Assembly: GCA_013368315.1 (NCBI GenBank)
Contig: JAACJM010000135.1
Location: forward strand, 62,001 to 126,000
Length of the DNA: 64,000 nt
Reading direction: 5' to 3'
From: Tetrapyrgos nigripes
Lineage: Eukaryota > Basidiomycota > Agaricomycetes > Agaricales > Campanellaceae
The translations under genes and the position numbers were made by a program. Position 1 is the first letter of the stretch, and every line of letters begins with the position of its first letter. This document shows positions 1-64,000 of this stretch, in pieces. The notes under the pieces were generated by a model. It did no database searches. It was not told the origin of the DNA and saw only the letters and a program-made list of their open reading frames with translations.

Positions 1-60
1 CAGTATTGGGCTCTATCTAATTAAAAGAATTTTTTACTGCACACGAAACCATTTTACTTA

Positions 61-116
61 AACGGGCCTCGTAATTTGCCTTGCGAAGCAGTGGCACCTT
101 TCCCCAGTTATTTTTG
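61..116 (-). repeat. dispersed repeat family B, terminal piece
   Basis: Begins GGGCCTCGTAATTTGCC and runs to a CCCCAGTT end. The same 45-50 bp block occurs on the other strand at about 44127-44170 and 44368-44413, as a diverged copy at 4984-5039, and as a short GGGCCTCGTAA remnant near 61964-61980. This repetition in both orientations shows a mobile or formerly mobile family. No coding sequence is seen with it. Confidence 0.6.
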
Positions 117-501
117 GCTGAGGCTTGTCCCAAAAAAGATCGAGATGGGCCTGGCCGCTTCAAGTTGTGGATTGCCGGCTCAAGCCGGGCAATAGAAGCT
201 TGATTTCTTCTGATGCCTCGGGCTGGGAGCTAAGCCGTGCGTAACTCGAAAGATTGACGACTATTAATATTATCCCCACTTGCTATTGGCGCTCGTTATT
301 GTGATGGATCAGACAGGGAAGTCGTTGGGTATATAGTTATCGGTGCATGGAAGCTTGCGAAATTGTACAGACTCCAGAGAGGCATATTTCAGTGGTATAT
401 CTACTACGCTTTTGGCCTCGTTTGCCCAAGCACCTTCATGATCATCGTGTCCTTCTTGGTCCATCTGTGAGGCTAATACATCCTACTGAATCAAGTACAT
501 A

Positions 502-567
502 GGACGTCATTGGCTTCACGCTCACCACTTATAACTTCTCATCTTTGGTTCATGATCCTCATGTGCT
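502..567 (-). repeat. dispersed segment, inverted copy at 43854-43930
   Basis: The stretch around GACGTCATTGGCTTCACGC and TCATCTTTGGTTCATGATC is found reverse-complemented at about 43854-43930, where it lies just upstream of the second copy of the signal-peptide gene. The copies differ by a 9-bp insertion and a few substitutions. No gene is seen in 1-563. Confidence 0.6.
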
Positions 568-950
568 GATCATTGATGAGATTTCAGCTCGCAATACGGT
601 AGGCTGAAGTCTTGCATCACCCAAATATCATAAGGCTCATAGTAGAACCATATATCATAACCATCAATCATTTCCTTTTTGCGCAGCAACGGTGAGTCAG
701 AACTGTGCACTTTGGAATCCAATTGGAATCCCCTAGGTTAGCATTTCGGTCACGTTGCTGATCATTGATGAGATTTCAGCTCGCAATACGGTAGGCTGAA
801 GTCTTGCATCATCCAGATATCATAAGGCTCATAGTAGAACCATATATCATAACCATCACAATCATTTCCTTTTTGCGCAGCAACGGTGAGTCAGAACTGT
901 GCACTTTGGAATCCAATTGGAATCCCCTAGATTAGCATTTCGGTCACGTT
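564..950. repeat. tandem duplication, two copies of about 193 bp
   Basis: TGCTGATCATTGATGAG begins at 564 and again at 756, and both copies run to TTCGGTCACGTT. The copies are nearly identical; the second has 3 extra bases inside AACCATCACAATC. The second copy abuts a family A end (TTACGAGGCC) at 951. No coding potential is apparent. Confidence 0.85.
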
Positions 951-3670
951 ACGAGGCCAAATGAAATGAGGGTGAGTTCTTTACACTCCATTTCTGCATG
1001 TGGCTATGTTGAATTGATCCCTGCTTTTCCCATTCGTAAATTCCTAAAACTCCTGAGTTCTAATTATCATAAAAAAATGAAACCAGCCCCTTCCCAGCAT
1101 CCTTCTCCTCTGAAACTTGGTACATTCACTATCTCACTCCTACCAAGTCTCTATCATGCTGAAAATACAAAAATATCTGCTCAGCAGAAAGGCATACAGA
1201 AACACAATTTTTTACAGATATATCTTATATCAGTAGTAGTGATGTGATCTATCTGTCGAGCATATATTTTTGTCTTTTCGGCGTGTCTTGCATCTGTTGT
1301 AGTGAGATACACCAGTCCTTGCTAGTCCTCGCTGTCAACAATGTCGAGCTGCAGTCCCTTCCCTTGAATTCCATGTGACACAGCCACCAAAACGTGGCCA
1401 GAGCTGGGATACAAACTGATGGCCTTGTATAGCTTCTTTTAATACACTGACACCTTGTATAAGGGACTTTGTAGCTACATATAACCCTCATTCATCAATA
1501 CACAGAGTTTATGAACTTTTTAGCGCTGATTCCCTCCCCTTATCTATTTGTAGGCAGAGTACAATCACCATTCTCTTGTTGCCCCCGCATCCCTCTTCCC
1601 CCAGAAAGGGTCTGCCCTGGAGGCAATGGAGAATGTAGAATCAACTCGAGATGTCGTTCAATAAGGAATGTTGTCAGATAACAAGGGATAGTATTGGGTG
1701 CATTTAACCCGCAGAAAATTGGCAAATCCAATCAAGTGGTCATTCCCATCAACCTAACTGGGCTTCACAGTGTATAAACCATATTTTGATGATTTTTCCT
1801 TATTTTTCAGTGGCCTCAAGGCCAGGTACTTGACCTCGTTTCTTAGCATGGATTCCTGATGCCCAAAGTACATAGCCTTATTTACTGGCTTCAGATTTAT
1901 CTGGTTGGATGTGTCATTGTTGTCATTTCTCTCAAATCCTTAGACCCCCACCACCATGTTCATGTCAGCTTCACCACCACCTTTATACACACCCATTTTT
2001 CATTGACTATCTTTACTGGAAAGGTGTGTAGCCAAGCATCTTTAGCTCATTGGACTCGTTCTCACCACAGTTCAGTGCTGGTCCACACCCCCTTCATCAA
2101 ACCAATGGAAAGTTTATGGCCTTGGCATTCCACCTGCATACCATATTTTCTGAAATTAGAAGGACCAGCAGATGGCCCTGCCAAAGCATTCCTATTACAA
2201 GGCCAAAATGAAATGAAGGATGGGTTCTTTACACTCAATTTTTGCATGTGACTATGTCAAATCACCCCCTGCTTTCCTCCCAATCTTTGTTTTGCAACTG
2301 TGACATTACAGTTTGTTTGCCTACCAACAACCCATCTGATGTGTCAGCATGTTTCTTTTTTTCAGTTTTTCACCACCTGTAGTGTCCTTGTTGTTGTTGT
2401 TGTAGGCTATTTAGTCTGAGGTAAACCCTGTAGCCTCATACTCGCCACACATCAGCACTGGCCCACACCCCTTTCATATAGCAGAGAAATGAAGGACAAT
2501 CAATTGTTTTACATAATTCCACCTGCTTTACTTGAGCCTGGCATTGGTGGCAAATCTTGAATCTGTGCAGCAATGCCCTGAGTTAGCTGATACTGATTAA
2601 CACCATAATGAAGGGGTGTGGGCCAGCACTGAGCGTGGCGGAAACGAGTCCAGTGAGTTCAAATTTAAGATGCTAGACCACACTCCAGTGAAGATATTCA
2701 ATGAAAAACGGATATTGCTGGTTCAATTTCTGAGGAAAATACTAGAGTGTAGATCATTGTGTAGAATCAGAGGCGCAGAGCTATAATCAATATACATGAG
2801 AAAAAGATACAGCCCTCGAGCTCTTGAAAAGGGAATATTTACAAGAATAGGGGCACATATTCTCTATTACCGGAGAAAATCAGAAAGAAATTTGATGGAG
2901 ACAGACAGAGGAAATCGGGACAAACTCAACATAGCCACACGTGGAAACACAGTGTAAAGAACTCATCCTCATTCTTCGGCCTCGTAATTAACAATTTGAA
3001 ATGGGTCTTCTTGAGCTGGGTAGTAAGCTTGAGCAGGACCTTGAGGCAAATTGAAGGGCACTGGAGCTATGTCATGTTGTTCTTGAGGTACACACCTTGC
3101 CTCAGGACTATCCATGACATGTGCATTTCTTTCTCTGTCACGTTGAGCATTGCAATTTGCGATGTCTCAGAGGAGTATTTGGTGGGGTTTCCCTTATTGT
3201 TGATATATTCAGCTTCATAAGAATTCAGAAAAAGAAAAAGAATATTCACATTGAAAATGCACCTCTGGGATGCACAGAGTCAGTAATTGTGGCACTCCAG
3301 TTTATTTATAAATCAGTCTTACATGTACCACAGTTGGGGCTCTCCAAAGGCTCTCAGGTAACTCAAATAACTTTAGGATAAACAACATCACAGTGTTGAG
3401 AATGACCAAAATGATACAATCAACCTGTGTAGCGGACAGGTTGAAGATTTGACTATGATAGGAAGTACATTATTACCCTTTAGGAACATAACCCCTATTC
3501 AGTCAGCAACTTCCAGTCATGCCAGTATGCTGTTCACAGATTTTATATTATCATACTACACAGTGATGAACATTCCCCTGAGTTACGGGGCAGAAATAAA
3601 ATGAAGGACAAGTTCTTTACACTCCATTTCCGTATGTGGCTATGCCGAATCACCCCCTGCTTTTCCTGTT
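951..3670. repeat. mosaic of dispersed repeat family A
   Basis: A signature TACGAGGCC(A/G) followed by AATGAAATGAGG and then TTCTTTACACTCC starts copies at about 951, 2197 (plus) and 3583 (plus), and on the minus strand at about 2987 reading leftwards. A second signature, GCACTGGCCCACACCCC, marks another part of the family at about 2455 and, inverted, near 2600; it recurs near 16400 and 57650. The TTTCTTTTTTTCAGTTTT block at 2350 recurs at 6660. The short reading frames here are not conserved between copies, so I annotate no gene. Element boundaries could not be fixed because no clean target duplication was found. Confidence 0.55.
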
Positions 3671-3714
3671 TGTCTATTATGTACTTCAATCATCTTGGAA
3701 CGTCATCCAAAGTA

Positions 3715-4263
3715 AAACTGTTGTAACCGTTTGACTATGGTCCGCTCCGGCTCGGCTCCGTACGGCTCTGCTAATAAATGGTCCAGCTCGGCTTTAGAGT
3801 CATTTTCTTCCGACTGGCTCTGACTAAAGCCGCATGAGTTGCGTCATTTTCGAACTTTACAAGGTCGACATGGTCTGGCCTCATTTTTCAGGCAGTTGTT
3901 TCAATTTCGTAATGTTGCTGTAGATACAATAAAGATACAATAAAGATGTTCCTAATATAGAAATGTTCAAATAAAGTCTATTTATCTTGAATTACAGTTT
4001 TTGACAAGCCTAGAGCGTGTACAAAGTCAGACAAGTCTTTGTCTCACAGTGGGTGTCACAGTGAAGCACACAGAAAGTAAGGAAAGGCCATAATAAAAGT
4101 AAGAAAGCATTGGTCTGAAAGTTGGTAGAATAGTCAACTTGAACTGGCAAGGAGTTGGAGCCACGCCACGTGGAGCCTGGAGCCGATTGACTGGTTCAGC
4201 TCACTCTAAATGCGGCTCGACTCCGTGGCTAGTCGGAGCCGAGTCGAGCTGTTTACAACACTA
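3715..4263. mobile_element. hAT miniature element (MITE-like), decayed
   Basis: The left end, CTGTTGTAACCG followed by CGGCTCGGCTCC, and the right end, GGAGCCGAGTCGAGC with TTTACAACACTA, are inverted and match the termini of the full hAT element at 9105-14656 (TAGTGTTGTAAACGG plus repeated CGGCTC/GGAGCC). The inside, about 0.3 kb, is AT-rich and non-coding. I saw no exact 8-bp duplication, so the copy is old or its left end has drifted. It is probably a non-autonomous derivative that used the same transposase. Confidence 0.65.
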
Positions 4264-6997
4264 AACTGCAGCATCCAGCTCAGTTGTTCCTCTATCCAAC
4301 CGAATTTTCGTTTACGAAATCTTCTGGTGCACTCCTATCGAGCTCTTGATTTTGGTGGACACCAATGTGATATTTGCCCACCAATAGGGCTCCTAGCAGA
4401 TCGGATGAAGATTGGATATAGATCCATCCACTCGGATGAGAGGCAAAAGTTTCCCAATCCACATCAGCGGATGGTTGGTACATACACTGAAAACCTCTTC
4501 CTGCGCACTTTTTTCAGGTTTTTTCTTTGTGTTTAATACTTACAGGTAATATAGTTAAATTGTACAGTCTTGTATGAGTTCCCAGCATACATTTCAATGA
4601 CCAGTGTTAATAAGTGGTTGTACCACCACAAAGTATTTACTTTCTCATGCTGAGCCCAGACAGAGTGGTGTCAAGAAAGAAATCTACTACGATCTAGCAC
4701 AAGTCTACCATGTCAAAAGGTGTTATGAGGCCTCTTAAAGGCCAAGTTAACTTATGTCGACCTCAAAAATTTTACCACGACTTCAAACTCCCACCCCTTT
4801 TTGTTGCCACAGCCGGTCTTTGCCCTTACTGACAACTGGAATGTCCAGACTCGGTCTGGACCAGATCCAAGGACCGTTGACATCAATAACCATGACATCA
4901 TGCTAGCGTGTCAAATTAACGCCCTTCTTCCCTCTCACTTTCCACTGATTCTCCCTCCCCTCTGCACAACCTGAGTTAGACTACATGAAAAGGCCTTATA
5001 ATTTACCACACAAAGCAGTGGCCCTTTGCCCCAGTTGAATGATACTTCTGTCAATATTGGTAACTGTACAGTACCTTGGGAACACCCGAGAACTGCGCAT
5101 AAAGGGAAGTACGGTCACTTCTGCTGCCCTTTATGCATCCGACAATGATCTTTGGATGGGCAGATGGGATCCGTCGGATGAGGTGAGCACCTCAAGCCCA
5201 TCCGCATCTGAGGCCCCATCGCTGGATGACCATTGGATCATCCGATCCACTAGGAGCCCTACCCGTCAATGTCACTGACAATGACGAGCTCACCACTCCT
5301 CATTTTCTACGCGCACAATACTTTTTCCCATGCACAATGGCCCTCCAGCCTGTCCGCTATTCCACCGCTACGAGACCATTCTGACGAGCAGACGTTACGC
5401 AAGCCTGCGCAGAATAAGCCTGACTTGTGCTTGGTAGTAGCTTCATTGTGTACATACACTTCAATTAATAAATCTGCAGTACTCCATTACCATCACTGGA
5501 CATTGTCCCGCAAAACTGCCTTAAGCTTTGCTGATGACGGCACTTTTGGTGCTTCATCTGCCCTCAGTGTGTGCCAAGGGGGACCGAAAATTTTGTAACA
5601 TTACACAATGTCGAAAAATTTTTTAACGACCTCCAGGCTGCGACCGACCGACCGTACTTACCATATTTGGAAGGTTATTCTCACTGACTAATCACCGACT
5701 TACCAAATTTGGCTAGTTCCTAGCGGATCAGATGCTGTTCGGATGAGCTACCTTCATCCGCGGATGATTGGTAGGTATACTTAAACATTTTAAGAACATC
5801 TATTCACTGTGCTCAACCAATTTGAAGTACAGTACATGAAAATTATCGTAGTTCTGCGTCAGTTTGGCACATAGTAAGTTACAGTAAGGACAGTAAGTAC
5901 AGCAGCAAGAGCATGAAAGTGCTTAGCCACTGAAATTTAATACACTATAGCAAACCTCAACCAGCCTTAAAACAGTCTAGACCAAGCCAAATTGAAGGTT
6001 TCCTTGGATTTGTGACCAAAACCGAGCCACCTGCAAGATGTGGATGCCTCCGTTGGCAACTAAGACATTTTAAGTGGCTCAAATGTCGCGCAAAACATAG
6101 GGTTCCAAAAATTTTTAGTGACCTGAGACTGCCGACCGACCACCGGAGTGTGCCGGTCCGCAATCCCGGGTCCCCCTTGGTGTGTGCGAATGTCTACGAC
6201 GGTTACCCTGGTTAAGCAGAGCACGTTCAGATGAGCGTAGAACTTTACAAATGTGGTCGTAAAATTTTTGGAAACAGGTATTACACCAATGGTGTACCGC
6301 CATGCTAAACTTGCCCTACGCTACCTGGTTTATGCTCTACAGTGTCAGTGGAATTCATATGTTTTTCGTATGGTAGTGCCATCAGTAACATTAATGTACT
6401 TGCCTGTATCCTCAGTGGTGGTAGAATTTTGGGCAGATTGATGACGGACCTATGAGCTGCCAGCTCGTCTTGCTCAAGGTTTTATCATCCCAGGAATGAT
6501 GATGTACTCAGACCTACATCGGGATGCTTCCCTGACCCCTGGCATATCAGCTCTTGGTCCTAGCCCAGGTAATAGACGACTCCTCCTCCTCCTCCTAAGT
6601 CTCCCGATCTTTGTTTTGTGACTGACATCACAGTTTTTTTGCCAGTCCGATGGGTCAGTGTGTTGTTTCTTTTTTCAGTTTTCCACCATCCGTAGTGTCC
6701 TTGTTGTTGTACATCAGGAAAAAATTAATTAACTACCGAGCGCTCAGGTGTCTCTGTAGCGATAATAGACGGGTAGGAACGTCCCCTTTTATTGAGTGCT
6801 CCGTAGCACCGGTAGCATAGCGTCAAGTCTGTGTAGTATGAGTGAATGCTATCAGGTCTATCTGAAATACAAAGCCTATAAAACCTATCAAGACAAGATA
6901 GACAGTAACAGATTCTTATTACCTGACTATTAGTTATGAGGAACATTTCCGAGTGGACATGCGAAAGAAGATAATAAACGACATGTATTCCAGTGAC
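4264..6997. other. gene-poor repeat region
   Basis: No convincing gene. Present are family B pieces (4733-4800 and 4984-5039) and two direct copies of a TCATCCG/GGATGA-rich block (about 4375-4500 and 5700-5790), with a related block at 5150-5260. There is also an inverted pair built on CCAAGGGGGACC (about 5574-5585 and 6169-6182), with AAAATTTTT...GACC...GACCGACC motifs beside both arms. A family A segment lies at 6595-6720. These look like remnants of several small inverted-repeat transposons. Confidence 0.5.
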
Positions 6998-8358
6998 TAG
7001 TGTTTCCCAAGTCCGGTTCTGAACCTGGGTTCGGACCGAACTTCTCTGGACTGAACATGAAGTCCAGTCCAAAGTTCAGTAGTTCTTTGAACCGAACTTT
7101 TTGCTCAGTTTGGAGTTCAGAAAGTGTTGGAAATGAACGGACGCGTCCGAACAGGTTTGAACCCGTTCGAACACGTACATCGGGCCGCGCCTGACAAAGC
7201 CAAATTCAAGCTGAGACGCGTCATTTTTTTCTGTACACGGCGTTGTGCTCTACCCTGATTCCACCGAAATCTTACCTTGTGTTCATGGTAACAAGTCGAG
7301 CACATGGTCGTTTGTATTCTCCACTGCAATTCCAAAAACTTAAATATCGTCATCCTATTTGAGTATCACCCTTGGTTAACTGAGCCTCAAGCATGGAATG
7401 CAGATCGTGGTCGTTGTTATGATACGAAACTCACGAAAGACCCTGAAGTAATATTTTTTTTTCTGGTGGTAGTTCATCCCTACCTAGAGTGTGCTTTGTG
7501 AGTCAATTCCTGTCTGCTTTCTGGATTGGCTATTTAGCAACTTGCCTCCAGCTCTTAGCAGTGGCTTTGGTCGAGGTTGGATGATGGCCTCCATTCAAAA
7601 TAGGGTTCGTGCAGATGCAGTGTTTAACTCTGATCCACAAGCAGAGCTCAGACGATACCTGGAAAGCCCACTTGAGCCGGCAATTAATCCGGACAAAAGT
7701 GAGTTGGATGTTGTGCAATGGTGGGGTGTAAGCATTTTATTAGTATGATCCTATGCTTTAATAGTGACCGCAATTACTTTTCAGCGACATCAAGAGACTT
7801 ATCCGACACTTTCTCGTATTGCATGAGATTATTTGGCTATACAAGGCTCTGCCACTCCATCAGAGAGAGCTTTTTCTAGTGCTGGACTCACTGATATGAA
7901 GCGTCGCAACAGACTCAGCCCAGCCACATTCTCGGCATTGCAAATGTTAAAGGGGGCTTACCGTAATGGACATATCTCAGCTGGACAACAGGCTGCCGAG
8001 CATATCAAAGATTTTATGCAAACATTGGATGAGTACTATTTTGGTGAAGATGAAGCCGAGGCTGATGATTCAGAAGCTGAGGAACTGGTACTCTAAAGGA
8101 ATGAGTGTCTATTGCTTCAATATTTATTATACTTCATGTATCAGATTATTTATTCCAGAAAAATGGCCTTTCGGGCTTTTCGGGGAAGATTGCAGTTCGG
8201 ACGCGTTTGAACGCTTTGTGAACCTGAACTGAACTTGAGTTCACTGAACGCAAAGTCCAGTTCTAAGTCCAAAAAATTCTTGAACTGAACCAAAAGTTCG
8301 GTTCTAGGTTCAAAAAAAATTGGTCTGAACCGGACGGAACCGGACTTGGTAAACACTA
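6998..8358 (+). mobile_element. internally deleted hAT element with 8-bp TSD
   Basis: The ends are inverted: TAGTGTTTCCCAAGTCCGGTTC at the left against TAGTGTTTACCAAGTCCGGTTC read from the right, one mismatch. The element is bracketed by a perfect 8-bp direct repeat CCAGTGAC (6990-6997 and 8359-8366), the target-site length of hAT transposons. Subterminal GAACC/GGTTC motifs are dense for about 180 bp at both ends. The 1,361-bp element keeps only the last exons of a hAT transposase and is therefore non-autonomous. Confidence 0.9.
7560..8096 (+). pseudogene. hAT transposase C-terminal fragment
   Basis: Two exons join across an intron at about 7729-7785. They encode the end of a hAT transposase including the dimerisation domain: a YPTLSRIA segment, then GSATPSERAFSSAG and RRNRLSP, and an acidic tail ending at 8096. 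The residues SERAFS and RNRLSP are hallmarks of the hAT C-terminal domain. The BED finger and the catalytic DDE part are absent. There is an in-frame TGA at about 7826 (GCA TGA GAT), where related proteins have arginine. The fragment lies inside the element at 6998-8358 in the forward direction. Confidence 0.85.
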
Positions 8359-8539
8359 CCAGTGACAAATACACAACAGGTAGTACTACACCACCCTCCC
8401 TCACTCCCTCGCTCCCTTGCTCCCACAGTGCAAAGTGTGAAGCTAGAAAAGAAATCAATCATCAATAGCAAGAAATCATCACAATGAAAGAAACTCACTA
8501 CGGCCCAATCCCATAAATCCCAACGGCCAAGCTATCTTC

Positions 8540-8700
8540 ACGTGCTTGCTGAAGTCGTTAAGGGCGTCAAAGGCGTTGCGCGTGTTGAGGGCGTTGAAGT
8601 CGTTGAGGGCGTTGAGGATGTTGAAGACATTATTGAGGCAGGCGTTGAAGTCGTTGAGGGTGTTGAGGACGTTGAGGATGTTGAAGACATTAGCCAGTTT
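8540..8700. repeat. GTTGAGG-type degenerate tandem repeat
   Basis: GTTGAGG/GTTGAAG words are repeated, arranged as two longer units of about 60 bp (GCGTTGAAGTCGTTGAGGG starts both). Related GTTGAGG words recur at about 14757-14830 on the far side of the hAT insertion. The open frames here simply translate the repeat, so I do not call a gene. Confidence 0.6.
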
Positions 8701-8793
8701 GCGTTCTCGACTACGTGCGAAAATTGCACATGCGTTTACGCCTAAGGCGAAAATTTGCGTTGCGCCAAACAACACGCGTAGACCTCGTTTTCC
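8692..8793. repeat. inverted-repeat arm; partner split by the hAT insertion
   Basis: The sequence from TTAGCCAGTTTGCGTTCTCG to GTTGCGCCAAACAACACG is repeated in reverse complement. That partner starts at 9079-9104, is interrupted by the hAT element 9105-14656, and resumes at 14657-14735. Before the insertion this was a pair of roughly 100-bp arms around a 285-bp spacer (8794-9078). The spacer has an open minus-strand frame starting MPRTRRQTAQ at 9041; I do not recognise it. The arms may be the ends of a small transposon. Confidence 0.65.
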
Positions 8794-9104
8794 TCTCAAT
8801 AAAGATCTTCGTTAGCTTGTACATCTCGTAAAACTTGAAATATTACGACTCATTATGACCATGGAAGTGCTCCTCCTAGAACAACGATAGCAATTCCAGC
8901 AACTCTCATCCTCAGTCCCAGATCCAATTCGGCGTCACCGGAGCTCCCAGCTTGGCTAGACGGTGAACTATCAGGTTCTGGAGACTCAAACGACTCAGGT
9001 TCTTGTGGGATCTGTGCAGTCTGGCGTCGAGTACGAGGCATGTTGCAGTATGTAGAGGTACAAGATGCTACGTGGTAGGTCTACACGCGTTGTTTGGCGC
9101 AACG

Positions 9105-12100
9105 TAGTGTTGTAAACGGTTCGGCTCGGCTCCACGGAGCCGTAGAGCCGAGCCGCATTTGGAGCGAGCCGAGCCGCGTTAACGGCTCCTGGCTCCACGT
9201 GGCTCGACTCTGACTCATCGCCAGCTCGAGTCGTCTTTTCTCATCACTTTTACCTATACAACCAGTCTGTCACTACCGCGTTCTTCTTGCTCTATATCGT
9301 CGCTAGCCTTGTAGAAGATATGAAGCACAGCAATATATAATTTCCAGTGTGTTCCAGAGCTGCCTGTATGTCAGATTTTTGCGTCTTCCTTCTTTCTCCG
9401 GTACGGAAATTCCTCGAGGCTCAGGCTCATGCTCAGGGTTTCGTGCCCCCTTCAATGGCTTCGGCAACTTCATTTCATTGAACATGAAAGTTGCGCAGTC
9501 AAGAATGTGAAAGGAACAAGCACACATATAAAGGTTCGTCGTACTACATCCTTAAAGAGCTAAAACTCTTCATTTCAGGCAGATGCTCCCCAACGCCGAC
9601 TCCATTCTTAGTTCGAAGACATCAGATGATGGGCAAAGAAGCAATCAGTTGTACGTATGCTCGTTGAGGTTTGCTGGAGGATAAATACTTGGTCGTACAG
9701 ACAATGATGCTGTCAACAATTTCCATCCCCAAATGCCACCAAAGAGGAAGAAGAACAATTCTCGTGCTACCACTGAAGGTGCGTATGTCAAATTCAGACT
9801 TTTACACTGTGCTCATAGTATTGCTCAACAGAAAACGCTGCTCCACATCCGCGTCCGCGTCCACGTCCTCGTCTTCAGTCTACCACACAGAAGGATGCAC
9901 AGACGCGAACGGTTACTTTTGCTCTCAGCCGTATGTGACTTTCTTCGATGTTCTTCCTAATATTCATTGTTTGGTAATGAATATAGCTGAAGACAACAGA
10001 GCTGTAACACCCGAAACACCCACCCGCTCCCAACATAGTCAACAACCTGCACACCAAGGCATTCTGGAAATGCCCGAAACGCCCACTCGCCCTCAACATG
10101 GACAACAGTCACGGAATGCCCTCGAAGAAGGTACGTACTACGATTCATTGACACACCACCCTATATTCTAATTGTTCTGTATAATTGTTCCATAGCTCTT
10201 GCGACGTCAGATGGTACGTGTAAATTCTTCCAACCACTTTCTTTGTTTATCACTTAACTCTGCTTTCAGATGAACCCGAAAATGAATTACATACTCCCCA
10301 CCGACGATCACAGTGTACACCAAAGGGACCCGCACAGCTTGATCCATTGTTAGATCCTCCCCAACTACGGACACCACGAGGACGCCGCCGTCAACCAGAT
10401 CCGGACCCAGACACACCAGCTCGTCTACAGTTGAGACCTGGCCCGGCCCGAACACCCGCTCGTTGTCATCCTCATCCTAGAAGTGTTCCTCCAGCCGACG
10501 AGGAGGATATTCAGCAGGCCCTAGATTCACTCTCGCCCATGTCCACTCCAGCGTCAACAATTCGTCTTCATCCTTCCGATATCGCTACAGCAGTCACCAC
10601 AACTCCACGTGCAGGTCCACACAGTAAACCGCAACACTCAGCAAAGAAGACAAGGCAGAAGAAACCGAAGGCAAATGATGTATGGCCGTTTTTCAACATT
10701 GAAGAACATACTCAGAAACGGATATGTACAATATGCAGGTGTGTTTTTTAACTCTCTATTATCCCAAATATCTTTATCCTCAACTCTTGCAGTCATACAG
10801 CTTCCACCACGGGTGGAGACCCTCCTGATCCGTTCAGTGCAAACACGTCAACAGGGACTTTGCGGAAACACCTCTATACAAGTCACCTTAGCTTCTGGAT
10901 CCAGTCCTGCGACCGCCTCAACATCAGTATCATGGCCAGGGAGGCACGGACATATGTCGAGTCCTATTGCGCAGACCCGGCCAATCCTGGGGAGCACATA
11001 CCTCGTCAGGTGTATTCACGGGATGCTTTTCGAGATGCTATTTGTGAATTCATAATTTCGGACGATCAGGTCAGTAGTATCGTTTTCTCTACTATACTTT
11101 GCAACAGTGTTAATCGTCATATTAGGCCATCAATGCCATTGAAAACCCGAAGCTTCGAGCCATCTTTTTGATGCTCAAGAAGGATCTAGAAGACTCAGAT
11201 ATCCCTCGTCGTCATGAGATCCGGAGGCGCATACTAGAGCTGTGGGAGGAACACCTGGACAATCTTACAGCCGAGTTCGAGGTATGTAATCTTTCACTGT
11301 GTTCATTTGACTGTTTTCCTAACTTGCTGCAATCCATCTCACAGAATGCACTCAGCAAAATCAGTTTTACATCAGATATGTGGACAAACAGTAATATGAC
11401 ACCCTTTTTAGCAGTAACGGCCCACTGGATAGAGACAAAATCAAACCCAAAAGACAAAAATAGACTCAAGCTTAACCTTCGTGCTGAACTCATTGGTTTT
11501 CATCGAGTCCCTGGACGACATGATGGGGACCATTTGGGACGTGCGATGTTGTATGTTTTTGATCGTGTCAAACTGTCCTCAAAAGTAAGCCCTGATTTTT
11601 CACTTCCCTTCTTCAGCGCCTCATTTTCAATTGATACAACTTGGGTATGGGACTCTGGATGCGGCTGGAAACAACGATACAGCATTAGAATATGTTGAGC
11701 GAGACCTTCAATTTCGAGGCATTACATGGTCAAAACGGCAGTCTCGTATTTGGTGAGTTTTCCTTGCGCCCGTTCTCCGATCTTGAATTCATTGTGACGA
11801 TACATCAGGTGCTTTCCCCATAGTGTCAACCGAGCCTGTCAAGATGTCATTAACGCATTGACTGACCTCAGTTTCGCTGATGAAACTTCACTGGACTATG
11901 ATCCTGACGTCTCGATCCGAAGAGATTTAATAGCTAATTTGCGGACAGTGATTAGGATGGTGAGCGCTTTTCGTTTGTCGTTGCAATGTTATTAACCACC
12001 AGGTCTCCAGATTCGCGCCAGCTCACAGCGCCGAGATTTCTTTTCCGAATGTCTTGCCTACATCCAAATGATTGATATGGAACTTCTCAGAGATGTGAAA

Positions 12101-14656
12101 AACCGCTGGTCCTCTGTCCTTCTGATGCTTCTCCGTGCCATTTTGCTAAAAGAGGTATGTAAGTCTGAACAATCACTTTCCGCATTACCATGCTAATTAA
12201 TTACCCTTGCGTAGGCAATCAAACGGATGATCAGTTTGCACAACGATCTGAAGAAATATTGGATGAACGATGAGGAATGGAATAAACTTGAGAGATATGC
12301 AGAGATTTTGCAGGTAAGGTATAACTCATCAGCGACAAGCCTTTCTTCTCACTCTTACTTTTTCATAGGTTCCACACTCCTTTCAGGAACGACTTTCAGG
12401 AGAAAAGACACCGACTTTGTCATTTGCACTCCCAGGTTATGACGCGATGATCGCAAAATGGGAGCACATGAAGGGTACACTGCCGCAGTACGCTTCAGTC
12501 ATCGACGCTGGAATAGCAAAACTTCACAAGTATCGTGACCGTGCAGACGAGTCTGATGCATATACGCTGGCAATGAGTAAGTCACTTCAAACTCAAAACT
12601 GGTGATTTGAGCAGTTTACTCACAGACACGTCTTTCTAGTTGTTAATCCAAGTATAAAGCTTGACTGGTTCAAGCGCTTTGCTCCTCATCGTCTAGATGA
12701 GGCAAAAGAATTATTTCTTCGAGAGGTGAGTTGGCCGTTCTGCTTAGTGGTACCATGCTGAAGCTGACATTGTCTCAGCTTGAATCGTACACCAACGTGG
12801 CCAGCGACTGCCAACAGACCGTCACGCTTTCCGATTTATCAAACGATGATTGGGCGGATGCCATTCTTGGTCTTCCGACTAAGGATAAGCAAGTTATTTC
12901 TCGTATCTCTCAGGCTCACCAGGACGAGGTAAACAGCTATTTTTCCGACAAGTTGGCTGAACCGAAACAGGATGAATTGGCTTACTGGGAGGTTCGGGTT
13001 TTTTTTTTTTTTCACTATTCTGATTAAAGCTCATTGCCACCTATTTTCATTTTCAGGATAACCAGGCTCGCTTTCCAACTATCTTCCGACTCGCCCTTGA
13101 TATCCTCCCCATCCAGGCCTCCTCCGTTCCATGTGAACGGGTATTTTCGTCATCAAGTGATACCGATACAAAAAAGCGCAACCGTATCAGTCCCGAACTC
13201 AACGAGGCTTTACAGATGCTCAAGTACACGTTGAGACGCGGCAATTCCATTTCATTTACTGCAGGGACTAGTCCAGAAGAGGAATTAGCCACGTTGAAGG
13301 AGCTATTGGCCGAGAAAAGTGACGAGTTGGAAGATAAAGGAGTTTCTGTTAAGACACTGTTGGAGATGTGGACAAGGGAAGATGAGAAGCAGCAGTGAAA
13401 GTACAAGTCATATTGCGTGCAATAGTAACTACTACATCGGTCTGTAATGTATTGAGTAGGTCTGTAAATAGTGTAGATAGTATGTATAAAGATTTTGTAC
13501 CAGTTCAAACGGCGTGACAAGCAGGAAAGTATGCATGGTTCTCATTGAAGAAAAGGGGTGGAGAAGCGGAGCTTGATGGTGTAAGGAAGGGCACAAGAAA
13601 GGACAAAGTTGTAATGTAATCGGCGGATGATCACATGTGTGCAAAAAGAGATAGGTATAAATGCATGAGCTTTACAACACCGCTGAAATAAGGACGTTAG
13701 TGACTCTAGTTGGGTAAAGAAGACATTGGTACGCACTCTGCGATCTTGGAAACGAAGCGCGCTTTTACAACGAATGAGAGTTCGGAAAGGCTATTAAGAG
13801 TTTTGCTTAGTACCTGAACCAGTAAAAGTAGCAGAACCAAAACGCACGTTCCATTACCCAAGAGGTTTCCGTACCCGTGTCTCAGAGTGTAATCGGACGA
13901 CTGAGTCTGCAGACCCTTCTTCTCCTCCTCAGGCACAAGACTCCGCAGCTCGCCAACGTTGATGGCGTACTATTTGTGGACTAAGGTGGAAGTGACGCAT
14001 ACCAGCCTTATCACGAAGTAACCTGGACTATACTTATCAAAGCGTCAGCACCGGGCAGTTAGTAGACAACTAGATACTTGCTTTGCTTCCCTAAGCATCT
14101 ATTACTGGCAGAGAGACGCGACCACAGTGCTTGCGAGTATTCGAGAAACGGGTGAGCATTTTTCTGTTCGGAAGAAAAGGCGAGTTGTAAGTTTTTAGAC
14201 GACAGATGGACGGACAGCGTTTTGGGGTAGACAGAGGGCATAACGAACTTTGAAGAATCGAAACGAGTGCGGCGGCTTTTGTAATCATTTAGAGAGGGTC
14301 ATTAGAAGAGCGGAAAGCTAAGGGGTGTATCAACCAAACTGTATATGCGCTTGAAAAAGATAAAAAGACTTACATATTCGCTTCTTTGATCTTTTTAGTG
14401 ACAACACAAGAAGCAGAGAGTGGCGGGATTGGCGGGAGTGGCTTCTGCGACGGATGGAAGAACAGGGAGGCAGTCAACGTTTGCTTTCGAACCGATGACC
14501 TAGCCACGTGGTCCCAGTCCAAAAATGACGCAGCTCCCGCGGCTATAGCCGGAGCCAGCCAGTGAAAAATGGCTCTAGAGCCGAGCCAGAGCCGTTATGA
14601 ATGGAGCCGCTTAGAGCCGAGCCGGAGCCAACCGTAGTCGGACCGTTACAACACTA
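9105..14656 (+). mobile_element. full-length hAT DNA transposon
   Basis: The ends are TAGTGTTGTAAACGGTTCGG at the left and, inverted, TAGTGTTGTAACGGTCCGAC at the right. The subterminal regions are packed with CGGCTC/GAGCCG words. A perfect 8-bp target duplication GCGCAACG lies at 9097-9104 and 14657-14664. The element is 5,552 bp and carries one multi-exon transposase gene (9733-13398); 13399-14656 is non-coding. The exact duplication and largely open transposase point to a recent insertion. It landed inside an older inverted repeat and an open frame, which it split. Confidence 0.92.
9733..13398 (+). CDS. hAT-family transposase, BED-finger type, many exons
   Basis: The protein cuts and joins the element's ends. 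Start chosen at MPPKRKK (9733), which gives a frame that splices through about 14 short exons with 45-75 base introns. Order of domains: a basic, proline/threonine-rich N-terminus; a BED zinc finger (CTIC ... HLYTSH, about 10725-10890); the first catalytic Asp in TSDMWTNSN (about 11370); GRHDGDHLGRA (about 11513); the second Asp in GTLDAAGNND (about 11655); CFPHSVN (about 11815); RDVKNRWSS (about 12092); VNPSIKLDWF (12644); and the C-terminal dimerisation domain (SSVPCERVFSS, RNRISPEL, 13110-13200). Stop TGA at 13398. One junction, after VKLSSK near 11583, does not keep phase with its only good acceptor (one base is missing), so either a non-standard donor is used or the copy carries a single frameshift. 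All other junctions keep frame. Confidence 0.88.
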
Positions 14657-15113
14657 GCGCAACGCAAATTTTCGCCTTAGGCGTAAACGCACGTGCCATT
14701 TTCGCACGCAGTCGAGAACGCAAACTGGCTATTATTGAGGCGCTAAAGGCGGCCGTTTGTTGAGGTGCAGGTTGTTGAGGCATTGAGAAAGATGTTGAGG
14801 GCGTTTGAGAGTGCTGAGGGTGTTGAGCGGAGAGCAGAGAAAGAGGGCATTGGAGACTTGCTACGACGTGGCAAGTCAAAAAGTCAACCGATGATGATCC
14901 CCGACTCCGGACCGAAGGGACAGGAGGAGGGACGTGTCCCACCGATCGATCAACAAATTCGGGTTCTGAAATTTTAAACGGCGATTTCCGCAATGAGGTC
15001 ATTGCCTTCTTCATGTCTTCGTCTCGCTGCCAATGCTTGCCCATTGTTTTTTTGTTCCAGCGTTGTCTGAGCCTTAACAACGTTTGCCTGCTATAGATCT
15101 TCTCCATCTTCAT
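14657..15113 (-). pseudogene. unrecognised ORF truncated by the hAT insertion
   Basis: A minus-strand frame runs from 15113 (MKMEKIYSRQT) into the hAT end. It is rich in Ser, Pro and Gln, with a basic segment SLRSRLRAKMARAFTP whose near-copy is encoded by the inverted arm at about 8692-8770. Across the transposon the frame would continue at 9104 for about 15 codons and then stop. I recognise no family. It may be a real small gene or part of an older transposon whose end is the inverted repeat. Confidence 0.35.
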
Positions 15114-17302
15114 CAGCGTGCTGACCGTAATTTGACTTTAATGCACCCAAAAAGCAATCAGAAGTGTTGGGAGCTCACTTCATCGCCAATTTCCTCGCTG
15201 AAAAGCTCGCCCTTGCTGAGAACTCGTCTACAGTTACTTCCTCTGTGCATGAGTATCAATTCAAGTATCAAATAATGGACCGTGAACTTGGTGAGAGCTT
15301 CTGTCATGTTCTCGGCGAAAAGTATTATATTTGATGGCTTCCCTCGGTTGCCGTCAATCGCTCAAAGGCTTCAAACATTGGCTAAGGACGCCTGCCGCTG
15401 TGGATCTCATAGTCCGTTGTTTTAATTCTCAATCATCTCAATTCTTAGCTGAAGTTGTAATTTCTATTCCAGTGTCTGCCATAACGAAAAGGGATTTGAC
15501 AGTTTGTACTAGGCTTCCAAGGAAGTTCTAACGTTATCCGCTCGGACATGCCGCTAGCACTTCGAATTGGCTATCTACGAGCCTGAGTCACAGTTTCGGA
15601 TCCAACGAGGTTCTCGCTCAACTGTTCTTATTCTGTAGGCCCGAAAGCTGTGTTTCTATGTTTGAAGGTGAAGATCATGTAACCGTGGTTGAAGAAACTA
15701 TGGCCGGTGTATTTGGCACTGTCGTTGATGTCATTTTTTCCCATCCAGAAGTTCATTACGACTCTGGATGTAAACAAGAAACCTCACAAAACCTAATTCT
15801 TGATGCGATTGATTTGTATCGACCGCAGTTTTTGGAGGAAAGAGATTGGTGAACCTGCAACTTGCACTGGCAGGAAGGCTGCTTGCATGAGTGGAAATGT
15901 TTTCGGAGCTACGCTGGACCCGAACCTCAACTCAACTGCTGCTGAGTTTGGCAATTGGGCATACAACGGAGTCGGGGACTGGCGCATAAGTTGCGCCGCT
16001 AAGAATGTAATTTTTTCTGCCGCGATTATGATATGGGTCGGAGTTTGAATGAACTTGTCAGCTTTTTCATTTTGTCGGTCTGCTCACAATCTGCGGTGCC
16101 CCGTCCGTCAAGTAAAAAGGAAATTACATTTGTATGTACATAGAAACCTTTGACTCGGAATTGCTTTCCTGCTCTAAGTGAGAATCTAGTAGGCACTACC
16201 AGGAACACCTGCTAAATTACATGGTCTACTGGCGTCTACACAGCTGTCAGCGGAGCCTACGGGTGCTACAAGCGCTACGTCAACTCCAGAGCACAAGCCA
16301 TTTGCTACCGGACTGCCGGTATCCTTAGCCGACGTCCCGGTAGCCGAATATTTTTTCCTGATGTAGGCTACTCAGTCTGAGGTAGACCCTGCGGCCTTGT
16401 ACTCGCCACGCGTCAGCGCTGGCCCACACCCCTTTCATATCAGTGGAAGGGTCTCCATACATGCATTCGCATTCGGCTGGCATATTCTAATAAGAGGTAT
16501 ATCACTATATGCGTTGTGAATGAGGCCATTGATGTAGAAAAGAGAGTAAATAACTAAACTTGCACACTACGATGGTGAAGACACGACCTCGAAGACGCAG
16601 GGATACATCTCCAACCGATATTACGTGGGAAAAAGTGTCCATCTAACCTCGCCACTGAGTGGGAAGATCTAAAAGACAGGATGATAGGCAAAACACCCTA
16701 TCACCTTCATGGACATCGATGATCTCAGAGAAAGAGCGACTGCAAAAAAGGTCGACTGTTCAGAGGTCAAAAGTATTACTGATACCACAACCCGGATATA
16801 TAAAAGACGATGAAAGAGCCATTCAACACGCCTGCTTAAACTCTAGTAGTTTCTGGGAGAATATCACGGCTGAGACTACGCTTCTATCCTATATATTCAC
16901 TCATTACTAGCGCCACTCTTTTATTTAGATATCGATCGTGTATGGATCAAATCTGAGATTCGTGACACGACGCCAGTCCTAAGACTAGGATTCGTGAATG
17001 ATACGATGTTTCACCGTAGTGGCACTTGTCATTGCCACTCGGCGCATTGAAGACTCCTTCAAGGTTTTTACCCACTGATTGTCGACTCTCTTGACGTACG
17101 TTCAAAGCAATTGACGTAGCATGCGAGTCTTGAATGAATGAAATTCCTATCGGGTCGAAGAAAGCAGCGAGGGCTGGAAGCAAGCGAGTATTTATATGCA
17201 TACTTCTGTACTTCTGAACGCCACGCTAATTACAAGAGACAGTGGCAATGAACCTGACCTGATTGATATTATCATATGTATACGGTGTACAAGTGATCGG
17301 CA
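15114..17302. other. decayed region, no supported gene
   Basis: Only short open stretches occur. One at 15658-15852 (plus) and one overlapping it at 15800-16048 (containing GDWRISCAAKNVI) look like remnants of ordinary protein-coding sequence, but I recognise no family. A possible first exon MVKTRPRRRRD starts at 16572 and is followed by frames broken by stops. A family A piece (CGCTGGCCCACACCCC) lies at about 16371-16445. Nothing else is visible. Confidence 0.4.
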
Positions 17303-18087
17303 CTAATAGACGCCAGGAATCAATCTCCATTTCACCATCTCGCTCCATCTCTTCCAATCCTCACCAAAAACACTCTGCATCATTTCGTCCTCTCGTTCGA
17401 TCCTAAGTAGAAGACTAAGAACGACTGCACTTGCAGTGAGGACCCAATACCACGTCATGATCTGGCCTATCGTCGTCTCTAGAACGAGTCCGCATTCTGT
17501 AACCCAAGATCCTGACTGTCCATGGTTGCATAAAGCACCCAGGATACTGAATATCATCGCCGTGTAACTTGGGTGCCTCACGATACTGTATGGACCGTGA
17601 GTTATGAGTTTGTGGGAATTTTGAATACGAAGCTCAAAGGTGAAGAATTTCCCCAGAGCGTGGTAGCAGGAGATTCGAAGGATAGTACTTAGGGCGGTGA
17701 TGAGAGAGCCGAGGAGGAAGACAGGACGGACGTAGAGTGACGCGATGCAGGAATCGTCTCCGGATTTTGTTAGAGTCCAGAGAAGAATCTGGGAAAGGGG
17801 ACCATTGGGGTTTAGGGAAGCGAGAATTACGAGGAACTCGCAGAATTGGGCGGTCCAGGATAGAGTCTAGAAAAAAGTTGAAGGAACTATGAATGAGCTC
17901 GAAAAGAGAGTGGTTTTACCCTGAGAAGGATACATGGGAAAGCCAAGCTACGCAGAAATTTCTCTCTCCAATCTGGAACGATAATGCCGTTGGGAGATAG
18001 TGGCGCGTTAGGTGGGGCGGCGATGATACGCATACATATGGCATCTGACAGTAAAAGAGGTAACTTGAAGAGGAGGGTGTAGCCCAT
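17303..18087 (-). CDS. isoprenylcysteine O-methyltransferase-like (ICMT/Ste14 family)
   Basis: Two exons, 18087-17920 and 17866-17303, join across a 53-base GT-AG intron to give 243 aa with phase preserved. Family members methylate the C-terminal prenyl-cysteine of proteins such as Ras and mating pheromones, using S-adenosylmethionine, in the ER membrane. What is seen: hydrophobic segments at about residues 2-20 and 95-130; the conserved THGPYSIVRHPSYT block that starts the catalytic domain (about residues 145-158); a membrane segment ending in LLLRIEREDEMM; then FGEDWKRW and the terminal RLIPGVY. Basidiomycetes carry many ICMT-like paralogues, several of unknown substrate, so methylation of prenylated proteins is inferred from family only. 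The reading frame is intact and the gene lies at the edge of the repeat-free segment. Confidence 0.87.
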
Positions 18088-19748
18088 GAAGCTGTTTAAC
18101 GAGTACGAGGAAGCCAGTGAATACCATCAGCTCGGGTTCTTAAGTAGTCCTAGGCCTCTCGTCCAAGCCTGAGATGAGATCAGTCAATTCCATCTGTAAA
18201 ATAAGAAGGAACTGAGTGGTCATTTTGCATATGACTACCAATGGCGAGGCGCAAACTCGATTTGCGGAGGTTTCTCGAAGCCGGAACAGGAGCGATAAGG
18301 GTCAGGTTTCCCGCCATCATGTCAACGCTCTGTACATGCTTTTTATTACTACTGTATGAGTGAAACACCTAAAAAAGACGTACGAGTATAGCCGGTCAAG
18401 ATCTCATCGATCTCATCATCCATGTCTTGTTCAGGCCTTGGCCTGAGTTTCCCATTCAGAACACATGCTCCCAAAAGTGACTTTTGAAATTACCGTTGAA
18501 GGAATGCTTTGGGAGATCGCCGGTTGATCGCCGGAGCTCTTTGGAAGTCTTTGATTCCCTGGCTGAGAGACTTTGGGGCATGTTGGATCGCAGTAGTAAA
18601 GTAGTAGCACCACACGAGGTAGCTCATCGTCTGTATCTCGAGCCTTGGCTCGAATTGGATGAGCTTTGAAGCAGGTTTTCTCAGGGGATTGCCGCTGAAA
18701 GAAGGCTTCAGGAGATGATGATGAGGATCGCCGGGGTGATTAAGCATGTAGCGCTGCATGAGTTCAGCATAGAGTAGACGTGGTGGACTTTATGGCCCAC
18801 CTAAAGTTGTGGTGGTTAACCTTTTATTTTGAGGTCCCTTAGTAATACATATCCAATATTGCTGAGAATTCGAAAAATCTGAGTCGTTCCCGGACCTTGT
18901 CCAGTCGTGGCTGAGATCCTTTCGTGCATAATGCTGCAGTAGGAACGCCATCAGGAACGAGAGACAGCGAGGATAGCAAGATAACAGGGTCAGGCGAGCG
19001 ATGAAAGAGAGATCTAGAAAGCTTCCGTACCTCATGCTAGACTCATCCGGCGAATGCCGAAGCTTCTCTAAAACTGTACAGTTACAGCGGGCGGCATCCT
19101 TCAGCGGATGCCGGCTGAGGCCGAGGGGTCGGATTTTACATGCCTTTTCGAGCATTGACGCATGAGAGAGGGAACAAACACGCGCAAGGCACACGGAAAG
19201 GCTCTGTACTAATGTAACCCTATTCACCTAGTACCTTTTAAAACGAACCGAGTCGAACTTGAGATGAGGGCAGTTCCTAGCTTCAAGTTTCTCAATATTT
19301 CGTCGATCCGCGAGCTTCCTCTGAGACAAATGAGATTTTCCTCGAGGTATATGCCGATACCGATTGATATGCCTCTGGTTTGTCTACATATTGTAATTAT
19401 AAAGCGGAACTACTTGGTGGTACAGGTTTCGACTTGACTAGTTGTGGGAAGGATGTATTAGTTGTCAAGTAGGGACAATGACACAGAGGTTTATGAAAAG
19501 GGCTAGAAAGATTTTTGTACGACTACGATACATGAGTAAGGTGACTAACGATACAAGATGAACTACATGATTAGAAAATTATTAAAGTAGGGTAGAGAAG
19601 GAGAGTATTAGAGATAAGGTACACATTATAGTGATGGGGATGGTAGTTGAAGTGGGTAGAATTATAATAATGATAAGTAGAATCGGATACTAGAAGTCCG
19701 TTGAAGAAAAGACAACGAGTGATAGAGGCGCACAGAAAAACAAGCCAA
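18088..19748. other. intergenic, nothing firmly recognised
   Basis: The minus strand upstream of the ICMT-like gene should hold its promoter. The short frames at 18180-18760 contain repeated GATCGCCGG words and no recognisable protein. A GC-rich stretch at 19045-19125 with CCGGCGAATGCCG and GGCATCC...GGATGCCGGC can fold back on itself. 19230-19748 is AT-rich and non-coding, and is probably the 3' flank of the next gene. Confidence 0.4.
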
Positions 19749-20561
19749 TTAAGACGACACCGCCATCGCCGACAATCTATGTGGACGAACATAGACCTTA
19801 TTATTCTCCTCCCCTTCTCGAGTCTGCTCCCTTGAAGGCCGACTCTCCGAATCCGAACCATTCTGAATCTGAAGTCGCCCGTCAGCGGTACTAGGCCTCC
19901 TCTTCGGAGAATCCGTATCCTTAACCCTCTTATTCCTTTTAGGCACAGTAAGCGGCCTATGAGCTTCAGCGATGGTGGATATCGTGCTCACCCTCGCAGG
20001 AAGTCGAGGAACGGGAGGAATAGGAGTAACAGGCGAACGAGGTGAAGAGGGGAGTGTGTTGGAGCGTTCACGGTATCGGACGATAGGGACACCGAGGCCT
20101 GTATGCATATGAGGCTGAGAGGAGGAAAGAGGCGTAGGAGCCTCGTTGAAGACAAGTTTAGAGTGTTCGGCAGAGATGGGGGACTCGATACAGCTGGGAC
20201 AGGAAGAGTCGTAGCTGTGGAGACATTTGATAGTGATGTGGCAGGGACGGTGATTCTGGGTGTTGGTGAGGAGATCTGAGGGAAAGGGGACGGAGGAGGA
20301 TTCCGGTACGTGGAGACGAGGAGCGGGAAGGTAGATCCGTCTGGAGGCAGCAGAGCCAGCACGAGAACGACGACGAGTGCGAGGGGTGGATCCGGGTACT
20401 ACTTCGTCTTCGGGAGAGTGGGATGACTTGTTACCACGTTTGAGAACGAGATTGAGAGAAGTTATCCTGGAGATGAAGCTCCTACGCGTAGATGTAGAAG
20501 GCAGGGAGGGATCAGGATATATAGAGGGGTGGGATTGAGAAAGGGAGCTGCGGCGAGACAT
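19749..20561 (-). CDS. hypothetical Ser/Pro/Arg-rich protein
   Basis: A single open frame of 270 aa starts at MSRRSSLSQSH and ends SAMAVSS. It is low in complexity: runs of Ser, Pro and Arg, several basic clusters (TPRTRRRSRAG, PKRNKRVKD) and RRxS sites typical of kinase targets. A small cysteine cluster lies mid-protein (CHITIKCLHS and CPSC, about residues 105-125), which could bind a metal but matches no family I know. A GT-AG intron may lie in the 5' region, since an exon-like MRRAEHLKIA followed by GTGAGC occurs at 20704-20674; I could not join it in frame. Function unknown. Confidence 0.6.
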   Translation of the reverse strand: MSRRSSLSQSHPSIYPDPSLPSTSTRRSFISRITSLNLVLKRGNKSSHSPEDEVVPGSTPRTRRRSRAGSAASRRIYLPAPRLHVPESSSVPFPSDLLTNTQNHRPCHITIKCLHSYDSSCPSCIESPISAEHSKLVFNEAPTPLSSSQPHMHTGLGVPIVRYRERSNTLPSSPRSPVTPIPPVPRLPARVSTISTIAEAHRPLTVPKRNKRVKDTDSPKRRPSTADGRLQIQNGSDSESRPSREQTREGEENNKVYVRPHRLSAMAVSS

Positions 20562-21168
20562 GTGGATGAGGAGCTCGTTTGGAAAGGAGGTAGGAGGTGT
20601 AGGTCAACGAGGTGTAGAATGGATGAGGATGATCCGAAGCTCTTGGACGCGCAATAAATACTCGAAGGCTCACCTGCGATTTTCAAATGCTCAGCACGAC
20701 GCATGAAAACATATCCGTACTGCGGATACGAGTTTCAGGAATCTGGCGTGTGTTTGTGCCTTACACTGCCAGTGTTTCAAGAGATCGAGGAAGTAACAAG
20801 GAAGTAAAATACGAGGACGACCATACGGTCTAGGCCAGCCTGCAACACTGCAATTAGTAGCAGCGTTTAACCAGAGATTGAGGAAAGAGCTTCAAGGGGC
20901 CGGAGACTAGCATAGTATTCAAGGACTCTGGTTGGTTGAAGAAAAAGTTCAATCTCCGCTCAAATTCGACTTATACAAAATTTTGTGCGACTTTGGCTAC
21001 TATCACAGTCAGTGTAGGAAATAAGAATATCATAAGGCATAAGTATGAGTACGCATGTATGTAAGCTTGTAAACTTGTCAGTAACTATCAGTAACTATCA
21101 GTGACTTTGGTAAAATAAATCATAGAGATATACGCGAGGGAACGTCGAAATCCATGGGTGGAAGTACC
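20562..21168. other. intergenic
   Basis: AT-rich sequence without coding potential. It lies between the 5' side of the hypothetical gene and the 3' end of the next minus-strand gene. A short direct repeat CAGTAACTATCAGTAACTATC is seen at about 21080-21100. No other signal is seen. Confidence 0.5.
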
Positions 21169-24100
21169 TCAACACGAACTCGAAACACTACCCATCTCCC
21201 TCTCCAACCTCCTACCAACCTCCCCAACCTGCTCAACCGTCAAACCCGAAACTTCCGAATAAACAGTCGGATGTTCACGTGCACAATGCTCTACCAAGTT
21301 ATCTAAACTTAGTGGGGCTTTGGCGTCGACGGTGAATAGTTTTGAGCCAGTCTTCTTCAACGTCGACCTTGGACAATAACGGCAATAAATTTTCCCCTCC
21401 TCGTCGTCCTGGACAAACATTTGACCTAGATCTGAGAGTTTGAGTTTCATCGACTCTGTTGCGCACAAGTCTGTCTTCTGTTTCCGTGACTCTGAACTAG
21501 AGCCTGAGGGGAATGGTGTACACGTCGTGGTAAATGCCGTGTTCCTGTCTTTGTCTTGAAGGATACGTGATGACGACGATGAGGATGAGGATGAGGATAA
21601 GGACAATTGAGACGAAGATCGCGACAGAGAAGAGGATGGGGATGGTTGTATGGAATTGACGGAATGATGGGCAAGGGGATGGGGAGACCGACAAGCCGTT
21701 GTAGCAGTCGTATTCGACACAGGTGACCTAGCTGGGGTCTTAATAGACATCCCCCAGATATCCACGACGTCAATATGCCTAGATCGCCTCAGATTTTTCA
21801 ATACATCCTTCTTCCCACCACCCGCCTCAATACCCCTCTCGCTACTACCATTCCTCGTGCTCGTTTTCACTTCCATCTTTTCCCTCAACTTAATCAACCG
21901 CCGACGCCGTAGCACATCATACAGAGGGACCTCGACTGACTCGACGGATTCGCAGTCAGAGACTTCCCCCTCCTCAGCTGCCCCTTCCCCTTCTCTTTCT
22001 CCACTTGCTGGTTCTCGTCCCGATTCAGACTCGCACTCAGAGTCGAATTCCAAGTCCATATCGCATTCCCACAAGCCTTCGTCCATTTGATCCACTACAG
22101 CATCAATTTCGACGTCGTCCACATCCACGTCGTTGGCAGTGGCAATGACAATACTAGTACCAGCACCAGCAGCTGCACTAGCACCGTCAATTGGGAGTCG
22201 GCTCAGAAGGGGGCTTGGACCCGAAAAAGTTGTACCTTCCCAGTCGTCTGGAATGGGATCTGGCTCTGGCATAGACATTGGCTTGTCTACCTCAACAATC
22301 TCAACTTCCCGAGAAATCGAAGCCCCAGGTCGTGACGAAGAAGACAAAGACGAAGACGGCCTCGACGACTTTGACTCTGACTCTGACTCCAAGCCTAAGT
22401 CTAAGTCTAACCCGGAACGGGTCCTCTCATCGCCGTCACCGTCACCGTCACAAACTCTCCGCTTCGGCCCAGTCCTATTACCCCTATTACTCCTGTGCAG
22501 ATACTCGGAATAATTGTGATTATCAGGGTCATGGGATAAGGCTTGTATGTCAAAGCCGATGGGGTTAGGTCTGGTGGTGCCAACTCTGACTGTGCTGATA
22601 TCGGCGTTGGAATTGGAAGAGTTAAAGTCGAGGTGGATTGGGGAAGAGAGAGCGTAGATAGAGTGGGGGTTGATACTGGGTTTGGCGGCGTTGGAGTTGG
22701 AAGGACCCGAGGTCGTTGCGTGAGCAGTAGAGTCTGAGTTGAAGAGTAACCGTCTCCCATGTAACATTTGTGACTTAGAGATGTGCAAGGGTGGTGGGGA
22801 TGTATATGGAAAATGTGGATGATGGTCGTTCTGAAGGGAGTAATGTGGGTGAGAAGGATACTGATCTAAGCCACTGGCACCAAGTTGAGACTCAGAGTCA
22901 AACTCCCGAATCATTGAGGTAGACGGTTGTGGATATACAGTGTCTCGGTGGTCGTGGTCGTGGTCCTCCCCTTCTTCAACTGACGACGGTGGTGTAGGAA
23001 GATGCCTCCGCTTCGCGTTTACGTCTTTCTGTACGTCGTATTCGTCCGCACCATCCATATCCATGGCGTCCCCTTCACTTCGATGGCGCTTTAGACCCCT
23101 CATACCCATCTCCATCTCCATTCCCTTTGCTCTCTTCTCCTTTTCCTGGTTCTGTTTCTGTTTCTCCTGTACAGCTTTCGCCCTCGCACGCATCTCATCC
23201 AACTCTACCCTCAATGCTTCCATCTCCCTCTCTCGTTCCCTACTCTCAATAACCCGCTCACGTCGCTCTTTTTGATGAAGAAGCATCATAGCGGAATATT
23301 TTGAACGAAGAGAGGATAGGGAAGAGAGGTCGTGGACGATACGGGAGAAGGTTTGGTCGAAGCAGAAGAGGGGGGAGTGGTTTTCTTGGGCTAGAGATGA
23401 GGATGGGTTAGAGGATGGGCGGGAAGGGGTGTTGGGGTTGGCTTCTGCTGAGGATAAAGATAAAGACGGGTTGTTGCCTTGAGGCGAGCGGGAGGATGAA
23501 GGCGTTTGGTTTGGGTTTGAGTTGGGGTTTGCGTGATTTGGAGAATGAGAAGATGGAAGACCTGGGAGGTGGGGGTACGGTGTTCGAGTTGGAGGTTGAG
23601 ATTGAGGGAACAGTAAACGTAGAGGTGAAGGTGGTGAGGGGCGATGGCGACCACTGGAACCATGTGGAGATAGATGGGGGTAGTAACGTTCAGCGTAGGC
23701 GTGAGCGTATGGATGTGGATGTGAATGGAGATGAGGATGTTGGTGTGGTTGTGGTTGAGGTCGAGGTCGAACGCGACTTTGTACCGGTGGTGGTCGTAGC
23801 TGCGGTCGTGATACTGATACTGGTCGCGACACAGTACCAGTATCGGGATAGTAATAAACTGGACGGGGATGAGGAGCGACCAGCACTGGTGCTACGCGCC
23901 GAGGTGGAGTCATGCTTGCACCGGGGGGAATCTGAGCATGATTTGGGAATGGGGTAATGACGCGTTGCGGTGTATAACCTTGAGCTTGCGCATGAGCATA
24001 AAAGGGTGTAGGCGGTGTCGATGATGAGGGTCTTGGTGTCGTGGATGAAGGCTAGAAGTATGAAGAGTAAATAAACGGACAAAGAAAGATGTAACGATAT

Positions 24101-24490
24101 AAGACACACCATGACAACTCCTTCTGACGTCTGCGCCTGAATGATAGTCTGACTCCCGCTACTATTAGCCTGATTGGGGAGGTTATGATTCACTCGTAGC
24201 TAATAACGGTACACCGAGAGTTAGTACATCATACAGTGATGACGTAGATGCATACGAACAGGAAGAAACTGGGGTTTTCTTGGAAGGGGCTTGATAGGCG
24301 GTCTATTACACGGCACAGTCTTGAACCCGTTGTAGAGCATGGGCATTGTAGAGGAATTGGACGGCAACATCGAGGAAGAGGACTGGGAGTGGCGTATCCA
24401 TCAGACCGACACGTCGAGGACAACAAAGACCAGAGTACTCACAGCTACTGCCCCCTGCCCCTCCATTATCGTGGTAGGCTCACTACTCAT
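21169..24490 (-). CDS. large disordered coiled-coil protein with C-terminal CxxC/HxxxH module
   Basis: By splicing, four exons (24490-24443, 24382-24260, 24199-24110, 24051-21169) give about 1,047 aa; each intron is about 58-60 bases and phase is kept throughout. The start is MSSEPTT. Intron 2 uses a GTTCGT donor, so that junction is the least certain. Layout: a Pro/His/Ser-rich N-terminus with HPHPYAHAYA-type runs; a short coiled coil at about residues 295-365 (heptads in QKERRERVIESRERERE); a long acidic and Ser-rich disordered middle; and a compact C-terminus. That C-terminus holds KIYCRYC, then about 30 residues later LVEHCAREHP, a C2-H2 arrangement suited to zinc, followed by an amphipathic helix. 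The neighbouring gene ends in the same arrangement. A nuclear or chromatin role is possible but is inference only. Confidence 0.72.
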
Positions 24491-25391
24491 CACTATAAGA
24501 TATGGACCAGCCTATACTCGACGGTCTGTAGGCGTAGTCGGGATACAATCAAGAAGTAAGTTGTCAAGCAAAGTGGGGCAAAGCGCCAGCGCTTGGACTT
24601 CCCGTACTTACATAGGTACCGGTGATAAAAAGATGAGAGGCACTTTGACAATAACCCCATCGAATAGCTTCCTGAAAGCGTTCTCTGACTACCTGTTGAG
24701 TAAGGAGTGTGGTAGAAGTGGCATGGTATCGCCATTTGACAATAAGCCAAAGACAATAAAGGGGAGGATCCCATGGGCGATGAAAGACAAAAGAGACAAC
24801 AATACTGAATAAGCGGCGCTGACACGAGGCCGTGTGTCATTTCCTACCCTGCAAAATCGACTCACTCCGCAAGTCCGTCGACTCATTGTAACTCGAGTTT
24901 GGACATACACGAATGGAGATAAGGAACTTTGACTCGATATCATCTCATATTGAGAAAGAGCTCTTCATAACAGAACAAATAGACAGCAATAGTAATGCAA
25001 AAGTGAGATGAAAGCGACACGGAAGAAAATACATGTACACGCAGTCAAGAGTATTGAGTACATATGGGACAGAAGTAGATGAAGACGTAGACCAAAAGAC
25101 CAAGAAAGCGATAGCGTTTAGTATACATTATTAGCATAGCTGCATAATTTCGTTTTACACTGCGGATCAAGTATGTGTTAGTCAAATAATCATATGATCG
25201 TTCAGTAGACGACTCACGAAGATCTTTAGAGGAAACCAGTGAGGAAACCAGTCTATGTATAGAAAGGAGAGAGACGTTGACGGAGACAAGAAAGAAAAAC
25301 GAAAAACGGAGACAAGAAACGACGAAACGCATTTGATACACCAAGAAAAGATACCAGTGAAATTAGAACGAAAAAAAGAAAAATGAGCAAA
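24491..25391. other. intergenic / promoter side of the 21-24 kb gene
   Basis: No supported coding sequence. The region lies between the start of the 21169-24490 gene and the stop of the next gene, both on the minus strand, so it should contain the promoter of one and the terminator of the other. The frames here lack conserved features. The stretch 25250-25380 is purine-rich. Confidence 0.45.
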
Positions 25392-28300
25392 TCACTTCGT
25401 CTGTTTCCTCCTATTCTTCCCCCCTCCCCCCTCACCACCTTTACCCCCACCCACACTAGCACCCCCTGCTGCAGCCCCACCTCCCCCCTGCTTCAACTGA
25501 ACCAACTCGAGTGCAATCTTCGCATGACTATACTTGACAACCTCTTCAACCCTCTCTGAATGTTCATCCCAGGAATGTTTAAACATGTCGGTGAAAGAAG
25601 GAGAGTTGGTTGGGAACGTTTTGGGTTTGGTCATTGTGGTTTTGGAGTGGGTACTGTTTATAGGATGAGGTTGGTTAGCGAAAGAACGAGAAACAAGATC
25701 AAAAGAAAGAAAGGAGGAATTAAGAATACTCACCGACACTCCCGACACACATACTCCCCACCTACAGTATCGTACAACAACTCGATATGACGGAACGCAA
25801 GTTTGTCTTTCGCAGTCCCACTTGCACCACCAGATCCATTGACACTCCCCTTCCCATTGCCAGTCCCTGGAGCAGCAGTGTCACCACTACGACCAGACTC
25901 CTTCGTCGTAGACCCATTAGCCAATCCATTCGCCGTGGCACCGTTGTCAGAAATGGAATTCGCTCGTTCCCTCTCCCGTTCTCTTTCCCTCTGTTCCCTC
26001 TCCATATATTGCTGCGTAATAAATGCCGAAGTCGTAGGCGTATGTGTATTGGGGTAATGATAATACCCAGAGCCGGGTGCAGATACAGGGGGTTTGATAT
26101 TAGAACCCGAACTTGAAGAAGAACCTGGACCAGGCGGCCCCAAATACAAAATGGGTAACGAAGCAGGTGCAGATGCAGGTGTTGGCGCTGGAGCTGGAGG
26201 CGGCGGCGGCGGCGGTGGTTGAGCAGGGTTGGTATTCGGAATAGGCTGCATCGTTTGGTCACGGTAATAAGACCTTGAAGCCGCTGTCGCCAAGTCAGAA
26301 CGGTCAGAACGGTCGTTGGGATTGCGATTTGGGTAAGTATTCGTCGTGGGAGGAAGAGAGTGTTTATAAGGACGCTGATACATGTGCGAGTCGTAGAAGT
26401 TGTGTTGGTTGGGTCGAGAAGCGTTTGCGTTTGCGTTGGATTCTGAGTGAGGAATTAACGGAGAGACGAATGGAGGAGGTTGAGCAGGTGCTGCTGCTAC
26501 TGGTGATGAACCCGAATCCACTCCATAGGGAGGAGGATAGTCATTCATCTCTGCTCTAGATAACGCAGTATCTTCATTCGCGGTCCGTAGCTCTGCCCTT
26601 GGAGACCGATTATTTTCGTGCGTTCTAGCGATTTTGGGTATACGCTCTCGGTCTCTTTCCCTTTCGTCGCCGGTTCCGCCATCCTTCTCCTCAAGTCGAG
26701 CCTTCTCCCTAGATCCAGGTGAAACAATCTCCCCTTCTTCCTCCTCGTCGCCGTCTCGTCCTCCTTCAAATTCAGCCCGACTTCGTTTTCGAGAAGTGTC
26801 AACTTCGCCTTCTTCTACCCTTGTACTGGAAGAGCCGGTGACACCGTTAGGTCGGGCAGTGGAAGACGAAGACGAAGCCTCGGGATAGGCAGGATATTCT
26901 GGAGGTGGACTCTGTGTCGGTAACGGTGGAGGTGACACCGTAGGCGGTGCTGGTGTAGACCCGGAAGCATTCCTACGAGAAATCGACAAACGTTGTCTCT
27001 TGAGGGGACGATAATCGGTAAAGTCGTCTTCAGGCGCAGAAAGGTCTAACGGTGCCGAAGCTGACAATGGTGAAGGCTGAGCGGACGAAGCTCGGTCCCT
27101 AGATTGAGAAGCTTGAGCCAACATTAGCCGGTGGTTGTCGGAATATGATGTAGGTGGAGGTATGGGAATAGACGTTGCTTGTGAAGCTGCCGACATTGGG
27201 ACTGGGGAGTCGGAAACGACTTCGTTGGCTGTCTGGTTATCTTGAACTGAAGCAGATCTGGGCCAAGAACTGTCTTGTACGGCTCTACCGACGACACCCT
27301 GAGACGACAGAAAAAGTCGGTTTAAAAAAAAATCCAGATGAAAAGGTCATGAGTGCACGCACCGATACAGGCTCCCTCAACCTCGCTACTTCCTCTCTCA
27401 AAGCCCTAATCTCCGCTTCCCACCTGTGCCTCTCATCATCTTCCACTTCTCTCGACCCCATACTCCTCTTCAACACTCTCAACTCCTCCTCAACTATCCT
27501 CTTCGCCTCCTCAACCCTCTCTCTCGCCTTCTTCTCCCTTTTACACTCATCCGCCATAATCTCCTTCTTCCCCCTCTGCTTCTCAGCCCTCTCCTCCGCA
27601 TCTTCATACGCCTCCTTCATCGACTTGAGCTGCCCATTCAAATGCTGTATCTCCACATGAAGCGCCTGAACGTTATGCGGCAACAACGGAACCATCCCAC
27701 CACCACCATCTGTTACTTGTCCCCTCATCTGCTTCTCCATTTCCAACTCTGTCTGCAACTGACGATTCCTCTCGTATACAACAGCTAGTTCCTTTTCCCG
27801 CTCTCGTAGGTTTTTCAATGACTGATTGGATAAGGCTACGTGGTCCGCCCGCGCACGTTTCTCGACTTCATCCTTTTCTCTCAACAGCTGGTCGCACTTT
27901 TCCTTCCATCCGCCTTCTCCTTCGGTACCACCAGAAGAACCTGCACCATTACCCATACCCATACCCCCACCTTCCTTCTCATACCTCTTCCTCCACTCCC
28001 ACTCCATCTCCTTCCCATACCTCTCCCTCCACTCCTTCTCATAATACTCCTTCCAAAGCACCTCCCTCTCACTCTCCAACCCACCCATCCCCTTTGAATC
28101 CATAATATCCTTTTCGATATTCGCCACTGTAGTTCTCCAAGCCGTTTCGAGCGCACGTTGAGCGTGACCGAGGACACTTGAGGATATTTGATTGGCTAGA
28201 GAGATGCCGAAACGCGAAGAGATAGTTTGCATGGGCATGATGGAGAGATGGGGTTGGGAGGAGAGTTGGACGACGTGGGGGTTTGGGTTTGGGTTTGAGT

Positions 28301-31300
28301 TACTAGACGTAGACGTAGAGGGCACGCCAACAGGAAAAGACGGTGGTAAATGAGACGGAGGTGGTGGTGCAGGCGAAGAAGGTATAAAATGTGAATGATG
28401 AGGGTCCATTGATATCCTTGCAGGTGCATCGGGCCGTAAAACGGGATACGCAGCTCCCACCGGTCCACCAGGTCCATTTGCACTAGAACCATGAACAGAA
28501 ACGGAACTCGGACCCATCTTTGGTGTATTAGACGCACTAGAAGGTCTCCCAACCCCAACCCCAGTCCCAGTCCCAGACCCAGACCCAGGTGCCGTCACAG
28601 CTCTCATTAACGCAGGTGAAGTAGTACCTGGTCTACCAATGGCTGAAGTGGCGACGATGGCGCCGCCATGAGGATGAGCGTGAGGATGAGGGATAGAAGC
28701 AGCACCGGATCTAGGCGACGTGAACGATATAACCCGTTGCTGCTGCTGGTGCTGTTGGTGTTGAGGATGCTGCACATGAGGATGTGGATGAGGATGTGGA
28801 TGACCAGACGCGTGGACGTGGGCATGGGCATGGGGAGGAGGATGTGGTGGTGGATACCCTTGGACTTGAGCCTGATGAAGGTGAGGATGGGGTAGAGGTA
28901 ACGGAGGAGTCGTCGTATGCGTATGGACAGAAGGGTATTGATTCTGGGGCTGCTGCTGAGGGTATCTGTTGTGTACTTGTCCTTGTACCTGTCCTTGTAC
29001 CTGTCCTTGAGACGGATGTGATTGAGGATGTACCTGTGGAGACCTTAGAGGAACCACCGCCGGCGACGACGACGACGAAGGTTGAGTGTGACTCTGACTC
29101 TCCTTGGCTACCATCTGCGAGACAGTAGTAGGATAGACGTTACCACCAACCACCGTTGTCGCCAACGAGTTCGTCCTAGCACGGCCTTGGCCTTGGAGTT
29201 GAGCTTGGGATTGGAGCTGGGCTTGGGATTGGGACTGGACATGAGTCGTCGGCATCTGCGTCTGCGTATACACCGGTGCTGACGTTGGAGGCTGCTGGTG
29301 TGGGTGTGAGTGTGGGTGTGGATGTGAGTGCGCGTGTAGCTGTGCGTGGGGGTGTGGGGGTGGGTGTAGTTGCGCGTGCCCGTGTGGGTGTTGATGAGAT
29401 GAGACGGGAACGGAAATGGAACCCCGAGATTGAGTCCGAGACTGCGACTGCACCTGGGACTGTGGATGTGGATGTGAAGGTGGGTGTGGGTGTGACGTAG
29501 GCCCAACAGAGTAAGCCTGAGCGTGAGCGATACTATGCCTGCGTTCTCGTTGCTCTCGATCGATGACAACGTGGGTTTGACTTTGACTCTGGCTCTGGCT
29601 TTGGGGATGACTATGACTCTGACTTTGGCTATGAGTCAGAGCGTGACTCTGTCCTTGTCCCTGGCTTTGTCCCTGTCCTTGTCCTTGTCCCTGACCTTGA
29701 CCTTGACCTTGACCTTGACCTTGTACGTGAGCAGCGTAGGCGTTAGCGTTCAAGGAAGGAGGTACGCCTACGCCTACACCGTTACCATTACCATTACGCT
29801 GAACATGTAGTGGCGGCGGCGGCGGCGGGGGTGGTGGCTGTACTTGAGCCTGAGGAGGATTGGGATTGGGATGAGTATGAGTACCATGCTGCGACGACGA
29901 GGTAGAGGCGTGTCCGTGTTGCTGTTGTTGTTGTTGGTGAGGGTGTGTATGTCCATGCGGATGGGATTGGGGTTGGGTTTGTGAATGTACACCAGGCGAA
30001 GGATGGACCTGAGGGGGATCTCGGTGACTCTGTGGCGTGAAAGAGCCGAAACGCCAAGAGGAGATATAGATAGAGATGAAAATTTTTTTTAAAAAAGTCG
30101 GTCAAAAAGAAAAACGAAATCAAAAATCAAAAACCCACCCTTTCTCTTTCCGTATCCCTTCTCGCCGACGGCTGCTGATACCCAACTGGAGGTGAGACCT
30201 CTTTGATAGAGTCCGAGTCTTCGTCGGAAAGAGGACCTGGGCTACGTGGTCTTTCTCTTTCTCTGTCAACACCGGGACTTCCAGGTCCAACGAGTCCTCC
30301 TCTCTCTCTTCGTCCACTTACACCTAACCCTCCTATACCGGAACCCGAACCCGAAGCTGGACCAGTAGTCGTGGTAGTATTCGTAGTCGTATTCGTATTC
30401 GAATCCTCCCCAGACCCAGACGCCGAAGAATACGATGGTATTTGAACGGATAGCCTCTGTTTGTGATGTTGTTGTTTAGGTGGTCCCATACCCATACCCA
30501 TACCCGTGGCCATGGATGGATTGGCTGTAGACGATGAAGGTGAAGGGTTGGGTGATGGGGAACTGGGACTTGGGTTGTTACGAGGACCTCCTCCTTCTCG
30601 TGCGCCCACAACTGCTCCGGCATCTTTTTCCATTTCCGTATCCACTTCTATTCCACGTTCTCTTTCGTCATCTCGTTCTCGTTCCCTTTCTCTTCCTCGT
30701 TCCCGTTCCGTTCCTCTTCCACCATCTCCTTCCCGTTCTTGCTCCTCATCTCCATCGGGTACTCTTTCTCTCTCCATTCTTAGCCGTCTTCTTCTTTCTT
30801 CTTGTTCACGTGTCCCTATCATGGGGTCGGAAATATTAAAAGACGTAAGATTACGAGAACGAGAAGCACCACCACGACCGAGGTTGGAATTAGAACCGGG
30901 ATGATGCCGTTGGTCTTGGTCTTGGTCTTGGTCACGATGGTCAAAAGTCGAAGAAGCCCCTTCTATATCATCCACAGCCATATCAACATCATCCCCATCG
31001 ACATCAGAACGGTTTAGGTTTGGGTTTCGGCTTGAAGGCGTAGGCATAGGGACAGAAATAACGTCGTTCGGAATAGATGTGGGCGTCATTTTCTGATTCT
31101 GATCCTTGGTCTGATGAGGATGAGGATGCGGTGTAGAACCTGAGCCCGAGCTCGAGATTAACGGAGGTAGTGATGAGAGAGGAGGAGGAGAACCAGCTGC
31201 GGATATGGGTGGTGACGCTCTGCTAAATGCTTCTGGTGCTAATATGGGTCTCCCGGGTGGTCCATGTCCAGAAACTGATACTGGTGGTGGTGGTGGTGGC

Positions 31301-32481
31301 GGTGGAGGAGGATTGGAAGAGGAAGAGGATGGGGAGAATGAGAATGGAGGACGGTGGAGTTGGGGTTGAGGACGGCTACTAGGGATAGAGGTAGAAGCAG
31401 AAGCAGAGGAGGAGGAAGACGGTCTTTGTAGTTCTCTCTCTCGTAGGTCTCGTTCCCGTTCTCTGTCTCGTTCTCGGAGGTCTGAATTGGGATGTTGTTG
31501 TTGTTGGTATTGGTGGGGCGAGTAGGAATATGAATGAGAATTATGAGAAGACGAATACGAGTGCGGTAAGGGTAAAGGCGACGTAGGAGGTGCAGAATGT
31601 GGATGTGGATAGGTTGTATGTGTATGTCGCCGAATGAAGTTGGGGTTTGGAGGAGGGGTGCGTTGAGTCTGGCTTCGCTGAGAGTGGGAGTAAGGGGGAG
31701 GGTGAGGGTAAGATTGAGAGGGCGTCTGTCGGAGAAGCCTATCCCCACCACCTTCTGCGACGGAAGCAGTGTAGTTAAAGTTGAGCTGAGATGAGGATGT
31801 AGAGTGGTTTGAGTCGCGGGAGGACGGGCGCTACAAGAAGGTTAAAAAGACGTCGGATAGATGAAAAAGGTGTATAGACGCACGTGTTGAAGGACTGGCC
31901 TCGGAGGATACCTGGAAGAGTCAAAGCTGGGCTTATCAAAGGATCCCCTTCTCCCGCTTGCGCTCAACGGTCCATCACCGAGCATAGCGGCTTTAGCGGC
32001 TAAAACCGAGGAAGGTATTGAGAGCTTCTAAAGAGACTTAGTTAGAGAGAGAAACGAGGGGGAAAGCGCAACGCACTGGGGGTCCAGACAAAGACTTTGA
32101 AGCAGTATTTCCGAATGAGTGGGCATAGGGTGTGACTGGAGTCCCCGGTGCATCTTCATGTGTGGAACTAGACGATGGCCGACTTCTACTAGACCCCACG
32201 TATTGGATATCTGGCGACTGCTGCCTCGACCCCGACGCTGAAGACCGACTTCGACTCCCCGACCTATCCAACCCTGCAAACGCTTCCACCGAAGACTCTT
32301 GCGCCAAAATGGTAGACAGACGAGGTAAAATGGTGCTGTTCCTGGCGTCTTGGTTAAACCCCGAGCTGGACCCAGAGGAGTGTCGAGAATGGGTGGGTTT
32401 GGGGTGAGGATGACCATTGGAAGAGACTGGGGAATGAAGGGGTCTGTTTTGTTGTTGGTGGGGAAGAGGAGGTAGCGACAT
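25392..32481 (-). CDS. giant disordered coiled-coil protein with C-terminal CxxC/HxxxH module
   Basis: Six exons (32481-32077, 32027-31884, 31830-30139, 30029-27363, 27298-25734, 25653-25392) splice in frame through introns of 49, 53, 109, 64 and 80 bases, giving about 2,244 aa. The start is MSLPPLPHQQQ. The N-terminal half is disordered: Ser, His-Pro, Gln-rich and RER/DRE charged runs, including a GQGQ tract and SQSQ tracts in exon 4. The end of exon 4 encodes a coiled coil of about 250 residues (DQLLREKDEVEKRARAD, then ERNRQLQTELEMEKQM). Exon 5 is acidic and Pro-rich. The C-terminus reads EYVCREC, spliced to MFKHSWDEHSERVEEV, the same C2-H2 spacing as in the gene at 21169-24490, then a Gly-rich basic tail. 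Pieces of this locus could be mistaken for separate genes. Function unknown; a scaffold or transcriptional role is inference. Confidence 0.78.
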
Positions 32482-33431
32482 GTTGTAAAGTCAAAAACAT
32501 AAATAAAAAAAGTCGAAAACAAGTATGAGCGAGGATGGCCAGATGGCGGTTGCCTGCAGAAAAGGTTACGAGACTAATATTCCCACGCGGACGCGTGGAC
32601 GTGGCTGTGGCTGTGGTTCCCCTTCATTCACGATGTCGTGGTTATTCAACAGCTATAACAGCACTGGCGTCTACCGTCGTTTGCGAATCGATATTCTTCG
32701 AGACTGATCATCATAGCACACACTGCCTTTTATCACAGTACTCATAAGTAACCAAATTGAGGGTCATCGCACCCCCACTACATCATCAATGACTGATACT
32801 ATATCCCAGTTCGACGACTGTGTACATAAATACTTGAGGAAACTTTACGCATTGTTGATTGATCGAAGTCAACAAGAAGGAAACGTTGCACCCCTCCGTT
32901 CAACAATCAAAATCTGGTCCAAGAAATCGTGCGCCGCCTTCAGGTGTCACTTTTAGTCGCTGTTTGTTCGGAAGGTGAATAATTCGGCACCCAGCAATGC
33001 AATAAATATATTTTAATCGTGCTTGAGAGACGTTAGGAATAATACTTACATATGTCTCCGAATAAATGCCAGTGAGGTCAGTTGTTCAGTGCACAATCAT
33101 TGGTCTCGCCACAATCCTCCAAGAGAACAAGAAAAAAGTCAGGCATACTTACATCCCCAACGGTATAATTGAAATCAGACAGGTAGAACGAACGGTCAGG
33201 ATCTACGGTCACTGATAAACGGAAGGAGCGAGACCATGAACTTGCCATTGGTTTGCTAATCTAGGGGTTTCCAAAGTTTACAGTTCTAAGCCGCCATCTC
33301 TGCGCAGACGGACCAAGAAGGAAATGATCGTGATGGTGGGTAGTAGGATATGCCTCTACTGTTCGTACCGACCATCGAAATCATCTCCTTCGTTTCCACC
33401 ACAGCTTGATTCAGTATATCCAAGGAGCACT
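32482..33431. promoter_or_regulatory. divergent intergenic region
   Basis: This lies between the start of the giant minus-strand gene and the start of the plus-strand signal-peptide gene, so promoters of both should be here. No core motif stands out. The last 240 bases before 33432 (from about 33190) are duplicated at 43640-43790, ahead of the second copy of that gene, which marks the left edge of the duplicated block. Confidence 0.4.
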
Positions 33432-34855
33432 ATGGCTTGGAAAACTCTAAATCTGTCGGTCTCCAGGATTATACGATATTCTCGCTACTCACGAAACTTT
33501 CCTTCCCCAGGACACTCCTTTTATGCGCATTCGCAACAGCAAACGCCTTGTCAATAGACCCGTTCCAAATGACGGAATTAGTTCCATTTACTGTAACCTG
33601 GCATCGCGATCCAGGCGACCCAAGCCACGATTGGTTTTTCGAAAAATCAGACACGATTGGGACATCTTTACCTTTAACCATTGCTCATCCAGCAGACGCG
33701 AGCGGGCAACTTCTTATAACGTATAGCCATTCTGGGTGAAGATCTTTCTCAACTTTTCTACTCAAACAACACTAATTGCGACTCTAGGCCTTTATACCTA
33801 GTAGCCTTTGAAGACGAGAGGTAGGCACGATATTTTGGCATCATATACTATTCATTTATACTGCAGCTCAGTCCTTTCACAACGTTTGGACCGATAACGG
33901 AGGGAGCTTTGCAACTATTCACACCGACCTCAACGCAAAAACCAATAATATCGATACCACCCTTGTCTTCACTTGGGATTACCTCGTGAGTTTTTGGCCT
34001 TTTACTATCCGGATTGGAGTACTCATAGCGAGTCTAATCCCGAATTCTGCCCATAGCCATGAATCCGAGACTCCAATCTCTACTAGCACCACGCAATCCA
34101 CTACACGGAGCCAATCTGCCTCACAGGCTACTACATCATTTTCGTAAGTATGAGTTTAGTTGCAAACAAAATCGACTTGGGTATTTAGTCCTGCCCGTAG
34201 TCAGCAAGACATAACACCAACTGTTACTACCACACAATCTATCACAGTTAGCAATATTGCGTCCCCCCCTACATCGACTCCTCATCCACATTCTCCTAAA
34301 AAAACCATCATAGGAAGCGTAATCGGGGCCATTCTAAGCGTCCTAATCATCGCTGCTCTTTTCACTTTCTGGCTCTGTCGGCGTCGGCGTCGACAGAAAC
34401 AAGTGACAGGATTGAATCAAGGATTGCTTTCTCCGCTCCCTTCAGCTGCCTCATTCGTAGCTGGTGGAAGTGGTACTATTTCTCCATTTATCTTGCCACA
34501 AGCCACTTCTGCCCGTAGGGAGAAGGGAGTCAGGGTTACCCACAGCCTCGACGGTCCTCGCACTCAGAATCCTGATACAGGTGGAATGAATGTTCGGGAT
34601 CAGAGACCTACGGTCGCTGATGGGGTTGAAAAAGTGAATGATCAAAGCCAGGAAAGCACTGGCAATCGAGTTTGTGATCTAGACAGTTCCGGCATTCATA
34701 CTTCTAGCTCACCATTGCAACCAGCTTCGTCGAGTAGGGTCCAACGTACGGTTCGACACGAGGATAGTGGGATCAGGATATATCAGCCTCATGCGCGGGC
34801 GGACCAGGCCGAAGAAAGCGTAGTAGATATACCACCGGAATATGCCTCTGTGTAA
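33432..34855 (+). CDS. signal-peptide / single-TM surface protein, copy 1 (possibly frameshifted)
   Basis: The start MAWKTLN joins across an intron (33455-33510) to LLLCAFATANA, a good signal peptide. An extracellular domain follows (TELVPFTVTWHRDPGDP, then SHSGPLYLVAFED), then TDNGGSFATIHTDLN, a Ser/Thr-rich stalk, one transmembrane helix (IIGSVIGAILSVLIIAALF, about 34307-34365), an RRRRR stop-transfer and a cytoplasmic tail ending PPEYASV. This layout is common among mushroom surface or sensor proteins of unknown ligand. Compared with copy 2 (43982-45240), the end of exon 3 is 8 bases shorter (GAAGACGAGAG), which puts exon 4 out of phase. Either splicing differs or copy 1 is broken. The exon 4/5 junction near 33988-34070 is also uncertain. 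Confidence 0.6.
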
Positions 34856-34951
34856 TTTCTCAAGCTTCCAAGTTGAAGATCATCAAAATCCTCTGCAACC
34901 GTTTCAGATATCGATTTCGACTCGAAATGATCAACCCATAAATATTTCTTA

Positions 34952-36220
34952 CACTGGGTGCAAACACTTGTAAATCCTCTGCTTTACTGAGGTTTTACAA
35001 GAGTATTACACCAAGCCAATCAATATGTAAGACTCCTTGTCATACATTAGTATAACAAGAGACAGAAAAAATTAGAACAACCTTGTATGACCATTGTAAG
35101 TCATAAAGAAATACCATGGACTTTCAGTGTGACTTGCTGTCACTGTATACCCTTGGTGGATATACTGTGGAATTACACAGGAATTTCAGGGTGACTTTTT
35201 GTCACAATATGTCATGTAGTAAGACACATAGGAAATACTGGAGTATTTCAGTGTGACAGATAATCACAGTATGACAAACAGTAAGGCAAGAGAGATTTAC
35301 AAAGGACTTACAAGGAAGCAAAATCTGCAGGAAATTTACAAAGTGACAATCAAGTCACAGTAATACACTTGTAAGACTAGCTGTATTATGAAGGAATTAC
35401 AAGAAAGATTTGCTACAAACACTGGTAAATCCTCAGCCTTACTGGAGTATTACAAGAGTATTATGGGGAACCAATCAATATGTAAGTTGGCTTGACTTAC
35501 AAGTGTATTACAAAATAGACAAAAAATGAGGACTATTCTGAAAGACCATTGTAAGCTGCAAGGACATACCATGGACTTTCAGTGTGAGGCTTTGTCACAG
35601 TATAGCATTGAAGAGCATACAGTGGAATTACAAGGTGACTTTTTTGTCACAGTATGTCTTCTTGTAAAACAGAACTGAAATACCAGGGTATTTCAGTGTG
35701 AGATAATGTCACAGTAAGACAATTTGTAAACCAAGTAAAATTTACAGAGGACTTACCAGAAGGTAGAACTTGAAAGTCTTGGGTAAGACTGCTCATATTT
35801 ACACTGAATTTACGGAGGGACAGCTGTGTCACAGTAATACCCTAGAAAGACTTGTGACTTTACAAGGGAATTACAAGATGCAGGTTTTAAAAGTCTATCT
35901 TGTAAGTCTCTGGAAAAAACCTGCATGCTAAATGGAGAATATACAGTGTGACAGACTGGTCACAGTAAGACACTTGTAAGTCACAAGACATTACAATGAC
36001 TTTACTGAAAAGTGACTATTTTGTAAGTCATCATGTATATCCAATGGACTTACAAGAGACTTGTTGGATGGATTTGCAGTGCATGTCAATTAAGTAATAC
36101 AGAAGGGCTTACTGAAAATTTACAGGATGTAATACAATGAATTCATTCAACCAGGTCAATTAAATGTTACTAAATATAAATAGACAGCTCAGGCTGGACT
36201 GTGTCTCCCTTGTCATCTTC
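34952..36220 (+). repeat. left terminal inverted repeat with palindromic motif series
   Basis: About 1.27 kb, roughly 97% identical by eye to the reverse complement of 41748-42952. Differences include a missing block of about 10 bp in the right copy (near CACAATATGTC). A motif GTGTGAC, 4-6 bases, then GTCACAGTA recurs about every 50-250 bp, near 35130, 35190, 35250, 35350, 35590, 35635, 35695, 35825 and 35945. Short CTTGTAAGTC/TTACAAG words fill the spaces. Subterminal motif arrays of this kind bind the transposase in CACTA elements. The open frame at 35647-35832 is only a by-product of the repeat. Confidence 0.85.
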
Positions 36221-39200
36221 GTCTGCTCAGTCTGTTAGGTCTGCCTCGTCTGCCTCGTCAGCCTCGTCTGCCTCGTCTGCTCCGTCAGCCTCGTCTGCCT
36301 CGTCTGCTCCGTCAGCCTCGTCTGCCTCGTCTGCTCCGTCAGCCTCGTCTGCCTCGTCTGCTCCGTCAGCCTCGTCTGCCTCGTCTGCTCCGTCAGCCTC
36401 GTCTGCCTCGTCTGCTCCGTCAGCCTCGTCTGCCTCGTCTGCTCCGTCAGCCTCCTCTGCCTCGTCTGCTCCGTCAGCCTCCTCTGCCCCGTCTGCTCCG
36501 TCAGCCTCCTCTGCCCCGTCTGCTCCGTCAGCCTCCTCTGCCCCGTCTGCTCCGTCAGCCTCCTCTGCCCCGTCTGCTCCGTCAGCCTCCTCTGCCCCGT
36601 CTGCTCCGTCAGCCTCCTCTGCCCCGTCTGCTCCGTCTGCCTCCTCTGCCTCGTCTGCTCCGTCTGCCTCCTCTGCCCCGTCTGCTCCGTCTGCCTCCTC
36701 TGCCCGTCTGCTCCGTCTGCCTCCTCTGCCTCGTCTGCTCCGTCTGCCTCCTCTGCCTCGTCTGCTCCGTCTGCCTCGTCTGCTCTGTCTGCCTCGTCTG
36801 CTCTGTCTGCCTTGTCTGCCTTGTCTGTCTTGTCTGCCCTGTCTGCCTCGTCTGCCTCGTCTGCTTTGTCTGCTCCTTCTGCTTTGTCTGCTCCGTCTGC
36901 CTTGTCTGCCTTGTCTGCCTTGTCTGCTTTGTCTGCTCCGTCTGCTTTGTCTGCTCTGTCTGCCTCGTCTGCTCCGTCTGCGTCGTCTGCGTCGTCTGCT
37001 CCGTCTGCCTCGTCTGCCTCGTCTGCCGTGTCTGCCTCGTCTGCCGCGTCTGCCTCGTCTGCCGTGTCTGCCTCGTCTGCCGCGTCTGCCTCGTCTGCCG
37101 CGTCTGCCTCGTCTGCCGCGTCTGCCTCGTCTGCCGCGTCTGCCTCGTCTGCCTCGTCTGCCGCGTCTGCCTCGTCTGCCGCGTCTGCCTCGTCTGCCGC
37201 GTCTGCCTCGTCTGCCGTCGTCTGCCGCGTCTGCCTCGTCTGCCGCGTCTGCCTCGTCTGCCGCGTCTGCCTCGTCTGCCGCGTCTGCCTCGTCTGCCGC
37301 GTCTGCCTCGTCTGCCGCGTCTGCCTCGTCTGCCGCGTCTGCCTCGTCTGCCGCGTCTGCCTCGTCTGCCGCGTCTGCCTCGTCTGCCGCGTCTGCCTCG
37401 TCTGCCGCGTCTGCCGCGTCTGCCGCGTCTGCCGCGTCTGCCGCGTCTGCCGCGTCTGCCGCGTCTGCCGCGTCTGCCGCGTCTGCCGCGTCTGCCGCGT
37501 CTGCCGCGTCTGCCGCGTCTGCCTCGTCTGCCGCGTCTGCCGCGTCTGCCGCGTCTGCCGCGTCTGCCTCGTCTGCCGCGTCTGCCGCGTCTGCCGCGTC
37601 TGCCTCGTCTGCCGCGTCTGCCGCGTCTGCCGCGTCTGCCGCGTCTGCCGCGTCTGCCGCGTCTGCCGCGTCTGCCGCGTCTGCCGCGTCTGCCTCGTCT
37701 GCCGCGTCTGCCTCGTCTGCCGCGTCTGCCTCGTCTGCCGCGTCTGCCGCGTCTGCCGCGTCTGCCGCGTCTGCCGCGTCTGCCGCGTCTGCCGCGTCTG
37801 CCGCGTCTGCCGCGTCTGCCGCGTCTGCCTCGTCTGCCGCGTCTGCCGCGTCTGCCGCGTCTGCCTCGTCTGCCGCGTCTGCCGCGTCTGCCGCGTCTGC
37901 CGCGTCTGCCGCGTCTGCCGCGTCTGCCGCGTCTGCCGCGTCTGCCGCGTCTGCCGCGTCTGCCGCGTCTGCCTCGTCTGCCGCGTCTGCCTCGTCTGCT
38001 CCGTCTGACGTCTGCCTTGTCTGTCCCGTCTGCCTGGTCTGCTCCGTCTGCCTCGTCTGCTCCGTCTGCCTTGTCTGCCGCGTCTGCCTTGTCTGCCTTG
38101 TCTGCACCGTCTGCCTTGTCTGCTCCGTCTGCCTCGTCTGCCTCGTCTGCCCCGTCTGCCTTGTCTGCTCCGTCTGCCTCGTCTGCCTCGTTTGCCTCGT
38201 CTGCTCCGTCTGCCTCGTCTGCCTCGTCTGCCTCGTCTGCTCCGCCTGCCTCGTCTGCCTCGTCTGCTCCGCCTGCCTCGTCTGCCTCGTCTGCCTCGGC
38301 TGCCTCGTCTGCCTCGTCTGCCTCGTCTGCTCCGTCTGCCTCGTCTGCTGCGTCTGCTCCGTCTGCCTCGTCTGCCTCGTCTGCTCTGTCTGCCTCGTCT
38401 GCCCTGTCTGCTCCGTCTGCCTCGTCTGCCCCGTCTGCTCCGTCTGCCCCGTCTGCCTTGTCTGCCCCATCTGGTCCGTCTGGCTTGTCTGGCTTGTCTG
38501 CCCCGTCTGCCTTGTCTGCCTTGTCTGCTCCGTCTGCCTCGGATAGACAAGGCAGACGAGGCAGACGGGGCAGACAAGGCAGACGGAGCAGACAAAGCAG
38601 ATGGAGCAGACGAGGCAGATAGGGCAGACAAGGCAGACGGGGCAGACAAGGCAGACAAGGCAGACAAGGCAGACAAGGCAGACAAGGCAGACGGAGCAGA
38701 CAAAGCAGACGGAGCAGACGGAGCAGACAGGGCAGACGAGGCAGACGGGGCAGACGGAGCAGACGAGGCAGACGAGGCAGACGGGGCAGACGAGGCAGAC
38801 GAGGCAGACAGGGCAGACGAGGCAGACGAGGCAGACGAGGCAGACGGAGCAGACGAGGCAGACGGAGCAGACAAGGCAGACGATGCAGACGAGGCAGACG
38901 GAGCAGACGAGGCAGACGGAGCAGACGAGGCAGACGGAGCAGACGAGGCAGACGGAGCAGACAAGGCAGACGATGCAGACGAGGCAGACGAGGCAGACGG
39001 GGTAGACAAGGCAGATGAGGCAGACAGAGCAGACAAGGCAGACGAGGCAGACAGAGCAGACGAGGCAGACGGAGCAGACGGAGCAGATGAGGCAGACGCG
39101 GCAGACGAGGCAGACGGAGCAGACGAGGCAGACGAAGCAGACGGAGCAGACGAGGCAGACGGGGCAGACGAGGCAGACGAGGCAGACGGAGCAGACGAGG

Positions 39201-41747
39201 CAGACGAGGCAGACGGGGCAGACGACGCAGACGGGGCAGACGACGCAGACGGGCAGACGACGCAGACGACGCAGACAGGGCAGACGAGGCAGACGGAGCA
39301 GACGGAGCAGACGAGGCAGACGAGGCAGACGGAGCAGATGGAGCAGACGAGGCAGACGAGGCAGACGGAGCAGACGGAGCAGACAAGGCAGACAAGGCAG
39401 ACGGAGCAGACGGAGCAGACGAGGCAGACAGAGCAGACGGGGCAGACGAGGCAGACGAGGCAGACAGGGCAGACGGGGCAGACGAGGCAGACGAGGCAGA
39501 CAGGGCAGACAAGGCAGATGGAGCAGACAAGGCAGACGGGGCAGACAAAGCAGACAAGGCAGACAAGGCAGACAAGGCAGACGGAGCAGACAAAGCAGAT
39601 GGAGCAGACAAGGCAGACAAGGCAGACAAGGCAGACGGAGCAGACAAGGCAGACGGGGCAGACGAGGCAGACAAAGCAGACCTAACAGACTGAGCAGACA
39701 AAGATGAGGCAGACGAGGCAGACGAGGCAGACGGGGCAGACGAGGCAGACGAGGCAGACGGAGCAGACGAGGCAGACGAGGCAGACGGAGCAGACGAGGC
39801 AGACGAGGCAGACGGAGCAGACGAGGCAGACGAGGCAGACGAGGCAGACGGAGCAGACAAGGCAGACGGAGCAGACAAGGCAGACAAGGCAGACTGAGCA
39901 GACAAGGCAGACGAGGCAGACGGAGCAGACGAGGCAGACGAGGCAGACGGGGCAGACAAGGCAGAGGAGGCAGACGGAGCAGACCAGGCAGACCAGGCAG
40001 ACGAAGCAGACGAGGCAGACGCGGCAGACGAGGCAGACGCGGCAGACGCGGCAGACGCGGCAGACGCGGCAGACGAGGCAGACGCGGCAGACGAGGCAGA
40101 CGCGGCAGACGAGGCAGACGCGGCAGACGAGGCAGACGCGGCAGACGAGGCAGACGAGGCAGACGAGGCAGACGGGGCAGACGAGGCAGACGAGGCAGAC
40201 AGGGCAGACGAGGCAGACGAGGCAGACGGGGCAGACGGGGCAGACGAGGCAGACGAGGCAGACGAGGCAGACGGGGCAGACGAGGCAGACGGGGCAGACG
40301 AGGCAGACGAGGCAGATGGGGCAGACGAGGCAGACGGGGCAGATGGAGGAGACGAGGCAGACGAGGCAGACGGAGCAGATGGAGGAGACGAGGCAGACGA
40401 GGCAGACGGAGCAGACGGAGGAGACGAGGCAGACGAGGCAGACGGAGCAGACGGAGGAGACGAGGCAGACGAGGCAGACGGAGCAGACGGAGCAGACGAG
40501 GCAGACGAGGCAGACGGAGCAGACGGAGGAGACGAGGCAGACGAGGCAGACGGAGCAGACGAGGCAGACGGAGCAGACGGAGCAGACGAGGCAGACAAGG
40601 CAGACAAGGCAGACGAGGCAGACAGGGCAGACAAGGCAGACGAGGCAGACGAGGCAGACAGGGCAGACGAGGCAGACGAGGCAGACAGAGCAGACGAGGC
40701 AGACGAGGCAGACAGAGCAGACGAGGCAGACGAGGCAGACAGAGCAGACGAGGCAGACGAGGCAGACAGAGCAGACAGGGCAGAAGGGGCAGACGAGGCA
40801 GACGAGGCAGACAGGGCAGACAAGGCAGACAAGGCAGACAGGGCAGACAAGGCAGACGAGGCAGACAGGGCAGACAAGGCAGACGAGGCAGACAGGGCAG
40901 ACAAGGCAGACGAGGCAGACAGGGCAGACAAGGCAGACGAGGCAGACAGGGCAGACAAGGCAGACAAGGCAGACAGGGCAGACAAGGCAGACAAGGCAGA
41001 CAGGGCAGACGAGGCAGACGAGGCAGACAGGGCAGACGAGGCAGACGAGGCAGACAGGGCAGACGAGGCAGACGAGGCAGACAGGGCAGACGAGGCAGAC
41101 GAGGCAGACAGGGCAGACGAGGCAGACGAGGCAGACGAGGCAGACGAGGCTGACGGAGCAGACGAGGCAGACGGGGCTGACGGAGCAGACGAGGCAGACG
41201 AGGCTGACGGAGCAGACGAGGCAGACGAGGCTGACGGAGCAGACGAGGCAGACGAGGCTGACGGAGCAGACGAGGCAGACGAGGCTGACGGAGCAGACGA
41301 GGCAGACGAGGCAGATGAGGCTGACGGAGCAGACGAGGCTGACGGAGCAGACGAGGCAGACGAGGCTGACGGCGCAGACGAGGCTGACGAGGCTGACGGC
41401 GCAGACGAGGCTGACGAGGCTGACGGCGCAGACGAGGCTGACGAGGCTGACGAGGCTGACGGCGCAGACGAGGCTGACGAGGCTGACGGCGCAGACGAGG
41501 CTGACGAGGCTGACGGCGCAGACGAGGCTGACGAGGCTGACGGCGCAGACGAGGCTGACGAGGCTGACGGAGCAGACAAGGCAGACAAGGCTGACGGAGC
41601 AGACGAGGCAGACGAGGCAGACGGAGCAGACAAGGCAGACGAGGCAGACGAGGCAGATGGGGCAGACGAGGCAGACAAAGCAGACCTAACAGACTGAGCA
41701 CACAAAGATGAAGCAGACAAGGCAGACGTAACAGACTGAGCAGACAA
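36221..41747. repeat. 5.5-kb strand-switching 9-bp minisatellite
   Basis: Units of the form TCTGCCTCG/TCTGCTCCG/TCTGCCGCG fill 36230-38540. From about 38541 the units read GCAGACGAG/GCAGACGGA, the reverse complement, up to 41747. Blocks of unit variants (CTCCG, CCCCG, CCGCG, CTTG) follow each other, a sign of local unit duplication. The boundary sequence CTAACAGACTGAGCAGAC is present at the left edge (inverted), at the right edge (41685-41735) and once more inside at about 39680-39698. Every frame is nearly free of stops, so open frames of up to about 1,800 codons arise (Arg-Gln-Thr, Asp-Glu-Ala, Gly-Arg-Arg repeats); these mirror unit length and I do not call them genes. Confidence 0.9.
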
Positions 41748-42952
41748 AGATGACAAGGGAGACACAGTCCAGCCTGAGCTGTCTATTTATATTTAGTGAC
41801 ATTTAATTGACCTGGTTGAATGAATTCATTGTATTACATCCTGTAAATTTTCAGTAAGCCCTTCTGTATTACTTAATTGACATGCACTGCAAATCCATCC
41901 AACAAGTCTCTTGTAAGTCCATTGGATATACATGATGACTTACAAAATAGTCACTTTTCAGTAAAGTCATTGTAATGTCTTGTGACTTACAAGTGTCTTA
42001 CTGTGACCAGTCTGTCACACTGTATATTCTCCATTTAGCATGCAGGTTTTTTCCAGAGACTTACGAGATAGACTTTTAAAACCTGGATCTTGTAATTCCC
42101 TTGTAAAACCACAAGTCTTTCTAGGGTATTACTGTGACACACCTGTCCCTCCGTAAATTCAGTGTAAATATGAGCAGTCTTACTCAAGACTTTCAAGTTC
42201 TACCTTCTGGTAAGTCCTCTGTAAATTTTACTTGGTTTACAAATTGTCTTACTGTGACATTATCTCACACTGAAATACCCTGGTATTTCAGTTCTGTTTT
42301 ACAAGAAGACATACTGTGACAAAGCCTCACACTGAAAGTCCATGGTATGTCCTTGCAGCTTACAATGGTCTTTCAGAATAGTCCTCATTTTTTGTCTATT
42401 TGTAATACACTTGTAAGTCAAGCCAACTTACATATTGATTGGTTCCCCATAATACTCTTGTAATACTCCAGTAAGGCTGAGGATTTACCAGTGTTTGTAG
42501 CAAATCTTTCTTGTAATTCCTTCATAATACAGCTAGTCTTACAAGTGTATTACTGTGACTTGATTGTCACTTTGTAAATTTCCTGCAGATTTTGCTTCCT
42601 TGTAAGTTCTTTGTAAATCTCTCTTGCCTTACTGTTTGTCATACTGTGATTATCTGTCACACTGAAATACTCCAGTATTTCTTATGTGTCTTACTACATG
42701 ACAAAAAGTCACTCTGAAATTCCTGTGTAATTCCACAGTATATCCACCAAGGGTATACAGTGACAGCAAGTCACACTGAAAGTCCATGGTATTTCTTTGT
42801 GACTTACAATGGTCATACAAGGTTGTTCTATTTTTTTTCTGTCTCTTGTAATACTAATGTATGACAAGGAGTCTTACATATTGATTGGCTTGGTGTAATA
42901 CTCTTGTACAACCTCAGTAAAGCAGAGGATTTACAAGTGTTTGCACCCAGTG
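41748..42952 (-). repeat. right terminal inverted repeat
   Basis: The reverse complement of the left repeat, beginning at the junction with the array (ATGACAAGGGAGACACAGTCC on the plus strand) and ending at CACCCAGTG followed by the TTA target copy. The series of GTGTGAC/GTCACAGTA half-site pairs is preserved. Scattered substitutions and a 10-bp indel against the left repeat show that the two ends have diverged somewhat since insertion. Confidence 0.85.
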
Positions 42953-42955
42953 TTA

Positions 42956-43680
42956 CCTGTCCCGTAAGTTTCCGAGTCTCAGTCTATGCGTATACTGGTG
43001 AAATGATTTGTATACCCAACCAGGCCTCTCTCTCAAGTTTCTCTTAAAATACCAACAAGACAACGTCAAAGGGAAGAAGCATGAATCTTCTCCAGTGTCT
43101 ACTGAGCTCCCACCAAAGGTTTTCTCACCAATAAACTCTCTATAGTTATCTATCAAATGTACGTAGTAACATGTTGCGCATATATAAATGTACATTGAAG
43201 CCAAACTGCCAGATCCTTGAATGCTGGATTGTGAGTCGATTAGACTTTCAAGTCCGAGAAGGAATGGTGCCATGTTAGAAATAGCACAAGTGGGTATGGC
43301 ACTGATCATCAAATCAATCATAGAGAATTCTGGGCACGATATTGAGCGAGATTGGTTATCCCAGTATTTTCACCAACGCGCACATTCTACTTGCTGCAGT
43401 GATTTCTTGCCAAGTCTACTGGGAGATATGTTGGAATCATAATTATTAATATGTCGGTGCGAGCTACTGTATACAGCGCCAGGTACGACTCCTCATCCCA
43501 TTGCCCAAAAAGCAATTGAATTATTGACTCTGAAGAGATGGAAGCTCTCTTTAGGTGTATCATCCTCATCCATGATTGATAATGGCCGTAGATTGCCTCT
43601 TCATTTGTCTCCCTAAAGCCGGCAACAAGAAAAAAGTCCGGACTTGGAAAGCTGAAGGAGCGAGGCCATGAACTTTCCAT
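42956..43680 (-). other. unrecognised minus-strand open stretches
   Basis: Two adjacent frames on the minus strand, 43680-43387 (contains IIQLLFGQWDEESYLAL) and 43321-42953 (contains ISNMAPFLLGLESLIDSQ), have normal-looking amino-acid composition and could be exons of one broken gene. The second ends exactly at the TTA target site of the palindromic element. I recognise no family. They lie upstream of, and opposite to, copy 2 of the surface-protein gene. Confidence 0.3.
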
Positions 43681-45240
43681 TGGTTTGCTAATTTACGGGA
43701 TTCCAAGGTTCGCATTTCTATTTCACCATCGCTGCGCAGACGGACCAAGAAGAAACTGACCATCGAAATCATCTGTCTTACACCTGTTTCAGATATCAAT
43801 ATCATGATAATTGCGTGTTGCAGGACCTCAGCCTGCGAGGCTCCATCTCATCAGCACATGAGGAGTCCGATGATCATGAACCAAAGATGTGAGCTTATAA
43901 ATGGTGAGCATGAAGCCAACGACGTCTCATCTACTTGCAATTGCTTCGTTTTCACCACAGCTATATCCTTAAAGAGACACCATGGCTTGGAAAACTCTAA
44001 ACCTGTCAGCCTCCAGGATTATACGATATTCTCGCTACTCACTAAAAGATTTCCCTCCCCAGGACACTCCTTTTATACGCATTCGCAACAGCAAATGCCT
44101 TGCCAATAGACTCCTTCCAAATGACTGGGGTAAAGTGCCATCGCTTCGCGTGGCAAGCTACGAGGCCCTCAGGACCAGGGGAGGAAGCGAGGAGGAAGAC
44201 AAGGCGCACCCTGATGCTGCCTATGCTGCCTTGGTTATGCGTTTGTCTGAGGAAGCCGTGAACGACGTCATGATGGTCTCGACCGTGATTCCAGAGAGCG
44301 CTTGCCGAGCGCCAACGAGCAGGGGTGGGAGTTTGAACCCGTGGAAAAGTTTTCGAGGTCAACCTAAGTTAACTGGGGAAAGGTGCCATTGCTTTGCATG
44401 GCAAATTACGAGGCCCATTATTGGATAAATAAAATGGTTTCATATGCATTAAAAAATGAGATAGAGCCCAATATCTCAATGTAACGATGCCTTCAATTAT
44501 AAATGACCTTGGATTGGGTGGAGGAAGCCATAGTGATTCAGAGAGCAGCTCTTAGTGACTTTCGACGGCTACTGAGGGAAGGAAAACACGTCTGAAGCTC
44601 GTTGTGGTTGGGCCTGTAGTCGTCGACAGCGGAAAGGACTTGTGACGTACTCACATCGTATCAAGCGTCAGTTGAAATGGCAGTGTTCGGGCACTTCGGA
44701 GCGCTGAGGTGGCGTGTAAAAGTTAGAACCCGTGAGAACCTTTGGTACTCAATTGGGGGGTCGACATAAGTTAACTCGGCCTAAAGGGCCTCGTAACGCA
44801 ATCCATTCCACTCACTTTAACCTGGCATCGCGATGCAGCCGACCCAAACGATTGGTACTTCGGAAAATCAGACGCACTTGGGACTAGTTTACCTTTGACC
44901 ATTGCTCACCCAGCAGACTTGAGCGGACAACTTCCTATAACATTTACCCATTCTGGGTGAAGATCTTTCTCAATTTCTCTACTGAAACAACACTAACTAC
45001 AACTCTAGGCCTTTTCACCTAATAGCCTTTGAAGATGGTGACTTATTCGGTCGGTACGCACAATAGCCTGGCGTCATATATTATACACTTATGCTGCAGC
45101 TCAGTCCTTTCAAAACACTTGGGCCGATAACGGCAGCAGCTTTGCAACTAATCGCAACGACGTCAACGTCACCATCAACAGCATCGATATCATCCGTGTT
45201 TTCACTTCCGACTACCTCGTGAGCTTTGGTCGACTAGTAG
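43640..45240 (+). pseudogene. surface-protein gene, copy 2, interrupted and truncated
   Basis: The upstream flank (from about 43640), MAWKTLN start (43982), first intron and second exon copy the gene at 33432 closely. After CTTCCAAATGAC (about 44125) a segment of roughly 660 bp is inserted. The gene resumes at about 44791 (ACCTGGCATCGCGATG) and continues through HSG, the next intron, an FEDGDLFG exon end and AQSFQNTWADNGSSFA. It stops being alignable after about 45240, so the stalk, transmembrane and tail exons are missing. The FEDGDLFG exon end keeps phase with the next exon here, whereas copy 1 lacks 8 bases at that point. Confidence 0.8.
44127..44790. mobile_element. insertion carrying family B repeats
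   Basis: This segment is absent from copy 1 of the gene it interrupts. It starts GGGGTAAAGTGCCATCGC with a reverse GGGCCTCGTA block, holds a second family B block at 44368-44413 and ends AAAGGGCCTCGTAACG. No transposase frame is present. I found no clear target duplication, so exact ends are good to about 10 bases. The gene copy supplies an empty-site comparison showing that family B is insertional. Confidence 0.65.
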
Positions 45241-45689
45241 TCTAGTTTTTTCGTATAGAGAGCATAGCCGCTGGGTTTTCGCTTACAAATCTTTGAAATT
45301 AGCTAATCGCTGCGCGCGTGAATTGCATTGCTTCGTTGCTCACTGTGCTCTATGGGCTTTATTTTTGCTTTTATCCATGTTATAGATTCATAAACACCTC
45401 ACAGTAAACACTCACTTTTGGCAGTCTCAGAAATGGCAGGCTGTAAGCATGCTGCTTATGACGCTGCGGCCCGCTGGCCTCCAAGGTGGAGTTCCCAGGG
45501 TTCCTGTAGTGTCTATATATAGTTCCGAGTCTATGAAGTAGTATTACTTCATAAATCTGCCTTTTAGTGGAACTATGTGCTTACAGCTCACTGCCAAGCA
45601 AACTCATGGTATTTGATTTTTCCTTGTAAATTTTCTCTATTTTGATGTCTTCAAGTATTCTGTCTTCCAGATTTCACTCCCAAACATCC

Positions 45690-45973
45690 TACCAGAATCA
45701 GAATGTTCTTGGGTGTATGTGTTGGAGCTGAATGAGAGGAGTGGGAGATTAGAGTTCAAAGTTGGCTCAACTGGCCACACCCCAAAGATCAGAGTGAGGG
45801 AATGGAGAAGCCATCACCAGTCTAAGAAATTTAGGCCAGTGCATTTGATGAAGGTAGCTGATCAGCATGCAGCATACACCGTCAGTGAGTTATTTAGTTG
45901 TTTACTTACAGAAAGAACTTACCATCCTTTCAGAGAAGGAAGCACAATGCCAACTACTGTGTTACACCACTAG
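45690..45973 (+). pseudogene. T5orf172 / GIY-YIG-like domain fragment
   Basis: An open stretch includes WVYVLELNERSG, then EFKVGSTGHTPKIRVREW. The VYV...KVG pair plus a downstream Arg before EW is the layout of the T5orf172 (MUG113-like) branch of the GIY-YIG nuclease fold. Such domains occur in fungal orphan genes and near mobile elements. Only the N-terminal part of the domain is visible; frames break after about 45973. Whether it belonged to the adjacent retroelement or to a separate gene cannot be decided here. Assignment is by motif memory and is tentative. Confidence 0.4.
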
Positions 45974-46144
45974 GATCATTAGGCCATGTCCTGACTGCTG
46001 CACCTGTCATTGGGAGGAGTTTCTGATGAAGATGCATTTTGGATTGAAGGAGTTTCATGACGCCATCAACACAGCCTTTAACTGCATTGTTTGCAAATAA
46101 GGTTTTGGTGTATTGATAACTCTGGTGTCCAGTAGTGCAATGGA

Positions 46145-48540
46145 TTGACAAACTCACCAGCTACTTTCCAGGGCCTCATGAACTACATCTTCTCAGACTT
46201 GATCACAGCAGGAAAGATAGCAGTTTATCTGGATGACATCCTGATCTTCAGTGGGACTCTGGAAGAGCATTGAGAGGTGGTTCAGGAAGTGCTAGCCAGG
46301 TTAAAGAGGAATGATCTGTATCTGAGGCCAGAGAAATGCAAGTTTGAACAGGAAAAGATAGAATATCTTGGGTTGATTATCCAGGAGGGGCAAGTTTGTA
46401 TGGACCCTGTGAAGGTGGCAGCAGTACAGCACTGGCCAGTTCCTTGCAATGTCTGCAACGTTTGGGCATTCCTGGGCTTTGCTAATTTCTACCAATGATT
46501 CATACAGACGTAAAGATATCTTGTTTAATTGGGGAACTCAACAACAGGAAGCCTTTGACTCCCTTCGAACAGCCTTCACATCTGCTCCCATTCTTACACT
46601 CTGGTCACTGGATTGTCCTACCTGAGTTGAAGTAGACACTTCTGGCTTTGCAACAGGGGGAACCCTGATGCAGATGTTAGAAGATGGTCTTTGGCACCTG
46701 GTAGCATTCTGTTCAGCATCCAATTATGAAATCTACAACTGAGAGATGCTGGCTATTATCAAGGCACTGAAGGATTGGCGGAGTTATCTGGAAGGACTAC
46801 CACAGCCCTTTGAGATCATCACAGATCACTCCAATCTAGAGTTCTGGTGAACAGCACAGGATCTTAGTTGATGACAAGCAAGATGGGCCCTGTGGCTATC
46901 ACACTTTGACTTTTGACTAATCCATCACCCAGGCAAAGCGAATACCCAAGCAGATGCCCTCTCTCGCCTTCCCTCTCACCAAATAACAGACTGAGAAGAC
47001 AATTTGGAAACCACAGTACTCAGACCAGAGCACTTTGTAAGGCTTGCTGCTACTACCCTGGTCAATCCCCTAGAAGAATGTATTTGTCAGGCACTGGGGA
47101 GAGAAGTGGAGGTGTTAAAAGGACTAGAGCATTTGAAGAAGGAGGGGTTGCAACAACTTGCCAATGGTTTACCCAAATTGGAAGAGGATAATGGATTGGT
47201 ATACCACAAGGGGTGGGTCTATATTCCTCTGAATGAAGAGCTGCAGAAGGCAATAGTAGAACAGTGCCATGATGAGCCATCAGCAGGACATCCAGGGCTA
47301 CACAGGACACTTGATTTGGTAACCTCGCACTTCTGGTGGCCCACCATTCACTCTTTTGTAGAGAAGTATGTCAAGGGATGTGATAAGTGTGCCAGGAAGA
47401 AGCTACAACATCATCCACAAGCAGTAATCCAACCTTTGGACATACCCTTAGGACTCTGGAGTTGACCTCATTACACAGCTACCATCCTCACAAGGTTACA
47501 ATGCAATCCTGGTCTGCACTGACCTCTACCGAAAACAAGTCCACACCCTTCCCTGCACCTCTACCGAAAACAAGTCCACACCCTTCCCCGCACCTCTAAC
47601 ATCACTGCCAATGAAGTCACCGACCTATACTACCGAGAAATCTTCTGTCTTCATGGCCTCCCACTTTGCTTTGTGTCAGATTGCAGTCCACAGTTTGCAG
47701 CACAAGCTATGTGCTCTCTGTTAGACTGACTTGGGATCAAGTCAAGCCTTTCCTCAGGCTACTGACCCCAGATGAATGGACAGACAGAACGAGCCAACCA
47801 GGAAGTGGAGAAATATCTGTGTCTCTACACCAACTATATGCAGGATGATTGGGTGGAGCACCTTCCTATGGCCAAATTTGTTCTGAACTCCTGCACATGG
47901 CATGGCACCTTTTGAGGTGACTTATGGCTACCTTCCTCTCTTCAACATACCGGTGGGCTGGTGCATGGGCATCCCAGATGTAGAAGATCATCTCAAGTCC
48001 TAAGACAGGTTCGAAGAGATGCAGGATCAGCATTACACCTGGCTAAGCATAGTATGAAGGAAGGGTACAAAGGAGGGAAACAGAAGGGACATCAGTTCAA
48101 GGTTGGGGACCATGTTTGGCTGATTGCAGAAGACATCGACTTGAAACTTTCAAGTGACAAGTTGGGGGACCGGTTGGGACCATACAAGATTGTGGAAAAA
48201 GTTGGAGATCTGGACTATCGGTTAGACCTCCCTGAATCTCTTAATCATCTGCACCCAGTGTTCCATGTCGACAAACTCTACCCCTACAAGGGTAATTTGG
48301 TGAATGGGCTCCTACCTGACGAGCCAGAGCCAGTATACCTCAAGGGGGAGGATGAGCCCAAGTATGAAGTGGACACCCTTCTGGATAACAGGATATGATG
48401 GAGGTGACTGGAATACCTTGTCAAGTGGAAAGGGTATGATGACAGTCACAACTTATGGGAGCCAGTTGCAAACCTCAAAAATGCATTCCACAAGAAACAC
48501 CCAGAGGCAACAAAGACTTAGGATTCATCAGGGACAATGA
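46145..48540 (+). pseudogene. old Ty3 chromovirus pol fragment
   Basis: 5'-truncated relic: reverse transcriptase from LTNSPATFQ onward with YLDD at 46226-46237, RNase H ([12 protein letters not shown] near 46810), the integrase zinc-binding region (HFWWPTIHSF, GCDKCARKK near 47330-47400), a damaged integrase core with a 35-bp tandem duplication at about 47525-47600, and a C-terminal chromodomain ([18 protein letters not shown] near 48410-48460). At least nine premature stops are TGA, e.g. 46271-46273, 46496-46498, 46623-46625 and a tandem pair at 46869-46874. Where the younger element at 48783-56821 can be aligned, several of these positions are CGA. No protease or gag is left. Dead copy. 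Confidence 0.9.
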
Positions 48541-48545
48541 AGTGT

Positions 48546-48782
48546 AGGAGGGGGGTAATGTCATGATGTCTATATTTGGTACTATTTATTTCTTCTTATC
48601 TCTGTATCCTTGGATCTTTACACCATATGACTCTTGTTCCACATGCTATGCACTGGACCTTTCATTTCTCTGATACAGCTTCCCTTACAGCTTTACTTTT
48701 ACATATATAAACCCTGTCCTGACACCTGGTTCCCCATCTTGACCTCTTTGTCATTGGGACCAGTTCCAGTACTTACTGCTGT
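48546..48782 (+). repeat. 3' LTR of the old element, first part
   Basis: A polypurine tract AGGAGGGGGGTAA (48546-48558) is followed by TGTCATGATGTC, the start of an LTR. The LTR is cut at 48782 by insertion of the younger element; its remainder continues after 56826. No matching 5' LTR is visible upstream, consistent with truncation of the old element. Confidence 0.75.
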
Positions 48783-49304
48783 TGTCATGAATCGCTCTCC
48801 GTCTATTCATTTCCTTTCTATTCCTTCTCCTTTACTACCCATTTCCCACTCTATTTACTCTTAACCCCATAAACATCAACCATTTCTCATCATCGTCTAT
48901 AGTTACCATCTCTCTAGATCTATGACTCACACACTTATCTCCTCCGCATTTTATCTCCACGGACATTCTCACTGTCAATCATTCCTTATGATCCAGTACC
49001 TTCATCTATCCATATTTAACTCTTTACTCTCTCGCCCTTGACTTTCCATACGATACCGTCTATTATTACTTACTCTTTCCCATCAGTTCACGTTTTACTT
49101 ATATACCTATGATCTTTGTAACCTATTCCTTAGTTCGTTCACTTCGTCTCCGCTCCGTACTATCACTACGCAGTGTAGAGCCTAGTCAGCTTACTATCCT
49201 ATCTCCCTATCTCTCTATTTCTCTCTATCAATCTATTCTCTTGTAACTGGCTTTCTCATATTGTGTGACTTGGGTAGTTATTGAGTGTACCGACAACCTT
49301 GACA
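48783..49304 (+). repeat. 5' LTR
   Basis: 522 bp, TG...CA ends, CT-rich, and nearly identical to 56300-56821; observed differences include CGCAGTG versus CACAGTG and TACCGAC versus TACTGAC, again C/T or G/A changes at CpG. It should contain the promoter and polyadenylation signals of the element. Confidence 0.93.
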
Positions 49305-49984
49305 CTTGAACGAACTCCCATACACCCACCTCACAAACTCAACACAAATCCTTCCATCGTGTTAAACCTTCCTATTATCCTATCCTTCCCCTACGGTGCT
49401 GCAGAAGCCCAGCAACTCTACCCTGTGTGAGGAGCCTCACAGGTTGGCAGGCGTGAACTGCTCAAGGAGCCGTTACACGAGGTCATCCCCTGTCTACACA
49501 GTCTCGAGACGTAATACCAGACTCGCTAAATCCGAGTAAGGTGGTTGACCGGTTCTGTAATTGAAATCCTAAAAATCCTTTTCACTCTGTCTACCCCATT
49601 TTCCCAAATTCGTTTCGAACCCTCCGAAAACCCTTCTGACTACGAACAGGTTCCATTTCCTCTCCCTCGTTATATCTTGCACACCGAATACTGGGTCTCC
49701 CACGGAAGAAACATACGAGCGAATCCTTGGAGCTTCGACTGACACTTCGTTTGCACAAGACGTTGGGTGTGGAAACTTACCTCAGGTGACGTAGTTCTCT
49801 CAACATTTTCATACATAACAGTAAAAGAGGACTTCGATACAGGAGAAACTGTGGTTCAGATTAGAGGACCTCTATTCTTCAGAGAACACATCGACTACTC
49901 TCCATCATCACCTTCCCCCGACTACGGTCTACCATCCTCCTTTGTCCTAGGACCCAATTACCTGGCTTAAGGAAGAATTAGTAT
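49305..49984 (+). other. retroelement leader, with an unexplained open frame
   Basis: This lies between the 5' LTR and gag. A frame without ATG is open from about 49530 to 49970, interrupted only by one TGA at 49740-49742, and would encode ordinary-looking protein (RYILHTEYWVSHGRN, later GPLFFREHIDYSPSS). It is in a different frame from gag. It may be a spliced or frameshifted N-terminal extension, or chance. The primer-binding site directly after the LTR was not identified. Confidence 0.4.
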
Positions 49985-51505
49985 ATGACCAGTTGACGAT
50001 CCGCATCTGCAGACCCGAACCTTCACTGTGCCAACTGACCACACGTATTCCACCCCTCATCATCCCGAGACACCGCCTACTTCGCCGAAAACAGTGACGA
50101 TCCTTGGAGTCCGTGCACCGTACAACCGTGCCTAAACAGATATAACACTCAACGACTTACTGCCGAAGAGATCTCGAGTGGGTTACACGTTATAACCCAA
50201 CTCCAAGAACTTGCAATTCAAAAAGCACACCCAAAACCTAATCCTAAAACTGAATCGAATCAAGGAACCTCTACACCTACCAACCAACCTTCCAAATCTA
50301 ACCCAGTACCAGAAACACCTTCCAACAACCCGCCACAACCAGACAATCCCAACTCCCCTTCTTCGCCCACCATTCCATCTGCCGAAGGACCATCCGTAGC
50401 CCCTCGTCGACCTCCCACACCTCCTTCCCCAAATCCGTCAGATCCAAACAACTCAGTCATGGCTGATACACCCCCTATCGGGTCAAATGGTACTTCTGAA
50501 CGAGGAAGAAAACCCGATGCCTTCAATGGAGAACATAGTGAGGCAAAACGATGGCTGGCCCTGTTTAACAACTATCTACGCATGAATAAAAGCAAGTATC
50601 CTACTGAAGAGAGTCAGGTCTCGTTATTCCTGTCATTCTTTACAGGAGAAAAGGGAGGAGATTGGGCAACGCAGAGATTAATAGAACGAGATGAAGATGA
50701 GGAAGATGAGGAATTGGCGAGCACGCCGGAGAAATGGAGATGGATAACTTTGAAACAGATACGTGATAGGTTCAAAAGAGATTTCAAAGCTCTCACCTCG
50801 GAAGATGTGGCGAGGACGAAGATCAAGTTTGCTAGAATGAAAGGGACGGATATTAGCAGCTACAACAGCATCTTCGATATATACGGAGAAGAGTCCGACT
50901 TCGGAGAAACAGCGCTGTTGGAATTTTATCAGGATGGATTACCACCTAAACTCCAAGAGGCGGTCAGAAGAACGTATCCAAAGTGGGATGACTTCGAGGA
51001 GTACAAGGAAAGAGCTGTGGAGCTCCATTTAGAATGGTTGAAGGAGCGGGAAAGACAAGGACGCTGGAAAACTACTTCAACGTCGAAGAGTAGTCCAGGA
51101 CCGTCTCAGGGAAGGACGGTAGCAAGTGTCAATGCGCTTATGAATATGGGACCAGGTGCTAACTCGTCTTTCACTCCATTACCCAAACTGACACCTGATG
51201 AAAGAGACCGACTCCGAAAACTAGGAGCATGCTTCGTGTGTAGACAAACTGGGCACATGAGCAACAAATGTCCGACATTCCCAAAACCGTCATCTCAAAA
51301 CACTTCCCGAACTTTCTCTCCTCGTGCTGTTTGAACAGCTGAAATCGCGTCTTCACCACCAGTAATGGTAGCCCAGACATGTTCATCTCGAAACACGATC
51401 AAAGATATTTCCGACATGGTTAACAGGGTTAAAGGATTAGAAGGAGAAGAAAAAGAACAAGCAACTGTCTATTTAAAAGACATTATGTCTAAATTGGATT
51501 TTTAA
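49985..51505 (+). pseudogene. gag of the young retrotransposon
   Basis: The frame starts at ATG 49985 (MTS) and runs to TAA 51505. After a Pro/Asn-rich N-terminus comes the capsid-like region of Ty3 gag (HSEAKRWLALFNNYL, then DWATQRLI and FKRDFKALTSEDVA), then a CCHC knuckle CFVCRQTGHMSNKC (about 51230-51271) for RNA binding. Three TGA codons interrupt it: 49994-49996, 50036-50038 and 51332-51334. The uninterrupted block 50459-51334 covers capsid and knuckle. The terminal TAA overlaps a run of five T at which pol continues in the -1 frame. Confidence 0.85.
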
Positions 51506-54500
51506 ATCACTCCTCTGCTACATCGTCAGTAGGAGTAGAACAGTACACCGGACAGTTAAAGAACAATCGATATAGTGTGTTATACCCCTCTAGTGAGCGA
51601 ATCTTTTCTTCAGAGCTAAGAATGTCGGCAACCACTCGTAACTGACAGATACCATCAATCACACTCAAAACTGAATTAATCGGCAAGGTTACTGGCAGAA
51701 AAATCGACGCAAATGCCCTAATAGACAGCGGTGCAGAAGGCATAATCATCAATAGCCGGTTCGCACAAGAAAATCAACTCACCCTTCTTCCTATCAAAAA
51801 ACCGTTCCCAGTACGAAACGTTGACGGCTCCGAAAACACCATGGGATGGGTACGAGAATACACCATTCAAAATCTCCGTATCTATTCTCGAGACAACAGA
51901 TCGTACCACGAGGAGAAGGCCGAGTTCTACGTGATGGACATCAGGGATCACGATATAATCCTTGGTACCGACTGGTTGGAAGAACATAACCCAGACATAG
52001 ATTGGCCAGACTCGCGAATAGGCATGACCAGATGCCCAGAATTGTGTATCATAGCAAATCCCCCCATCCTCCATTTGAAAACTAAAACAAAACCTTTGAA
52101 ATCTACAGTTGTCGACCCAAGAAACCACCACAAAGATTACCAAGTCAAATGGTTGGAACCAATTGGACAATTCAAACCAGTTGCCCAATCAAAAATTGCA
52201 GGGCGACGTTGTCGAATTCCTATTCGATCCTCCCATCGAAGTTCGGAGGTAACGGCGATCTTTACTGAAGACAATTGGGGAAGAGATACGATCCCAGAAC
52301 AATGGGAACAAGACGCAATGGAAGAACTGTTTGGGAATGAAGAAAGAGTAGACAAGGAGACGTCAGAAACACCAAACCTGAACATCCGTGCGGGGTTCAC
52401 AAAGGCACAAGAACTTGCAGAAGCAGCCCAGGACGTCCAGGTCGATATACCTCTTAAAGATAAGATTCCTTCGCAATATCATCAGTTTCTACGAGTCTTT
52501 GACAAACAAACCTCAGAACGATTACCGAAACGTGGGGAATGGGATCATGCTATCAAACTAAAACTGGACTTTGAACCATGCCCCTGCAAAACGTATCCCT
52601 TATCCCCAAATGAACAAGAGGAACTCGATGAATTCATCAAGGAAAACTTAGAAAAGGGATATATAAGACCGTCGAAATCTCCTATGGCGAGTCCTTTCTT
52701 CTTTGTAAAAAAGAAAGACGGAAAACTACGACCAGTACAGGATTATCGCGCCTTAAACAGAGGAACCGTCAAAAACGAATACCCCCTACCGCTCATATCG
52801 GAACTCGTAGACAAACTAAAGGGGGCACAGATGTTTTCCAAAATCGACCTCAGATGGGGATATAACAACGTACGCATCAAGAAGGGGGATGAATGGAAAG
52901 CGGCGTTTAAAACCAACCGCGGTCTCTTCAAACCAACGGTGATGTTCTTCGGTCTTATGAACTCTCCAGCTACATTCCAAGCAATGATGAACACTCTATT
53001 CAAAGACCTGATCGACTCCGGAAAAGTCGTGATTTATATGGACGATATTCTCATATTCACAGAATCACTAGAAGAACATCGATACATGGTAAAACAAGTA
53101 CTTGCACGACTCCAGGATAACGATCTGTATGCTAAACTGGAAAAGTGCACTTTTGAAACCAATTCAGTGGAGTTCCTCGGCCTTATCGTTTCACACAATA
53201 CACTGGCGATGGACCCAGTCAAGGTCGAAGGCGTAACCAAATGGCCAATTCCACGCAATGTCAAAGACGTACAATCATTCCTTGGCTTCAGAAACTTTTA
53301 CCGCTGTTTTATACGAGATTTCTCAAAAATCGCATGACCACTGTTCGATCTCACGAAAAAGGATCACCCATGGAAATGGTCTGATGAAGCCGAAAAAGCT
53401 TTCCGAACACTCAAAGATATGTTCACGACTTCACCAGTCCTCCTCATGCCTGATCATTCTAAACCGTACCGAGTAGAAGTTGATGCGTCAGACTACGCTA
53501 CAGGAGGCATCCTGCAACAACAAGGACCAGACGATAAATGGCATCCAGTAGCCTACCTGTCAAAGGCTCTATCCGAAACTGAACGGAACTACGACATTCA
53601 TGATAAAGAATTGTTAGCGATCATATGCAGACTCGAAGCCTGGCGACACTATCTGGAGGGTGGACCACATACCATCGAAATCTTGACCGATCACGACAAC
53701 CTTAGATACTTCACCACCGCCCAAAAACTTAGCCGACGACAAGCAAGAATGGCCTTGTTCCTGACCAGATTCAATTTTACGCTCATTCACAAACCCGGGA
53801 ACCTGAACCGAAGTGACCCACTCTCTCAGAGATCAGACCATAAAGAGGGGGTCGAGAACGACAACAAAGATAGGGTCTTGCTTGACCCCAGGTTCTTCAG
53901 GATTTGAGCAATGAGGCCAGGAACAGTAACCGCAATGGGAGACACCGAGTTGAAAAGACAGATTAAAGAATGCCCGAAAAGAGATGCCAAAGTCATAAGT
54001 GCGTTACAAACCATCTTTAACAACGGACCACGCGCGTTGGCAAAAAACCTACAGGAATGGAATTACGAAGACGGAGTCATCTTGTTCCGAGGGAAAATCT
54101 ACGTCCCAAACGACCAACAGCTCAGGCGAGACATTGTCAAATTGCATCACGACAGCCTTACTGCAGGACATCTGGGACGATTCAAAACGTACGAACTCAT
54201 CAGTAGAGAATTCTTGTGGCCTGGTATGTCAGTATTCGTTCGTAACTATGTCGAAGGATGCGCTACCTGTCAGTTAACCAAGGCAAATAACCACCCGGCG
54301 CATGTACCACTAATTCCGAATGAGATACCGGAACGACCCTTTGGCACAATTACAACTGACTTCATCACAGATCTGCCAGAGTGTGATGGCTTCAATGCAA
54401 TTCATGTCACAGTCAATCGTTCAACAAAAACGGTTGTCATTTCTCCATGCAGAAAGGATATCGATAGCGACGGAACAATTGACCTATTATTCGACAATAC

Positions 54501-55617
54501 TTGGCGATGATACGGCCTGTGGGACAAAATGATATCTGACCGCGGACCTCAATTCGCAAGCCAAGTGATGAAAGGAATATACGCTAAGTTAGGTATAACT
54601 TCGGCACTCAGTACAGCTTATCATCCACAAACAGATGGCGAGACAGAAAGGTTCAATCAGGAACTCGAACAGTACCTTCGAACCTTCTGCAACTATCGCC
54701 AAGACGATTGGGTTAAATACCTACCTTACGCTGAATTTTGCCACAATACACGAGTCCATTCAGCAACTGGGAAATCGCCGTTCGAACTTCTCCATGGATA
54801 TCTACCCCGACTCTTCCCTACCATCAATCCGACTTCACACGTACCAAAAGTCGAGAAATGCCTTCAGAACTTGGACATACTTTGAGAAGAACTCAAAGCA
54901 AGTCTGTCGACAGCGGCGGAAATAATGAAGGAACAAAACAAGGACCATGCGAGTGAAGGAGTGAGATTTAGTGTCGGAGACAAGGTGCTACTAGACGGGA
55001 AAAATCTGAAGACAACGAGGCCAAAAGCTAAGTTGGCAAATCGCCATCACGGCCCATTCGAAGTCACTGACGTAATCAGTAAAGTCAACTACCGACTCAA
55101 ATTACCGAATACCTGGCGCATTCATCCAGTTTTCCATGCCTCACTCCTATTGCCGTATAAAGAAACCGAAGCTCATGGAGTGAACTGCCTGGGAGAACCA
55201 GCTGAATTACTTCCCGAAGACAATGAATACGATGTGGAAGCAATTCTAGATTCAAAACCAACAAGGAACCATTGGGGAGTACAATACCTTGTCAAATGGT
55301 TAGACTATGCTGACTCAGAGAATTTGTGGGAACCAGCATCAGGATTGACAAAGGTGAAAGATATGATCGAAACCTTCCATCGACAACACCCAAATGCGTA
55401 CCGACCAAAAAACCTGATACAACCAGGAATGACAGTGTGTTCACTGGGAATCACCATAGGAGATATATGGCAAAGTACTCGTGTGCTCCAAGCAAAAGCA
55501 CAACTCCGAGGAGGAACGTTGTCACGAATCGCCGGTATTCTATGCCCTCCTTCCCACCCCACTTGGCAACGGAATTCAGAATTCTGTCATCATTCATCAA
55601 TTGCATTCCCTTGTTAA
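51506..55617 (+). pseudogene. pol of the young retrotransposon (PR-RT-RH-IN-chromodomain)
   Basis: A single frame, -1 relative to gag, holds: aspartic protease (ALIDSGAEG near 51720), reverse transcriptase with YMDD at 53035-53046, RNase H (VDASDYATGG near 53480, LTDHDNLRYF near 53685), the integrase HHCC finger (LHHDSLTAGH ... GCATCQ, 54140-54275), the DDE core (TTDFITDLP, ISDRGPQFAS, DGETERFNQEL), a GPF/Y-like region and a chromodomain (VQYLVKWLDYADSENLWEP, about 55280-55340). Chromodomains steer integration to particular histone marks. Five premature TGA codons lie at 51643, 53335, 53905, 54508 and 54883; all sit where arginine is expected. Ends at TAA 55617. Confidence 0.93.
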
Positions 55618-55742
55618 CAGCAGCTCGCCGTAACGACACTAAACGGACGGCGTCTACTGTCAAACTCGTCTCCAAACGATAACCTGACCGGTCGCTAGAC
55701 ACCTACGTCATACAAACCAACGACTATAAAAAATTCCTCCCC

Positions 55743-56288
55743 ATGAGGGAGAACGACAGAACAAACCCACTACTACCAGCCAAACAACAATCACTCACTA
55801 CGTCCACTATCACAATGTCAACTACTTCCTCTACTGACTCCACCGTTCATAACGCACACCCAACCAACGGGGGGCGTTGCACCTACGGAAAACGCTCAGG
55901 ACGTCAATGTCGACTCTCAAAACTACACCAAGGACCTCACAACAGATGCAGACGCTGCACGTGGGGAGGAGAGGATGGACCAGGCCGATGTATATTAGGA
56001 AGAAGACATAGAGCTACGTGTGTAGTTCACCGAACATCCCTACATGCGGAACACAGAGGGAACCTTGGATGGGGAGACGGCAGTGTATGGGGCGCACACA
56101 TCACCCTACAATATGACAACAATGATGGATGGGATGGAGCGGGCTGGGGTACTGCGACCAACACGACAGAATGGGACGACTTAACGGACTATTGGCCAGA
56201 ACAGGGAGAATTGGACAGACGACTTCGCGAACAATGGGCGAAACACTGGACAAACAGCTTGCCGAGCTCCGGTGAAAGCTCATCTTAA
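55743..56288 (+). CDS. third ORF of the retrotransposon, Cys/His-rich
   Basis: An intact 181-codon frame starts MRENDRTN at 55743, 125 bp after pol, and its TAA overlaps the polypurine tract. Most Ty3 chromoviruses have nothing here; the position is that of env or accessory genes. The protein has a Ser/Thr-rich start, then a Cys/His cluster arranged as two similar blocks: GGRCTYG...QCRLSKLHQGPH and RRCTWGG...RCILGRRH...CVVHRTSLHAEH. A Trp/Asp/Gly-rich tail follows (DNNDGWDGAGWG). No signal peptide or membrane helix is seen, so it is not env-like. The paired cluster suggests a metal-binding, nucleic-acid or protein contact role (inference). It is free of stops although gag and pol are damaged. 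I recognise no family. Confidence 0.7.
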   Translation: MRENDRTNPLLPAKQQSLTTSTITMSTTSSTDSTVHNAHPTNGGRCTYGKRSGRQCRLSKLHQGPHNRCRRCTWGGEDGPGRCILGRRHRATCVVHRTSLHAEHRGNLGWGDGSVWGAHITLQYDNNDGWDGAGWGTATNTTEWDDLTDYWPEQGELDRRLREQWAKHWTNSLPSSGESSS

Positions 56289-56299
56289 AGAGGGGGTAA
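56287..56299 (+). other. polypurine tract
   Basis: AAAGAGGGGGTAA directly precedes the 3' LTR and serves to prime plus-strand DNA synthesis. It overlaps the stop codon of the third ORF. The older element has an equivalent tract at 48546-48558. Confidence 0.8.
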
Positions 56300-56821
56300 T
56301 GTCATGAATCGCTCTCCGTCTATTCATTTCCTTTCTATTCCTTCTCCTTTACTACCCATTTCCCACTCTATTTACTCTTAACCCCATAAACATCAACCAT
56401 TTCTCATCATCGTCTATAGTTACCATCTCTCTAGATCTATGACTCACACACTTATCTCCTCCGCATTTTATCTCCACGGACATTCTCACTGTCAATCATT
56501 CCTTATGATCCAGTACCTTCATCTATCCATATTTAACTCTTTACTCTCTCGCCCTTGACTTTCCATACGATACCGTCTATTATTACTTACTCTTTCCCAT
56601 CAGTTCACGTTTTACTTATATACCTATGATCTTTGTAACCTATTCCTTAGTTCGTTCACTTCGTCTCCGCTCCGTACTATCACTACACAGTGTAGAGCCT
56701 AGTCAGCTTACTATCCTATCTCTCTATCTCTCTATTTCTCTCTATCAATCTATTCTCTTGTAACTGGCTTTCTCGTATTGTGTGACTTGGGTGGTTATTG
56801 AGTGTACTGACAACCTTGACA
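56300..56821 (+). repeat. 3' LTR
   Basis: The second copy of the 522-bp LTR. It ends CAACCTTGACA and is followed by the GCTGT target copy at 56822-56826. Confidence 0.93.
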
Positions 56822-57784
56822 GCTGTCTGTTAGTCGAGTTTATCACTATTTAAGCACTCACCTCTTTGTGACACATACTTGTAGTACTTATCATTATTAC
56901 ACTACTACATATAACCAGGATTTGGTGAGTCAGAGAATATGGGTGCATTCGAGTTGACATTTGACTTGACCTTTGAGCTTCTCAAAGCTCAAAGAAATAC
57001 AAAATAATCCTGACTGAGCATTCTGAGCATTACCTGGTTGGTTCCACATAGAAATGAGAATTTACTCATAGATAGGTTGAGATTTTGGTAAAGTTACGAT
57101 GAGTGAGAAACTTTTTGACAGGTCCTCGTTGTTGTACCAAATTGCATCTGGTGGCCACCAAGTATCATTATATCAAAAACTAAGTATACCAGGATGGTCA
57201 GATGGACCATAGCTACCTCTGGATATCCAGAAAACCCCCGATATTTTTTGCAAAATTTGTGAAATACACCTCAGGACACTAAAATCCCGTTTGGTTGGGC
57301 TCATGATCACACTTGTAGTGTCACTGTATCTATGAGTTGTATGTCCATAGAGTAAACATATTGTCTATCATCTTCGTATGTGTTCTGTTAATTACGAGGC
57401 CGGATGAAATGAGGATGAGTTGTTTACACTCCCTTTCTGCTGGTGGCTATGTTCTTATGTTCCCGACTTCTTCCCTCCGATTTTCCCGAGGTGATCATTA
57501 GCCCCTATTCCAATCTGGGTTTCATTTCTTTTCCGAGTGATACAGAGCTATATGCTGTCACATCACTAGCTGCTCTTATGGATTTTCATACCCTATATTA
57601 TACCCTTGATCGTATTCCGCTGGAAATAGAAAGGTCTCGTACTCGCCACGCGTTAGGGTTGGCCCACAACCACTTTCTTTTTACTTAACAGGTTCGAGAA
57701 TTAAGTTGACGTTGAGGTAGCGCGTTGATGAAGCCGACAGAGCATGTATGGACTTTGTTCTATGTCTGTCAGCCTTCCTAATTT
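56822..57784. repeat. rest of the old LTR, then family A fragment
   Basis: After the target copy the older LTR resumes for roughly 100 bp (to about 56920, near ACTACTACATATAACC); its exact end is not certain. 56930-57390 is AT-rich with no gene. A family A copy starts at about 57392 (TTACGAGGCCGGATGAAATG) and its other signature (CGCCACGCGTTAGGGTTGGCCC) is at 57645-57670, giving a copy of about 290 bp. Nothing else is seen to 57784. Confidence 0.5.
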
Positions 57785-57879
57785 GTGCCGTGGTTGAGCA
57801 TGGTTATAAAAGTGAGGTTTTATAAAAAGAGCCATAGGCTCATCCATGAATGTTTACAAATCGCTATTTACGGAACAAC

Positions 57880-58090
57880 CCAAACTATCCCAATTCCTTC
57901 ACCGAAACCTCTCCCGATTCCTCTTCCAAACCCTTCGACTCCTCTGCCAAAACCTTACCCGATTTCTCTACCAAAACCTATCCCGGTTACTCTACCGAAC
58001 CCTTTACCAATTCCTCAGTCAAAATCTTTCCCGATTAAACTTCCACCGAAAGCTTTCCCGGCTCTTCACCAAAACCTATCCCAATCCGTC
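57880..58090 (-). repeat. decayed minisatellite at the 3' end of the caspase gene
   Basis: Read on the minus strand, GGTTTTGGTGAAGAGCCGGGAAAG-like units of about 24 bp repeat several times with substitutions, partly within the last codons of the caspase-like gene (FGEEPGKLSVEV) and continuing past its TAA at 58035. Extra TAA/TAG codons in later units suggest that the coding repeat was once longer. A plus-strand proline-rich frame here is only the complement of the repeat. Confidence 0.55.
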
Positions 58091-60721
58091 CACCAATATC
58101 TACGCCAACATCTTCGCCTTTTTGGAATGAAAAATACTCAGATGAGATTCCTGCCATCTGAATCACTGGAATCGTCAAAGTGTGCCAAAGATTCTTCTGA
58201 TACTGGTCCTTTGGATGAGGGACATTGAATCTGTCCGAGTGCTCCCCGAAAGGCGAGTCCTGTTTGATATGGGACCAATCCACATACTTGGTCGACAAAT
58301 AAAGCTTCAAAAAGCCCACGTCGACGTCTTGGTTCGGACGAAGCGCATAAGACCATGGGGATGTGCCGCTATCACCGAAGCCAATCGTCAACTCCCCCTT
58401 TGGGGGAAGAGAAACAATACCTTGTCCACGAGCGCCTACAGATGGTAAATAATAAGTAGCTGAGATAAAGAGAGGTTTGTACTTCAGTGTTGGCCAATAG
58501 GAAAGTTACTGGAACGCACCGACACTCAAATCACTGATATCGAAGTAGAAAAGAGCAGCATAAAGTGGATGATCGCTTCCGTTTCTGACCTTGAATCCGT
58601 ACTTGAAGTCTTGGTCAACATCGATGATTATTGTATCGTCTTTGACGAGATTATCCTCCGTCGGCACGAGAATTTCGTCGAAGTCATCTGTGTGAGTGTC
58701 GGTGGAAATGAGCTGAAAGCATTCGAAGGAGATGTGACTAATGATCTCGAGGGATTCGTTGGAGTGTTGAATGTTCCAGTAGAAGTCTACCGCGCTGTGA
58801 AGGATTGAAATAAGAGATTCGCCAGAACCCTCCACTCGGACGTTGATGTTGTAGAATGGCATGGTCCTCAACCCATATCCTCGGCATAGCTTGTCCATCA
58901 CATGGAACTGCACAGAACCGTTGTCCGTCAAGGTGAGAGTAAGATCCGCACCATCACTATTATCGAGGAGGAGGATAGAGCGTCGTGGATTGGTACTCTG
59001 CATATCGTGATTGAGCCGCATGAAGAGATCCAAAAACCCCTCCTTTGCCTCGACAAACAAACGGAAGTCTTGTCTCTTTCCAACACGCGTTAGATGGGCG
59101 AAAGCGCAATCGACTTTGAGAGAGGAACCAGGAGCAACAGTACATTCAGTCCTGAACGGGCCAACTTTTGAAGCTACCACTATTCCAATGGAAGGAGTCG
59201 AGACCTTTCGGTCGGGATAAATAGAAAACTCTGCCTCATGCGTGATCCCGTGAGCTGCACCGGCCTCCAGGATGTACCGACCGTTCTTGGCATCGTGTTT
59301 GATCTCGAATAAGACACAGGTACGACCGGCCACCTTGCCATCAAAGAGTAAACGACCTTTGTTGATGCCTTCACATTGAGGATGTTGGCTGGAGAGTGTA
59401 GGATGAGTACATGAGCCCTGCGAAATTAAACTATGCTTACAGAACTTTAAGGTCTGGAAGGTTTGTGATAACTTCCTCGTAGGTCAGTTGGTCCACGCCC
59501 TCCTCTAGCAAAGATAGAACTGCCGAGGTAAAAACTCCACGTTTATGTCTCTCCTTCGCGGTCTGGCCTTGCGTGCAAGCGGCGAGCAAGACGTGCGAGC
59601 TTAACCCATGTTTCTCATACCCTGGAGCGACTGTTGCTAGACGCTGCCCTCCTTCTAGAGCATCTTTAGCAATTTGGTAAGTCTGTGGGAGTTCCACGCC
59701 ACGGATAGTGAGCGTTTCATCTCGAGGGTTCCTAGTACCCGAACCAGAGTGGCAAGAGTCGAAGAAAACTGTCTGTGGCGGACCTTAGAAGAAGCACTCA
59801 TCGATATTTCATGGTGGAAAACACTCACGATGTTGTCTGATTTATTTTTGGCAATCTCGGTTAGGATCTGCGAAAGTTGTATGTCGAAGATGCCTTGCTT
59901 CCGAGCCTCCTTCGACCCATTGAAAGCGAAATCGTGAGGAAGTAGCATCTGGATCATTCCGTTTTTGCTACCGGTTTGCCAAGAAGGAGGAGGATCAGCT
60001 TCGCCGCCATGGCCTGCATAGTAAATGAATATCGGGTCCTCCGAGCCAATTTGAGGTTTGCTGGCGAGATCTCTAATGGCGTTCAGCATGGCATCCCTTG
60101 TCGCCTGTTCATTACGCAGGTTTACGATACGGTCCACCGGAACACCAAGCTTAGAGATTAAAAAGTGTTGGAACGCGTCAGCATCAGCGACAGCTCCGTG
60201 AAGGTCATCAATTTTCTCATCCTCGTAATTGTCGATCCCAATGATGAGAGCGAAGAGACGAGCAGATTGCAGCCTAACATGGGGTATCGTAGCCTTATTA
60301 CCTAGCAAAGCAAATCACAAAGAAAAAGTACGCGCCTTGGAACCTCGATCGGTTTTGGTGGTCTACACAGTCGGTAAGCACGTGCCTTCTGATGTCAAGA
60401 AATCGTTAAGAACGTACGCTTCAGGGGCAGCCTGTGGTTCCTGGGATTGCGCCGTTACAGCAGGTTCTTCGATTTGGATAACAGCACCGCTGTGGGCTTC
60501 TACCTTTACAGCGTTGACATGTCTGTAGGAGTATTACCATCATATGAGGCAAAGCCTCAGAAACAAAACGAAGTAGTCTCACTGTGCCCGTGAAGGAGGC
60601 GGAGATCTAAATCATAATGAGTGGTACGCAGCAGGATTAATCAAACAGAAACCCACCGTTGTAAATGGCTGAGCAGTTCCGCAACACTACCAGGAGTGAC
60701 GTCAATCCAATGAAGATACAT
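58035..60721 (-). CDS. caspase-fold C14 (metacaspase-like) protein
   Basis: Exons: 60721-60657, 60606-60583, 60522-about 60418, about 60308-59829, 59771-59441, 59388-58520 and 58435-58035. The start MYLHWIDVTPG is chosen because it splices in phase into HVNAVKVEAHS. The caspase domain begins LFALIIGIDNY; the catalytic His is in IYYAGHGGEA and the catalytic Cys in FFDSCHSGSGTR, so both catalytic residues are present. A long C-terminal region follows (AGAAHGITHEAEFSIY, later LSTKYVDWSHIKQDSPFGEH), as in many Agaricomycete C14 proteins. C14 enzymes cleave after Arg/Lys (metacaspases) or Asp (caspases); substrate preference is not deducible here. The junction between exon 3 and the caspase exon near 60310-60418 does not keep phase with the best acceptor and needs transcript data. 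Mushrooms often carry expanded sets of such genes, linked by inference to cell death or self/non-self responses. Confidence 0.85.
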
Positions 60722-60815
60722 CTGGAATGCAAGTTGAACAAGAATTTCAGAAAGCAATGTCTCTTTATACTTTGAGACTCGGGGAACGTGCGATAAGGAA
60801 AAGACAGCACAGAAC

Positions 60816-61665
60816 GTTCATAGACGCGCAGAGAACCTGAGATGAGAACATTGTCGGTGGTAGGAAGGCAGTGGTCATTCCTAACAATCAGATATCCGAC
60901 CTTCGCGCTCAAGTGAGCAGGTAGACGCACGAAAAAGCTGTATTAAGGTAAATTAAGTGATTCCTCATGACATTCTTCCATATACTGATTTACTCAGACA
61001 CCTTTTTGACATTGTGATAGACGACCTTTCAGAAAGCCGCCACTGACCAGTGGATTCAAGTGAACATCGACAAGATTAGCTCTCTGCTTTACAGGATGAA
61101 TGAAGCCTCAAGTCCTCGTGTCACTTCGGCTTCGCTTTTTCCGAAAGTTAACGCCCAAAACATCGTCACACCCATCTCGATTCTCCCGAATCCTCGTCAA
61201 TGGAGCTGTATTAAGGTTAGAACTTTGGGAAAAAACGGACAGAATGTTCATAGACGCGCAGAGAACCTGAGATGAGAACATTGTCAGCGGTAGGCAGGCA
61301 TTGGCCATTCCTACAATTAGATATCCGGTCTTCGCGTAAGAGGGTAGCGCGCTCAAGTGGAGAGGCAGACGCCCGAAAAAGCTGCATTAAGGTAAATTAA
61401 GTGACTCCTCAGGACATTCTTTCATATACTGATTTACTCAGATAGACGTTTTTGACATCGTGGCAGACGATCTTTCGGAAAGCCGCCACTGACCAGTGCA
61501 TTCAAGTGAGCATCGACAAGATTAGCCCTCTGCTTTACAGGATCAACAAAGCCTCAAGTCTTCATATCACTTCCCCTTCGCTTTCTCCGAAACTTAACGC
61601 CCAAAACATCATTTCGATTCCCCCCAACCGTGAATGGAGCTGTGTCAAGGTTAGAACTTTTGAAC
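60816..61665 (+). repeat. tandem duplication of about 430 bp with exon remnants
   Basis: GTTCATAGACGCGCAGAG starts at 60816 and 61246; each copy runs through CGCCACTGACCAGTG to GGTTAGAACTTT. Within each, a plus-strand frame reads KAATDQ(W/C)IQV(N/S)IDKIS followed by LLYR(M/I)N, then a GTTAGAAC donor-like site, so a duplicated exon of an unrecognised gene is likely. The copies are roughly 85% identical by eye. It sits just upstream of the caspase-like gene, on the other strand. Confidence 0.7.
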
Positions 61666-62310
61666 CTAGTAGAACCTATTTCAGAGGTGTCTGAGTAGCA
61701 AGCATCGGGTGGCAAGCTCGAGGAGAAACAGACGAACCGTTGTATTTTTAATGGATTTCAGTCGTAACCAGGTTCTGCTCGCTCAATGTCTTCTGCAAGT
61801 CTTCTACGAGGGAAATGGGCCATCGCAGCGCGTGGCATGATGACGAGGCCCAAAATAAGGGAATGGCATATCGGCACAGTATGGAATTTGCCGACTGAAT
61901 CGAGGAGCTTATCGAGCAAAGCCACATGCTGGAACGTCAGGTTATAAGAACGAGTGAGTCCCTTAAAAGGGCCTCGTAATATGTTTTCAAGTGCAACGAA
62001 TGCGCCCTGTGACGAGCTGCGCGTGTCATGGGAAGAAGAAGAGGACAGCATAGCGGAGATAATTCATCATCGGATGAAGACAAGTACTCAAGAGGCAACT
62101 TTACTGTGTATGCGCGCAGCACCCATTCCCACTCGAATCTGGATAAACTTCTTCATTCCCAAATAGGTATACTACATGCGCGTTGAAACGTGTTCTGCCA
62201 GTGGAATTAATCCTACAAAAAGCCGGTCAGAATTCTGAAGAAACAGGAAGGTAGCGTCAAGACATACAAATGGCATCCAGCTCTTCCCCCTCGTCGGGAA
62301 TACTCAAGTC
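61666..62310. other. no supported gene
   Basis: Short frames only. A GGGCCTCGTAA family B remnant lies near 61964-61980. The minus-strand frame 62051-61758 has ordinary composition (FQHVALLDKLLDSVGKFHTV) and might be an exon remnant, but nothing joins to it. Confidence 0.4.
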
Positions 62311-62660
62311 TGACCTTCACTTTAACAAGCGCCAAACATATCAGGCAAAAGAGAAGACGCCCACTTCTCCATCTTCCTCATCATCACTACGAAGCACCAG
62401 TTAACCCGCTTCAGCGCATACAGAGGAAAGAATTTATATTCCCCATTGGGATCGAATCCCAACCACGGAACACTCGCATCTTCAAGCCTGACCTTCACTT
62501 TAGCAAGCGCCAAATATATCAGGCAAAAGGGAAGACGCACACTTCTCCTCCATCTTGCTCCTCATCACCACGAAGCGCGATCCCAACTTCTTGTCCCCAG
62601 TTAACCCGCTTCAGCGCATACAGAGGAAAGAATTCCCCATTGGGATGGATGCCTTCCTTA
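62311..62660. repeat. tandem duplication of about 178 bp
   Basis: TGACCTTCACTTTA starts copies at 62311 and 62489; both contain GCGCCAAA(C/T)ATATCAGGCAAAAG and GTTAACCCGCTTCAGCGC. The second copy has a small insertion near 62580 (GATCCCAACTTCTTGTCC). Open frames on the minus strand cross both copies without a recognisable domain. Confidence 0.75.
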
Positions 62661-63014
62661 ACCAGTCCTGAGCGTTGCAGACTCGTATGCGACGCCGCTT
62701 TGGAATGCTTCACCAGTGCGGTGTCAAAGTGAAAGGCCGTGCAAGTGTCTGGGTTCGATTTTGCAAAGTACTTATCATGTATACAACCGAATGAAACTGG
62801 CGGGGCAATCAGGCAAATGATGATTACACTGTGACAAATAGTGATTATGCTCAGCCCCAAAAGAGGATAATAAGTAAATACCCGCAAATACTGCTGATTA
62901 ATTATCTTTTTTGCTGGCGGAGGCATTTGATCACTTTATCAGTAAGTCATGTGAAAGTGACATTTTTGCGCACTTTGGCTTTTGAGCCTAAGCTGCGTCT
63001 TTTGAGCCTCAAAA

Positions 63015-64000
63015 ATGTCAGAGAAAAATACAAGGGGTAGGCCACTAGGTGTTCCAAATAAATCTGGCCATTCTGCAGGTGGAGCTAGAGCTAGGCCTAA
63101 TGCAGGCCGTAAACCATCACAATCAGCCACAACCTCTAATGAAAATAGTGGTGGAATACCTATAAGTGTGTTCTGTTTCATTATGATATTACAACTTCTC
63201 ATTAGCATCCTCTTAGGTTTACCCCATGTCAGAAAAGACACTAGAAGTGTCTTCTCCATCTTCAATAGTAAGTAATTTCGTATGATTGCTGCCAGAATGA
63301 CTATAACACAGTGCTCAGTGGCAAGAAAACCCCAGTATGTTTGATTTAGCTAATAAATTAACATTTTTGAGTTTACTCTCCATCTTAGGGATACATCATC
63401 TACTCAGGGCAATAGTACTGTAAATCCTGAAGCTTGTGAAAGTAATAGTATGTCTGATTTTTTCTTTGATCTCTAGCAATTATACTAAAACTCCTTTGTA
63501 ATTTCAGTCAATGAATTTGACCCTCAAAGGCCATTCTCTTTTCTTCCAGAGAATACTTTCTCTGAGGGCCTGGATTCTGCCTCAACAGATGACCAGGAAA
63601 CTTCAGGAAAATAGCATGTAGAAATAAAGGATGTCCAGGGGAAAATAACAGAGCAAGATGTATAAAAAAACACCAAGTCTCTACTCTCCCCTCCCTATCA
63701 CTTTCAGCTCCTGGCTGGTCTTTTGGTTGAGCCTATATGTCATCACTCACAGTGAGTACATACTCCACTTTTTCTCTCTCTCCAAATGTATACTTTAATC
63801 CTGTCCTCACAAACTGTAGGTATTGTTACTGTTGCCGTTGCCTTCAAGCCTTAACTCTCTGTAGTCACAAGGTCTCTGTTACATCTTTATCTCTGACTGG
63901 ATCTTAACTCACTGCAACATCTACAGGTCCTGTCTGTCACATATCAGCTGTGACTATGTCGTGCTTTAGTCATTACCAGTAAAAAATGAAGGATAGGTTA
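63015..64000 (+). CDS. 5' exons of an unrecognised gene running off the window
   Basis: ATG at 63015 opens MSEKNTRGRPLGVPNKSG, then GGARARPNAGRKPSQ. The GRP core is AT-hook-like and this kind of basic, Gly-rich start is often seen in DNA-binding or transposon-encoded proteins of mushrooms (inference). Further open pieces, DTSSTQGNSTVNPEACESN (about 63390-63450) and NEFDPQRPFSFLPEN (about 63512-63556), are separated by intron-like AT-rich stretches with GTAAGT at 63269. I could not fix all junctions, and the 3' part lies outside the window. Confidence 0.4.

Follow-up and report, generated by a model that had tools for sequence, protein, structure and literature searches.

The window, the whole stretch of 64,000 nucleotides that was analysed, contains an element built of two long inverted arms (Table 1). 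The CACTG-ended termini and TTA duplications that the preliminary description had claimed at 34952-42952 were borne out almost base for base, and the element reads CACTG...CAGTG set in TTA/TTA. Its inverted repeats, described earlier as about 1.2 kb, measured about 1.27 kb on the left and 1.20 kb on the right, and the two terminal inverted repeats (TIRs) aligned in two pieces, with 635 of 654 (97%) and 601 of 611 (98%) positions alike, the first piece containing a 10-bp gap and the right arm being a net 52 bp shorter between the pieces. The interior had been described as 5.5 kb of 9-bp units changing orientation near 38540, and Tandem Repeats Finder (TRF) placed this flip at 38541-38545. Only 17 A were counted in 2303 bp of the left array stretch and 44 T in 3136 bp of the right, and the spacing between successive units was exactly 9 bp in 210 of 232 left and 305 of 325 right intervals. 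A tRNA scan of the window and an Rfam scan at the gathering threshold found nothing. For a protein encoded elsewhere in the window, at 58509-59333, seven relatives were detected. Several frames stay open for hundreds of codons through such arrays, the longest (1824 codons) in the window, and therefore an open frame in an array means little.

Table 1. Position, strand and basis of the features of the window element.
Feature	Position	Strand	Basis
Left 3-bp target site duplication, TTA	34949..34951		Sequence; repeated at 42953-42955
Left terminal inverted repeat (flanking domain), 5' CACTGGGTGCAAACACTTGTAAA	34952..36218	+	Sequence, TIR alignment, own-genome matches
TATA-like TATAAATAG outside the array edge; putative promoter (speculative)	36175..36183	+	Mirrored at 41783-41791
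Left minisatellite arm, 9-bp units TCTGCCTCG and variants (TCTGCC strand), nearly A-free	36219..38541	+	TRF, composition, spacing
Strand switch (palindrome centre), where the arms meet	38542..38544		Left TRF row stops at 38541, right one begins at 38545
Right minisatellite arm, TCTGCCTCG-type unit on the opposite strand (reverse complement), nearly T-free	38545..41753	-	TRF, composition, spacing
Right terminal inverted repeat, reading inward on the - strand	41754..42952	-	Sequence, TIR alignment
Right target site duplication, TTA	42953..42955		Sequence

An inverted duplication made by the assembly or the reads is an extremely unlikely explanation of this structure. Foldback artefacts of long reads are documented in the accessible part of one report (PMC12870357), and another contig with the same left flank, C546, continues for just 2.26 kb past the TIR, too short for the whole element. 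However, the two window TIRs are not identical, with 16 differences over 1227 positions plus gaps, the arms are unequal in length and repeat pattern, and matching duplications bracket the unit in the window and in 14 other pairs. C546 was also considered as a second allele and rejected; its six differences outside the array are all small indels (five of one base), so that it resembles an unpolished redundant contig. When the joined window flanks were compared with the assembly, only the window's own two flanks, the left flank on C546 and two partial matches were found: C159 has a sequence 69% like the left flank, and a weak match of 56 bases lies elsewhere on C132. With no intact match to the joined flanks, the window insertion therefore has no empty site in this assembly.

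Searching the genome for further copies, as had been proposed, showed that the element belongs to a large family. The 38-bp end of its subfamily occurred 87 times forward and 91 times in reverse (178 ends in the 98.5-Mb assembly; control 0 + 0), and the 22-bp end with up to two mismatches occurred 287 and 293 times (580 ends), while the same pattern read backwards as a control gave 0 + 0. Among the first 100 exact 38-bp matches listed there were 33 facing pairs of adjacent ends, 30 of them spanning 0.8-15.6 kb with a median of 5.0 kb, and the window TIR as query gave 40 scored near-full-length matches at 98-100% in its own genome, the window's own counted. The 3-bp duplications agreed in 15 of the 16 end pairs compared, with 12 different triplets, the exception being C188 112986-122169. 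They agreed in 17 of 20 once four more pairs with both flanks were added (C28, 28.4 kb, TTA/TTA; C96, TGT/TGT; and two unmatched, the 18.4-kb C31 pair and L038, a copy with 8-bp units). The 178 ends, the matching duplications and the differing flanks upheld the earlier view of a mobile element.

PIF/Harbinger elements target TTA/TAA, and a non-autonomous member of that group would account for the TTA at the window copy, for TTA in 3 of the 15 matching pairs and for TAA in one. The triplets were, however, of other kinds in 11 of the 15 (AAA, AAG, CTG, CCA, AGT and CTC, for example), and this diversity ruled out Harbinger membership, leaving it practically no probability. The TTA duplication noted earlier thus holds for the window copy and fails as the target of the family. 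CACTA/EnSpm (CMC) elements have CACTA/CACTG termini in inverted orientation and short subterminal repeats. The family has the inverted termini CACTGGGTGC...GCACCCAGTG at its 580 ends and 3-bp target duplications of no fixed sequence, and CTTGTAA as subterminal repeat occurs 14 times on both TIR strands, whereas 300 shuffles gave 0.42 on average and 3 at most. Because the duplications are non-specific and the ends read CACTG, we assigned the family to CACTA/EnSpm rather than Harbinger. Most of the element consists of long inverted arms that each include a domain of tandem repeats, as in foldback transposons. Taken together, the window element is very probably a non-autonomous foldback transposon of CACTA/EnSpm type from a basidiomycete-like fungus.

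Foldback elements with long inverted arms and tandem repeats, namely FB, Galileo, Tetris and Tm1, are described in the accessible portions of the literature (PMC4079207, PMC3573991, PMC3169594). In FB of Drosophila and Tm1 of root-knot nematodes, inverted arms with repeated modules inside dominate the element, as here, and both are mostly non-autonomous and variable in length, Tm1 also having MITE-like short members (PMC3169594, PMC2955051). Tm1 is Mutator-like, however, with 9-bp duplications (PMC3169594, PMC2955051), in contrast to the 3 bp and CACTG ends of the window family, whose centre, unlike those of FB and Tm1, is filled by short-unit arrays with 3 bp between the arms at the strand switch. 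Galileo, of the P superfamily, is similar in its TIRs of about 0.3-1.26 kb, in tandem-repeat numbers unequal between the ends and in TIRs that extend by copying inner sequence (PMC3573991); Tetris has the same ends as DAIBAM, a short MITE, and its tandem repeats likewise form arrays of kilobases (PMC4079207). Both have longer repeat units, of about 210-220 bp where the window family has 8-9 bp, and differ in superfamily and kingdom (PMC3573991, PMC4079207). Fungal EnSpm elements have CAC..GTG ends and 3-bp duplications as here, whereas Plavaka termini, 5'-CATCA or 5'-TGT, are unlike CACTG (PMC12730594). Jozin of Chenopodium, a CACTA/EnSpm element with a captured satellite, is similar in its subterminal repeats and in the satellite array of its interior, but the satellite lies near the 3' end and does not form mirror-image arms (PMC8978399). 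The preliminary description did not recognise the element as a known kind. This holds in part: the foldback class is known, although no member that was found has termini of CACTA type or arms with kilobases of 8-9-bp units. Among the literature entries listed, mainly openly accessible, no report of a CACTA-type or fungal foldback element with minisatellite arms was found. The general kind is known, but mirror-image arrays of this size in an element of CACTA type look new, and the family is an example of foldback organisation joined to CACTA-type ends in a fungus.

The same ends are shared by shorter relatives. Palindromic MITEs of 169-279 bp carry them, and the 3-bp duplications matched in all four MITEs fetched. 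One MITE inside the TIR of another copy duplicates ACA, and the unbroken TIR of the window represents the corresponding empty site, one base apart. The lack of any second copy or empty site had been named as a result that would refute the preliminary description; the further copies and this one family empty site contradict it. The 28.4-kb C28 pair was rejected as one simple element and contains gypsy-like pieces and another end of the family.

The arrays were then compared between copies. Left and right array arms measured 2329/3182 bp in the window and 405/549, 2019/379, 236/1842, 1173/1763 and 1040/668 bp in other copies; the place of the strand switch varied from copy to copy, and the gap between the arms was no more than 20 bp in 8 of the 10 copies compared. 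In all of the best 30 of the 40 scored TIR loci, including the window itself (L002) and its second contig (L001), the TIR passed directly into an array of the same inward polarity. The first 100 of 799 matches to an exact array 27-mer formed 11 clusters, eight between paired ends and three beside a single end (the reversed control pattern also gave 25 matches). Among the matches listed, the large mirror-image minisatellites are confined to members of a single transposon family or to sequence next to them, and such arrays may be labelled "satellite" in annotation and their mobility overlooked. Copy L048 lacks the right array and a portion of the right TIR, yet its CAT/CAT duplication matches, so mirror symmetry is not required for persistence. 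The 178 ends amount to about 90 natural replicates within a single genome for the birth of minisatellites and the survival of 3-15 kb palindromes through replication, and transcription converging from both arms could supply RNA silencing.

TIR divergence had a median of 1.16% within elements and 1.63% between elements, and 11 of 15 copies, L048 excluded, had one or both arms closer to an arm of another element than to the partner arm. Sharing of 45-mers between an element's own two arms was 0-11% in 6 of the 8 copies whose two arms were of sufficient length, and reached 45% between arms of different elements; as own-arm sharing in these six does not exceed sharing between elements, arm-to-arm copying is not general. 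In each arm the 9-bp minisatellite would be the domain of tandem repeats. It runs inward from both ends because it is part of the inverted arm, and since most copies read through have nothing between the arms, the arrays collide head-on. From the arm lengths, shared repeats and junctions we infer that the arrays lengthen and shorten mostly independently, through slippage, unequal exchange or repair that copies one arm onto the other. A sister subfamily has the same terminal 22 bp around a mirror-image array of 8-bp units, TGCCCTCG, and the TCTGCCTCG and TGCCCTCG arrays are both C/T-rich on the inward strand with a strand switch at the centre. It is possible, though rather doubtful, that the palindrome centre itself generates minisatellites, with slippage at the hairpin tip or gap repair after excision adding units at every move of the element, and that the arrays then receive a second palindromic element, of KDZ type.

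For the CACTA/EnSpm foldback transposon, the ends, repeats and duplications were observed, and we infer the enzyme: a CACTA transposase acting in trans would bind the CACTGGGTGCAAACACTTGTAA ends and the CTTGTAA subterminal repeats of each arm, and cut-and-paste movement would leave the 3-bp duplications. A candidate autonomous relative is the 23.9-kb end pair on C96 (175439-199366), which is flanked by TGT/TGT and encloses a Transposase_21 (Tnp2) match with a 541-aa frame. Equal-scoring Tnp2 matches lie on C27, C107 and C341; among the matches listed, there was no exact 22-bp end within 70 kb of the one on C27 and no 38-bp subfamily end on C107. On C79, a TIR is followed by array of about 300 bp and then by two frames, of 391 aa and of 572 aa, the second with Transposase_21 (E 2e-11), which read inward, and the array frame enters this Tnp2-type gene, as if the array had arisen by expansion at the 5' end of a transposase gene borne by the family. 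The openness of the array frame carries little weight, however, and two relatives of the gene on C86 (84-92% alike) have a different 5' end, with both array and TIR absent from the 1.7-2.1 kb upstream fetched. An origin of the array as such a gene end is thus unlikely, and the C79 Tnp2 gene, convincing at first as the autonomous partner, was weakened by these upstream stretches.

A Kyakuja-Dileera-Zisupton (KDZ) transposase as the mobilising enzyme was suggested by L044, which has CxC2 and KDZ domains and lies between the C31 ends at 20956 and 39320. The duplications of the family are, however, 3 bp, against 7 bp for Kyakuja and 8 bp for Zisupton (PMC12730594). The KDZ unit also has its own ends, located within the array; its 3' end recurs at three other places (two with the same flank) with no adjoining array, and at least 173 KDZ matches occur in the genome. 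This very unlikely candidate was ruled out, the KDZ unit being a nested insertion. The description of the fungus as basidiomycete-like is based on the KDZ, CxC2 and Plavaka domains detected, which are typical of basidiomycetes.

The two terminal inverted repeats (TIRs) of the window element were 97-98% identical where they aligned; the alignment contained a 10-bp gap, and the right repeat was a net 52 bp shorter. The left array was almost devoid of A and the right one of T. The preliminary description had claimed a palindrome with matching ends, TTA duplications and a strand-switching 9-bp core, and the ends, the arm alignment and the strands of the arrays bore this out. CTTGTAA subterminal repeats occurred 14 times in the TIR vs 0.42 in shuffles. 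A TATA-like TATAAATAG lay about 30-35 bp outside each array, and convergent transcription from these sites of both arms is our guess.

Coordinates of the window element and its two arrays
Feature	Position	Strand	Sequence	Flanks
Window element	34952-42952		starts with CACTGGGTGCAAACACTTGTAAA, ends with the reverse complement of CACTGGGTGCAAACACTTGTAAA	TTA/TTA
Left array, 9-bp units	up to 38541	+	TCTGCCTCG	
Right array, 9-bp units	from 38545		reverse complement of TCTGCCTCG	

The host assembly comprises 98.5 Mb in 587 contigs, with the window on contig C132. Of 561 candidates in the TIR search, the best 40 were scored, the window's own among them, and all 40 covered nearly the whole repeat (1245-1266 of 1266 bases) with 98-100% identity; the search also gave four 79-bp matches to inner pieces. 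The 38-bp end pattern detected 87 + 91 ends in the genome, with no control matches. Among the 100 matches listed for it, all exact, at least 33 adjacent facing pairs were found; 30 of these 33 spanned 0.8-15.6 kb, with a median of 5.0 kb, and the other three 18.4, 23.9 and 28.4 kb. The outermost 22 bp alone gave 287 + 293 ends, many paired less than 300 bp apart, and the four short palindromic relatives (MITEs) fetched were 169-279 bp long and 79-93% self-complementary without gaps. An exact 27-mer of the 9-bp array matched the genome 799 times, and the backwards-read control pattern 25 times. Among the 100 of these 799 matches listed there were 11 clusters, 8 between paired ends and 3 beside a single end; for the cluster on C5 the end was taken from the 22-bp search, plus a TIR match.

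Flanking triplets were identical in 15 of 16 compared pairs, with 12 different triplets, the sole unequal pair being C188 112986-122169. Further pairs were equal on C28 (28.4 kb, TTA/TTA) and C96 (TGT/TGT) and unequal on C31 (18.4 kb, TCA/ATA) and in the 8-bp-unit copy L038 (TCC/TCT), giving 17 of 20 overall. MITE triplets were equal in 4/4; one MITE sat within another copy's TIR with ACA on each side, and the window TIR represented the same stretch, one base apart, without this insertion. In end type and 3-bp duplications the family resembles fungal EnSpm, described with CAC..GTG ends and 3-bp duplications in the part of PMC12730594 available. Between the ends of the C28 pair (503445-531846, L045-L047) lay pieces resembling gypsy elements, with another family end lodged in a gypsy-like pol frame, as well as an extended tandem array built from a different repeat (about L047 2300-4900, frames repeating QQMLLPAQAETHS) and a frame with a T5orf172/MUG113 domain (L046 3490-3975); no Pfam domain matched a frame of similar appearance at L057 2792-3229.

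We then compared the arms across copies. The array began where the TIR ended on its inner side, reading TCTGCC inward, in 30/30 TIR loci (the 30 highest-scoring of the 40 matches, including the window and its second contig). Ten copies were read through, C31 63077-73524 only nearly, and opposite arms met at most 20 bp apart in 8 of the 10. The position of this switch varied, from near the left TIR in L037 to near the right TIR in L036, and the C31 copy switched strand three times, with two of these switches spanning a pair of inverted 480-bp pieces. Locus L048 had lost its right array and inner right TIR, and its right end was the exception to inward polarity. Of the 8 copies whose arms were of sufficient length, 6 had 0-11% of 45-mers common to both arms; in L036 and the C31 copy the figure was 42-43%, and arms of different elements had up to 45% in common, suggesting that arms mostly evolve independently with some arm-to-arm copying. 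Median TIR divergence was 1.16% within vs 1.63% between elements, and in 11/15 copies at least one arm was nearer to another element's arm than to its own partner.

The copy at C18 569439-573320 (L038) had the family 22-bp ends with a different TIR, in each arm of which a 171-bp repeat occurred about four times, and a core built of 8-bp units (TGCCCTTG, TGCCCTCG) switching strand near locus position 2615. Such units were found within L038-type TIRs at L063, L064 and L065, with the switch visible in L063 and L065 and only a short 8-bp stretch in L064. Because two different units both occur in mirror-image form, we argue that palindromes of this family give rise to a central array recurrently.

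On C131, C194 and C27 the array was broken by a 2.7-2.9-kb palindromic module, with the same array polarity on both sides. The C131 and C194 modules were 97% alike in opposite orientation, and the C27 module about 80% like them. Module ends resembled those of a KDZ (Kyakuja-Dileera-Zisupton) transposon that breaks the array on C31; this transposon was also present at three further loci, two of which had one flank in common, with no array adjoining. With the best 40 of 212 candidates scored, the module occurred at ≥95% at 13 places, three partial, on contigs up to C204 (the range of the end list); 9 had a family end no more than 7 kb away, with 5 of the 9 enclosed by a facing pair, and 4 had no family end on the same contig among those listed. 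The association may reflect array-targeted insertion or joint spread. Nested KDZ and module insertions account for the long copies without KDZ as mobilising enzyme, a role for which it was rejected. Modules with KDZ-like ends were seen at L066, L067, L024, L025, L041 and L043-L044 (C131, C194, C188, C48, C27, C31), inside minisatellite arrays in both orientations. Transposase domains were abundant in the genome (KDZ at least 173, Plavaka at least 163, Tnp2 117 matches).

One of the 117 Tnp2-type (Transposase_21) matches lay inside the C96 pair; by length, an estimated 0.3 would be expected by chance within the 33 listed pairs. Equal-score matches occurred on C27, with no exact family end within 70 kb among the 22-bp ends listed, on C107, with none among the 38-bp matches listed, and on C341, outside the range of that list. 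The C96 gene, a candidate partner, may therefore be a nested neighbour. On C79 a Tnp2 gene adjoined a short array and TIR, and neither was present in the stretches examined upstream of its two C86 relatives. The family is present in high copy number and has CACTG-type ends, subterminal repeats, 3-bp duplications, arrays directed inward and variable arms. A CACTA-type transposase acting in trans would move the element, and the arrays could lengthen by slippage, by unequal exchange or through copying during repair.

The structure of the window element is that of foldback elements. In the parts of the sources available, Tetris has ends common to the MITE DAIBAM and 220-bp tandem repeats that also build kilobase arrays (PMC4079207); Galileo has 210-bp repeats in the arms of one subfamily, with two ends varying independently and lengthening by copying (PMC3573991); and Tm1 of nematodes combines composite arms with 9-bp duplications and includes MITE-like members (PMC3169594). 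CACTA-type ends, a fungal host, so short a repeat unit, kilobase arms meeting with 3 bp between and one terminal family bearing two types of array were not found described there for any of the three. We judge from these parts that the architecture was already known and that the CACTA-type fungal version with short-unit mirror arrays looks novel.

Elsewhere in the window, reading frames resembling gag, reverse transcriptase and chromodomain suggested Ty3/gypsy-like retroelement pieces at 50459-55617, and five minus-strand frames in a row at 19749-31089 were of low complexity and rich in Ser, Pro, His or Gln.
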